This document shows positions 1 through 64,000 of a stretch of DNA of 64,000 nt, piece after piece (within the stretch, counting starts at the first letter, position 1; every line of letters starts with the position of its first letter). The DNA lies in assembly GCA_950295325.1 (NCBI GenBank), contig OX485807.1, forward strand, positions 7,901,001-7,965,000, read 5' to 3'. The position numbers were made by a program, and so were the translations under genes. The DNA is from Polytrichum commune. Its lineage: Eukaryota; Streptophyta; Polytrichopsida; Polytrichales; Polytrichaceae. The notes below the pieces were generated by a model. It had not been told where the DNA came from and did no database searches. It saw only the letters and a list, made by a program, of their open reading frames with translations.

Positions 1-299
1 TGAAATTTTTTGTCATCTTCATTTTTCATAGTAATTGTTTTAGTTGAATTCTGTGTCATTCTTGGTAGAAATGGTATGTTTTCTAGAAAAATATGATCAT
101 CAAATTTGGTCATGATATTTTACCCCGTAATAGATATCATGTATATCTACCTTCCAAAAAAATTTGAGAAAATTTTGACCCATTTGGTGGATGCAACTTG
201 GCAATGGAGTGACCTCCCCTGGAACATCATCAAATGTGAACCTCACGGGTGAACACCCGTGAGCCATATAACAAGTAAATTGGTTAGGTTTTAAAATCA
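1..299. other. AT-rich upstream segment with a hairpin
   Basis: No gene is visible. The one notable structure is a perfect inverted repeat at 242-263 (CTCACGGGTG, a 2-base AA loop, then CACCCGTGAG). It lies just upstream of the palindrome array and could be part of the same mobile or regulatory unit, whose left end would lie outside the window. Confidence 0.5.
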
Positions 300-1000
300 T
301 CAAGGAGGGGCATTTGGAAGAGGCCTCGGATCCGAGGCCTCATTTTTGAGTCAGGTTGTGTGCTTGAAAAATGAAAATGTTAGGTTCATTTTTGAATTCT
401 CTCGGCCATTTTCTGTAGTATGTATTTCATAAGGAGGGACATTCGGAAGAGGCCTCGGATCCGAGGCCTCATTTTTGTGTCAAGGTATGTGCATGAAAAT
501 TTAAAATATTATGCTCATTTTTAAATGCGCTTGGCCCTATTGTTTTGGGTAGTGCATAAGTAGGTATTTTGTAAAGAGGCCTCGGATCCGAGGCCTCATT
601 TTTGTGTCAAGGTATGTGCTTGAAAAATGAAAATCTTATGTTCATTTTCGAATGCTCTCGGCCTTTTTATTTTGGGTAGTGAATAAGTATGTGTTTTGGG
701 AAGAGGCCTCGGATCCGAGGCCTCATGTTTGTGTGAATTTTATGCTAGAAAAATCAAAATGTTATGTTCGTGTAAGATTGCTCTCGGCCTTCTTGTTTTG
801 GGTACTACATGAATAAGAGGTTTGTGAAGAGGCCTCGGATCCGAGGCCTCATTTTGGAGACAATGTATGGGCTTTAAAAGTCAAACTGCTATGTTCACAT
901 AACATTTCTCTCGGCCTTTTTCTTTTGGGTAGTGCATGAGGAGGAGGTAGGAAAAGAGGCCTCGGATCCGGGGCCTCTCATTCGTAGGTAGGTTAGTGCT
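300..1000. repeat. six-copy 127-bp tandem array, each unit with a 22-bp palindrome
   Basis: Six head-to-tail units each contain a 22-bp perfect self-complementary palindrome. Its 20-base core is AGGCCTCGGATCCGAGGCCT, with one extra G at the left and C at the right. Copies start at 320, 449, 576, 703, 829 and 956, giving spacings of 129, 127, 127, 126 and 127. The last copy has one mismatch. Between the palindromes the units share an AT-rich body ending near CTCTCGGCC and TTTTGGGTAG. The array ends about 150 bp before the predicted start codon of the next gene, so it sits in its promoter or 5' leader. The same palindrome recurs in the downstream array. Confidence 0.95.
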
Positions 1001-1149
1001 AGAGTTTACCACTTGACTTAGCATTCGGCCATTACCATTTGTAGTTTGCTCTCGGCCTTGTATTGTTTTTGTGAGGATTTGTTTCTTTATAGTTACGAAG
1101 TTATTGACTTTTCTTTGTGAAATTCTCATTGTCTCCATGTTCTTAGGAT

Positions 1150-4100
1150 ATGGACTCTTCACAGGTTGCGCAATCGCAACCCCAATCTGGAGAGGATGTT
1201 GTTCTTGCGGCCCCTGCGGTTGAAGTTGAAGCTGTGCAGGTTGAGAGTCTAAATTCGCAGGGCCCATTACAAGTAGAGGTGAGTTGGATAGTTGTTGAGT
1301 AATTTGTTGAGCAAGTTTTTTGAGTTCTAGCTTTCTAACATGGTTTTACTATTTGTGTTTTTGTTAGGCTCTCGCAATGAGCGAAGATGCCGTTCAAGCA
1401 GTTGCCGACACGGATCCCGTGGTGTGTGAGCTTGAGCTTCGGAAATCACAAAAGGAGGACTCCATTGGTGTTATCCAACGCCTCCGGATTAAGCCAACAT
1501 GTAAATCCCGCTTATCCATTCCTTTGTGCCGCTTGAGAGCCCTCCCTCTCGTCTGTCCTATAAGTGAGGTTGAGGTGCAGCGCTTGGAATGTGAATTTGT
1601 AATGGGATACCGAGAGGGTGATCGGGTTCTTTACGTGTCTGCTTTCAACGACGTTCTCGTGGACCTCCTCATTCCCCTTGGCATTATGGCCTCTTGGAGC
1701 CCTCTCTGGCAAGAGGCCTCCGCAAAATTTGACGCCAAACTCAAGGAGGATCCGGATCTTGCACATTTCGCCGGGAAGATGTTATTCGTCTGGGAAGGCA
1801 ATCATCGTCTCACCGCTTGGTGGAGACACATCAATAACCACCACGCCGATGACAAGAGTTGGCATATCTCGGTGGATTGCATTGTTGTTGACCCTAGAGG
1901 ATACACCGGTGTATTTCTCAATGCCATGAGCGACATTAATTGGTAAGCTCACTCATTTTTTTCATTCATTTTTCATTTTTGTTTCAATTTTTTTCCATTC
2001 TTTTCACCTCACGTTCCTCACATATTTTCTCTCAGGTCAACCGAGCATGATTATGTCAAGGCAAACATTCCGGCCAAGCTCCTTCGAATCCGCACTTTTG
2101 GAAGGTTAGAGTTGTCCACCTTCAAGGATCTCATATCGCCATCTGACTACAAAGCATGCGAGAAGATAAAGGAGAGTCGTCCAACTTGGTACACCTTGAC
2201 CGCGGATGTGTTCGTTAAGTTTCTTTACAAGGTATGGTTTGTGCATTCAATCATTTAGAACTTCCAACATAGACAATTTCTATGCCGATTATATGAACTC
2301 ACAAGATCATTTCTTGCAGACAGACATTTCGGCTCAAGCAGACCTTGCAGTGAGGCATTACCGTGAGACCACACCTGTTGCAGAGAGGTCGGCCACTGAG
2401 ATTTGGAATGTTATGACCAAAGCCCAGGAGAGGACAATCAAAAGTATTCGGGCCCGTTCTTTTGAGAAGTACATATCCGTTGCACACCCTGACAATGGAG
2501 AGGATTTCTTTCATGAGGTACTCTTTTGAACTCAAATCACTCTTGAACGCAATTCATCCAAATCACTCTTCAACTCTATTACTCTTTTGAACTCAAATCA
2601 TTTTTATTTTGTGCACAGATTGACCGCCATTTTAATGAGTTCTCTTCGACGGACATGACAATTGAAAAATTGCAAAAAATTGTCACATGCCCGGTCGAAC
2701 CTTCGTTCAAAGCTAAGTGGCTTTACTGGTGGAACGCCCCCCTTCGTGAAAGATTAGATAACAAGTTCCCCGTCGACAAGCCTATAAGGGAGAGGGCTTT
2801 GGACGACTGGCTACACAAGGCGTCCTTCTGGGCTCAGGTAAATCCATTCCTCGGCCTTCTTCATTTTTATTTTCCTCTATTCCATTTATCTCATATCTAA
2901 TCATCTCCCTCTCTGCAGTTGGAGAAGGAAGTCGCGGTTGAAATTGAGACCTTAGAGGAAAGCCTCTCCGTTGACATTGATTGGGACGCATCAGAAACTA
3001 TCTTGCGCCCTCGTGAGTACGTTGATCATTGGCGGATTGTCCTTTGGGACAAGGCCTTCAAACCTTACCTCAGCGATAAGCCTGACATCGCCTTTGCCAA
3101 AGGTGATAATCTCTTGGAGTTCGAGGAGGGGGCTCTCGCTATCAAGCGTGTGGCCTATCGGTAATACATCTATCCTCCACTTTGCACCTCTCCTTAATTT
3201 CATTTCTTGCTCGTTTTCTTGGTTTTCTTACATTCTTGTTTTGTCATGTAGGTATATCATGAGAGAATTGGTTGTGAAGAATGCATTGGCCTCATCTTCC
3301 TTGCCGGACTACCTCTCGGACTGGGTGAATATTTTTTCTAGCCTCTGCGTGTATACGACCGCGCAAACAAACAAGTTTTCCGAATTGCACTTGCAAGGTG
3401 GTGGATGGTACTTGGATTGTGCTGCAGGATTTGTCCCCGGGGAAGAGAAGGCTTTGTTTGCTAGCCTTGTGGGTAGTGCTCCGGATGATAACATTGTTAC
3501 CTTGGAGGAGCCTGACATCGTTGAGCTTCCCCCTCCTCCTTCTAAGGCACCAAGGAGAAAGAGCAGAGCAAAGAAGACCGCCACTCAAGCATCTTCCCAA
3601 GTTCTCATTCGGTCTGCTTCTAAGACCCCAGTTGAGCCACCCACCCTCCCGCACAGTCCATCTATCGTTCCCTCCGTTGCTCCCTCTCTTGCCCCCTCTG
3701 TTACTCCATCTGCATTTCATCCACAATTTCTTGCCACTCCATCTCATAGTGGCACTTCTCTCCTCTCTTTGCCTCGCAAGAGGAAGGCCGCTCTCTTGGA
3801 TACCAGTGCCACCTCTTCGGATGCCCCTAACACGCTTTCCCTCATCGAAAATGTGGACATGGTTCAATTAATGCTGGATTCCGAGGTTGCCGGAGGTCCC
3901 CTCCCCGCATATACCCGCATCCAAGAGTTCATTGCCAAGGTTTGTATACTTGCCTTTGTCAATTCTCAATTTTTTTTCCTTTGCTTTGCTTATTTCTTTC
4001 CTTCTTATTTTCTCATGAAGTTTCAATTGCAGGTTGGGGCAGGTCGTTCCCGTGTGAACACCTCGACTACAACTCACAAGGGCCTCGATTTGCTCTTCGC

Positions 4101-5348
4101 CGACATTCCCGAGAATTTGCCGGTGCCGAACATCTCCACCGATGTTCCTGCTTGGAACAAGCTCCATGAATCATACTATGAGTGTATTTTTGCATTTGCG
4201 AAATCTAACCTCTATGATCATGGTGTCCTTGTTCTTGCCCATTGTGCGAGTGCCAGTGTTTCTAGGAGTATTTTCGATTGGGCACACACTTATGACTTCT
4301 ACGTCGCGGAAGATTGGTTTGGAATGAATGATTTGGACCTCCAATCTCCCGTTGTTCCCTCTGGAGTGGTAAGCAAGTCTCCCTCTCTTCCCCTTCCGTA
4401 TTGCTTATCATTTCAATTTCAATTCAATTTCAATTCCATTTCATTTCAATTCAATTTCATTTTCATTGTTGCAGACTCGGAAGTTCAGCATCAAAGTTCT
4501 TGTTCGTGTTAACTCCGTTCTTAGAGTGCGGGAGGAGGCCATACAAGAGTATGGTTACAACCTCCAACGAGATGGATGGTTGAATACCTTCACCGATGAG
4601 AAGAGCCAGGCGATGCGCAGTGATGGGGTACCTTGGCGAGGTGCCCATGAGAAGCATCCTATTTTTTTTTCCATCCTTCTCGCTACTCTCACCGACAAGA
4701 ATGATGTTATTATGGATTGGCAGTGTGGTGTAGGTACGCCTTGTTTTTCAACTTCATCCTTACTTTGAATTTTCTATTATTTTTCCTTGACTAGTTTCCA
4801 TACTAACATTTTACCTCTCGTTGCTTTAGGTGGTTCGATTACAGCATGTCGCTCCCTTGAGCGGCATATTGTGGCCCTTGAGAGTGACCCCGTCATTTTC
4901 AATTCACTCCTACTCCCCATGCGTGATCCCCAGCCTGCGCGTATATCTCGCTCAGTTACCGCACCGTCTACATCTATCTTTGATCCTCCTCAAAAGATGA
5001 CCAAGAGGGCATTCGGATTCCTTTGTGCGTAAGTTTGCTTTTTATATTTTGCCATGTTTGCCTTGATTTCAAATTCTCATTTTCTAGTGTCATCATGTTT
5101 CTAATCATTTTGCTTGGGTGTTTAGAGAGCCAGCGGAGGTCGCAGTCATTCGTCGAGACATGTTTTCAAGTCCTCCGAAGCCGTTTGAGCTTCCCCCGTA
5201 TGCTAGTGCAATGGCGGATTGTTTTGCGAAGGCGGAGTCCCCATCTCCTCCTCGCGTTCGTCATTTCTCACGTGGGACACGAAATCTTTTCTTGTTAGAA
5301 GCAAATGAGGGTGAGGAGAGTGATAGGGAATGTTCTCCAAGCCCTTAG
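1150..5348 (+). CDS. ParB/Srx-like domain fused to a beta-class DNA amino-methyltransferase-like domain (11 exons)
   Basis: The exons I infer are 1150-1278, 1368-1942, 2036-2231, 2320-2517, 2619-2837, 2919-3160, 3252-3939, 4033-4368, 4475-4733, 4830-5028 and 5126-5348. They total 3264 nt in one continuous frame (1087 aa), and every intron is GT-AG and 75-106 nt long. Residues about 105-245 look like the ParB/sulfiredoxin fold, with the signature WEGNHRLTAWW (GNHR at 187-190). A Pro/Ser/Thr-rich basic linker covers about 580-700. The C-terminal part follows beta-class N6-adenine/N4-cytosine methyltransferase order. It has a motif-IV-like segment DLLFADIPEN (ADIP at 772-775, where active enzymes have DPPY or a relative), then HEKHP (919-923), then a motif I-like MDWQCGVGGS starting at Asp 942, followed by an acidic strand end (LESDP). 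Known ParB-methylase pairings are bacterial and phage. The altered motif IV suggests lost or changed catalysis. The ATG was chosen because it gives an in-frame 43-aa exon ending in a good donor. Function is unknown: it could be an accessory gene of a mobile element or a host chromatin factor. Confidence 0.75.
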
Positions 5349-5403
5349 TTTATCATTTTGGTTTTGGAGATTATAACTCCGTTTGTTGTTGTTATCCGGC
5401 TTT

Positions 5404-5409
5404 AATAAA
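5404..5409 (+). terminator. poly(A) signal AATAAA
   Basis: A canonical AATAAA lies 55 bp past the stop codon of the ParB/methyltransferase-like gene, followed by GT-rich sequence. It is a likely 3' end signal for that transcript. Confidence 0.5.
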
Positions 5410-6330
5410 AGTTGTGTGTTGGTTTTATTTTTGATATCCGGCGCAAGTTTCATTCTTTCTCTCCATTATTTCATATTCATAATGTCAATCCGCATTGCAT
5501 TCTTTATTTTTTCTTCATCATTCGGATCTCTTAACTTCTAGTCACAAAACAATCTAGCTCTCGGCTCTTAGTGTGAGATCTTAGTTATAGGGGGACCATA
5601 CTTTCTATTAGTGTGGATGGTTTATTTTATGGTTGTGCACACTAATCACATTGGCCGTCTTCCAATCCCAATTGCTATATAGCAATTGGAAGTTTTGTTT
5701 GGCACGCGAACATAACCTCGTCAAACTTTTTAAATTGAACTTCATGTTGTTCTCAAAGAGTCGGCACGTCACCTCAAAAATTTCCAAGAGGATTCTAAGG
5801 TTGGACTTGGGGGATTTGTCTTTGAGGTCTTTGGCTAAGCTAAGGACTGAATTGGAAGGCTGTTATGGTGCGACGGAGTTTTATGGCATGTTCTTTGGAT
5901 CATTTTACCCATATTGGACATGCCCGGCAGATAGGGTGTAGATGGCCCTAAACTAGAGTATATAGCTATTTTAACTAACTACCCATTTTTGTAAGTCTTG
6001 AGGTTGGCTACATTTTGTTAACCAATAAAATATTTTGTGTATGGTATTTTGATTTCAATTTGGTGACGTCGGCCTTAATTTAATATGATACATTTGAAAA
6101 CATATACTATAAGATGTTTGATAATAAATGCAATCTTCCACGCCTATAGGATCCGTTGGTTTCTCAAACAATTATGGGTTATTATGTCCACGGGAATGGG
6201 GGTACCTTTCCAAATATAGAATTCAAACTATCTCTAATTCCACGGAAATAGGCACTGCTTCTCCTAAAATTACCCAACAAAATCTAAATTTTCCGCTCTC
6301 CAATCTCCGCTCACATACTTGAGTTTCCCA
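5410..6330. other. intergenic, with a second perfect palindrome
   Basis: No convincing gene. A 102-codon open frame at 5633-5941 has no recognised domain. A 22-bp perfect palindrome at 5668-5689 (CCAATTGCTAT then ATAGCAATTGG) differs in sequence from the palindrome in the arrays. Confidence 0.45.
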
Positions 6331-7524
6331 CCCATTCCCAACCTACAAACCTTATACCCAATCTGAAATGATACCGCAGCCATTAGGCCTCGGATCTGAG
6401 GCGTTCTCCAAGTGGGACTTAGTCCACCTCTGTGAGCCCAAAATGGTGCCCACATGTGGTGATTAATTCTTTGAAACCAATTTTAGTTAGACTTTGAAGT
6501 GTTATGATTGTTCACAAAAATATAAAAAGAGTGAAGTGTGGTGTGGATTGAAGTTTAGACATTAGGGGGTATTGTGTGATTGTTTCAAGGTTTAAGCCAC
6601 GGGTAGATCACTTAGTGCATTTTAAAAACGACGTGCGGCATAATATAGAGAGGATTAAAATCATTTGGAATAAAAATTATAAAGGAATTCCAAATAATGA
6701 AGGGGCCATTAAATGTAGACAATCCCATTAAAAGTAAGTTAGATGGACATAAAATGTGGGCCATTATTTTTTTGTAAAATTAATATAGGGGTTGAAGATA
6801 AGGATCCTAGAAGGTATGTTTAGTATGCTATGTAAATGGGTTTAGGACTCACGGGGATGGATGATAATTGGGATTTCCGTCTATCCAAAATTACTTAAAA
6901 GGAATATAGAGTACAAAAAATTGCAGTGACCTGGACAATATAAGTAATGGAAGGGTGCAAACAAATGGACCATTTTTGAAATTTAAGTAATTATAGGGAG
7001 GCTTTAATTCAACCCTTGAAGGTAAATAGCCCCAAAACCAAAAACCCCCAGCCGCACGTGGTGCACAAAAATGCCTTAGAGTGACCTACCCGTGGTTTAA
7101 GCTCAATTAGAGAATGCCTTGATTATGTGAGTAGGGGGCAAGGTGAGGTCCGCGGGTTAAATGCCCACATTAGGATCCACCTTGTTAGTTTAGGAAGGGA
7201 AAGGCCTTGTGGATGGGATGAGTCCCTACTTAGGAGGAAGGGATTAAGGGGTTGTGATTGGAGGTGCTAATCCTCTCACCCTATCCTTACCTCATGATCT
7301 CTCTCTCTCTTTGCTACTTAAGGCTTCCCTCTCTCATTTTTGCTCTCTCTCTCAATCTCTCTCATGTGGAGGGAGCCCTTAGAATGATTAGAAAAACACG
7401 TGTGATTAGTTGTTAACTTGATAAAATTAGTAGGAGGATAGGTTAATTATGAGTTGATAGATTAGAGGAATGTTAAGTTAATTACTAGGAGTGAGAATGG
7501 TTTGTAGAACTCATTAGACTTCTG

Positions 7525-8110
7525 TCCAAGCACTGCTGGAACTGGGTTAGTTGCTGGAGCAGCCGAAGGGCGTGAACTGGGCTAGTTGCTAGAGCAGCCG
7601 AGGGCCTGAACTGAGCTAGTTGCTGGAGCAGCTGAGGGCCTGAACCGAGCTAGTTGCTGGAGCAGCCGAGGGCCTAAACTGGGCTAGTTGCTGGAGCAGC
7701 CGAAGGGCGTGAACTGGGCTAGTTGCTGGAGCAGCCGAGGGCCTGAACTGAGCTAGTTGCTAGAGCAGCCGAAGGGCCTGAACTGGGCTAGTTGTTGGAG
7801 CAACCGAGGGCCTGAACTGGGCTAGTTGTTGGAGCAACCGAGGGCCTGAACTGGGCTAGTTGTTGGAGCAGCCGAAGGGCGTGAACTGGGCTAGTTGCTG
7901 GAGCAACCAAGGGCCTGAACTGAGCTAGTTGTTGGAGCAGCCAAAGGGCCTGAACTGGGCTAGTTGCTGGAGCAGCCGAAGGGCGTGAACTGGGCTAGTT
8001 GCTAGAGCAGCCGAGGGCCTGAACTGAGCTAGTTGCTAGAGTAGCGGAGGGCCTGAACCGAGCTAGTTGCTGGAGCACCCGAGGGCCTAAACTGGGCTAG
8101 TTGTTGGAGT
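7525..8110. repeat. 34-bp minisatellite inside the LTR
   Basis: About 17 contiguous copies of a roughly 34-bp unit read like GCTAGTTGCTGGAGCAGCC plus GAGGGCCTGAACTGG, with small variations such as GAAGGGCGTG. Units abut directly with no unique spacers. The equivalent position of the second LTR (about 14510-14680) has a different, shorter repeat built on GGAGGC and GGCTTAGCGGCTGG, so this part of the LTR seems prone to repeat expansion. Confidence 0.9.
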
Positions 8111-8381
8111 AGCCGTGGATGGTTGGGTCTCAAGAAGTAGTGGGTAGTAGGGAGCATGCTTGGGTGACCAAAGCTTAGCTCAAATTGAGTACTATCACTC
8201 AAACTAAGCATAGGTCAAGTTAGGCATTTTAGATTATTCTAGCACATATGTAAGTGTTAGATTTATTAGGCTAATTAGTGTGAGGCGTGGCTTGCTAGTA
8301 AATGTAATTGGGGTGGATCATCAAGAACAGTGTTTTTAAACACTTGCATCTTCTTGGTCAAAATAAGTTACTTGTTCAAGA

Positions 8382-8546
8382 ATGGAGAATGTGGTTGATC
8401 CTAGCAATGGCAAGGCAAAGGAAGTAAAGATTAAGGGTGCTAGGGGAATGTCTTTACGGGGATGCGTGGCCAAAGCCGCGGGATGGACCTTTGAGAAGGC
8501 TAATGCCTCATTTGTTCAAGAAACAAGTATTAATAAAACATCATGA
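8382..8546 (+). CDS. 54-aa small open frame in the LTR, conserved in the sister LTR
   Basis: The frame starts ATGGAGAATGTGG and ends TCATGA. Its C-terminal half contains ARGMSLRGCVAKAAGWTFEKA. The diverged LTR at 13630-15248 has an alignable frame, ARGKSLKACVAKAVGWTLEKA, ending in almost the same place (NKTS-stop versus NKMS-stop). Similarity is clearer at the amino-acid level than in flanking DNA, which suggests a translated peptide or a coding exon reaching into the element. I know of no family for it. It could also be conserved for RNA or packaging reasons. Confidence 0.4.
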   Translation: MENVVDPSNGKAKEVKIKGARGMSLRGCVAKAAGWTFEKANASFVQETSINKTS

Positions 8547-8860
8547 ACTTTAGAACTAGAAAGTTCACTGAGATGAAGGATATTTCTTATATCATTGAGA
8601 TTTGATACTACACATGTGATTCACAAACCCATCATCCGGACTAGGACGCTTAAGGGTGGTGGGTTTGGCCTCACAACCTCAAATGACAACCTGTAACCAT
8701 CCGAGACCCATTCCCAATCTACAAACCTTATACCCAATCTGAAATGATACCGCATCCATGAGGCCTCGGATCCGAGGCCTTCTCCAAGTGGGACTTAGTT
8801 CACCTCAAATGACAACCTGTAACCATCCGAGACCCATTCCCAACCTACAAACCTTATAAG

Positions 8861-9018
8861 AGAACGTGCAAGCAAATACAGTATAGGTTCCTCAACCACG
8901 GTTATAGGTTATTTTTGTCAATAAATTTGTCAATAAATATTTCAAAAGTTAGCTCTACACCGCGGTCATAGGGCATGTTTCACCACACAAAATTTCAATA
9001 TTCTAGAAAACTTACCGC
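8861..9018. other. short spacer after the array
   Basis: No feature recognised beyond a small AT-rich direct repeat (TTTGTCAATAAA twice near 8915-8940). Confidence 0.4.
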
Positions 9019-10511
9019 TCACCGCTCGCAAAATAGCTTTTCCCAGGCTACTCCGGTGTTCCCATGCTCTTCCTCAAATGTTGGCGGCCTACGTACTACT
9101 CCCTTATTGGTTTGTTGCTTGGTGAGCTCAGCAATTGTGGCCTTCAATTTGGCCACCTCATCATCCTTGGACACTTCAACCTTCAGGTTGTCCTCTGTAC
9201 ATTCAATTGTTGGATCCTTCCCTAAATCCCTGTCATTGACCTCGTCTTGCGTGGGCTCATCGTGAGCACTTGAATCCTGAGAACCATGTTCTTGGTTTAG
9301 GGCCGGGGTGCTCACAATTTTGTCCTGAACAACCTACACATACATAAACCCGGGAGTGAGTACATTGTGTCGTGAACAACCTACACATACATAAACCCCT
9401 GTTGGTAATTGTAAGTACTTTAAAGGTTGGAGTTAAATCACCTCTGTAGGGATCGCTTCAGATGGCACTCCCGGAGCATCTGCAGAATTTGCAATCCCTA
9501 GAACTAATGTCGTGAACCAAGACTTCGTGGGCGACTTCAACGGCGACTTCGGCGGCGTAGTTACTCCAAGTGCAACACTTCGAGAGGGTGGCGTTTCCAA
9601 ACCCTTTGTTCTAATGGGTGGAACCTGTGCTTGACTAGTCTCTCCCAAACTGTATGTCCCTGTGGACTCCTTTATTCTATTTGGTGGAACCTGTGCTTGA
9701 CTAGTCTCTCCCAAGCTGTATGTCCTTGTGCACACCGAAGCTTGACCAAGGGGTGGCTGTTGAGAGGACCCTGCAATTCATAAAACAAAATATAAGAAAC
9801 AATTCACCAACAAAACACCACTTGAGTAGAATCAGGAAAGTACCATATCTATGTACTTCCAAGTATGTAAGTACACTTGTAACTACAGAGATGGGTGGAT
9901 GTACCTCTCATTAGGGACTAACTGTATGCTTATATATCCCATAAAGTGTATATAAGACTACAAGATGGCAGTGAATGGTATAATAACATAGTCTAACATT
10001 GTTTTCGGAGTATATACACATATACATAATATGTGTATGTACTTCTGAGTACCCAAAGCATACTGGCAAACTACTCTTGCATTGTATGTTAATATACACA
10101 GTAGTACATTGAAATGTACTAAGTGTACTATATCCGAGTATAACTAGTGTAGTATGTTGAAGCTCTATAAACACTTCAATATACCACAAGTCCCATATCC
10201 TGTGTACTACAAGTATATTGTCATACAATATAGATCAACAAGTGAACCCTTAAACCCTTGACCCTTGGTACACCAAATGACAACACAAACAACATGCTCA
10301 GGTGGAGGGAGGGGGGCATACCAATGTCCGCACCAGTACGTTTGGCAGCAGCTGTTCTTTCGGATAGAGCCAGATTCCTTTGCTCCTCGCAATCCAGTGC
10401 ATCGGCCTTCTCCTCAAGACTAGTTGGATGTTCCCCGAAGCTGAAACTTTTGTACTAGTCTGGGTGAAATACTGAACAATTTTTTTCTACACATTTTACT
10501 GATGTACTCAA

Positions 10512-11312
10512 GGTTGTCTATTGTGTCGTGACAGAGGCTAATCCCAACATAATGTCGTGGCGTCACGACACGTATCTGTCACGACATTATGCCGGATGCC
10601 GTCTTTATCCTGACGAACTTGAATTTTACCGTATTTTTTTGTGTAATTACATTACCCCAATCAGGACACGTAGGATTTACGATGTCCACGTATGGTGCCA
10701 TGTCAGCAAAGTAGAGGTAAAGTGGGAAAAAAATTACTAGCGCCCGTCCCCCCCCCCCCGTTCCCCCCGCTCCCTACGTTCCCCTCCCCCATCCGGCACC
10801 CCATCCGGCCCTCATCCGGCCTCCATCCGCCCCCCCCCCCTTAATCCGAACCTGGCCCCCCCCAATCCGAACCCGCCCCCCCCCCCCCCAATCCGGCACC
10901 CGGCCCCACCCATCCAAACCCCCCCCCCCCATCCGAACCCGGCCCCCCCCCCCAATCCGAACCCCAATCCGGCCCCCATCCGGCGTTCCCCCCGTCCGCA
11001 TCCGTTCCCGTCCCCGTCCGCTCCGTTCCCCTCCCCCCCACACCCTCATTTGTCATATTTTACTACTTTGATTTTAACAGAATGATAAACACAAAGGCAA
11101 AATGATTTACCTGGCAAGGGAAATATGCACATCCACGTCGGATTTTTCTGCCACATTGGATGCCACCTTGGCAAGAAGGTAAGTATTTTACCCACCCTAC
11201 TAACTTCCCCCTAGTATGACCCTACCCTATTATGTCATGACGGAGGGGTCCGCCCCGACACGACACGTCATGACGTCATGACGGTGGCAGGACGTCGCGA
11301 TAGACAACCCTG
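10512..11312. mobile_element. TIR insertion with a long direct target duplication, inside an intron
   Basis: The ends are inverted: GGTTGTCTATTG at the left and CGATAGACAACC near the right. The near-identical direct repeats GATGTACTCAA (10501-10511) and GATGTACTAAA (11313-11323) flank it. A target duplication of about 9-11 bp fits a Mutator-like non-autonomous element, and 8 bp would fit hAT. Removing it leaves a short intron-like sequence between the RING-like exon and the next exon. An internal hairpin is built from CATAATGTCGTG (10548 region) and CACGACATTATG (10580 region), and a C/G-rich minisatellite is also present. Confidence 0.6.
10745..11035. repeat. C-rich minisatellite
   Basis: Irregular repeats of CCCCCC with AATCCGAACCCGG and CATCCGGC units form a strongly G-rich minus strand. 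Runs of six to eleven C are frequent, so G-quadruplex formation is possible. Open frames across it are compositional artefacts. Confidence 0.85.
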
Positions 11313-11716
11313 GATGTACTAAACCAAGACACAGCACACCATGGGTGGTAGACATGCCTGCAGCTACACACTATAATGTCATTGTAAGAAAATGCGGAAC
11401 CACACAAAACGCAGTTTGTTACTTTTAGGAAATCACTATCAAGTTGCTCAATCCCCTGTGAGTTGCACATGGGGTGGGGGTGCAATGCCAATCCAGGCCG
11501 TCCACTTCGCAAATTTGACAATTGCTTCGCCAGTAAGGATTGTTGACTCACGAGGAATGCCTCCCTCCGCACCAACTTGTCATGAAGAGTAGCTTGAAGG
11601 CCCTGGTCTGCAACAATGGCGTTGTACTCACCCTCTGTCCTCTTGAAAGTAGCCTCGTAGAAGTGGAAGGTCATCTGCATCTTCGACAACTCTTGCAACA
11701 GGGAACAACTCTCGAC

Positions 11717-12740
11717 CTTTCCCCGTGAGAACGGTGAGAGGTTTGGCAATCAAACTAAAGTTTTTGACAAACCTTCTATAATAATTTGCCAATCCTAGAA
11801 ATGCCCGAAGTCGTGGTACATCATTAGGTGCGGGAATTTTCTGCAAAGCATCCACCTTCGCCTGTTGCACACCAAGACCGCCAGAAACAATTATATGGCT
11901 TAAATATTGCAATTGATCATGGAAAAACTTACATTTGCCATGATGTAAACAGAGTCCCCACCGTTGTAGTCGTTCAAATACCGCTTGCAAATGTCTCACA
12001 GGATCATGTGGACTATTACTAAAGATGATAACATCATCAATATAACATCTAGCAAAGGCTAAACCAACCAATAATTGGTCCATCACCCGCTGAAATTCAG
12101 CTGGTGCATTCTTGAGACAAAATGACAAAAATTTCCAATGATAAAATTGATCCTTGTCATCTTTATCAATTCCCCAAAATACGATCTTCACCCGATCACC
12201 CAACAACAAAGGTAATTGATGATAACCAGACCTCAAATCCAGAATGCTAAAGATTCTAGCAAATCCCAGTGCATCAAACAACTCTTCTGGCATCAGCATT
12301 GGATATCGATCCGACTTGGTCTTGTGGTTGACTGGACCATAATCACCACACATCCATTTTTCCGTCCAGTTGCCAAAGATATCTTTCTTTGAAGGCATAA
12401 CCGTGGCACAAGCATACTCTCCATTGGAGAGTTCAATCAATTCTACTGCCAATAATTTTTGTCATCGAATTTGAACACCCAACCTTTCAGATGTATTAAG
12501 TCTGTACGGCCGTCTGAAAATAGGATGGTCGTCCTCGAGTTGAATACGAACAGGTTTACCTTTATATCCTTCAAGATCATGAAGACTAAAGGCAAAACAA
12601 TTACAGTAAGAGCGAATAAATGCTTGTAATTTTCGTGCTTCGGCACCAGTAAGTTTTGGTCCCACTTCAATTGGCCAATCGTCAAACTCCATGGTTTCTT
12701 TCTTCATAGAAGGATTGCCACTTGGTGCCAGCACAGCCTG
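11717..12740 (-). pseudogene. Ty3/gypsy reverse transcriptase, truncated
   Basis: The frame runs 12734-12465 (PIFRRPYRLNTSERLGVQIR), meets a single in-frame TGA at 12462-12464 and continues in the same frame to about 11717. Palm motifs are clear: FSILDLRSGYHQLPL, the catalytic YIDD at 12033-12044 with CYIDDVIIFS, and the thumb-like LRAFLGLANYYRRFVKNFS. Conservation is good apart from the stop. The RNase H and integrase that should follow are missing. Between this and the methyltransferase end (12740-13116) is a poorly conserved linker with one 79-codon open piece and no recognised domain. Confidence 0.9.
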
Positions 12741-13629
12741 TGATTGCTAGTCCGTGGAGAGAGCAACACCTTTGCCCCCATCATCTGCACTTGAATCCAA
12801 ATACGTATCTTCTCCATTATAATTAGTTTGTGTAGCTAAATAACTACCCTATATATGAAGTGTCACCAAGAAATAGAAGTGAAAACATTTTATGTGCCTC
12901 CAACTTCCTAAAATCTTGGGCCAAAACCGCAAAAACACGTTGGGCTCGAAGCTCTTCCGCAACATGTTGTTTCAAAGAAAATAATCCCTCGGTGTCATTG
13001 ACCTTCATGTGATCCTTGGATTGCGGCTCCATTGCCCCCTTACCATTGTTCTCTGCCCTCAAAGGAAGCAATTGGTCATCCATTCGTTATTGAGCAGCAA
13101 GACAAATTCCAATTATTCACACAATGCTATTAAGATCCATAGTTTGTCCCAATACGAAACGTCTCTGACCTTCCTGAAGCCCATGAGCAGCCGTGGTGCC
13201 TGTACGAAAATTTATAGCACGTTCCCGCTCATCTGCCGTAGGCTCATCATGAGTTTGGGATTTTAAATTCCAAACCATGTCTGGTCCACGAGATCGAAAT
13301 GCAAAAAACCGTGGATATGTCACAAAAGTAGGTAGTACACCTCTCAAAATTCCCACCATGTTAATTAATGCAAATGGCAAGGTGTCACCCTTGGTAACTG
13401 CCAAAGAAACACGATGATAATTTAAAATGTCATCCACCTTGCGATTCATAAGGCGGAGAATGCGGGCGATCGCCGCTGAAAGCACCTAAGGTGATACCAA
13501 ATTGGTCTAAAACCAACGAGGCCGATGCGCAAAGGATCCCAAGGATGCAGCATCCAGAAATGTTGAAGTACCCAAAATTTGGTTAATGTAGTTACCATCC
13601 TTCACCACTTTATGTCGTGTATCACCCAG

Positions 13630-15248
13630 TGTGAGCCCAAAATGGTGCCCACATGTGTTCTTAACCCTTTGAAACTATTAGAAGTTATGTTTTGATGTTT
13701 TATAATTATTCACAAAAATATTAAAAAAATGAGGCTTGAGTGAAGTTATGTTTAGACCTTAGGTTGATTAGAAGTTTAGCAGTATGAAGAAAATTCCTTA
13801 GTTAGGTGAGCATAGTGTGTGGTGAACCAAGGGTGGCTACTTGAGTTAAATGTTTGAATTATGATCTATGTTGTTGTTTTAAGAGTTGAAGGCTTAAATG
13901 ATAGGATGAGAGCCTACAAAATAGGAAATGATCAAAAGGTTTATCTTCAGCCTTGGGAATGCTCACCTACTCCCTTAAAGGCTTAAATGATAGGATGAGA
14001 GCCTACAAAGTAGGAAATGATCAAAAGGTTTATCTTGAGCCTTGGGGTGCTCACCTACTCCCTTGAAGGCTTAAAGGATAGGATGAAAGCCTACAAAGTA
14101 GAAAAAAGATCAAAAAGTTTCTCTTGAGCTTTGAGGGTGCTCATCTACTCCCTTTCACCTCACTATATAATCCTCACTCTCCTCTCTCTGTCTCTCTCTT
14201 TCCTTTGTACTCTTTGGCACCTCCACATGTTATGAGTGTGGGTGTGTGGGAAGCAAGAAAGGAGCACGTGTGTGTGCAAGGTCTCAAGGTGAAGAACCAA
14301 GATTAATTAGCCTTGAAGTTAGTTGACACTTGTTAGGAGTAGTCTTTGGTTTGAGGCATTTAGAGCTTAGCTCATTGTGTTCAACTTATAGAATTTAGAC
14401 TTATATCATTTAAATTTATAGTGTTTAGAATTATAACATTTAGAATTGTAGCAACTAGATTTATGTTAGATTTATGTTAGATTTAAAGCATTCAACCTTG
14501 TAGATTTTAAGGCGGAGGCCACTTAGGCTAGCTGTTGGTTTGAAATTGGAGGCAGTCGGCTTAGCTACTGGTTTGAAGTTGGAGGCAGTTAGGCTTAGCG
14601 GCTGGGTTGAAGAGGGAGGCTAGTTAGGCCTAGCGGCTGGGTTAAGTAGAGCCAGTTAGATTTAGCGAATGGGTTAAGGAGGAATCTAGTTCCAACTAGT
14701 TGTGCACTTCCGAGTCTAAGCTAGATCGACAAGCTAAGTTACTACTAGTTAGTGAGGATGGTTAATTAGACTAATTAGTTAGGCTAGAGGGTTAAGCTAG
14801 TTGGGTTAGGCTAGTTGGTTTAGTGGTTGCATTATGAGATGAAGTTGGGAAATATTTGTGAAGAACTTGTGGAAGAGGAGGTAATGTTTAGTTATATAAG
14901 TGTTTTCCAACACTTGTATTAAAACTTATATGCCTCATAGAATGAACACATCATAGCCTTAGCGAGGTGTCATGCACCAGTGAAAAATCGACAGCCATAA
15001 CCAAAGTTGCAAGGGGAAAATCATTGAAGGCATGCGTGGCAAAGGCAGTGGGGTGGACTCTGGAAAAAGCCAAGGATGTGTCTATGCACGAGGTTCACAC
15101 TAATAAAATGTCATGATTTGAATTAAGTTAGAAACTCATCAAGATATAACGTACATCCCATGTTACCACAAGTTGTTATGTTACACATGTGATCTCCAAA
15201 CCTATTACCCGGACTAGGACGCTTAAGGGTGGTAAGTTTGGCCTCACA
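13630..15248. mobile_element. second solo LTR (1619 bp) inserted in the methyltransferase
   Basis: It starts TGTGAGCCCAAAATGGTGCC and ends GGTAAGTTTGGCCTCACA, the same ends as the LTR at 6431-8675. It also shares the internal 3' block ACCCGGACTAGGACGC, but it is clearly diverged elsewhere. It breaks the methyltransferase frame between PLL and LGDTR. The flanking bases CCAG (13626-13629) and CCAA (15249-15252) fit a 4-5 bp target duplication with one change. Three imperfect repeats of about 90 bp lie at 13910-14140 (GGCTTAAATGATAGGATGAGAG), followed by CTATATAATCC, a good TATA-like candidate at about 14163. Confidence 0.85.
14942..15116 (+). pseudogene. remnant of the LTR small open frame
   Basis: The open frame ends VHTNKMS-stop and contains ARGKSLKACVAKAVGWTLEKA. 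It aligns with the 54-aa frame at 8382-8546. An in-frame TGA lies upstream and no ATG starts it here, so the copy looks 5'-broken. Confidence 0.4.
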
Positions 15249-15869
15249 CCAATAATGGCACATTTTCAAAAATGTACCCTGGCGGAGTTGATTGGTGGGT
15301 AAACCACCATTGTGTCAATCGCATCAAATCCGCAAACAAACTAGACCTAGGATCATCCAAACTCTGGCCAGTTCCTGCCCGTGAATAGCCTTGACAAGGC
15401 CATCCTGCAATAATTAAATCCACGTGGCCCAATCTTCTCAAATTCTCATCACTAATTACAGTGACATCGTGAGGAGTTGACAACAACATCCAAAAATGGC
15501 AGAGGCTGACAATTGTACGGGGTACCTCAACAACAATTATTGGATGTGGTGTCAGACGGCTCTGTTGGCTGCATATCCATTATCCACATGAATATATCGC
15601 CTAACTATAATCCCAGCCTCCAACACTGCCGCCAAACTTATGTCAATGCCCCCAAAGATTTCCACAAGGACAATACCTTCAGGTGGTGGTTGCCAACGAA
15701 TGGGTTGAGCAAAAGAAAATGACGATGACGTTGGAGGTGTCTCTCCAAGCCCCAAATCCGCTACAATGTGTCGACAATGGTCGGATAATTCCTTAGGAGT
15801 ACGCCATGGTGGAGGTGGATCCTTGAAATGTCGAGCAGAAATTTGTAAAGATGGCAAAATTTGTTGTTA

Positions 15870-17252
15870 TGTTGCATTACAAGAGTAGTCCAATGTTTCC
15901 TCCAACAAAACTGGAACACAAGGCAAATCCACAACTGAACCGCTACAACCAAATATTGCCTCCGCAACCGTAGTCATAGAAGTAGTTGCAAATGCTACAG
16001 GTATAAATACCTTCTTGCCATCACCAGAAGGCCATCCCGGTCTAATCCATGCCTCTTCAGTCCAATTATCCAAACCAAAGCCAAGTGGATAAAGAGCTTG
16101 CTGACCAACAAGTATATCATAGTTGGTAGCATTAGTAACAACACACTTCATTGACAAATGAATATAGGTAGGTCATGCCCCCACATTAAAAATCAAACGT
16201 AGAGGTGCCTTGGTGTAACTTGTTGCACGTTCAGTGCCCCCTACTGAAGTCACAATTGTGAATGGACAAGGATCTAAGTTTGCTAGCGTCAATCCAAGAC
16301 TGTCAGCAAATCCTTTGCCAATCATAACCGGTTGAACACCAGAATCCATCATAACTCTCAGTGGTCTAGCACGAATAGCAGGAATATCCGCGCGTGAAAC
16401 GACAAACAAATATTTATCGTTCATCAGCCATACAACTCCAAGTTGCAAATTATGCCGCTCGCAAGCAGGCCTTGCAGAAATATCTGCAAGATATGCCGCT
16501 CCCGCTGCATAATTCGAAAATGACGTGTCCACTGCTGAAATTGTTGATGGCGGAATATCAGTGTGCTTACCAAAAACAATGATTGCTGCATCCGCAAGGC
16601 TCGCTCGCAAATTGGCTAAGTCCTCCACCTCCTCAGCTACAGGTACGTCAACAATAGCTTGGGATACTTGAAGGCATGACAAATCCGCCTTACCTTCTAA
16701 CATTCTCCCAGCAAAATGGAAAACTCCAGCAAGCTTGAAATCCGGAGCCATCAACTCCGAACCCGAGAAAATTGGCATATGGAGAATTTTATATGCCAAT
16801 GTCTGCGTAACATCCTTCGAGATGGAATCCCCATCTCTCAAAGGTACAGGGTTTTTAACCCCAACAACAGTGGTGCCTCCCAATCCAAATGAGAGAGATA
16901 AACGTGCTTGACCAACTTGATCCGCTGGTCCGGCATGGCGAGGATGTGACACCTCGTTGCTACCACCACTTGTAGAAGCCACCGCATCTGCCAATGTTTG
17001 TGATCGAGTAGAAGCCGCAGCCACCACCTCTCCAGACGCCCCAAACATATACATGTCCGAACCCGAGGTGCCACGACCTGCATGCGGCTCAGAAATTTGA
17101 GCAAAAGATACAGAAGATTTGAGTTTTTGCTCAAGCTCTGCCACCTTAGCCTCAAGACTCTGCTCCCTTGGAGATTTGCCAGTGACATTAACTGGCAGGC
17201 CGCATCTCATGATGAAGTTGGAAACAACGATCCACGTCGTGATTAGTGCCAC
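15870..17252 (-). pseudogene. retrotransposon aspartic protease region
   Basis: A 359-codon frame (17252-16173) ends with the retropepsin-like segment RVMMDSGVQPVMIG (catalytic Asp at about 16346; DSG is the usual retroviral triad form). A second frame (16157-15867) continues with NYDILVGQQALYPLGF, which matches the C-terminal part of gypsy proteases (ILG/LLG-type flap and helix). A stop and frameshift at about 16170 separate them. The N-terminal 250 residues are a linker between gag and protease without a recognised domain. Confidence 0.7.
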
Positions 17253-18420
17253 TACAATGGTTACATTTCAATTGTCTCTTCTTAGAATTGTCCCCTGTCT
17301 TTACTAGTTCTATCTTTTGTTTTAATTTTCCCAAAGGCTGGGTTTTCTTCTTCTTAGGACAATTGGGATCATTCTTCGAATGACCAGCTTCTCCACAACC
17401 CCAACAATGCAAAATATTTTGTTCCTTAACGGGTTGAGTCTCAGCTAAACTACTAATAGCTGTGACAATTCTTTTTGATTTCGTACTCTCTGTCATTCAG
17501 GATACCATGTCTGTGGCATCGTGTTGACAGAGAACCCGATCACATCTCTCAACCACGGCAAACGCTTGTGCAAGCGTAGCTCTGCCTTCGTAGTCGAGGA
17601 TAATCCGAGGTGATGCCAAATCAAATAACCGCTTGTCAATCTTAGACAAAAAGATTTTGACAAGCTGACTCTCAACAAAAACACCTCCCGACTCAACAGC
17701 AAATCGTGCGAGTCGCGTATACATGGTCCGTGGAGTGTCATCCTTCTCTCGGCAGAAATCCTGAATGCGCTGCATCTGGTCTCGCCGAATTCCACCATAC
17801 TCCACCTCCAAATGTGCGACAAATTCAGCAAGGGGATTAAATGGAGGTGGTGGACCAACAGCCGTCAATATTGCCTATGTAGCACATGCCATCCGTGAAA
17901 GGGTAGCCGTGCTACTGCCAGCCACTATTGGCCCAAGTGGCAGTTCTTTGTCTTTTGACTCCTCCAATGGTTCCTCCTCCTTTAAGGTGGGTGGAGCTAA
18001 GGTGGCAACCGCCCCATCTTTAAGGGCTGAAATAAGCTCAACCCGGGCCTCCCAATACTGCTCTACCTCTCGAAGTTGTCGCTGATGACCCTCTGTCCAG
18101 CGTTCATAAGTTTGGAGTGCCTCATACTCCAAATGCTGAGGCAGGAGTTCAAAGGCATACCAATCATTGAAATTGGAAGACCTTTGACATTTCTCTTTAA
18201 TCCAGGTACGAAACCGGAGTTTCCAATCGGGCAAGGAAATGCCCCCAGCTCGACCTGAAAACCGATCATGCACTAAACCGTGGTGATCGTCCTCCATTTC
18301 GTCGAACGTGCCGACACTCCAAATCCGAAGCCTACTAGTAGTGTCCAACGCCGAAATAGGCTCAAAAGCCTCGTTGGTATCTACCTCTGGCTCAAGATTT
18401 GTGGTATGCACGTCCTCCAA
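17188..18420 (-). pseudogene. retrotransposon gag with two zinc knuckles
   Basis: Three open pieces (18420-17875, 17868-17497, 17496-17188) make up gag, interrupted by stops and a frame change. The middle piece resembles a gypsy capsid region (PFNPLAEF, then RIQDFCREKDDTPRTMYTRL). The last piece has two CCHC zinc knuckles, CWGCGEAGHSKNDPNC at about 17406 and CNHCSGTNHDVDRC at about 17265, separated by a Lys-rich stretch. Gag would package element RNA in the cytoplasm. No ATG fits the first piece, which opens at a TTG codon. Confidence 0.75.
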
Positions 18421-18470
18421 GTAATTTGGTGATGGAGATCGATCATATCAGCTCCTAGTTTGCACCATAA

Positions 18471-19400
18471 AATAATCACTTGAGTACCTGCAACTATCTA
18501 CAAGGTAATGGCAACCTGCACCTGTTGCGGGCTATCTAAATGGCAATCCCTTGCCAAATGCCAAGTGTTTATTTATGCCCCTAGAATTCCAAAATTGTGC
18601 AAAGGTTTCGAGGTTGGTAATTAAAATTTTAAAAATCAGCGTTGAAAATGCTAATTTCCAAGGTGATTATGGACTCCAATCAACAAACTAATTGCACCAA
18701 TGGACTTCTAGGAAGATTTCACACAAATTAGGCTCAAATTTCACTCCGTTCGGAGTTAATTTGCTCCCAAAAACAAAAATCAGCATTGAAATTAATAATT
18801 TCAGCAATGATTTCGAATTCCAATCAACAATCCAATTACACCATTGGACTCCTTGGCAAATTTCACACAAGATAGGCTCAAATTTCACTCCAATCGGAGC
18901 TAGTATGCCCCCAAATTTGAACCTCAAAGTTTGTGAGAATTAAATGCCAAGTTTGAAAGGTGAAAGTAAAAATGTAAAAATAAAAATAAAACTATAAATA
19001 AATAAAAAGAAAAGAAGAAGGGGAAGGCTTACCTGGCCTGGCTGGCGCCCGCCCGGCCCGGCCCGGCCTGCGACCGCCCGTCCCAGCACCCCACATAGAA
19101 GTACCCCTCCATAAAAGGGTGACATCACTTTTTTTTTGGACGATGTCACCCTTTTCTCACCCATTTAAAAAACGGACTGGGACCGGCACATGGAACTTGG
19201 CCCTAAGTGGTTTCCGTAGGTTTAAAGTGCTCATCCCTTGTAAATACCAAGCGGAAAATCTTCCCAATAGTGACATCCCAGTGACACAACAATTTGGTTT
19301 TTCTCTCCAAATTCATCCTACCTATTCTTTGGAAAGATATAATTCAAGGCACTTACCGAACTTGTTAAGAAAATTACTCAGCAAAGAAAGAAAGAATTAA
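18471..19400. repeat. tandem-repeated region, possible 5' LTR of the gypsy element
   Basis: A roughly 150-bp unit repeats imperfectly at 18670-18930 (CCAATCAACAA, then CACCAATGGACT, then GGCTCAAATTTCACTCC). It sits exactly where the 5' LTR of the minus-strand element should be, but I could not fix TG/CA ends or a primer-binding site. A GC-rich stretch is at 19030-19085. A hairpin at 19111-19155 has arms AAAAGGGTGACATC and GATGTCACCCTTTT. Confidence 0.4.
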
Positions 19401-19670
19401 GGGTGAGTTTCATGTAGGTTGCTCGTCCACTAGATTCTAGAAAATAATGGGTTGGAGGTGTTCACATGTGGTCAAGCACAAGCCACCATCCAACCACATT
19501 CTGGTAGGCCGCCAAAATGTGCGGGGCCATGAACACATGCCACTAGACTTCCATGCGTCCCACTAAAGAACCTTTAACCTACAAGTGTCAGTTACCAAAG
19601 GACTGATGACCCATTTTAGAAGGAGGAGGAGGTTAGTAGGTGAACCCAAATTTAAGAAGATGGAAGTAGC

Positions 19671-20010
19671 TATACTAAATATGATATTTAGTGTCACCGA
19701 TTCTAATTGTCTTGCTCAATACTAATTATAAACCACGGTATAATGTCACCAACACTAAATGTGAACCCAACATTATTTGTCATTTCCTATAATTTTATAG
19801 ATTTATAGTGTTGCAGTTACTGTCACTGACCAAGCGATTTTTCATCTCAATTTCAATCATCCATGACAATATTTCAACATAAGTCGTTGACAAGAAGGTA
19901 GGGTTTTGGCCGACGGATGAACTCTTCCATCATCCATGACGTTCACTTATTCGTGAGAAGTGTCATTCAAAAAGTTACTGTTGTGACATTAAATATCATA
20001 TTTAGTGTAG
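19671..20010 (-). mobile_element. family-A MITE
   Basis: About 340 bp with terminal inverted repeats around ACTAAATATGATATTTAGT, each end itself palindromic. The inside (for example GATGAACTC, CATCCATGAC, AGGGTTTTGGCC) is the reverse complement of copies at 28949, 47083 and 50977. No coding capacity. Confidence 0.8.
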
Positions 20011-20872
20011 TTGGCACATATGAACCCTACCCCACCAGATTCCTGGATTACATGGAAACTCACCCTAAGTTAGTTGCAGCAGAGGTGTAGATTTTGACAA
20101 AGCAAATGCTGCACTTGCGGGAAAGAGCAAACAATTGTGAATGATGATGTGGCGTGAGATATTGAATTCAAAGCCTTTACCCATGGCCCGACATGGGCTT
20201 TTTCCTCGATAGGTACAAAAGCCATGCATGACTGGTCACTGTCCTTGTGCTCGCTCTCTGGGGCACACAATGTTTCCAGCATCACTTTTCGTGTATTCTG
20301 CCCTTGCACATGGAAGCTAGTGGTTCATTGACCTAGTCAAAGGAGGCTGACAATTTCTTCTGCACACCCTTGAACATTACTTGGATTCTGAAATCTTGCA
20401 ATTCACTTATGCTCACTAATCATGCTTTAGGTAGAAATTCATGATTACCTGTATGAAGTACTAATACTGAACTCGATTTCCGATACTCAGGCCCGTCCAG
20501 AATGTCAAGAGATTCACGCACACCTTTACCAGAGTAATGTTGAGAAACCGTATTTCTCCTTTTCTGATAAATTTCTACAAGCTCTATAGTAGCTATTCTT
20601 TCGAGAAGGTTGTGTTGATGCAAAACACAATATGGACCTAACCAGAATACCATCTTACAGGAAAATACACTTGAGGGGTTCCAGGATTCATCGCAATTGA
20701 TTATCTCCCAGCAGCTATAGATGAAGAATGCCTTTAGTCATTGATGAATGATACAACAAGACATTTTTGTGCCTGACTGCCTTTTGACTATCCCTTGCCC
20801 TCCATTCTGAGTAGATTCGACTCACAGGAAAAAGGTCGAAGGGACGGATGAGTGTTTGAATCCTAAATAGTA
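20011..20872. other. intergenic, nothing recognised
   Basis: This is the region 3' of the RlmN-like gene. I see no gene, RNA or clear repeat. Open frames of 77-79 codons here have no recognisable features. Confidence 0.4.
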
Positions 20873-23800
20873 CTATGCTTTACAGAGTTCCTCAATATCA
20901 GTTACTTTTGGGGTCTGCTTGACCGATTGTGAAACCACAAGCTGTCCACAAGCTCCTGCAATATCTTGCCCCATCTCTTGCCGAATCGTTGTTCTGATAC
21001 CATACTGTCCTCTCAATATCTTCTGAAAGGTTGTTAGATCCTCCTGTGAAGTAGCCTTGAAATCAGATGTAGTTGCTGGGTTATAGGGAATTAAATTAAC
21101 AACCTGCAAAGAGGACACAAGCTGAAAATTCAGTACACCATACTGCCAGAAAATACTTCTAGTATAAATCTATTGACGTCAACAATTTCTCAAGCTTTTC
21201 ATATGCAAGAGCTAAGAAAATCAGACATTCTGGACATACACCATTGCCTAGGTATTTCTGTATTACCATGTAGTTCAAGAATTGCGTTTTGGAACGATAA
21301 AGGGAAGGAAAGATGACCTACCACTTTGCAATCCTTCAATAATAATCCAAGCTGGTGTGCGACCTCTTCTGAATCGTTGATACCAGCAAGCATTACATAC
21401 TCTATAAGCACGCTCCGCTCACTGATCACAATGACATATTGACAATTTAGTAATTGTGCTACATAAATGCGTTTTACTTTTATAACACAAGCAATGCCTA
21501 TGATAGGACTAATGAGGTGGGAGAAAGACTGTCCAGATGGCTTTAAGAAGACAACAAGTGCTTGAAATTAAAAAACCTCACTTGCCATACCTGGTGGTCT
21601 GATAAGAATGTAAAGCATCCATAAGTTTGTGAAGCGGATATGCTTTTGCTGTAGGAACAATCTGACACCGGAGCTCTTGTGTTGGAGCATGCAGGGAGAG
21701 TGCTAAATTCACTCCAGGCAGATCATTTGCAATCGACAGCATGCGTGGGACTACTCCAACCTAAACACACACCACCAAGAACATGTTAAGTTCATGTATT
21801 GTTGGCCAATCAGATTGTTGTGCCTGTGGTGCAATCAGATCAAACAAAAACTTCACATAGGCTTCTAGATCTGAAACACCAATGCTCTCTGGCCTAAAAA
21901 CGTCCCCTTTAAGGTATCAATTATTATAGAATTTAGACTCATGCTAAAAAGGACTTAACCATTGCCATTGTAAACAGTGACTTACACCAATGAAGCTAGT
22001 GACTTCAACCTCTATCAATTCAATTCAGTTTTTAAGCATCTATGCAACACAACATTCTCATGCACGAGGTGCACATCATACACTGAGCACATAGAATATG
22101 ACTAACTTCCCATCGACCTCAACATTACAGATGCAAAACATAAAAGTTTAGGAGAATGGCAACATGCAACAGGTTGCGTACAGTAGAAATAGTTATGTGA
22201 GTTGGTGACAGACCGAAGCAGCGCCCAGTCATGATCCGAGCCCCTTCCACCACTGCTTTGTAGTTGTTCAAAGGCTCCCCCATACCCTTCATCAATCCAA
22301 CAAGTCTACATTAGCCTGTAATCCAGTCCTTCATTTTAAACAGAACATCCTCCAGTACACAGTTATCTTTCGCATGCAATACAAGCTTGATTGCAGGTTC
22401 AGTGCAACTCAATAACTACCTATGACAGTCACTTATGCATGAAAACAAAGAGTAGGACAAGATTAAAGCCATACCATGAAGACAATGTTCCGGATCGGGG
22501 TCACTTGATAAGCATGAACTAGTTGTTCTACGATCTCTCCAGATGACAAATTGCCCTTCAGTCCCATGGTGCCAGTAGCACAAAATGTGCAGCCCATTTG
22601 GCACCCCACCTTTTGCAACAAACAAACAGATAATTTGTCATCCCTTCGTGCTGCATTTAATGGGCAACTGACCTTCATTCAAGAGAATCCCAAACAAGAT
22701 GGACCAACTGCCTTCAAATGTATGTTTAATAGATTGGCAGTGATCAGCCAATATGACCCTGATCATTCAGTAAGCAGAGAATGGCAGACTGACAACATCC
22801 AGCTGGCAACTGGAGATTTGAAGCTCGAAATGAGACATGAAAAATAAAAACCAAAAACCAACAAAAAAATCAGAGAAAAACCTGTGATGAAACACAAAGG
22901 GTGGCTCGAGGGCCACCTTGGCGAGGTCCACCAGCATACTTTCCAGCTCCAGCATCATGTCGCATAATGACAGCCTCAACCAACTGCCCACTCTACACAA
23001 AGGAACATGTGTCATGATTAGATTGGTTTCCTTGTACAAAACAATCTGCATGGAAGAAGCCACCTTCCACAATATCCCCACTAACTTCATCATCAGTTCT
23101 CAACAGCGAATCTTAAGTTTCTGATATATTTTCAAAGGTAACGGGAGACTCAAGCAAATTGTTGTATAGCATGTGTACCTAAGACCTCAAATTTGGCACA
23201 AGACACAGGAGAGGTAAGACAAAACCCTGAAGTAGGAAAAAAGAATTCCAAAGAGAACACCCTATTTTTTATACGAGGATTCTGACATAATGTGCGACAC
23301 AAGATTGGTCGTTGGCGAAAAATTGAGCAATGTTGTAAGGTCATATAAGTATGCAACCGTTCTAGAGAAACTCAACAGCACAGCGGCCAACAAGAAGCTG
23401 ACCTGTAGCCGGATCAAGAGCTTTGTTGTTGAACCATCCGCAGACGTCTGCTGATTTTGAACCTGACTTGTGAGGGTACTGAATTTCTCCTTCAACATGT
23501 TGACTGCGGCATGGGGGAGTCCGGGCACATCGTGCGCCTGTGTGTCGAGGTGTGCCAGTACATGTCTGCCACAACGTTCTTAGACATGTGAGAAAACAGG
23601 AATTATGAGTAAAATGTATTTACGAACTCAAATGCTAATGCACCTTAATTCTATAATATATCAAGAACACCGTCTGATCACGAGGGCAGTTTGATATAAT
23701 GGTGTTGGATCCTAAGTTTTTATAGAATGAGAAGTTTGTGCAGATGTCCTTAGAAGTCACTTGAGGAGCCACCAAGAACTGATCAGTTGGAATTTAGATA

Positions 23801-24225
23801 ACATCTGGATAGCTGGCCAGAATTCGAAGGCCCTTGACAACCGATGATTTTCAAACTGCTAAAAACATTCGACACAGGAGTCTTCTCTCGAGATGTCAAC
23901 AACATCTTCCAAGAAAATGACCTACTGAAGAGCCAACTAATTTTTAGGTCAGGATGCCGGCTTCTTGAACTTCTTTCCTCACTGCCAAAAGCTCATTCCC
24001 GGTCGTTTCTAAGCAGGTCCAAAGATTTCAAACCCGCCTGCACGAGTGAAGAAGGAGAAGGCATGGGGTTTAGTTTATGTGCGAAGGGACGGAAACTTAC
24101 GTCCATATGGTGTACACATGCAAAGCCTTAACCCCAATCCGCTCCAATTCAGTTTTCAGGACCTCCACATCAAACACCGAGTTCTTACGGGGCGCCTTCC
24201 GAGCAACGCCGTCACCCGCCTCCAT
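20873..24225 (-). CDS. RlmN-type radical SAM methyltransferase (8 exons, 379 aa)
   Basis: Exons (minus) are 24225-24101, 23565-23403, 22992-22882, 22609-22475, 22286-22182, 21760-21591, 21421-21322 and 21103-20873. They total 1140 nt in one frame with GT-AG borders. The radical SAM iron-sulfur motif is C136-QMG-C140-TF-C143 in exon 4. GMGEPLNNY opens exon 5. The two cysteines used by RlmN chemistry are present: Cys129 in ATLCVSSQ and Cys355 in DIAGACGQL. RlmN makes 2-methyladenosine in 23S rRNA and some tRNAs by a ping-pong mechanism using two SAM. Plant homologues exist, but their substrates and location are less certain. No obvious transit peptide is seen (the N-terminus is MEAGDGVARKAPRKNS), so organelle targeting is not supported here. 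The ATG gives a protein aligning to the full family length. No breaks are seen, so I expect it to be functional. Confidence 0.92.
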
Positions 24226-24529
24226 TTTTCCACAAGATAACCTGACCTACTACTGCAACCCTGGAGATTTCTTCTCTGCTCTCCGAGTCGCGCTTTGGAC
24301 AGAACCTGTCCTGTACCCAAACCCTAAACTCGGAAGAATCTTGTTGTGCCCCAGTTGCAGCAACGAAAGCGTAAGTACCAAATTCTTGCTGTCTTGGCAG
24401 TTTTCATAATTCCGGAATGAAATCTGCTCAACTTTTCGCTCAAAAGGATCTTTAATTTAGAACCTAGTCCCGAAATTCTTCAGGGGTTTCTGGCATCGTC
24501 ACACAATCGGCCGGGGCTAAGATGCTATC
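24226..24529. promoter_or_regulatory. likely promoter / 5' leader of the RlmN-like gene
   Basis: This is the sequence immediately upstream of the minus-strand start codon. It is moderately GC-rich and no clear TATA box is seen. The plus-strand open frame across it and exon 1 is a shadow. Confidence 0.3.
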
Positions 24530-24740
24530 TGAAGTGGGCCCCACCAAAGGGTCTACACGAGCCACGCGGCATGACCATGAAATGGTGACGGCCCTTGACT
24601 ATCATCCAAAGGCCGTACCATGCGTGTTGGGAAAGCTATCTTGTGTATTGACGGGCCCTCAAGCATAGTGTGAAGTGAGAATGGACCACGTTGAGGGACC
24701 ATTGCATATTTTACTGGTGGGAAAAGAGGGCCAACCCTAT
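24530..24740. mobile_element. partial GGGCCACTTC-family TIR element
   Basis: Starting at TCTGAAGTGGGCCCC, this matches the reverse complement of 41300-41473 over about 200 bp (shared CATCCAAAGGCC, GGGAAAG, CTCAAGCATGGTGTGAAGTGAG-like blocks). Only one end is recognisable. Confidence 0.6.
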
Positions 24741-25375
24741 TTCACTATACTAATGGGGCCTTCTCACCTAACATTAGCTAGAAGTAGTTTTAGTCTAAAA
24801 CCGGTATTAGTTATCTAGGGTTCATAATTATCGGTGGTATTTAGTGTCGAGCCTAGGTGGACATCTGACATGGCCACTTTAAAAACGGTTTAAAACCTTC
24901 CCAGTCACCGAGCCTAGTTACTATTACTAGAAATTTGGCACACTTTCTAGATACTTAAGTATGCAATGGCAGTGGCCCCGGATTGGCTGCAACAGGTTTT
25001 AGCTATACTGGGGTCAACTGCCATATTTGCAAAAACTTAGTTTTTAAGAGCCTTGCTAAAACGAAGTCAAGTAACTTGTAGTCGTCATTACCGAGGTTGT
25101 GAGATCCCACCTGCTCTGATTTCTCAGAAGATGTCGGTTTAGATAAGCTTCAGCGAAGAAGGTCACTTAGTTTGTATATGTATCTGCTGAGGTGGCTTCT
25201 GGCAAACGTAAAACGCATACCAGGTGGAGAACACTGGTAAATCGCTAATCCCGAAATAGTAGGTCACACAAGAAAAGTTCCTTTGACCTTGAGAGCAAAA
25301 GGGACAGCTGAACCTCCGAGGTTTCAGGGCACCCCACCTGGTATTAGCTAGAGCCAGGTGGGAAAGGGGCATAAA
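24741..25375. other. intergenic, nothing recognised
   Basis: No gene is supported. An isolated GGTATTTAGTGTCGAG near 24836 recalls the MITE ends but has no partner. Confidence 0.3.
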
Positions 25376-27730
25376 TAGGATATTTAGTGTTTGATTATAT
25401 TTAGTGTTGTTACCACCCTACCTTGCTCAACACTAATTTTCAATTCCTTGATAAATGTGCCGTTACCTTCCTTACTACCACCTCCTTTAATATATCATTT
25501 TTTCCATATCCTTTCTAACAGTAAATTCAAGCATGTAACTCCCACATATTACCATAGTTGATATTTAGTGTTTGAGTTTACATTAAATGTTACTTATTTT
25601 CATAGGGTTATTGATATTTAGTCTATGCGTTCTTATTTAGTGTAGTTATGTATCTTTATTCTCTCTTTTTCACTCTCTTTTTGAGTTTTACATTGGTGAA
25701 GAAGGGAGGGAAAGCATGATGGATTATCTTGAGAAAAGAGGGGGGATTCTTGTTGCATTGGTTTTATATTGGTGTTTGCACATGATTGTGCAACATGTGT
25801 TTGATATGCAAGTGTTGGCAGTCAATGGAGAATGAGAAAATGGCATGATTTTAAGCATTTACTTTGAGAATATGAAGGTAAGTGATCATAGTGTGTGGGC
25901 ATTTGAGAGAAATGTAGGGTTCACCGATAGGTTGTTATTGGGTTTATTCATGAAAAAAACGTTCAAGCAAAGAACTCGAGTATGTTATAATACATTAAAG
26001 TTTTTTTTGTGAGAGATTAGGGTTTTTGTGCAAAGGAAGAATACACATATAAGAGAGACAATTTCAATTTAGAAGAGAATTGTAATGTCATTATAAAGGC
26101 TTGGGACTAGAAATACCTTATGTACCATAGGAGAGGTATATGAGGTGGCTAAAAGTATAATTTCATAAATAATGAGAATTTTATAGATCGATAAGAATTC
26201 ATTTGCAACAGATTTTTGTGCAGTTTCCAAGTCTAGCTTGGTTTAGAGTTTCCGTATAAGAATTTGAGGCCCTTCATGGGATTCCTCATATTACAGAAGC
26301 AATTGATGAATATTACATTTCAATTTCTGCACCTATAATTGGAGAAGAAGATTATTATTGTTGAAAGTCACTTCATTCATATTTATTATAAAATTGTGTT
26401 AATAAAAAAATTGTGTTTTGGGATTACGAATTTGGATGGGCACGAAATATGAATGATTGGATATTATTTCAACTAACATAAGTTTAAAGGGATTGCATTA
26501 AAGTTAAATTATTTCTTTATAATCAGATTGGAGATTGTGCATATCCAATGCACTCATGAATTTACAACTCATTCAATGGTTGTGTAGAGGATTTAAAAGG
26601 TTATAAAGCAAATTGGAATTTTATTCAAAGTCCTCCTCGCATGTGTGTAGAACATACTTTCGGGATTATAAAGAAAATATGGAGAATTATTATTAGAATG
26701 GTTGATATACCATTGTGGCATATCATTGATATAGTTGCTACATATATTGTGCTACACAATATGTGTACATTTGGCAAGGACGAATTTGATATGGAATGAA
26801 TAGAAGAAACATAGAAAGAATTGAAATGACTAATATAGATTGGATCGTTAAAAGAGAGTTAAAAAATTAGGGATAAAATAACAAATATAATTGAAATAAT
26901 ATTTTTTTAAATAAATAAAATAATGCAAGAAAAATAGAAGAGGTTGACAAAGAAAAAGAAAAAGAAAATGAAGATTTATTATCAAAGGCTACAAAAACGT
27001 TTGAAGTAATAGTCAAATCATTATAGCAAATGAAGCTTCAGAAATATTAAAACCTAGAATTTCATAATATGAATACTAAATCTTATAAGAGTGAATGGTT
27101 ATAATTTTTGTACAAAGATTGTCATATAAACATCCATATTTTCTGGTGACTTTGTTATAACCTCAAAAGATGCAACCAAACTTGAAGAAGTGCTTACCAT
27201 GTGATTAAAAAAAATTCATCTTGTATTAATTTTTATTAATTTTTTGCCTTTTGTAGTGCTTGGAGGTGAATTTTTTCGTGAATCTTAGATATTATGATGT
27301 TCATCATCTTTTTAAGCACTTGTTAATATTTAATTAACAACACTTACACAAAGTTCATTCCACATATTCATCTACTCATAATATTGACATATTCGAATTG
27401 AAATATTATTGAAAATGTCTTTCATTTTTATATTCCATTATAAAACATTGTAATTTTTATTTTTATTTTTTGCAGACCAACAAAGATCTTCCAAAATTGT
27501 GCAAACTTGAAACCATATGAGCATGAAGTTCAATTCAAACATTCATTCATATTCACATACAACCGTTATAATTTAGAATATAATATTATTGGATTTAGTA
27601 CAATATGTCTTAAGTTCTATGAACTTAATGGAAGTAACTTCATGGTCTAAAGCACCTCTAAGATATTGGGCCATAACCAAAAAAAATTCGATTTACATCG
27701 CACATGTAAACCACTAAACCCTTAATTTAG
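25376..27730 (+). mobile_element. decayed PIF/Harbinger-like element
   Basis: The left end (about 25376-25650, GGATATTTAGTGTTTGA, then ACCACCCTACC, CATAGGGTTATTGA) is shared with the MITE at 53576. The middle holds a DDE transposase pseudogene. AT content is high and the right end is unclear. Sharing of ends links the transposase to the MITEs of this window, so relatives of this element probably moved them. Confidence 0.6.
26130..26800 (+). pseudogene. Harbinger-type (DDE_Tnp_4) transposase remnant
   Basis: In shifting frames I read GIPHITEAIDEYYISISAP followed by DYYC and KSLHS (the family's IDG..H.PI.AP and RK..HS region with the first catalytic Asp). Then comes IGDCAYPM (second Asp region). 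Finally VEHTFGIIKKIWRI and ATYIVLHNMC match the E..FG..K..W and LHN.C end block with the catalytic Glu. Several stops and at least two frame changes make it non-functional. The usual partner, a Myb-like protein, is not seen. Confidence 0.7.
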
Positions 27731-27737
27731 GAGGACT

Positions 27738-27880
27738 ATGATATTTAGTGTCATATGGGATTTGATGTCACTATGGTAATTTTTCGAATGACACTTCTTA
27801 AAAATAAGTTTACAAATATTGTTATGGATGATTGAAATTTGGATGAAAACTCACTTGGTAAAGGACAGTAATTGCAACAT

Positions 27881-27926
<46 letters not shown>

Positions 27927-27965
27927 ATTTCCTAGTTGATTTGATGCCAATATAAGCTATAAAGA
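27738..27965 (+). mobile_element. truncated family-A MITE ending in an (AC)n run
   Basis: It begins GATATTTAGTGTCATATGG and follows the family-A sequence (GGTAATTTTTCGAATGACACTTCTT, in two short blocks) with an internal deletion. It then runs into a dinucleotide (AC)n microsatellite at 27884-27924. Confidence 0.65.
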
Positions 27966-28948
27966 CCCCAAAGTAGTGTACTTGAGGTCATTTGAGATCA
28001 ATCAACAACAACAACATATTAAGGGGATAAATTTGTATGTTGGATGAATGAGAGGTAACAAGTAGTGTGTTGGCATAGGAATTATTGGAAAAATCAATGT
28101 TGTCTTTGGCCAGTGAAGGGTCCGAGAAGTTTGTTAGGCATAAGCAAGTGAGGTGGCCAAGTGGTTGCATGTGATTGGAGCTACAAAAGGAAGGTTCAAA
28201 TGGTATTGTATATAAGAACCATGTGCGACTTTTAAAGTCTTTATGTTTGTGGGCCCTCTTAGGTAGTAACCACACGAGGGGCAAGGAATTTCCGGGCACA
28301 TGCTAGGAAGCTGGGCTAGGTTCCTATAGCCACGTCGGCTACCGGTCCCAGCAGGCACTAGACGAGGGGTAGGGGCGACGAGGTTGGACATGAGCAAGGA
28401 CAGGGGCGAGGGGCGAGGAGCGAGGAGGGAGCTCACGATGGAGACGAGGGAGGGAGACGTCCGGGTTGGCGCTGTGCCTTGTAAACACGGATTGCTAGCC
28501 TCTTCCCCCCGGCACTTCTGAGAAGAAGTCCACCTCGCCACATCATCTTCCCGCCGTGGAAATTGCCGCTTGTGTGGTAAGTGGGGGGCCTCCTCACCCA
28601 ATCAGGGCCCCTGGTTCAGCCTGCCTGCCCCCCGTGTGGTATGGGCCTTAGTTGTGTTGCAAACAATGGCTTACGTCAAGGAAAGCTATATTTGGAAACA
28701 ATGGGTTGGGCACCTCAATGGATGTGCCCCTTTACATGCGATTACTTCTCGTTTGAAATAAATTTGCTTATGTATACACAACCATGCCATGTGTTTTTTT
28801 GGTTCTTTTTTTGAAAGTTTTTATGGTAAGCAATTGCTACCTGTATCAATTGAACTCCCAAATAACCCAAGTAGATCATTCTTGCATATGATAATTTCCT
28901 CTCTCCAAATAGTAAGGTCCACAAACAATGAACAGGGAGAATCAACTG
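27966..28948. other. GC-rich patch in AT-rich DNA, no gene supported
   Basis: 28290-28640 is clearly more GC-rich than its surroundings and opens a 155-codon minus-strand frame (28601-28134). It has no recognisable domain, a Pro/Ser/Arg-biased composition and no splice support. Confidence 0.3.
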
Positions 28949-29329
28949 CTACACTAAATAACATATTTAGTGTCATATGGTATTTTATGTCACTTATGGT
29001 AATTTTTTGGATGACACTTTGCATGAATAAGTGAACAAATATTGTCATGGATGATGGATGAGTTCATCCATTGGCCAAAACCCTACTTTCTCTTGTCAGC
29101 AACTTGTGATGAAATATTGTCATGGATGATTGAAATTTTGATAAAAACTCACTTGGTAAGTGACAGTAATTGGAATACTATCAATCTATAACCCCCTCAA
29201 GAAATTACAAGTAATGACAAATATTATTGGGTTGACACTTAGTGTTGATGACACTATACCACAGTTTGTAATTAGTATCAAGCAAGACAATTAAAATTGA
29301 TAACACTACAAATTATAGGTAGTATAGTT
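28949..29329 (+). mobile_element. family-A MITE
   Basis: About 380 bp from CTACACTAAATAACATATTT to GTAGTATAG. Internal blocks shared with the other copies include AAATATTGTCATGGATGATG, TGAGTTCATCCATTGG and AACCCTACTTTCTCTTGTC. Confidence 0.8.
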
Positions 29330-30233
29330 TCTTCCCCGAAAGATGGAAAGAGTTCCACTCTTAGCAAGAAAAGCTTCCTTGATATGAAATATGATTTTTG
29401 ATGATGGGTTGGCATTGGTTTCCCAATGAGATAGGCCGCATGATGCCTTCCACATGACCGCCAGTTTGTGCCAAGTATTAGGCCCTTATTCGGCAAGATG
29501 GTGGGGGAATGATGCTACTTAATTGACTAACCATGGTGTAGGGGGAGTAGATGGGCAAACCGTTGTTGAAAGCTCATTGTTAGCTTCAAAGGGAAAGTTC
29601 TCCAAATTCAACTAATAGGAAATGATAGGAGATTCATAATGAGATTTCTCTGCTTTCCTTGGAAAGAAAATGGATTGCATTGCCATTAGAAATACAAGTG
29701 CAACTATTCGGGGAGGTTTTCAAGTTTCCAAATCAACCAGTCGAATTCATCTGATGGATCCAGAAATTTGAACCAGATGATTTTACCAATTTGCAGAGTC
29801 TCAAATTGAAAGCATGTCTACCAAATAGAAGTGAAGAAAGTAGGCATGAAGAGTATGATCATGCATGATTTTGACAGCTGAGTTGTATAGGTGTTCATTT
29901 ATCACATGTTGGATAAGGTAAATGAACTGTTGAGGGTTTATGACTTCACTCATCTTCATACATTGCCAACTCTTTTGAACAATGGTTCACAAGCTTAAGT
30001 TTGGCAGACTGCTTCTGATGACATGGGGGTGATTGGTAGAAAATGATTCAAAGAGGCTGTGTTCTTTAAAACTGTACCAAAAACTTGGAACTAACGCAGC
30101 ATGCAACTCATTTTACAGCTTCAAGGGCTTACAACACTTGCAATGTGCATAACTCTGGGTGAATTTAAGTGCATTAAGGAAAACATACTATTGAGGAGTG
30201 TACTGGTTGTCTACACCGATCCTTGCCACTTAC
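29330..30233. other. intergenic, nothing recognised
   Basis: No supported gene or repeat. Confidence 0.3.
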
Positions 30234-30814
30234 AGCTTGAAGATCTGGTGAAGGCTTGAGCAGGTAGGTCCTGAAATCATCTAGGCGCAACACTCCTGGT
30301 TCCTCAAAGCATATGAATCTTCTCGTCGACAAGACTGTTGGATCTTCAAACTTTGCTTGCCGAATAAATGTGGAGATGTTGAGGACCAACAGGTCGAAAA
30401 ATCTAGGATCTATACCAATTTAAAGTGCAGAAAGAGCAATTTCCCTGCAAAAGGTGACCCCTTGGGTACCTAGACTCCAGCCACAAGAGGATTAATTGAT
30501 ATAAAACATTAAACTGGAGGGCCCTGCAACACACAAGTACATCATATACCGGGCCAAAGAAAATTTCCACAAGTGATTGCAGGTTACCCCGCCCACGATT
30601 TACACTTTTGATGAAATCTGTCCTGCATACAAAATAGGACTTCGCAATGAAAAAACCATTTCAATTGAATGGTTGACTTGTCACCGCCCCTGACTATGCA
30701 AAAAGTAATGAGATTGCTAACACTCACCAGATCCATATGCTGATTGCAATAAGAGCGGGCCACAATATTGACAAGCAGATGGGAGTTACAGCCATTCAAA
30801 TCTGTCAGTGCTAC
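30234..30814 (-). pseudogene. two exon-like fragments of an unrecognised gene
   Basis: Block 1 (30814-30728, 29 codons) is bounded by AG and a GTGAGT donor and encodes VALTDLNGCNSHLLVNIVAR and more. Block 2 (about 30409-30234) ends at a GTAAGT donor and encodes segments such as FFDLLVLNISTFIRQAKFED, ICFEEPGVLRLDDFRTYLL and KPSPDL. Composition and splice sites look like real coding sequence, but no start, stop or further exons are found between here and the SART1 gene end. They may be a captured gene fragment or the relic of a neighbour. I do not recognise the family. Confidence 0.35.
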
Positions 30815-31345
30815 CTTCATTCAAAACTAAGTTATATGATCAAGATCCTGTTCCTGCTTGCTGAAACGTTGAGCTGTTGAATATGCTGCCAACAATAATG
30901 TAAACACATGCCACTTCATTCAGTAACACAACTACCTAAGGGAACATATTCAAAACAGCCTGCTGATTCATACACAAATAAAAATTTGATCACATCATAG
31001 GCACGCCATCAAGCAGTTCCAAACTCAGGCAAATAGCTCCCATGCAGCTTGATGAAGTTTAAATACTGGAATGACCTGAAAATGGTGCCCAAATACTAAT
31101 AATGGCAACCGCCAAGATTGCCATCATATATTGATTATAACACCACAGCAAATTGATAGCACATCTCCTGGTAAGGTTTCAAGGTAAGGTTCCAAGCAAA
31201 TTTTACAGACTTATCAAATTGGATTCTTCAGAATGTCGTCCATGTATCCATGTGCAAAAATTTGAATTGCTGATGAGCACATCCTCTTTTTGTTGTGGAC
31301 TAAAAACGATGTATACTGCCCGTTTCTCACCATACATCTTCATGA

Positions 31346-34300
31346 TTAATGCTCTCCTTTTGGCTTCTTGTTTGGTGGGGGACCCATGCTTCCAGCATCA
31401 GATTTGCGCTTGATGCCCAAAAAGTGAGCAACCTGAAAACAACAAAGCAGCAAAAAAGATTAACCACATATAAGGGCCAGGTCACAATGTTTCAAGCATG
31501 CCTTACTTTACTTCACATGTAGCTTCTCCAGCTCGTCAAATTTCCCACAATTTGGACTGCAAGAGCAACCACCTCCTAAACTAAGTTACAGTTAGTAGTA
31601 TGGTTGACAGTTCATAGCTAGAGTAAAGACATCAAGCACTTGCCTCAATGGAACTGTCTCACTGCCTTAATGGAACACTCACTAGCTCATTGAGGCAAGT
31701 GCACTCCATTAACATCTCTCACTTGCCTCAATGGAACATGTGAGGAGATTCAATATACAATACTCCGAGAAATATAAAGTCAGTATTCTGAAGCATGACC
31801 ATAATGTATTTCCAGCTATCAGCTCAGATATATACTCACCTTCTTATCACCTAACATCGGTGTCAAGCTGCCAATGTTTTTATTGTCCCCTAGCATGGGA
31901 GTGAGACTGCCCACAGGCTCCTTCTCCACAGTAGCAAAACCATTTCTTGGATCACTTGTTTGCCTGAACCAACAAAACAAACCATTATTTACTAAAGTGA
32001 GGTTGCAATCCCCAAGTCAATCTTATAGTATCTCATATTATCTGCAAGCTTCATGTAAGAATTTAAATTTTGTAAGATGAGGTGACAGATGGAAGTGTTG
32101 TTGATTCAGAAGTCAAGGTCTGAAATTATGCTACCTAATTTCATAGGTCTACTTTCAGTATCATGTCCTCTCTAGTAACACCCATTGTATGATGCTACGT
32201 TTGCAAATGTCAGTTAAGTACCGGTACAAAGAGACCAGTAACAATTGGATCAAATAGGTGGTTTACCCATACTTGGCACAGTGCAAACAAGAGAAATGAA
32301 GAGGTCGTCTAACCCTCAGAATCTTGTTTTGTTACTTTATGGGAAGTTCAATTGTTGGATTCTGCAACATTAATTTTTCAAGCAACCGTCGTATCTTAAA
32401 GCTCACCTACAAGTCAAACAATCATGAGCAATAGCACATTTGAGAGAGAGAATATACCCGGGTTTTATGTGGCCACTGATGACAATATAGGGTGCATGAC
32501 TCCTGGCATGGGCTTCACGAATTCGTTCCATTGACTTGAGAGGAGTATCTCCTGCATTCATCTGCTTGAGTTTCAACTCCTCCTGAAATTGCTTTTGCTT
32601 CTTTTCTTGCTTCATTTTTCCAGGTCCTTTCCCATGGAACTTGTGAGAGAGCTTTCGGAATGCCTCCTTTGGTGTCATCTGTGGAAGAGCACCATACAAG
32701 ATCTCAATAATAATCCACAACTGCCTGACATAGTCAAACACTTCCAAAGCCAAGATATTATAGATATGCCCAAATAGGAACTAAAAAGGAGTCAACAACG
32801 CAAATGATGATAAGTAAAGAAGATTTCTAGATTGTAAATGAATATAGAGCAATCAGAAGAACCTCACAGGACAGAGCAGATATACACCATGAGAGGCAAG
32901 CCTGGTAACAAGTCCTTGGCACCATAGCATCATAGAAGTATATCAATGAGGGAAATTCAGCAGAAAATAATATTGAATGAGCATATTCAAGAAGCATACC
33001 ATTCGACCAAATTCGTCAACACGATCCAGCAGGATATCCCTTTGCCCGACAACATTGTTTGATTCGTCCACAATTCCAACCAGCTTGCTCTTTTTCTTGT
33101 CCATGTTCCGGCCACCCCAATCGACTGTTTCCTTCAACGTTCCTCTTTCTTTCAGTAAGCTCAATGCTCCTGCCAAACCCCTCCCCACTGACACTTCCTT
33201 AGCATCTTCTAGGGTCTCCTCTTCCTCCTCTGCTACATTAGGGGTTTCTTCCATTTCTACATCCTTGACCTCTGTCCATCCACCTTCATCTGCTGTGGCT
33301 TCAGGCTCCTCTTCATCCTTATTATAGTCTTCTAGTTCTCCATCCTCCTTATCCTCCTCATGGAAGACGTCTTTGGGCCCAGACCTCCTAGTGAGAGCTG
33401 CATCAGGATAGAGCAGTAAACCAAATCAGTCATCTCATTGAACCTATCTATCAATAGCCCAGATCTCTTTTAGATCACATCTTACAGAAATAATGTTGTG
33501 TCTATTGGAGCCAAAAATAACTATAACCATTTGTATAGAAAGAAGTTAATATGTTTGCTGTTGCCACTGAAAACTTCAGGTTTTTCTCTAGAATTATTGA
33601 ACACATTCGGGATTGAGTTTCTTGTGCCACTTTAGATATATTTCTAATAAAACAGCACAGGTTCAGCAAGTTCATTAGTTAAGACAGGCAAACAAACTCA
33701 CCTTCATCTAGTTGTAGACTTCGGCAAAACTCGCCAGTATCACTAAAAACGAGCTTTCCATCTTCACCATCCCCACCTGCTTTGGGTCTTTCCTGCCTTG
33801 ATGCTGCCAAAACATGATCTAAAGTCAAACTTTGATATACCTTAAGGGGCATCTATGACATTCCATAACAGTGACTTTTGTACACCGGTACAACAAGAGG
33901 AGTCTACAAACAAGATGAAGCTTGATTGCAAAGTTGAATCAGCAAGGAATAAACCTGTAAACCTAACTACAAGGATCTGGCTTGAATGCCAAAAGCAATT
34001 TCCTACTTTCTGCAGAGTACTCTAGCTGCACATTTTTCTCATAGTTCCCTACATCAGTGAGTGTACCTCTCAAAGAAATTTTGGTAAACTAAGCATCAGA
34101 TTTGTACCTGCTAGACGAGCCACAACTGCTTGTGGGCCAATTGCATTTTCTGCCTGTTTCTTCAGTGCTGCTTGTCTCGCCCTTTCCAATGACTTTGCTA
34201 GAATGTCATCTTCTTCGGTATCTAAAGTAGGAACATCTTCAGTATCATCTACATCCATGGTCTTTGACTCACTTTCTTCCCTGAGTATTCTAGAAGCATC

Positions 34301-37300
34301 AGCTGCTTTTGCAACAGCATTCTCATACCGCTCTCGTCTTGCATCAGCTGCAGCCTTCATTTCCTCTTGCATCACAGTTCTCCGAGATGCTGACTCTCGG
34401 GAACCCATATCTCCAGTTCCTAGTCCCTCCATCACCGCCTCAGCTTCTAGAGCATCTAAGTCGAGCTTCTCCTTCTTGCGTAGCTTCTTCTTCTTCTTTG
34501 GTTTCTTGAACTGAGTCATTTCATCTTGTGTGAAGTATTCAGATGCAATAGTTGAAGTGCTGGTAAGAAGAGACTCTGCAAGGCGATCACCCATACCATG
34601 CTGTAGCCTCTTCCGAACCTGCGCAAGGGGGACTTGACATTAGATAAAGAGTAGAACAACAAAACAACAAACAGTTAGCTGCCAGAGAAAAAAAAAGATA
34701 ACAACCATGAAGTCCTCAGGCTACTGATTGCAAAGCATTGGACCACCACCTCCATCATATGTAGGAGTAACACATTCTCAAGCTTCCACTACATCCATCA
34801 GTTCAGAACCAATATATAAGCAGAGTACAAATCTCAGAGAACAGAGACTTCAGTTAGAACAAACACTTCAGAGACTGCAGTAAGAATGGAACACATACTA
34901 CACATGGCTCTCAAAACGCCTAGGTCACACAAATGAAAAGAAGTTGTCCTCTTCCAAATGTCAACTTGGGAGATCTATTCAATGTACAACTTGCATACAA
35001 GTAGGACAACAAATCTAAGACGTAGCTTGCATAGGGCTGCTAGTCAGACCACTATGGTTAGCAGAGGAACGTGCTAGATTGCAAAACCAATCCTCTAGAT
35101 AGTTCAACAAGTGTGCTGAAGATATTTTCACAGAGACAAAACTTGTTGGATAAAACTGGCTCGAGTACCAGTAAATTTGTCCAACTCCAAGAGAATGATG
35201 CCTTCATACAATATTGTACTCAAGAGAAATTTGATTAGTACCTCTTCCAACTTCTTCCGAGCATCCTCATCAACTCCTCCCGATTCATCCAAGGTAACTC
35301 CCTGGATTGCACCAAAATTACAGTCAGCATCAGGAAATAAGAGAGGTTTAATCCTTTGAATGATCTGATACAACTGCCTCGGTTCATGTCCCTGATGCAG
35401 CTAAACTACCAGCAGTTGATTACAAGATATATGATAAAGTATAAGAAGGTTGAATAGATTGATAGACTGGCACAAGATTTAATTCACCTCTTCCCTGACA
35501 GCGTCGTCATACTTTGACAAGATAGTCTTATTGCCAGTGATATCATTGTTGAACCTGTCACAAATGAAGATATGCCAGTGATTATAGCTGAAGGAAATTG
35601 CTGAAGAACATGGTTAAATATACAACCTTCATGTTGATTTCAGTGCTTATACATAAATCCATTATACCTATGTTTTGGTTATCTCTAGTAAAATAACAGA
35701 GCTTTATAAATTTATAATAATGGTAAAACTTCAAGGAGAAAGTCAAGTAGAGTACTTGTCTTCATATTTCCCAGGCCCCTTCTTGGCAGCTTTGTATGCA
35801 TCTTCTCGGGCTTGCTGCTGTGCTATCTCTAGATTTTCTAACTCGTCAGTTTCTGCATCACCAGAACAAGACAATAAGATCTATCAATGGCACTGCAAAT
35901 GCTTGGTGAGCAAATTGACTTTAGAATAATGGTTGAAATCAAAAACCTTGTATTCTAGAATAACCTTTGGAACTTACCATCATTTAAGTCACCATCTACA
36001 AGGATATTTGAATCCTTAAGTGTGAGTACAACAGCTCCACCCTCCATCACTTTGTCCAATCCATGTCGAACTTTTAGTCCAGAAAGGTCCTCTGCAGGTC
36101 TCCCCAAGCAAACAAATCTGAGTTGTTACAAAGGTTCATGCAACCATACTGAAAAAATCAATGACATCTCAAGAGACACTCTTTCAACTAAGACAGTCAT
36201 TTACAAAGAAAAGTCAACACATCAACTTTGAGAATCCTTCAGTCTGCACCTGCTCAAAAGAAATGAGACCTGGGATATCTTCTGGGGTGTTTCATGCCTC
36301 AACTCACCAATGACACATAGGAGCAATGGCACAGACAGATAGGGCACTCTAATCAAACCATTATAATCAGGAAGCAAACAGATATAAAAGGAACCCTCAT
36401 GTATCTCATGTGGAAGTTATAACATACTTGCACTGTATTTGCTAGATGGCCTGAACTCATCATCGCTGTCCTCTTCCTCATTTTCCTGGAATCAGCATAA
36501 GGTTCAACAAATATTAATGAAAGACATCAGTTGCAACTTCAATGTGTCACTGATATGTTCATATCCAATGCCATACACTCAGCACCAACTTTAGATGTTT
36601 GAGTGGTTCATACTTTCATGAAGTGCAGCCTAGGACTCTCCCAAAGTCCGTTGGCTGTCTCACAAACTACAAGAATCAAACCCTCCATCAGTGCACACTT
36701 ACAGTAACAATAAAACCTAAGCCTAGACTCATGTGTTGTCATCAAAAATATATGTACCTTATCTATTAAACCTTATCATTTAGAGGAAGGAGACGTCGTA
36801 ACAAGGTTTCCATAGGTGAACCTGCGGAAGGATCATTGCACACACAATGCAGCTAACTCGCAAACTGTGTGTCCCCCAAACCACCCTGAACTCGAGGGGC
36901 CACACTCGGAGGTGCGGCTGCGAACACACATGTCCGACTCCCGTCCAACAGGACAGGGGTCCTCGCATCTGAGAGTGTGAGTGAGCATGGCATGTCATTT
37001 GTGGGGCGCCTGCGCCGGCTCTCATCGCGGCCTTTGGCCCGGCGACGCAGGTGCCCCCCTTCCCCATCCTAGTGCCCCATCCCCGAGACATCAGATTCGG
37101 GAACACTAAGATAGGGCCACCTATGCACCATGCCAAACATTTACAACTGAGCATTATTCTAATTGACGAGGCAGACCGCCCGAGAGGGCGAGAGTCGCAT
37201 CAGGAGAAGAGTTGATAAACATAAACAACTCTCAGCAACAGATATCTTGGCTCTTGCAACGATGAAGAACGCAGCAAAATGCGATATGTATTGTGAGTTG

Positions 37301-39418
37301 CAAAATTCCGCAAATCATTGAGTCTTTGAACACAAGTTGCGCCTGGGGCAAACCCATTGAGGCGCAAGGAACCTGACAGGTGGGATCCCCTCGGGGAGCA
37401 CCATTGACTGACCGTGATCTTCTGTGAAAGGTTTGAGTGTCAGCATACCTGCTGGGACCCGAAAGATGGTGAACTATGCCTGAGCAGGGCGAAGCCAGAG
37501 GAAGCTCTGGTGCTCGTAGCAATACTGACATAGATTGATTATTATGTGTGTGTGTGTTTCTGAATGTAGATTTTCCGCATTAAACAACTTTCAAAAGAAC
37601 ATCCAAGGTACACATAGAAGCGCACTATGCTTTAGCACTGGCATCATTGAGGACCATAACTAACCTGATCTTCCAAAGCTTTTGCCATCCGTGCAGCTCT
37701 CTCCTTATCTTCAGCCTTCTTCTTTTCATCAATCTGCCTACTCTTGGTCACCCAGGACGAAATGTCATCCACTTCTTCCACCTTTTCAGAGGCCCTGATA
37801 CCTCTCCTCCCTGGCCTGCGATCAAAATTTGCTTTTCTTCGCTCCTCCCGCATTCTGTGTGGACAATCAGGTGTGTTAAGCCAAATGCAAGTGCAGTGAA
37901 GTGGCACTATCTGCTCACGCTCTGAATGCTAGACCCTGTCACTCCACTATGGGTAGAAGAAATTCACTTCTACCACAGCATTCTCAATAGATATTGCCAA
38001 ATAGGCTTCCAATGGCCCAGCCAAAAGATATTGTCTACACTGTAGCTTGAGTAGTATTCCCTTCAGCACATGTAGAACAGAAGATTTTTCAAATGCTAAG
38101 AATCCGACACCTCAATGGGACCACATGGGGATTGATGTAATTAGGGCAATTAATTTGATTATCAACAGCTGGAAATCAATATCTCCCACTTACAGAGATC
38201 AACAAACCCTACAAAAGTCTCAAAAGAAAAAGGCAGCTTAAGCACGTCTGATAATAAATAATGAGATGTTCAAGGTTCAGCGAGCAATGAAAAAAGAAAA
38301 TACCTAGAAATTTTGTCCGCCAATTCTGAGCTTGAGGGGTGAGATTGTTCCGAGTCTCTCGTTTTCGCTTGCTCATGATCATCCTCATTGCCTCTAGTGC
38401 GCATATCTCGATCAGACTCCTGGTCTCGATCTGAATCTCGATCTTGTTCTTTCTGCCTCATTCGTTGTCGTTCTCTTTCTCGTTCCCTATCCCTCTCCTT
38501 CTCCTTTTCCCTCTCCCTCTCCCTCTCTCTCTCCCTCTCCCTCTCTCTCTCTCTCTGTTCTCGCTCCTTCTCCCTCTCCTTCTCCCTTTCTCTCTGCTCC
38601 CGCTCCTTCTCTTTCTCTCTCTCTTTCTGCTCACGCTCCTTCTCTCGTTCCCTCTCCTTCAACTTCTCCTTCTCCTTTTCTCTATCCCTCTCCCGTTCCC
38701 GCTTTTCTTTCTCTTTCTCCTTCTCCTTCTCCTTCTCTTTTTCCTTTTCCTTTTCCTTATCCCTGTCCTTCTCTTTCACCCGTTCCTTCACCTTCTCCTC
38801 GTCTTTGATTTTATCCTTGTCACTGTGTTTCTCTCGCACTCTCTCCTCCTTCTCTTTGGTCTTCTCTTTGTCTACGTGTTTCTCTTTTTCTCTTTCCTTT
38901 TCACGTTCAACATCCTTCTCCTTCTTCAGATCTCTATCATGCTCCTTATTCTTCGAATGACCTGACTTCTCTTGATGCCGATCCCTGTCTTTTTCTTTTG
39001 CTGCGTCATGCTCTTTGTCATGCGATTGTCCAGATCTCTCCCGATGCTTGTCCCTGTCTTTCTCCTTCTCCTTCTCCCTATCTTTCTCCTTCTCTCTTCT
39101 GCCCCTTTCTTTCTCTCTCTCCCTCTCTTTCTCCTTCTCCCTCTCTTTCAGGCGGTCCCGTTCCTTCTCCTTTGCTCTCTCTTTCTCCTTCTCTCTATCC
39201 CTCTCCTTCTCCCTGTCACGGTCCTTCTCTTTGCCTCTCTCCCTCTCTTTGTCTCTGTCTCGATCCCTCTCTCTCTCTCTCTCCCTCTCTTTTTCTTTCT
39301 CTTTGTCCCTGTCCTTGTCTCTACCTCTTTCACGGTCGCTCCTCTTCGTGCGCTCCTTCTCCTTCTCACTTACTTCGTGATCGGCCCTATCTACATCCAT
39401 GGCCTCACTTCGGCCCAT
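31346..39418 (-). CDS. SART1: SART1/Snu66-family tri-snRNP splicing protein (13 exons, 1077 aa)
   Basis: Exons (minus) are 39418-38304, 37854-37665, 36485-36428, 36091-35978, 35852-35756, 35554-35488, 35391-35242, 34618-34108, 33803-33702, 33397-33000, 32678-32458, 31963-31840 and 31432-31346. They total 3234 nt with the frame kept at every GT-AG junction. Residues 1-371 are an Arg/Lys/Glu/Asp-rich charged tract. Conserved SART1 blocks follow: SSWVTKSRQIDEKKKAE, GLDKVMEGGAVVLTLKD, FKKPKKKKKLRKKEKLDLD, VGRGLAGALSLLKERGTLK, WGGRNMDKKKSKLVGI, TPKEAFRKLSHKFHGKGPGK and the C-terminal HFLGIKRKSD. In Arabidopsis the equivalent is DOT2/MDF. The protein acts in the nucleus in assembly of the U4/U6.U5 tri-snRNP. 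Exon 12 repeats GSLTPMLGD twice. Intron 2 carries a ribosomal DNA fragment. No breaks are seen, so it should be functional. Confidence 0.95.
36767..37530 (+). pseudogene. scrambled rDNA fragment: 18S end, ITS1, most of 5.8S, internal 28S piece
   Basis: 36767-36838 matches the 3' end of plant 18S rRNA (TTATCATTTAGAGGAAGGAG, CCTGCGGAAGGATCATTG). ITS1 follows to about 37220. 5.8S-like sequence starts near 37222 (CTCAGCAACAGATATCTTGG, ATGAAGAACGCAGC) and runs to about 37343. It then joins directly to an internal 28S block (CCATTGAGGCGCAAGG, GATCTTCTGTGAAAGGTTTG, GACCCGAAAGATGGTGAAC) to about 37530. The 5.8S end, ITS2 and the first part of 28S are missing. Several expected CG positions read TG or CA, typical of methylated silent copies. 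It lies in SART1 intron 2, antisense to the gene. Confidence 0.9.
38470..39360. repeat. low-complexity CT/GA-rich coding tract of SART1 exon 1
   Basis: Long runs of CTC, CTT and TCC triplets on the plus strand encode the charged ER/EK/DR tract of SART1 on the minus strand. The plus-strand Ser/Leu-rich open frames over it are shadows. Confidence 0.85.
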
Positions 39419-39639
39419 GGAGCCAGCCCTCCCCACTCCTCAACACCAATTACAACCTCCTTAAATAAATGGAAGATTTCGACGAGGAAACTGCGGTGGA
39501 AACTGGACATAGACCACACTTTAGTGGTCGTAATTTTACTTAAATCAATGCTTCAAATTGCACGTACCCAGGCGAGCTTCAGAGAATTAAACCACAGACA
39601 AGACAAAACCTTCGCTATTAAAAGCGGACAAAAGTACCA

Positions 39640-40245
39640 GCGATGCATACATGCTCTATAAATATTCCCAATCCCTTGTTGTGGATGAAGTGAACGCTTA
39701 CAAATGACGCGGACACCATCGACTACTCGTATAGAAGCTAACCAGCCCCAATCACTGCACTCTCACCGACATTGTCAGCTCTCAAACACAATTCGAATTC
39801 TTCTGCCGAATTGATGGTGTAAACCCTAAGCAATTATAGAGCAATGCATATATGCTCTATAAATATTCCCAATCAGAAACATACATCCTTGTTGTGGATG
39901 AAGTGAACGCTTACAAATGAAGCGGACACCATCGACTACTCGTATAGAAGCTTACCAGCCCCAATCACTGCACTCTCACCGACATCATCAGCTCTCAAAC
40001 ACAATTCGAATTCTTCTGCCGAATTGATAGGGTAAACCCTAATCAATTAGAGTACGATACATGTACGCTCTATACATATTCCCAATCAGAAACATGCATC
40101 ATTGTTGTGGATGAAGTGAACTTACAAATGACGCAGACACCATCGACTGCTCGTATAGAAGCTTGCCAGCCCCAATCCCTGCACTCTCACCTCTCAAAGA
40201 AAATTCGAATTCGTCTGTGGTGTTGATAGGATAAACCCTGATGAA
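39640..40245. repeat. three-copy tandem repeat of about 200-210 bp upstream of SART1
   Basis: Copies start near 39651, 39852 and 40062 at ATG(C/T)ACGCTCTATA-like sequence. Each contains TTGTTGTGGATGAAGTGAAC, CACCATCGACT, CCAGCCCCAATC, AATTCGAATTC and a TAAACCCTAA end. Similarity is over 85 percent by eye. They lie between the SART1 start codon and the GC-rich block at 40500-40870, so they are promoter DNA or a 5' leader intron. Confidence 0.9.
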
Positions 40246-40913
40246 ACCCCTGAAAACGGAGGAGTTTCAAACTACACCATACTAGACCTAAAATTGGTTA
40301 TAACCACTACAGAATGGAATCCACAGCGATGAGCTCCAGATCACCAACCCTAAACAAAGCTTCAAACCCGAGTCCTGATGCCTAACAGAAGCACGAAATG
40401 GAAGACTGGAGCGATAGAAATGATCCAAATCGGTGAATAAAAAGATTAAATTCGATGCTCCGTTGCCGCAAGAGGCTCCACCGGAGGGCTCACCTGACGT
40501 TCAGAAGCTAAAATGGTGAAGAAAGGAGAACGAGAGGGCTGCGAATGCGAAGTAAAGTGAAATTTCACAGAAAAGGGGTTGTAGATTACCTTCAGAGGGA
40601 TTTTGAAGGTCCGGTAACGGATATTGCGGCGCAAAGATTAGAAGAGCGACGAGAAAACCCTCCCCTCCTGCAGCCTGCGAGAGGGAAACAAAGCAACTGA
40701 GAGAGAAGGAAAGGTAAGGTCCAAGGCGGGCTCTCGACACCCGCTGTTCCGCCGGGTCGGGTCGGACAGCACACGGCAACGTTCAAATTGCCGCTGAGGG
40801 TGGGTTTACATACGACTGGGACCTGTAAGAACGCCGGCAACGGCACCGAATGGGGAACAAACATTTCGCCTCAGTGTCGGGGTCTTTTAGTAACGGCAAA
40901 AGTGAGCTATAAA
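40246..40913. promoter_or_regulatory. candidate SART1 promoter / 5' leader
   Basis: Moderately GC-rich, with GAGAGAGAAGG and several CG-rich stretches. No TATA box is evident. The minus-strand open frames here are short and featureless. No other gene is seen. Confidence 0.3.
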
Positions 40914-41473
40914 GGGCCACTCCACACAAGACTGAAGGCCCGTGACCATTGCAATCTAAGAGCTCTCATTGGTCGAAAGGGCGGAGACTGTCCAAGTTCA
41001 CTTCACACACGAAGCTGAAGGTCTAAAGGCCCAAAGAAAATTTCATGGATGAAAAGTCTACATGGAATTCTACATGACAGACTATGGATAAGGTTTCATG
41101 ATCTCCCGGAATTTTCGTCAATCCCACCTCCAAGAGGTGGGCCTAACGCAAATTCCAGGAGACCATGACTTTTTTTTAATAGTTTTCCCACTAGGACATA
41201 TTGCAAGGTATATTTCAGAATGTATTTCATAATAGATTCTAGGACAGACAAACACCACCAAGTAATTCTCTTAAATTGGTATATTAAATCAAATCCTACC
41301 CTCTTTTTCTGCCAACAAAATATGCAATGGTCCATTCTCACTTCACACCATGCTTGAGGGCATGTGATTACATAAAACGACTTTCCCAACACCCATGGTA
41401 TGGCCTTTGGATGAGAGTCAAGGGTCCTCACCATTACAAGGTCACAACTCTTGGCTCATGTCTGAAGTGGCCC
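40914..41473. mobile_element. GGGCCACTTC-family TIR element, TAA flanks
   Basis: Ends are GGGCCACTCCACACAAGAC and, inverted at the right, GTCTGAAGTGGCCC. TAA lies just outside each end, with one extra A on the left. A nested inverted repeat surrounds CCCACCTCCAAGAGGTGGG at about 41130. Length is 560 bp with no coding frame of note. Ends and 3-bp TTA/TAA targets fit PIF/Harbinger-type MITEs. Confidence 0.75.
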
Positions 41474-43354
41474 TAAGATAAGCAAGTCTTAAGCGGACCC
41501 ATTGAGCTCTGCACCCGCTTCTCGTCATATCCAACTGAAACACGCAATTAGTGCAAGATGACTGCATTCATTATCACAATTAGTGAGGGTGGTATTAATT
41601 CCTACAACGCACATTATTTAGCCAAATCTCAAAGTTACGGAGGGTTGAAATTTTTATTGAGTGGCACTAAATTCATGAATACATACTTATTTACAATACA
41701 TTTCAAGAGATTGGTTTTTGTTCTAAGTTGTTTGTAGAGCGATAAAAACATTATATGGAAACACATGCTTTGTGAATGTATAGTGTTAAGTGTTGGTACT
41801 TTCGATGGATAATGACGCTATGAATAGTATTTTCAGTGAATAATGTTGGGATGAACAATGCTGCTTGTATCTTTTGGTGGCACTAATTTCATAGCATAGT
41901 CACCTTCACTAATTTCCCACACTCACTACTAGCCAACCCTCACTAATTGGGATAATCGGTGTAGCTAATCCAAATCATGCCCATAGCCATCTTTCTCACA
42001 ACTCTTGGAGCTCGTATGATATCTTAATTTGTATCAAAGTGAAGATTCTTGTTCTTAAATTTTCGACATAATTGGGAGGATTATGTTGAATATTGAGCTT
42101 AGGATAGTACCTAGTCTTGATAATGAGGTTGACGATATTTAAGGAGAAACATGACAACCCTTTGCCCAGAACATTACTCAACACTTAGTGCTCGTTTAGT
42201 GGGCCCTTGAAATATAACAATTGCATGCTCAAAAAGTTGTGTAGGGAGACTCAAATTTTAATGAAGCTCCCAGCATCCGGCTATTATATTCTGAGGGCCC
42301 ACATCGTTGAGTGATGTTTTGCCTAGCTATAAGGTATATATGTTGTAAAGTGTTAGGAGGCGAATAGGAACACTTACTAATAGGTTGTTTCATGATCAAC
42401 CAACCATTGTGAACCACATGTCTCAAGGTGGTAGCGTATTGGTTAGCACACGCCCATTAAAAGGAGGCAGCAACCTCATTTAATGATTCTTGTAGGCTTA
42501 GAGGTGGGAATATTTGAGTTTGCTACGAAGGAATGCACGTGGCACTAGTTGTAGCCAGAGGTGGTTGCAAATTATAGTTGTTGGCGTAGCAAAGCAATCA
42601 CACACAAACATGATATGCGCTCACCCAAGCTATTAACGCTAGTTGTTGGCACAACAAAACAACCACACCCAGCCATGATCTACACCCACTCTTGCTACGA
42701 TTCATAACCCAATCCAACTACAATGCACACAATGGTATTTGAAATTGGATAGCCTAGGTGTGATCTTTTGGCTTCACACCCATTTGGATTTTGCAAAAAT
42801 TAACACTTGTAATGAGTCCAACTTTCTGATAACGTCCTCAATTTCCATATACATATTACACACAACTATAAAATACTAGTCAATGAACAATGTTGATTGT
42901 CATGAAACATTCTTTACCTACAATATGCACATGTTCCTTGTGGCTTTTTGAAATGCTCATATTCTTGACCGAACTGATAATTTTGCTATAGGCTTGAATG
43001 AGTGTGTATGTTTGACAAATTTCCATTTGATGTTCAACTTCAAATCCAAAGTGTCACGTGACGTTTTTCAAAAACAAAAATGAATGTCAATTGATATCTA
43101 TATTTTTCTTCTTCTAGAATGTCACCTCAATGTTACATGCCTAATAATACATGTCATTTCAATTTCTAACGCGTCAATTAACATGTGGTTTTTTTCTTCA
43201 CAATTCACACTACATGTCAAATTCTTCAGTGTACTTGTCAGTTGACATTCATTTCTTTTGCTGATGCAAGTTTTTGCGTGTCAAATGTCAAAAACTTTGT
43301 TAAAAAACACATACTGTCTTGAACAACGTGAACAGGCGCTGGATTAGGGTTTTG
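41474..43354. other. intergenic, nothing coding
   Basis: No gene is recognised. A short imperfect direct repeat (GTTGTTGGC, CACAACAAAAC, CACCC elements) lies near 42575-42690. Confidence 0.35.
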
Positions 43355-46300
43355 CTACCCAACCCAGAACTCCTCTTCGGTGTAGTTGTGAGTCACAAGT
43401 TGGTTGCCTCCGGTGTCTACTTTCAAGCATGGGGTATAGTATGGGATGTAATCTGAGACCATCTTCCCATTTACGGCATAATCATGGGGGCAATTGTATC
43501 GTGGATTTCCGCCTTGGAAGCAGATGTCCAGTGTTTGACCTTGAGTGCAAGCAGGCTGAGCAGGGTCGTCATGGAAGTTGATGTACCATGGCACAACGGC
43601 CCCATACACTTGGGCAAGGGCTCCGAAGGTGGAGGCTCCTGTGACAAAGAGAACATTGGAGAAGCTTAGGCTGAGAATCTCGACAAGCGCCTCTCGGTCC
43701 ACCTCGGTAGAGGTCATTTGGGCTTTCTCATGTGTCAGTTGCTCCACTCGGACATTGTCCCCGGATAATGTGCGGTGGCGGAGGTAAAAGCTGGTCAAGT
43801 AGTCCTTCAATCCAGGGTATAGGGACGCAATGTAGATAAGAATCAGCTTCGGATTTGGATTTTCTTGCGACTCGATCGGGGCACTAAGGTTAGTGTACAC
43901 ATTGGGAAGGAATCCGTGTTGAAGGGAGCAGTTCATGATGTTTTTGTTGACAATGTCGTTTTTCTCCTCGAATTTATTTCCTTGTATGAACCGCACTTGA
44001 AAACCCACCTGCCACATTCATAAGTACAAATGGCATCTTCAAATTGTCATTGAACAAACTTTGATTGGTCTCGTCTGTACTGATCGGTCAATCACATTTT
44101 TCTACCAGGCAAATATAAATCACATGCCTCCATTCTTCACCAGGCTGTGTCCACTTTACCCCATGTTTATCTCTGTGGTAGATTGCCCAAAAGTTCCTTG
44201 TGATTGCTAATCTCAACTTTTGATATGGAAAGGATTAGAAGAATAAAAATGCTACATGCTTTGCAACTGCAAGCAAATTTAAAGAAATCCTGAATCTCAA
44301 ATATGATCATGTGAAGGTAAATTAACCATGACATCCTACAGGAGGCAACATCAACTACATTGCGCATCGCATTTAGTTTGGTCCGAACACACTAAGAGTC
44401 TCTACTCCTCAAACACTACAGGGGCACTCAGTGCATTTTGCAATCGTACCATGACACCCCGGATCTAAACTCTCTCTCAGTTGTGGATACACAAGATGTT
44501 CACACTAGATATTAATTCTCACTAAAGTCCATGTTTGGTGTAGAGCATATCCAGCTCGAAAAAAATATTCTTGTGGTGCTCTTGGAAGGCACTTTAGGTC
44601 TAGATCAAAATTTGCTCTAACGCTCTCTAACGTTGTGTAAAACCTTCACGTAAATGAGATTGAGCCAAAATACGTACAAGTGGTCCAATGTGAATGGGAC
44701 TGAGGAACTCTCAAATTTGGAATGGAAACTTGAGGCACTGTGGGAGATATAGAAGTGGAGCGAAGGGGAGCAAGAGAGACCGTGTTTTTCTTGGTGTTGT
44801 TCTCTCTCAAGCCTCATCAACCATAACTGGTCGCTCATCCAAGTGGAGAGCACTTCCAACAACTCTCTTGTGCTTTTTTCTATGCAGGAAGAGAACATGA
44901 CATTCATAACCTCTAGTTATTTCCATGAGCAGACCCACTTTATCCCATAAACGGCTTTGAGTAGATGGATGTCTGGCTACTATTGCAGCTCGTTATCCAC
45001 TCTCCTCTCGCCGGTTATGTAGTTCATGCCACTACATTCTCCTCTAGCAATGCAGGATTGTTACGATTGCACATGATTGATTGTGAAGTGGGGATGAAGT
45101 GATGCATCACAATAAATTCTGAAAATTGCAAATAGTAGGATCCATGTTTTTGTCACCTGAACATCGGCTTTGTCTAAGTACGCTGCTTTCACCGCCTTTG
45201 TTCTTTCCCAGACGAAGTTGTTTGGCAGCATCATCGAGCGATATAGTTGCGTATACGTCAAAGAAGCATCGGGAAACAAGGCCTCCAGTGCAGGTGTGAA
45301 CGAGGGTATGGAAAATAGCTTTGGTACAAAGCTGCCACATCCATGCGAAGAAAGCCACGTGACAGTCGAGTAGAAACTCTGTTCAGTGTCGCAAAAGAAT
45401 CTGCATAGACATATTAATGGACATTAAAAGTTCGCAATTCTACCTCGGGTCCTGCGTCCTATCAAAACTTGATTCAAGAGTACGTAATGTGTACAAGCCC
45501 TGGCAATGGCACCAAAGGGGGTAAAAACCATTCCTCCTCGGTCTTGGGGCCCGGGGAGAGCCATAACATTACTCAGTTGTGCTACACTATTTATGGTATT
45601 TAGTGTCACATACATTGTTTGCGAAGGGTCAAAATTAGGTGCCTAGAGGTCTCAAAGTGTCACGACTGCTAGCTACCAGTATGATTACATTCGCTAATTG
45701 TCAGTTTGATTCTACATTATGATATTTAGAGTAGTACATTGGGATATTTTAGATGATGATCTTGTGTTTTAGTATCAAGGGAAAGATCTTCTTGAGCGTA
45801 CTAATGACAAAGGTCATGTGTTTACATTTTAGTATGCAAGAAGAAGATATTCTTGAGCATACTAAATGGCAAGTGGGTGGCAAGTGTCAATTATGTATAC
45901 TTTAGTCAGCTTGTAGACCATTATGTACCATAGGCATCCACCTCATAACATTATTGAACATACTCAAGCTGAGATACTAGTAAGCACACTCAAACGCCAA
46001 GTGTCATGAGATGACACTTATGATAAAGTTGTTAGTCATTAGTGTAACCTAGCATATGCCTCAAAATAGGGTAAGTGAAACTATTACAGATGTGACACTG
46101 AATAACATAATGGGTGTAGTTGAGTGAGTTCCATTTCTTAAGATATTTGCTGATGTAGTTAGAGCTAGCCCACTAGAGTACATCAACCTGAAGAGGAGCC
46201 AGTGCCCACATTTATATTTGCAGGGACTATAAAGATGTGTGATGGCATCATAACTTAGGCTACTGATTGTGAACAAAATTCAGGAATCAAGCACTACAAA

Positions 46301-49168
46301 TACAGTGCCTGCAAGCCAGTTGAATCTTTAATCAATATTTGATGTTAACCCCTAAGGGTCCACGCCCAATTTCCCTCGAATCTGCCCAAAAAATGTGACC
46401 TCAATTTAAGCAACCGTAATTGTTAGATGTAAAGTTATTTTGACAAATCAAATTATACTGATGTTTACAAGTTAGTGGTGACTACTCAGTTTAAATTTTA
46501 AGTGTTGAAAGCCTTCTTATGTAGGACATTATATAAGGAATGTCAATAGTGGTCTTGAAGGGGCAATAATTCAAGACTTCAATCAGGGTTGGTTTTTTGA
46601 CCGAACCTCCACTCAAATCATCTCCAAATGACAAATGTTACCCTCGTTCAAAAGAGGGGCAATAAACCTACTCAATCCAACTCACAAATCTTGAAACCAT
46701 TATGTTTTGGGAAGCTTTGCAATTTGAGGCAACAATGCCACAACTATGCACCTTCCACATGGATTTACACCCACCAACACATGTCCAACCAAAAATTCCA
46801 ACGGTAGATGATTAGAATATGCTACGTTTGGGTGTCATGCAAATTTCCAAATTAATTGGGAATCAATTGCACATAGGAATCAACAAAAAAAACATGTTTA
46901 GGATATGCTATCCTTAAACTGCAAAGGTGACAAATATCAAATAGGCGTTTATGGACCGGTCTTATTGTAAACTAGTTGAGAACAAACCCTCATATTTGAA
47001 TTAATCCAAAAATAATTAACTTTGTTGAATCAAATTTATCCACGTGGCAAGACATAGCAGACCTGAACATGAACAAGGGGAGTACACTAAATATGATATT
47101 TAGTGTCATATGGTATTTAATGTCAATATGGTAATTTTTTGGATGACACTTCTTATGAATAAGTGAACAAATATTGTCATGGATGATACATGAGTTCATC
47201 CATTGGCCAAATCCCTACTTCTCTTGTTAGCAACTTGTGATGAAAATATTGTTATGGATGATTGGAATTCGGATGAAAAAACACTTGGTAAGTGACAACA
47301 CTTGCAACAGTATAAATCTCAAATCCCCCAAAATTTCTACAATGAATGACAAATAACGTTGGGTTAACATTTCGTGTTGGTGACACTATACAGCAGTTTA
47401 CAATTAGTGACACTGAATATCATATTTAGTGCAGTTGCAACATTGGAGACACCATCCGAACTGATGTCAAAGGGATCAGAACGAACTGCTCATGACGACC
47501 AAGTTATGGTTGCGTAGGACACTAAAGGTTAAAACTGAGAAATTTAGGGGTGTTAATATACAGTGTGGAGCTGTTGGCCCCGCCCACGTCTTAATTTGCA
47601 GAGATATATAAGCACATCAGTCTACAGACGGTAGGTTCGTGTGCCGGCCATCTCATGAACAGAAGATCGTGGTGTAGTCGAAGGCTTAGAAAATTAACTC
47701 CCCTTCACCCCTTGCCTCTCACAACTGACAATCAATATTGGGCCTCAGTTGTTGGATGTCAGCCTGAATCTGGTGTTGCTGGCGAATAAACAAACATGGC
47801 TGTCTTCGCCAGAGCCACATAACGTGATCATTACATTTCAGGCCCCACACAACCCACTATGACAACTGAGCATGAATCTCATGTGGGAGACTTCAACACG
47901 AGCTCTGATTAAGGTGAGCGGATCTGAAACAGGCACTCTTAGCTGTGCACCCATTTCTTGTCAGATGTGAAACACGCACTTAGTAGTGCGAGATCAATGA
48001 TCGGCGAGAACCGACAGTTAGTTAATTACAGATGAACCAGTTGAGTTTGAGAAATAACTGGTTGAAGTTCAAGACTTCAGGAGAATTACCGATCACTTTG
48101 AAGGAATTTATGGACTATACCTCAAATGAATATAGGAAAACCGAAGGATGTCAACATGTAACCGGTTGGACCTGGAAGCACTAGGATCTCAATAGATTAT
48201 GCCCAAATTTCTCCCCGATGAGTGTGTGAGATGATGTGCTAGCTAGTAATCCAAGTCATGTTCGTAGCCCCAGGATTTTCCACATAAATTTGTAGGCCGA
48301 CGTACCTGTTATCAGGTCCCCAGTAGTTGTCCAACCTGGCAGCATAGAGGCGTTGGGTGGCGTTCCCTCCCTTCGCAGTATCCACCATGCGGAAGAACTC
48401 CTCGGTGCTGTTCCAGTAATGACCAAGTCTGTCCAAAGGGAAGTCGATTCTCCAAGTGGAGCCCTGGAATGGCTCGCAGAAAACATCAGGCACACTCGTC
48501 TCCGTGGGTATGATGAACACCCGTTGCGTGAGAACTGCGTGCAGGAAGGACGATGTCATGTGGATGAGCTTGTTCCCTAACCCATTCCTCGCAGTGGCGA
48601 ACATAAACTTACACCCAGTGCTCTCACTCCGATCCACGAAGTATTTCGTCAGGTTTCCCGCGGCCAACCTGCACACTCTGTGCATGTTGGAGTATTCGCG
48701 CAACACCATGTCCCACTGTGCGTTTGACTTCACTCCTTTACCCAGTTGCTCATATAAAAGCGGCAGCTGCTCCCTGCTCTTGCAAGTATAGGCGGCCCTC
48801 CACGCCTGGAGATTCAGGTCTGTGTTTTCGGAGACATGAGCAGATGTTGATGATGATGATGATTTTAAGGCGTTTTCGGTAACCTCCCGAATAGAGTCGA
48901 GAAGGTGCTGGACGGCAGGGTCGATGTTGAGGTCTGTTCGAGAGGGATTAAACAGCGGCGAAGAAGGAGTTGCGTGCCGAGGTGAAGCCGACTTGGTCGG
49001 CTTCGTACTGGATGCGTAGGAAGATATAAACGATGTGCTGAACAGAGGCGCATCGATGTTCATCACCAAAGAAACGGCCAAGAGAATAGCGAACAAGGAG
49101 ATGGCAATGATCTTCACTGAGCTTCCTGGCGTCCATGTTACCTGACAGTCTGCGCCGGTTTTCTTCAT
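43355..49168 (-). CDS. GT37 (xyloglucan-type) fucosyltransferase, 3 exons, 578 aa
   Basis: Exons (minus) are 49168-48306, 45376-45157 and 44008-43355. They total 1737 nt with the frame intact across introns of about 2.9 and 1.1 kb. It looks like a type II Golgi membrane protein: a short basic N-terminus, one membrane segment (IIAISLFAILLAVSLVMNI), then a Ser/Thr/Pro-rich stem. Family blocks are ARNGLGNKLIHMTSSFLHAV, VFCEPFQGSTW, then in exon 3 VGFQVRF, the GDP-fucose-binding-like region SNVLFVTGASTFGALAQVYG with PWYI, and CFQGGNPRYNC near the end. Plant members add fucose to xyloglucan or arabinogalactan side chains; the acceptor here cannot be told. Exon 1 ends at CAG/GTACGT rather than running on to the stop 70 nt later. 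The gene seems intact despite transposons in intron 1. Confidence 0.9.
45584..45737. mobile_element. short MITE in fucosyltransferase intron 1
   Basis: About 155 bp with ends CTACACTATTTATGGTATTT and an inverted partner CTACATTATGATATTTAGAG. These resemble family-A ends. The interior is different. Confidence 0.5.
47083..47434 (+). mobile_element. family-A MITE in fucosyltransferase intron 1
   Basis: About 350 bp from TACACTAAATATGATATTTA to ATCATATTTAGTGCAG, the best-preserved copy of the family in this window. It lies antisense to the gene. Confidence 0.85.
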
Positions 49169-49184
49169 TGGAGTAGCTAGCTAA

Positions 49185-49700
49185 ATTGGAGGAGAAGTTC
49201 CTCGTTCAATGGATTCAAGGCTTGCTACTACTTACAAGGAGGAGGGATGAAAGATAAACGTGACGGGTAGGTAATGTCAAAATCTTTCTGCATCAGAAAA
49301 AAGCTTTAAGAAGCACGAACTAGTTGAGAATGGATCGTCTCAAGGAACAGAGGGTGACCATGACAACATTTACAATTCATTCCAGTTCATGAAGGCTACT
49401 CTGAGTATTCCCTTGCAGCCTATAGTATGGAGGAGGAATCTGGGCTAGAGGTGGCTAAATTCCTCGCTCAATGCATTTTCTGTTGTACCAAGGAAAAGAT
49501 TTGCTTACAAGGAGGAGGGATGAAAAATAGACATCATGATGAAGATTGTCAAAAATCGTCTGCATCAGAATTAAAAGTCATAAGAAGCATCAGACTTAAG
49601 AATGGATCATCTCAAGGAACACAGCGGACCATGGCAACATTCACAATTCTTTCCAGTTTAAAGGAGGTCACCCAGAGTAGTCTTTCCTTACAGTCGAAAA
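49185..49700. repeat. imperfect tandem duplication upstream of the fucosyltransferase
   Basis: Two copies of about 240-260 bp (roughly 49190-49420 and 49440-49700) share ACAAGGAGGAGGGATGAAA, TCTGCATCAGAA, AGAATGGATC(G/A)TCTCAAGG and CATTCACAATTC-like blocks in the same order. They begin directly upstream of the start codon, so promoter and leader elements may be doubled. Confidence 0.8.
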
Positions 49701-50096
49701 GATGAAGAAGGAATCAGCTGGGCTAGAGGTTGACACTCTTCTCTGCAAGGTATCCAAGTTCAGGGCCCGATGACATAAATTCAGCAGGACAACCATAGCT
49801 CCTGAGTTGTGAGCTGGGACAAGAAGTGCTGATCCTGCATAGGGGATATTCACCCCATCCCTCGAGCTCCGCTCAACACAATTCCGCCTCCTGCGGCCTT
49901 TGAATCTCACTACCTAACTTGTCAACTTCTATCTGCTCATCACTGTTTACTATACGGAAACCAAAGAGGTAGGATCAACCCTTACGATTCCATGCTGCTT
50001 ATCACGGCCTGTGCAAACCCTACTCCACCTCATAAGTTGTGGAAACCAACCTTTCACAACCCCGACGTTGCATGTGTGTTGATGTGAGCTAGTAGC

Positions 50097-50097
<1 letters not shown>

Positions 50098-50149
<52 letters not shown>
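50098..50149. repeat. (CT)n microsatellite
   Basis: An uninterrupted CT dinucleotide run of about 26 units. Confidence 0.95.
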
Positions 50150-50152
<3 letters not shown>

Positions 50153-50976
50153 GAAGATGACAACAGCTACCCGGTCGGTCTGTCGGTCAACCGTTTCTAG
50201 CCCCAAGTCGCCCATCTACCAGTCCGCTCACAACGAGCCTACAACGAACACGTAGAATGTTTTCTTCACAAATTATAACCAAGGTACGACGACACTCTTT
50301 ACATCTACATTCTGAAATGAAGAGACGTGGTACTTTCTCGAATATTCTAACCACTTTATATCTGCTAGTGCATCTCCATGAGACTCTCACACCATTCATG
50401 CTCGTACACAAAATGATTGTAATCATCTGCTACAACTATCTTCTGTATGTTTATATTCTTTTCTATGCAGCTTTCCAAAGGGATAACTCCAAATTCAGTT
50501 CATGCAGCAAATTCATCCGGCGCCCACTGCCAACGCAAAAAGAGGAAAGCAGAAATTAGGAGCAACTACATACATAATGAAGGTAACTTTACGTATAACA
50601 TTGTATGGCCCTTTATGCATCAATGTAGTCATCACCAGGATGCTAGTAAAAAAACAAATTGTGCAAAATTCAGGCCGACGGAAGAAGTGGGCCGCAACAT
50701 TGAAAGCGCAATCGTGCAGCAGCACTTGACTCGTAACGCATGATGCACCCGGCCCCCCGATTCAAGCTCACTTTCTTATCGCATCAGAAGATCCAACACA
50801 TGATGTTACCATTATAAATAATGCTCCAACACCACAACATGATGAGATTTTCCCCTCCTCATCACTCTGCAATCGCATGATCCATGCATGAGTGCCTAAC
50901 GGACACAGAGAAACATGTGCACGTCGCATAACTGCGAATGCGTGGAGTCGTCGAGGCATCACTAGGTAGGAGGTAG
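50150..50976. other. intergenic, nothing recognised
   Basis: Several overlapping 60-100 codon frames are present, none with a recognisable domain or splice support. Confidence 0.3.
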
Positions 50977-51352
50977 TACACTAAATATGTTATTATAGTG
51001 TCATATGGTATTTAACGTCACTGTGGTAACTTCTCGGAGGACACGTCTTATGGAAAAGTAAACAAATATTGTCATGGCTGATGGATGAGTTCATCCATGG
51101 GCCAAAACCCTACCTTCTCTTGTCAACAACTTGTGATGAAATATTGTCATGGATGATTGAAATTCGGATGAAAATCCACTTGGTGAGTGACAATAATTGC
51201 AACAATGTAAATCTATAATCCCCCAAAATTTACAAGGAATGACAAATAATGTTGGGTTAACATTTAGTGTTGGTGACACTATACCGGGTCTTACAATCAG
51301 TATTGATCAAGACATTTAGAATTGTTGACACTAAATATGATATTTAGTGTAG
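50977..51352 (+). mobile_element. family-A MITE
   Basis: About 376 bp from TACACTAAATATGTTATTAT to GATATTTAGTGTAG. It is full-length, with the same internal blocks as the copies at 28949 and 47083. Confidence 0.85.
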
Positions 51353-51584
51353 GTACCTAGAATCTTTTGTGTACTTCACCTCCGGAGTATGTATGGATGT
51401 ATGTGAATAGCCTTATGGTTGTTCGTACTGCGCCTAGCCTAGGGATTGTTGTTTGTAGAAAATGTTAACATCTAAATCGGGGTCAAGGACCCCGAATTTG
51501 AGAGGCTTTTGAGGTGAGTTTAGGATGAATCGACAATAAATCTTTAGTAATTAAGGTGGATTTCTATTAACAACCCCAATGGTA

Positions 51585-52750
51585 GGTGATAGGTGTCAGG
51601 AAATGAGTTCATTATGGGGGACATTAAAGTTCCCCCCACGAACTTATAGTGGAGGTAGACTTGGGCAAGGGCAGCCGCTCGTCCAGAAATTCCAGATTTT
51701 TTGGACCCGACCGAAAATTGTTGCCAGCCCGCTCGACTTCGAAAAAACCACTGCCCTTGCATTCTTGAAGCCCACTTATCCACAAATCCCATATTGAGTG
51801 CACTTCACCTTCAAGGTCCCAAATCCAATATATATGTTCATTTTCATTGAGTAAATAAGTAATTGATTGGGATCTCATTTTCAAAATGAAACCGCCAATA
51901 AAACATGTAAATAACTTGGAAGTCAAAAATATTATAAAACCCTCATTAGCACCGAGGTTATGATTTTTGTGACTTGCCATTGAAAGGGTCTTTGTCATTC
52001 TTAAAATGGAACTAAATTTTGTTGTTTTATTTTTAGTATGTTCAGTATAATAGTCGATTTAATACCTTCTACTTTCACAAAGTATTCATATAATTTAAAC
52101 TAATTAAGTGTGATTAAATGTATTTAAGTCTAATTAATCTTGATTAATTCTAATTAAGCCCAATTAAATCAGAAAGTATGCTTACCAATTGAATTAAGCC
52201 TTATTAATGATAAAATATACTTACTGGAATTAATCATGATTAATTCATGAACTTTCTGATTTAATTGGTCTTAATTAGGATTAATCATAATTAACTAGAC
52301 TTAATTACATTCAATCACACTTACTTAGTTTAAATGCATATGAAAACTTTGTGAAAGTAGAAGGTATTAAATAAAATATTATAATATTAAAAATGTTAAA
52401 TTTAAACCATTAATTTGAGTTCCATTTTAGAATGACAAAGGCCTTTGCAATGGCAAGTCACAAAAATCATAACCTCGGTGCTAATGAGGGTTTTATAATA
52501 TTTTTGACTTCCTAGTTATTTACATGTTTTATTGGCAGTTTCATTTTGAAAATGAATGCAAGGGCAATGGTTTTTTCAAAGTCGGACGGGCGGTCAACAA
52601 TTTTCGGTCAGGTCCAAAAAATCTAGGATTTTTGGCCGGGCGGTTGCCCCTGCCTGAATCTACCTCTACTATAAGTTCATGAAGGGAGCTTTAACATACC
52701 CCGTTCATTATCTTACATCTCGGGATGTATGTAAAGTTTCGTGACACCTA
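51585..52750. repeat. 1.1-kb near-perfect foldback palindrome
   Basis: The two halves are reverse complements over about 550 bp each, centred near 52170. Paired landmarks include AACTTATAGTGGAGGTAGA (51640) with TCTACCTCTACTATAAGTT (52660), and AACCTCGGTGCTAATGAGGG (52481) with CCCTCATTAGCACCGAGGTT (51941). Others are ACATGTTTTATTGGC (52522) and its complement near 51892. Arms are over 90 percent matching by eye and the AT-rich centre also pairs. No transposase frame is present. It could be a Foldback-type element or a hairpin RNA source. Confidence 0.9.
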
Positions 52751-53575
52751 AGTTATTAGAGGGAGGGGTGAAAACGTAGAAAAACATTGTATAGTTTGTC
52801 GATTTTTATTATTAGCCAAAAGGATTCCTAGTTTGGGGTCATACAACATGATATAGGCTAATGGAACCCAGTTGAAATGAATTGACAACAAACTTGGGAA
52901 GTGCAAGTTTTATCCCCACCCCCATCCTTTATCCCCGAGCAGTAGGTGTTGTGAAGCGAAATCCTCAAGATATCATGGGCAAGGAATTTGTGGCAACCAT
53001 GCATAGGGGGTGGCAACTCTCCTCTTTAACACAACACATTGTTTGAAACACTTCTAATGTTGCTAATGGACTTTCTATTTTGTATTTTACAAAGAGGAGC
53101 AACGTGTTTGGAACGAAGACATTGCACATGCATGGAGATCCATTGAAACTATTTGTGAATGTTTGATGAAAGGTTTACACTCTTGAATGCAACTTGTAGA
53201 ACCAGTTAGAGAAAAAAAAATTCCGAAAGCAAGGGTCATCAATCAAACCTCTAGATATTTATTTTCACTTCTACAAAACTTTTAGAAACTCTTATAATTT
53301 GTAATCCTAATTTAAATGCAAATAATAATGACATTACATTATTCAACCTTGTTAGCATGTGTGATGGGCCCATGTATATGGATGAGAATATTGCTAGTTT
53401 TATCCCAATTAATTACAATCTTAGCCTGAATGTGGGTAATGGCCCTTGTGTGGGAACAAGCAACTATGGCCAAGGAGCCACCAATGTCAAAAGTAACCGG
53501 TTATAGAGATTCATGGCTAGGCTCATCCTTTGCATGTAGGGATCCTAGTGCCTTTTGGCGGACAACTACACTAAA
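52751..53575. other. intergenic, nothing recognised
   Basis: AT-rich, with no gene or clear repeat. Confidence 0.3.
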
Positions 53576-54042
53576 AAGGATATTCAGTGTTTGAATATAT
53601 CAAATGTTGTTACCACCCTACCCAGCTCAACAACATTTTTCAATTCCTTGGCAACTATTGCTATTCCCTACTGCCACCTCCCTTCTCCTTTTATCATTGT
53701 TAAATTTTTTTCATATCCTCACTAACACTAAATTCAATTATGTAACTTCCACATATTATCATAATTGACATTTAGTGTACGAGTTTACATTTAATGTTAC
53801 TTACTTTCATAGGGTTATTGACATTTGGTGTATGCGTTCATATCTGGTGTATCAAAATAAATATCATTTTAGTGTAGTGGCATCACAAGTTGCTCACAAG
53901 AGAAAATAGGGTTTTGACCAATGGATGAACTCATCCATCATCCATGGCAGTAATTGTGACCTTATTCATAAGAAGTGTCATCCAGAAAATTACCATAGGG
54001 ACACTAAATACCATACGATACTAAATAACATATTTAGTATAG
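53576..54042. mobile_element. family-B MITE joining two end types
   Basis: The left part (53576-53850) matches the left end of the Harbinger-like element at 25376. The right part (about 53880-54042) is the reverse complement of the family-A left end (TCATCCATCATCCATGGCAG, ATTACCATAGGGACAC, AACATATTTAGTATAG). It links families A and B as derivatives of one autonomous element. Confidence 0.75.
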
Positions 54043-55062
54043 TTTTCGTATTCAAATTTGCATTTGGATAAATGCATGTAATGAGTTACTATAGCGAGTT
54101 AGATGATGTACCAAAGTATGTTTGGCTTGGTAGTTTTCATATTCAACTTTGTGTCTTGATATATGTAAGATATGTAAGTGTTATTTGGTTTTGTTTCAAG
54201 TTCTCCAAGTTCTACAAATTACACTTACATAAAAAAATATTGTGTTGCATTTGCAAATCTACGATGAAACACCTGCAAAAATCGGATTATACCATCGCAT
54301 GTGACATTGCTTGCCCCTAGTATTTGTTGTTCACCTTGTCCCACATGCAAGATTATAATATTGGACTATATGGCAATTCAATAAATTAAAATTAAGGACA
54401 CCAAGGTAACTGCATGTCATAATACAAAGAAAGTCACAGGCACCTTCACTTACGTGTAACCACAAAATAGTTTGACATTGGAGATCAAATAATAACACTC
54501 TAGCTAGACTTAAAATATGCATAATGCGTTTAGGCATTTTTATAAACCAAATCATTCATAACCCTCAATTCTCAAACTGTGAAGACAAATTGACTCCGAA
54601 GATGAAGTCAAGGCACCACCACTTTCATCATCGGCTTGGAAGCCTTCCAACTACATGATGGATCAATTAAGTTGTAGCTACTCACCCTTAATGACTGTTG
54701 GGAACAACTACACCATGAAATATTATAAGAGATTTATTCATTGACATCTTTGAAAACACGAACACAATTGTGCAACAAATTGGATTACATGTCTTCAAAA
54801 TCGTAATTTTAATCCTTAAAACATAATCCCTTGCGCTTAAAGCCAACACTATCCGTACATGTACTTCACAACTCCAAAAAAAAAACTCTTTTTATGCATA
54901 CTTTTGCATGACTCTTGAAAGTGTTGATGAAGTTACCATTGTCTCAAGATTTATGAAATGCTTCTACTTCTTTTGTTGGTTGCACAACATATAAACAATG
55001 TGTGTTAAATTTGCAAAGCAATAATGTTTTACAACAACAACAAAAATTGATTAATTGGAGGA

Positions 55063-55093
<31 letters not shown>

Positions 55094-58000
55094 AGTATTT
55101 CAAGGGAAATGGAGATTAATGTGCAAGAATGAAAGCATCGGAGCATCCGAGAACAATATCCTCAATTGGTAGTCATTAACTTGTTCATGAGAATATTAAA
55201 ACAAGAGAGATTAACGTATAAATTCAATCAAACTGCACTTCTCTTCATAGCTAAATTACACAAATACGTATTTTTCTTCCACCTCAACTTATATCATTAC
55301 ATTATCAATACACATACATTTTGCACCCGATTGTGTAATGATGGTGTAATGATATAAGATTGTCATTCAAAAGCATGTATTATTCATAAACAATGTTGAC
55401 ATTATGGATGTAATGTTTTGCAAATTTGATATACAAACATGTTTAATCAATTGTGAACTTGTTACTAGATTAATCATAATCAATATGATAAAATTTCTAA
55501 TATCAATAGAATAGTTATCCAAAAATATTACGCATATAATTCACATCCAAATATATATTGATTGTGTAGAATTCTATAATGATACAAGTGTACTTGACTA
55601 GCTCTACTTGCTCCTCGGGTTGACCGTATCGTAATGACTAAGATAATCATCCGGACTAGATGATTAGAATTACTAACTCTACTAGTGATCCGCTAACATT
55701 CTTCTTTTAAGTACCCAATTGTGGCTTTCGTCTTGTTGATGACCGGATGCCTTCGAGAAGCTCCTCTACCTTGTATCTCTAGTGATGAATCCTTTCATAC
55801 CGTTTGAAGGGTCTCTTGTCTTGATATCTCTTCAAGTGGTTCTCTTTTAATCTTGTTCTTAATCCTTGATTAGCTAGCTTCCTTCGTGTTGTAGAGGTCT
55901 TCATGTGTCGTAGTTGTCCCTTTTAACTCAAGGGTTACTTCTTGTACTTGAGATCATAACTACTTCTTCATATGTGTCAAATGTCTTCATATGTCGTAAT
56001 TGTCTTCTTCTCTTCTTTTGGGTTTTCAATTGTAGTGATAGAAATCTCCTATATTTAATTCATATCAAGTTCCTTCTCCTAATTTTCTTGTGCTAGGCAC
56101 CAAGTACCCCCGGATCCTTGGTATCGTTGGAGTCTCAAGTAACTCTACTACGCTAAGTATCTTCTTTGGGTAACTAGGTAACTTTCTTTAATTAGTCAAG
56201 TAATTGTCTTCTAATGTCCAAGTATCTTTCTTCAATTACTCAAGAAACCTCTCTTGAGTAACTTTCTTCGAGTATCCTAATGGTCGTAAGTTTCTTCAAG
56301 TCGCCGAGTACCGAGTAACAAGTAACTTTTTCTTCAAGTGACAAGTATCCACGTAACACGTAACTTTCTTCAAGTATTCAAATAATCTTCTTCAAGTGGC
56401 CAAGCGACCGTCTTCATTGTATCCAAACAACCTTCTACAAGTGTCCAAGTGTCCTTCTTCAATTGGCCAAGCAACCATTTCGCGCTTCTTTCCAATACTC
56501 TTTCTTCTTTCTAGTTCTCGAATTGTCAATCCTATAACAAATTATGGATTCGCCACTATCTCATATGCAATTTTTTTAGCACAGTTGTAATATATTTTAG
56601 TTACATATGTAATTAGACAATGCATGTTTTTAGTACAGCCACATTATAATTTAGTTTGGTCTATAATTAGAGTTGTATATTTTTAGCTCAATCACACCAC
56701 ATCTCAATATCGGTTATAATCAGACACAATATACTTTTAGCACACACACATATATATATATATATATAATTGGATGTATTGTATTTTTAGCATACTCCTA
56801 ATATAACCAATTAATGGTTAAAGTAATATCATCATGTAATCAAATCAAAGTGAATAAAGAACTCATCGCATTTCATTCATTGTTCATAACTAACCATATT
56901 ATATTCCAAAGATATTAAAGTTGTGATTCATTAACTTCTTAGATATTGTAAGGTATATAAAGTTCATTGATACTTAGTGATAGCTGCTTATATTGTAGAA
57001 TAATAACATACTTGTAATTGAAATGATTTGATCACGGGGTTCTTCCAAATTATCAATTACCAAGCAACTTTCTTGTATTAAGATAATTATGAGATAGGAA
57101 GAACGAGAAGAATTATGTGAAGGTTAGTTTTCATGCAATAGTTGTCCGCATACAATTTTGCATTCATCACCTCTCTTTCTCTTTCTATTTTATAGTTGCC
57201 TTGTATATCAACCAATCTTCTCAAATCTATAATCTCTCAATTTCAATTGTTAACACTCATACGTAGAACCTTTCAAGTCTCACTTATTTTTGTAATAATC
57301 ACTTCGACGTAACTCCTATCCACTTTTGTGTCTATTCTCACCTCATGTGAGTATCTATGATCTCTCAACACTTACATAATTGCATTTCATGACCTTACAA
57401 TTCTCTCGTCATATGTTTGACTTCAAAAGCCACTCCTTACATAATTGCCTCTTAATTTCTATGTGAAGTTTTCCAAATCAATTTGCTACATAAGCTACAT
57501 CTTTTTAACTTATGTATCTATCTCACTTCATGTGAATTGCTATAAAACATCTCAAGTTGCATTCACAATTTCTCAACTTAACTATGCCTAAGCTAAAATT
57601 TTACTTTGTCTCTACCTTGGATAACTATGAAGAAGGCTGAGCTTGAAGCTTGTACATTCCAAAATGGTAAAGATACAAAGGACCTAGCTCTCGTGTAGCC
57701 TCCTGTTGTGAACAAGGTAAGGTATTTTATTTCTAAGCCTAACTCTATATATAGTGAAAAGAGGTGCCTAACACGTGTCCCTCTCTTATATTACCTTATT
57801 TTACTATTTTTCTAAGAAGATGAAGTTAACTCTTCCAGATTCCTCAAAGAAGGCACATATAATCCTCATCTTCTTTTACATTCAAGATGTATCAGATTAT
57901 GTTCTAAAATCTACCTTTCACTATCTAGGTTTTGAGGGCTTTCCAAGGATAACCCAAGAAGTCATTCCTTGGCCCTTGCTTACTTCCACCTCCGGTTGCT

Positions 58001-58955
58001 CACCTATGTGGCCTAGGTGAGTATCAATCACCATAGGGTTCCCTAATCCTAAGTGGCTTGCTAGGTGGCTTACTAATTAATCAAATGATCTCACTAGTAT
58101 TTACATGCCTCCTACATAGTCTACTAGTCTAAATTAGCTTACTCATTGCGGCCAATCAACTTTGCCGATTAGGTTCAAGTCTCCGCCCCCCTCCCTTAAA
58201 GCTTATTACATAATGCTTCTCATGTGGCGATTACGGTGATTCTCCCCTTTTGTCGTTGAGATGGTGGTGAACATTTACCCTCCCCAGTGAATAGATCTTG
58301 TCCTCACACAATCTCTTATCTGTCTCACTCTTGCAGGCAACTTGGAAGTTGCATAAAGTTGATATGTGCGCATTTGCCATTCCACGTGATTTTCTTGACC
58401 CTCAGCCCGTGTGTTTGCACATAATTGGTATGTGGCTTAATTGGCATGATATCCCTTGAAAACTCCTCCGAGCTAATTTCTAGGAAATCTTGGAAATAAT
58501 ATGACGGAGCCATCTGAACCGTCCAGAAAATGGGTTAAAACGGCCCGTGATATATACTCCTCGCCATGTGAATAATCGAAATACTCCTCGCCTGTGATAT
58601 ATACGACCTGTGACATATACGGCACGTGATATATCACCTTTAAATATAATATATGGGGTTGAGATCCTAGTGCTTGCAAGACTAATATACCGGGTATCTG
58701 GTGACCCTGGCGCTGCGCCGAGCTCTCTGTGACTGCTCCGCTCCGAGCTCTGCTTGGCCGCCTTGCTGGCTCCTTCTGTTGCCCCAACCGGTTCGTCTGT
58801 AATTAGCGGCCGGTTTTTCTTTAACTGGCTGTCGGAACCTGTCAACTGAACTGGTTCATGTGTAACTAATCTGCCACTTATTTTCCAACTCAACCTGAAC
58901 CGGTTCATCTGTAACTAATCTGCCGGTTCTGCTTGACGTTGAAAAACAACTCTTA
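54043..58955. other. AT-rich, gene-free stretch with simple repeats
   Basis: No gene is supported. There is an (AT)n(AG)n run at about 55063-55093 and an (AT)n run at 56748-56769. At 56150-56480 there are irregular repeats of CAAGTAACTTTCTTC-like units. At 58535-58640, TGTGATATATAC and CTCCTCGCC are repeated. At 58790-58935, CCGGTT with TCTGTAACTAATCTGCC is repeated two to three times. Confidence 0.5.
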
Positions 58956-59681
58956 GGGCCACTTCACACACGAGCCAAGAGCCGTGACCTTTGAATTGTG
59001 AGAGCCCAAAAGAAAGTGTCCAAAGGCCGTCCCAACACACCTCCAACATCATGTAGTGTGGTCACGGACCCTCAAGTGTAGTGTGAAGTCATATATGACC
59101 GGGCCCTCAATCAAATGCTATTTCAATGAATTTCTAATCATGCAGATTCTCACGCTTGATAAAATAGAATAAATCAACGGTTGTGAGCATTCGGAGTGCC
59201 ATGGTCTCCCGGTTTTGTATTAGGCCTACCTCCAAGAGGTGTTTTTTGAGAATAGTCCAAGTGACCATGAAACACGATCCATTCGATGCCATGTAGGAAT
59301 CCATGTGGACTTTACATCAGAGCCCTACGTTGGGTGCCCATACCCATGCCCATGCCCATACCCACCCATGCCCATGGGTTTTGGGTTTTGGGTGGGCATG
59401 GGTGCAATATTATTGTTCATGGGTGGGCATGGGTGCGCACATGTCATGCTATGGGTGGGCATGGGTGGGCATAGGTCACTGCTGATGGGCATGGTCTGGG
59501 TATGGGTGCAATTAAAAAGGAAAATGTTGGGCTCTGCTTTACATCCATCGTGCAGCCACATACTCCGTTGGTTCCTCAAGCGTAGTGTGAAGCGAACTTG
59601 GACCGGCTCCGCCCTTTCCACCAATGAGAGTGCTTGAAGTGTAATGGTCCCGGGCTCTCAGTCTCGTGTGTGAAGTGGCCC
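58956..59681. mobile_element. GGGCCACTTC-family TIR element with TTA target duplication
   Basis: The left end GGGCCACTTCACACACGAG and the right end CTCGTGTGTGAAGTGGCCC are perfect inverted repeats of 19 bp. Both are flanked by TTA (58953-58955 and 59682-59684). Length is 726 bp. An internal minisatellite at 59335-59510 is built on CCCATGCCCATACC and GGGTGGGCATGGGTG. No transposase. TTA duplication and ends fit a PIF/Harbinger MITE. Confidence 0.9.
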
Positions 59682-59919
59682 TTAGCGACCTCGTGCGCGC
59701 CGATGCTCCGCCGCACCGTTGTCAACCTTCAATCAATCTAAGTTATAACAAGTGATTCGGAGGTCTGGACGTTACCCAACTCCAGCTACCCCCCAGCCAG
59801 CTTCCGCCTTCACAAACGTGGGGTTACTGGATCCCAACAGGTTTCCTGAAGTTACTTTACAGTCTGTGAGGACTAAAGTTATTTACCACTACGTAGCATT
59901 TGTCAGCATCATTCAGATC
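59682..59919. other. short spacer, nothing recognised
   Basis: No supported feature. Confidence 0.3.
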
Positions 59920-60029
59920 CATAACAATGTTATGTGGGAGTGACAATATTTCTGGAATATTCTTCACATTCAGTCTGAACGTGGGGAATATTTTATGGAG
60001 TACTGTCAGTCCCACATAACATTGTTATG
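59920..60029. repeat. 110-bp inverted-repeat element
   Basis: Arms of 26 bp (59920-59945 and 60004-60029) are near-perfect reverse complements, TTATGTGGGAGTGACA pairing with TGTCAGTCCCACATAA. The outer 15 bases (CATAACAATGTTATG) are themselves palindromic. Confidence 0.85.
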
Positions 60030-60400
60030 TGAAGCCGTTGCTTGATGTGTTGTTGTTTAACATGGTTCAGTGTTTTTTTCTTTTTTCTTTTGATGCAAAC
60101 ACAAGTTGTTTAACACTTGGCTCCTGAGTCAACTGCAAGACTTCCCACATTATGGCTGAATTCGCTGCATAAGTTGTGCCTGCAGTTTTCTGGCAACAAC
60201 GTGTTCGAGCTATGAATGTATGTCATAACAAATTGCGATTCTTGGAGAAGTTTCTTTTGATGTGCTTTGGTGATTCTGACATGACTACTTGCGTGCCTCG
60301 TAAATTCTTTTATAGCCTCCTTCTGGGCCTTGGGGATTGTTAACATTAGTCACATAGTCGTGTACTGTAAATTAGTATTACGAAGAAACGTGCAACAGCC

Positions 60401-60662
60401 AGGGTTAGACACCCACCTCTTCGGGTTAAGTCCCTACCGCTATTACCAAGGCAAAGGGGGTCTAGTAAAATATGATCCAAATAAGTTTGTGGTTTTTTCA
60501 TCTCAAGTGGCTTCCTCGAGATTAACTTCGGGTTTTTTAATGTAAAATTTGGGGTCAATTTGTTTCCCAAAAATAATCTACATTTTATTATGAAATTGTA
60601 TGCATTTTCACCTCGGGTAATAGCGGTGGGGGCCCAACTCAATGAGGTGGGTGTCTAGCCCT
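60401..60662. mobile_element. 262-bp MITE-like TIR element
   Basis: Long imperfect inverted ends are AGGGTTAGACACCCACCTC at the left and GAGGTGGGTGTCTAGCCCT at the right, with CCGCTATTACC paired further in. AGCC flanks both sides (60397-60400 and 60663-60666), a possible 4-bp target duplication. Superfamily unknown. Confidence 0.75.
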
Positions 60663-62235
60663 AGCCATGTGCAACTTAAAGGCCGTTTAACATGAGTCAA
60701 GGTCAATTTGGGGCTATACCTATGTGAATTCGTGTACATGATTGGTCCAATCCACTAAATCAACCTCAAGGCCATCCCCTCGAATTCATATTCTAAAGCG
60801 GTGAAAATATATTCTAATCTGACACCACCCGAGAAATGGAAAGCCAATTTTCTTACTTCAGCCCATGTCAAAATTTCCTCCCTTCTTCGTCCGAGTCAAT
60901 ATTTCATGTGAATTGACTTCATATTTTGAAGACCTCAACTACTCATGTAAAAAGCGGCCCTCAGTGACGGTAATCGCGACATTTAAAATGTATAGGGCCC
61001 GAACTCTTTTGCAAGAAATGGCAAATAATGTGTTGTGCATTTTGTGTTTGTGGCACCACACGGGCGGTTTACAATCACTATTGATCAAGACACATAGAAT
61101 TAGAATTAGTCACTTTGCTCATAATCTTCGGAGCTTGTAGGAACAGTCCATTCTCTATCGAAGTGAAGAAGGAAGCGCTCATGTCAAGGTCATATAGGCC
61201 CCTTTGATTTTGTTAACTATTGGGTGTATCATGGTTATCATCTTTTAAGCATGCAATCAAATCTCTTTTAAACACGTGTCTTTTTGGCATATGTTCTTGG
61301 AGCCACACCAATCCACATGCACCAAAATATAAAGGTGTCCTAATAAGAAAAGTAACTAAATATGGATTGCCTATGTTATTATGTAGTGGGTGGTACCAAG
61401 CATAAGATAGATGGGTTTTGCATGCTTGCTTTTTTTGACTAGCCTACTTCCCTTGGTTACTAAGAATACGATTGGTGCACGATGGTTAGCAAATTTTATT
61501 CAAGGTCAAAGCAAGTTCCTTACAATGCTTGGACCTCATATGAGTATCTTCGGCATTGTCAAGGTGAAGATCCTCGTGCTCATTAATCCATAACGGTTCA
61601 TCAGACCCAAACATAGTTGCATTGAAGTAGAGGTGCCCATAACCCATCACTTGAAGGATTTTGCTCAAAATTTGGAGAGACATAAGGCAATGCAAATTTC
61701 TCCCATGCTTGAAGATAGAAATCCAGAGGGCTGCAATTTTTTTTAGTAATTTTATTCCTCAATTTGAAATTAATATGAATTTTTGAAACCAAAAGTTGGC
61801 CCGAACGTATTGCCAATGTCTAGAGTATGTCATATTTTTAACCGCTCATCCTCCTCCCTTTAGCACTCAAAAACCATGACATGTGCCATGACCCTATTGG
61901 TTTTGTTGTGATCAAAATTTAATCCCAACCTGATGAAATTCTTGTACCATGTAGATTGTTGATAAGGTCACGATTGGGAATAGGCGTGTTTATTATAATC
62001 AGATCTCCCATGGTTTAAGGTTGATGAGGTTGATGTGGACACCTCTAGCTTTGTGGAGTCATCTAGCATCTGGATTCAAGCATTAAAGCTCAAGCATTAA
62101 CAACTATGGATTAGGACCAAAGAATTTGAAATCATTGAAATTAGAGTTCATGAAGGTGTTGATCTATGCTCCATAACCAAAGATTTCATGCTTCTCAACA
62201 TGGTGTTATGAAGGGGAAGGATTTTTTTATCATAG
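60663..62235. other. gene-free, with a family-A MITE relic
   Basis: About 61015-61110 is a decayed piece of the family-A 3' half (CAATCACTATTGATCAAGAC, then AATTAGTCAC). Otherwise nothing is recognised. Frames of 60-70 codons at 61220-61816 lack features. Confidence 0.4.
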
Positions 62236-62453
62236 AATGTTGTGCAAGTTGTCGATGTCATTAGCAACTTCTACATGGGTCACTTGCCATTGAAAACTAA
62301 GGATGTTTTTTTATCGGACAATTTTGTGGAAGTTGTCAATATCATTAGCAACTTCTACATGGGTCACTTGTCATTGAAAACTAAGGATGTATTTTATCGG
62401 ACAAATGTTGTGCAAGTTGTCGATATCATTAGCAATTTCAACATGGGTCAATT
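62236..62453. repeat. 82-84 bp tandem repeat, 2.6 copies
   Basis: Three consecutive units share GTTGTCGATGTCATTAGCAA, CTACATGGGTCACTTG and GAAAACTAAGGATGT. The frame stays open because the unit is close to a multiple of three. This reads as a minisatellite and the surrounding DNA gives no gene context. Confidence 0.85.
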
Positions 62454-64000
62454 TCAATATTGGTTGTGTTTGCCAATATCGATGTATTTTATTGTCTAAT
62501 GGTAATCAACACGTTGTTATGGATCATTGACCTTTTGAGACCCTTCAATCTCCAAATTAGATGACGTTCAATGAAGTGGAAAATTTCTACCCTTGATAAC
62601 ATGGTTCCCATGCATGGGCACCGACCTTCATTGCGACACATCAACAAAAGGATGTAAAAGAAAGCTGACAAACATAAAAGAAAATCGGCCCCATTTCTTT
62701 ACATTCAATGAATACCTCGAGAAAGTCCCTTACTCAAGCTCTCGTTCTCAAAGGGGGGGGGGTCTTTATTTACGGTAGTGCCCTCTCTCTCTTGGGCCTC
62801 ACATATTACATAAAGCACCCCCCCCCCATGGCATTCCCCTATACATAAGGTCATTCATAACTAGCTTCAACATATATTGGCCAACACCATAAGGAACCCG
62901 GAATATAGAGATTGAATATTGTGTACCACTGGGGATGCTCCAATGTTGGTGTAAATTAGGGCAAAAACTCAAGGTTTGCAATATGGATTCCTCGACCTTT
63001 GGTGTAGCGGTGATCATTATCTACAATTAGTTTTTGGTGTGCATATTGTTGCGTTGAAAAGAGAGTGAAGAGAACACTAAACAAATGTGAATTGTTATAC
63101 ACCTTGGAAGTTGCTCTTGCTAATGCATCATTTGTGAACGATACCTAGTAATAATTATGTAAACTTCAATGTGATTGGGGGATTGTAATCGTTGGCTGAT
63201 TCGAAGATGGATTGCAGTGTAAAATTATTGGTAGAGTATTGCGTTTGATGGATGATTATTGTTGTTGATAGTTGTTGTGTAGGGTTTGGGGTTTAAGAAC
63301 GTGCAGTTGGACAATGGGAGGGAATTCTTAGTGAATTGCGAGTGATGTGCAAGGCATGTGTTTGCTACTTCGAATTATTATTTGCTACTTGTAGGATTTT
63401 AGTCTTGCAAAGAGCATACATTACTTGGCGAGTGGGAGATGTTATTCTTTGAACTATATCTCTTTGCATTTGTTTGTTGTATCTCCTTTTGCAGTTTGTT
63501 GGCGACGTCAACAATGGTGACCAATTACTTTGATGCACATAACTCTATTCTCATAAACGAGCAATTGAGTAGAAAATAAATAAGGGCTGAGAAATTTCAT
63601 GTTCTTCCCGAACGCATGGAATCAATCCCTTTATGTCCTTTATTACAAACAACTTTTAGGCTTAGGTATATAATTGTGAGAACTGAACTAGATGAAAGGC
63701 CATTGAAGTCCCTTGGAAGTTACTTTATGTCATTTGCGATAGTCAATCAATTTTGTGTTATTTTGTTCCTGGGAATGCAATCTCTTACTGCATTGCAAGG
63801 ATGGATTGCAATGTCCAAGTTTTGTTGCAATGTTCGATAGATGGTCATTGTGGTTGAATTTTGATAGTTTGGGGTTTACAAGTGTGCAATTTTGGCCTAC
63901 TATGAAAGAAATCTTAGTGAATTGTGAGTGATTGGAGGGGCAATAGTTATATTCTTTGAGTTTCTTCCTTGAATTGATACTAGTAGGATTTCAATCTCGC
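62454..64000. other. gene-free tail of the window
   Basis: No gene is supported. There is a poly-G run near 62752-62761 and a poly-C run near 62818-62827. Confidence 0.35.

Follow-up and report, generated by a model that had tools for sequence, protein, structure and literature searches.

The window, a stretch of 64,000 nucleotides from Polytrichum commune (C5 from position 7,901,001), holds the 3' part of a DNA transposon of 17,278 bp (C5:7890052-7907329), which carries an accessory gene and, upstream of it, an array of palindromes. The features, in window positions, are as follows:

321-976, plus strand: final six units (126-129 bp) of a 38-unit palindrome array that starts at C5:7896366, approximately 4.6 kb before window position 1
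1150-5348, plus strand: accessory gene, 11 GT-AG exons, open, 1087 aa, on the strand opposite to the transposase-like gene
1150-1278, 1368-1942, 2036-2231 and 2320-2517, plus strand: accessory exons 1-4
2619-2837, 2919-3160, 3252-3939 and 4033-4368, plus strand: accessory exons 5-8
4475-4733, 4830-5028 and 5126-5348, plus strand: accessory exons 9-11
1368-1942, plus strand: exon 2, which encodes the ParB-like motif EGNHR (motif-level resemblance; DGNHR in a 39 %-identical relative)
4033-5028, plus strand: exons 8-10, beta-class N6/N4 methyltransferase-like region (motif IV DIPE, motif I DWQCGVGGS)
6284-6329, minus strand: 3' terminal inverted repeat, its last base being the transposon end; the minus strand reads GGGAAACTCAAGTATGTGAGCG...
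6330-6339, no strand: right copy of the 10-bp target duplication ACCCATTCCC; the left copy lies directly before C5:7890052
6330-8858, no strand: insertion target outside the element, derived from an older divergent relative; its palindrome units (6385, 8761) are separated by a solo LTR
6431-8675, plus strand: solo LTR of 2245 bp (TG...CA, 5-bp duplication ACCTC) lying in the array of the older relative, without bearing on the finding
9023-9044, minus strand: GGGAAAAGCTATTTTGCGAGCG-like sequence (minus-strand reading), probably a terminal repeat of the older relative, occurring at three other places

The palindrome AGGCCTCGGATCCGAGGCCT is exact at positions 321, 450, 577, 704 and 830 and has one mismatch at 957. 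This regular series, already reported from the sequence-only reading, is real (shuffled sequences gave 0) and is the end of a 5.6-kb array of 38 units (up to 3 mismatches; 29 exact) with a single conserved 20-bp palindrome as its core and spacings of 95-129, 179, 246, 274 and approximately 550 bp. The array lies between the transposase-like gene and the accessory gene, beginning approximately 200 bp past the neighbouring ORF and stopping approximately 170 bp before the accessory ATG; in family 1 it is internal, with approximately 6.3 kb of the element on its 5' side and 5.4 kb on its 3' side. The six units were found at the same position at all five exon-2 loci, counting that of the window, for which the sequence extends far enough, and the length and arrangement of the array differ among copies. 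The 20-bp core carries approximately 1.9 bits per site versus mostly less than 1 bit nearby, the unit bodies being divergent, a degree of conservation that is inflated since the units were chosen by their similarity to the palindrome.

The element ends GGACGACACTTGTATGTGAGCG and GGGAAACTCAAGTATGTGAGCG agree in 16 of 22 bases; the inverted ends are short and imperfect. All 12 of the 3' ends fetched, from 40 listed, stop at the identical base with unrelated DNA beyond. Defined outer ends with target duplications, proposed as a check in the sequence-only reading, were found: the 10-bp duplication was exact at 12 of the 13 insertions checked, and the paired insertion C4:4753081 with C4:4776452 (one of 11 pairs), which had no duplication, was scored as a miss. 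With its dispersed copies, defined ends and target duplications the window element is a DNA transposon of the cut-and-paste type, and it shows the combination used to recognize Mutator-like elements (a target duplication of 8-11 bp, here 10 bp, with terminal inverted repeats). The whole locus as a host gene is rejected because of the dispersed copies with duplications.

It had also been proposed that the gene is bracketed by two matching arrays of equal period. The upstream half of that proposal holds; downstream there are two palindromes, at 6385 (2 mismatches) and 8761 (exact), 2376 bp and not approximately 127 bp apart, which come into phase only when the solo LTR is removed (2376-2245-5 = 126). 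They are part of the insertion target, which derives from an older, divergent relative, and the symmetric bracketing falls because the downstream array belongs to that different element.

Copies of the accessory gene were found at no fewer than 25 loci on C1-C7 including the window's, on the basis of at least 210 exon matches, with exon 7 identities of 87-99 %. Gene order is identical in the three family-1 elements covered (the window copy, C1:2.25 Mb and C1:12.94 Mb), all of which contain the transposase-like gene. The palindrome occurs in 2137 exact copies. All five clusters that were opened elsewhere contain the accessory gene family, as had been expected of other palindrome loci; neither arrays without the gene nor homologues without arrays turned up in these clusters, outside which most of the 2137 palindromes lie. 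Between the window copy and that at C1:12.94 Mb, 17 of 18 palindrome units differ at 0-1 of 20 bases. Relatives whose proteins are approximately 40 % identical, and whose unit bodies differ, have the palindrome as well; in such divergent relatives it lies 3' of the gene, with 2 to 5 seen per element, the closest one approximately 260-290 bp from the end where an end was found. One copy (A) retains the array with an accessory gene that lacks approximately aa 569-897, and another (B) has a stop in accessory exon 2. Part of the array is inverted in copy B. Among the matches listed, no gene copy lay within 6 kb of 15 of the 40 best 3' ends. Neither the palindrome nor loci related to the element were found in viral contigs, and in prokaryote genomes the palindrome was found at one place, in a Dyadobacter, which was taken as unrelated.

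The C-terminus of the accessory protein is a relative of beta-class DNA methyltransferases, with the motif order IV then X-I. HHalign gave 92-95 % for the methyltransferase comparison and 81 % for the N-terminal part alone, with cross-controls at 0.2-0.3 %. Sixty-nine phage records matched the region, the 20 listed falling on features named methylase or methyltransferase; an alignment with CcrM (E 0.35) paired both motif IV and motif I, and the matches to methyltransferases in PHROGs were weak (E 0.016 and 0.31). NCBIfam yielded nothing relevant on four exons, and no match at E≤1 was obtained for the protein in the protein collection, a search weakened by introns and a length limit, so that absence is not implied. 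The catalytic motif IV of beta-class N6/N4 DNA methyltransferases is (D/N/S)-x-P-(Y/F/W), and all seven phage enzymes read have D-x-P-Y. The accessory protein departs from it: D-I-P-E in the window copy and D-L/I/Q-P-E in four divergent relatives, each of the five sequences compared having glutamate where the catalytic aromatic residue would be. Methylation by this protein is therefore doubtful, and so is that part of the earlier suggestion that it may bind or modify the palindromes; the assignment of a methyltransferase-like gene to a mobile element as an accessory factor was right in substance, the element being a DNA transposon with arrayed palindromes. In the comparison of the window copy with that at C1:12.94 Mb, dN was low relative to dS in exon 2 (0.09 and 1.0, respectively) and exon 8 (0.06 and 0.39, respectively), which demonstrates purifying selection on the protein.

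The apparent ParB resemblance is motif-only. The short GxxR-type P-motif speaks for it: EGNHR, retained as DGNHR at 39 % identity, aligns in register with DGFHR of YbdM, without statistical support. The profile tests and Pfam speak against it. HHalign against six YbdM-type ParB proteins gave 0.1 %, under the best of 30 shuffled controls (2.8 %), in a test with few, similar sequences and little power, and the motif box alone gave 0.4-0.5 % against ParB and 1.0 % against methyltransferases, also at low power. A Pfam scan of the accessory protein returned zero matches, and the AlphaFold model of exon 2 alone had a pLDDT of 34.

The transposase-like protein was modelled by AlphaFold with a pLDDT of 79 and a pTM of 0.46. 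The three best PDB structure matches were all the ISCth4 transposase, with probabilities of 0.98-1.00, weak E values of 1.7e-3 to 1.3e-2, TM scores of 0.24-0.34 and rmsd of 6.5-16.9. Candidate catalytic residues, placed by motif, are D and D in exon 1 and E in exon 2. No MULE match was found in the Pfam search of this gene, and the PDB sequence search with the protein gave none.

The best reading of the locus, to which we give a probability of about 0.6, is that a protein of the element, most likely the accessory one, binds the array and thereby marks or protects the element's own copies, as VANC does. Binding by some element-encoded protein is the safest part of this and quite probable; that the accessory protein is the binder is somewhat less so, and anti-silencing as the result falls a little short of an even chance. 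A dimer of the element protein, most likely the accessory protein, would occupy the palindrome with one 10-bp half-site for each subunit, and bound protein would build up along the array. The methyltransferase part, with its glutamate, would more likely read or hold DNA than methylate it. Most likely, occupied copies would either escape silencing by the host or come under control at their own promoters; the protein would in this way identify members of its own family through the array, like VANC in VANDAL elements. Against this reading stand the negative ParB profile comparisons, the position of the palindromes in the divergent relatives (3' of the gene, few per element), the array kept in copy A despite the gap in its gene, and the exon 2 stop in copy B. 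The array also lies between two genes, so a promoter device is possible. A stronger form of the proposal, a two-part self-recognition in which an ancient phage-type, non-methylating ParB-methyltransferase fusion loads onto a parS-like array of approximately 40 palindromes, making coated copies distinguishable and active, with the palindrome constant while the subfamilies diverged to 40 % protein identity, is rather unlikely.

The transposase itself might bind the palindrome, the internal or subterminal array aiding the assembly of the ends and the accessory protein having another role. The transposase-like gene of the family-1 elements fits this, and the palindromes near the ends of divergent relatives resemble subterminal repeats, but the family-1 array is far from both ends, and a search of the partial stretches fetched from divergent relatives with the palindrome gave no transposase relative; this explanation is improbable. 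Still less probably, the array serves the neighbouring genes as a promoter or insulator that has been duplicated in tandem and is read by a host factor: the array is close to both genes, but its position is not kept in the divergent relatives, and 38 long-spaced copies would be well above what a promoter usually needs. A passenger satellite homogenised in the element, with the accessory gene as unlinked captured cargo, would explain the satellite-like variation of the array among copies but hardly the core that stays while unit bodies diverge, also between subfamilies with a synonymous divergence of 0.4-1.0, and is very unlikely.

Set beside known systems, the element resembles MULEs in its target duplication (8-11 bp for MULE and IS256-type elements in the relevant passages of PMC6446971), inverted ends and a transposase-like model with ISCth4 as the nearest fold. 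It differs from them in its long internal array and accessory gene, in ends that are very short and imperfect, and in the lack of a Pfam MULE match. ParB systems typically have a few parS sites, and the array of 38 together with the lack of statistical similarity to YbdM-type proteins separates the accessory protein from ParB-fold proteins. It resembles ParB-fold proteins, among which passages of PMC12704722 place phage ParB-N6/N4-methyltransferase proteins, in having a GxxR-type motif N-terminal to a beta-class methyltransferase and palindromic sites near the gene.

By description, the accessory protein is comparable to VANC of the Arabidopsis VANDAL elements, an anti-silencing accessory protein of a DNA transposon. 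VANC motifs are given in passages of PMC5735166 as 8-9 bp long and non-palindromic, with different targets for VANC6 and VANC21; unlike these, the palindrome of the window element has stayed the same in its divergent relatives. If the protein binds the array, green-lineage transposons would possess, besides VANC, another self-targeting system of independent origin, built from a palindrome array and a methyltransferase that is probably inactive.

Iyer 2011 and Petroll 2025 reportedly deal with ParB-like and DNA methyltransferase accessory proteins of algal transposons. In the passages of PMC12477816 on such transposons, bacterial-type ParB-methyltransferase proteins are unexplained accessory genes of large elements, suggested by the authors to bind and modify their own element; Sola1-1_Ec32 of Ectocarpus, 21.5 kb long, encodes one of 1104 aa with a ParB-like N-terminus and an N4/N6-methyltransferase C-terminus. 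Compared by description, the window element is likewise large (17.3 kb), with an accessory protein of similar kind (1087 aa) encoded opposite to the transposase. It differs in its 10-bp duplications, an ISCth4-like and not Sola transposase model, a streptophyte host, the palindrome array, motif IV D-x-P-E and a ParB part at motif level. Such accessory genes of algal transposons were already known; no matched array came up in the searches made. The array is added here as a candidate for the missing cis part of ParB-methyltransferase accessory proteins, which gives a clear prediction. Gene and address-like array are joined in one multi-copy element, so the suspected self-targeting could be put to a direct test.

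The accessory gene, a ParB-like/methyltransferase-like gene at 1150-5348 (+), is part of a mobile element. When the window copy was compared with two other copies, similarity ended abruptly at 6329, after CTCACATACTTGAGTTTCCC, and the sequence beyond this boundary was different in each of the three. The reverse complement of the 3' end recurred imperfectly (16/22 bases) at C5:7890052, where the 5' end begins GGACGACACTTGTATGTGAGCG, and ACCCATTCCC was present both before C5:7890052 and after 6329; a copy at C1:2246924-2261912 had TCCTTATATA at both flanks. In DNA searches of the assembly (407.8 Mb, 64 contigs) the best 40 3' ends showed 94-100% identity and the 40 main 5' ends 90-100%. All 12 3' ends fetched from the best 40 stopped at the identical base, one of them with a base change within the end, and among 11 ends compared the 15 bases past the end were alike at no more than 7 positions in any pair. 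Eleven fetched 3' ends had a partner among the 5' ends listed; an exact 10-of-10 target duplication was found in 10 of these insertions and none in the remaining one, giving 12 of 13 with the window element and the C1:2246924-2261912 copy included. The window element, from C5:7890052 to 6329, thus measures 17,278 bp.

The accessory protein matched at least 210 exon places in the genome. Exon 7 was present at 87-99% identity at 25 loci on C1 to C7, the window's included, and at lower identity at further loci; the copy count is a lower bound, as 42 of 3706 candidates were scored.

A pattern search for the 20-bp palindrome, allowing 3 mismatches, gave 8 sites in the window, which is C5:7901001-7965000, and none in shuffled sequence.

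Palindromes and solo LTR in the window
321, 450, 577, 704, 830: exact palindromes, upstream set
957: palindrome with one mismatch, upstream set
6385: palindrome with two mismatches, downstream set
8761: exact palindrome, downstream set
6431-8675: solo LTR, 2245 bp, ends TGTGAGCCC...GGCCTCACA, ACCTC at either flank

The sequence-only reading had placed the gene between two arrays of equal period with differing unit bodies. The six upstream units are indeed regularly spaced, and the bodies do differ: the first upstream unit and the unit at 8761 have a 33-nt stretch with the palindrome in common (inverted, 91%), outside which upstream and downstream units show little similarity. Both downstream palindromes exist, but the spacing of ~127 bp does not hold as they stand, 2376 bp apart; it becomes 126 bp when the solo LTR is left out. 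The bracketing second array had to be abandoned, because window 8676-8841 is matched at 95% by the DNA directly before the element's 5' end: the window element, ending at 6329, is inserted in a more distant relative of its own family, whose palindromes are target DNA. Window 6330-9044 and 1-8752 of the fetched stretch L013 form a nest of one extended family's elements inserted into or beside each other, with at least two divergent relatives, the window element and the solo LTR.

Between C5:7896366 and window 976 the window copy has an array of 38 units within 3 mismatches, 29 of them exact. The fetched parts of two other insertions, copies A and B, each contained 35 units (32 and 28 exact, respectively), some inverted in copy B. 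In copy B (C1:13967001-13987000) a portion of the array is inverted relative to the gene, through either rearrangement or the nesting of a second copy. The 20 core positions hold ~1.9 bits each (mean of columns), a value inflated by selection of units on the core, and the columns beside it mostly <1 bit, several near ones reaching 1.2-1.8. Exact copies number 2137 genome-wide, and the reversed palindrome, used as a control, had none. The sites listed form five clusters within the first 14 Mb of C1, and the linked gene, proposed earlier as a check, was borne out, the gene family being present in all five clusters opened. Six units occupy the identical place in the five exon-2 loci that extend far enough, namely the window's own (L044) and L047-L050. 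The array also accompanies broken accessory genes: in copy A roughly aa 569-897 are missing, and exon 2 of copy B contains a stop.

Palindrome and protein were conserved together across subfamilies. The C1:12.94 Mb copy is a separate subfamily with the gene order of the window copy. Comparison of the two by the Nei-Gojobori method gave dS 1.01 and dN 0.093 for exon 2 (ratio 0.09), 0.39 and 0.064 for exon 8 (0.16), and 0.41 and 0.116 for exon 7 (0.28); among close copies, with few changes, the ratios were scattered from 0 to 1.1. Its 18 palindromes read AGGCCTCGGATCCGAGGGCT in 15 cases, were exact in 2 and had two changes in 1. In further, more divergent relatives (L013, L018, and L020 with L051), whose proteins share 37-43% identity over the better-conserved segments, the palindrome recurs at 2 to 5 sites per element, 3' of the gene.

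The accessory gene is split into 11 exons, bordered by GT-AG, and encodes 1087 aa with no stop. Judged by sequence, its C-terminal part is related to methyltransferases: tblastn against phages gave 69 records (best E 7e-4), the best 20 lying on features whose name is DNA methylase or methyltransferase, and the PDB sequence matches were DpnA (E 0.0085) and CcrM (E 0.35). HHalign gave 92-95% against seven phage enzymes, 81% for the N-terminal part on its own, and 0.2-0.3% in cross-comparisons to the ParB set. Motif I is GxGG in the window copy and weaker in relatives. Motif IV is D-x-P-Y in all seven phage enzymes (DPPY, DLPY, DIPY), FADIPENLP in the window copy, and LADLPEGLP, LADIPEGLP or LVDQPEGLP in four relatives. 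As only the aromatic residue is replaced, by glutamate, and the relatives share this replacement, the motif speaks for an altered role and against decay.

The ParB-like identity claimed earlier agrees with a short motif, and profile comparisons gave it no support. The N-terminal sequences EGNHR and DGNHR are similar to GxxR, the P-motif of ParB (PMC12704722). Pfam gave no match; HHalign against six YbdM-type proteins gave 0.1%, a score exceeded by the best (2.8%) of 30 column-shuffled controls. With the motif box alone the values were 0.4-0.5% for ParB versus 1.0% for methyltransferases; both tests are weak, the sets being small. The ParB label has the standing of a lead rather than of a result.

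The 5' to 3' order in the window copy is 155-aa ORF, two-exon gene, basic ORF, array, accessory gene, end.

Other genes of the window copy
5' end region (+): 155-aa ORF
L012 (a fetched stretch):3554-1356, then to 308 (-): two-exon transposase-like gene
between the two-exon gene and the array (+): basic ORF, first piece 133 aa

The two-exon gene product matched no Pfam transposase domain and no PDB entry by sequence. It had 138 relatives at E<=0.1 in the protein collection, the best 120 at 41-92% identity; these 120 are without a precomputed Pfam domain, some lie on long contigs, and the proteins make up a widespread, perhaps undescribed group. One relative, P0002, was modelled from 69 sequences (pLDDT 79, pTM 0.46). 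The three best PDB matches of the model were all to the transposase of ISCth4, an IS256-type enzyme related to Mutator (E 1.7e-3 to 1.3e-2, none at E<=1e-3; probability 0.98-1.00, TM 0.24-0.34, rmsd 6.5-16.9). Candidate triad motifs are YD(G/S)T, MADSAQANW and, in exon 2, NLAESVH. With reserve, the window element is regarded as Mutator-like; target duplications of MULEs are 8-11 bp according to PMC6446971.

Other features of the window
11628-12461: reverse transcriptase, Ty3/gypsy-like (Pfam, E 9.9e-22)
within 16173-17267: weak protease match (Pfam)
32943-33425: SART-1-like stretch (Pfam, below cut-off)
43355-49180 (-): xyloglucan-fucosyltransferase-like gene, PF03254 in two ORFs ~4 kb apart

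Introns, the xyloglucan-fucosyltransferase-like gene and the SART-1-like stretch together indicate a genome of the plant lineage (streptophyte). A cytosine-5 DNA methyltransferase fragment (15244-15579, -, PF00145, E 7e-12) lies among the Ty3/gypsy-like ORFs (11628-18447) and adjoins a relative of the solo LTR, the LTR-like stretch 13630-15248; no matching duplication was found around this stretch. A retroelement carrying a cytosine-5 methyltransferase is possible. The two LTR-like copies contain 34-bp minisatellites (7539-8115 and 14514-14675).

Large transposons with a ParB-methyltransferase accessory gene are already published for algae; the string 'palindrom' is absent from that text (PMC12477816), and among the open-licence papers listed none linked a protein of this type with a palindrome array. 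VANC of VANDAL, as described in PMC5735166, binds short motifs amplified as tandem repeats within its own VANDAL elements. As far as was searched, the new features are a putatively Mutator-like carrier in a streptophyte-like genome, a matched palindrome array that is conserved between subfamilies, and a catalytic aromatic residue whose loss is itself conserved.
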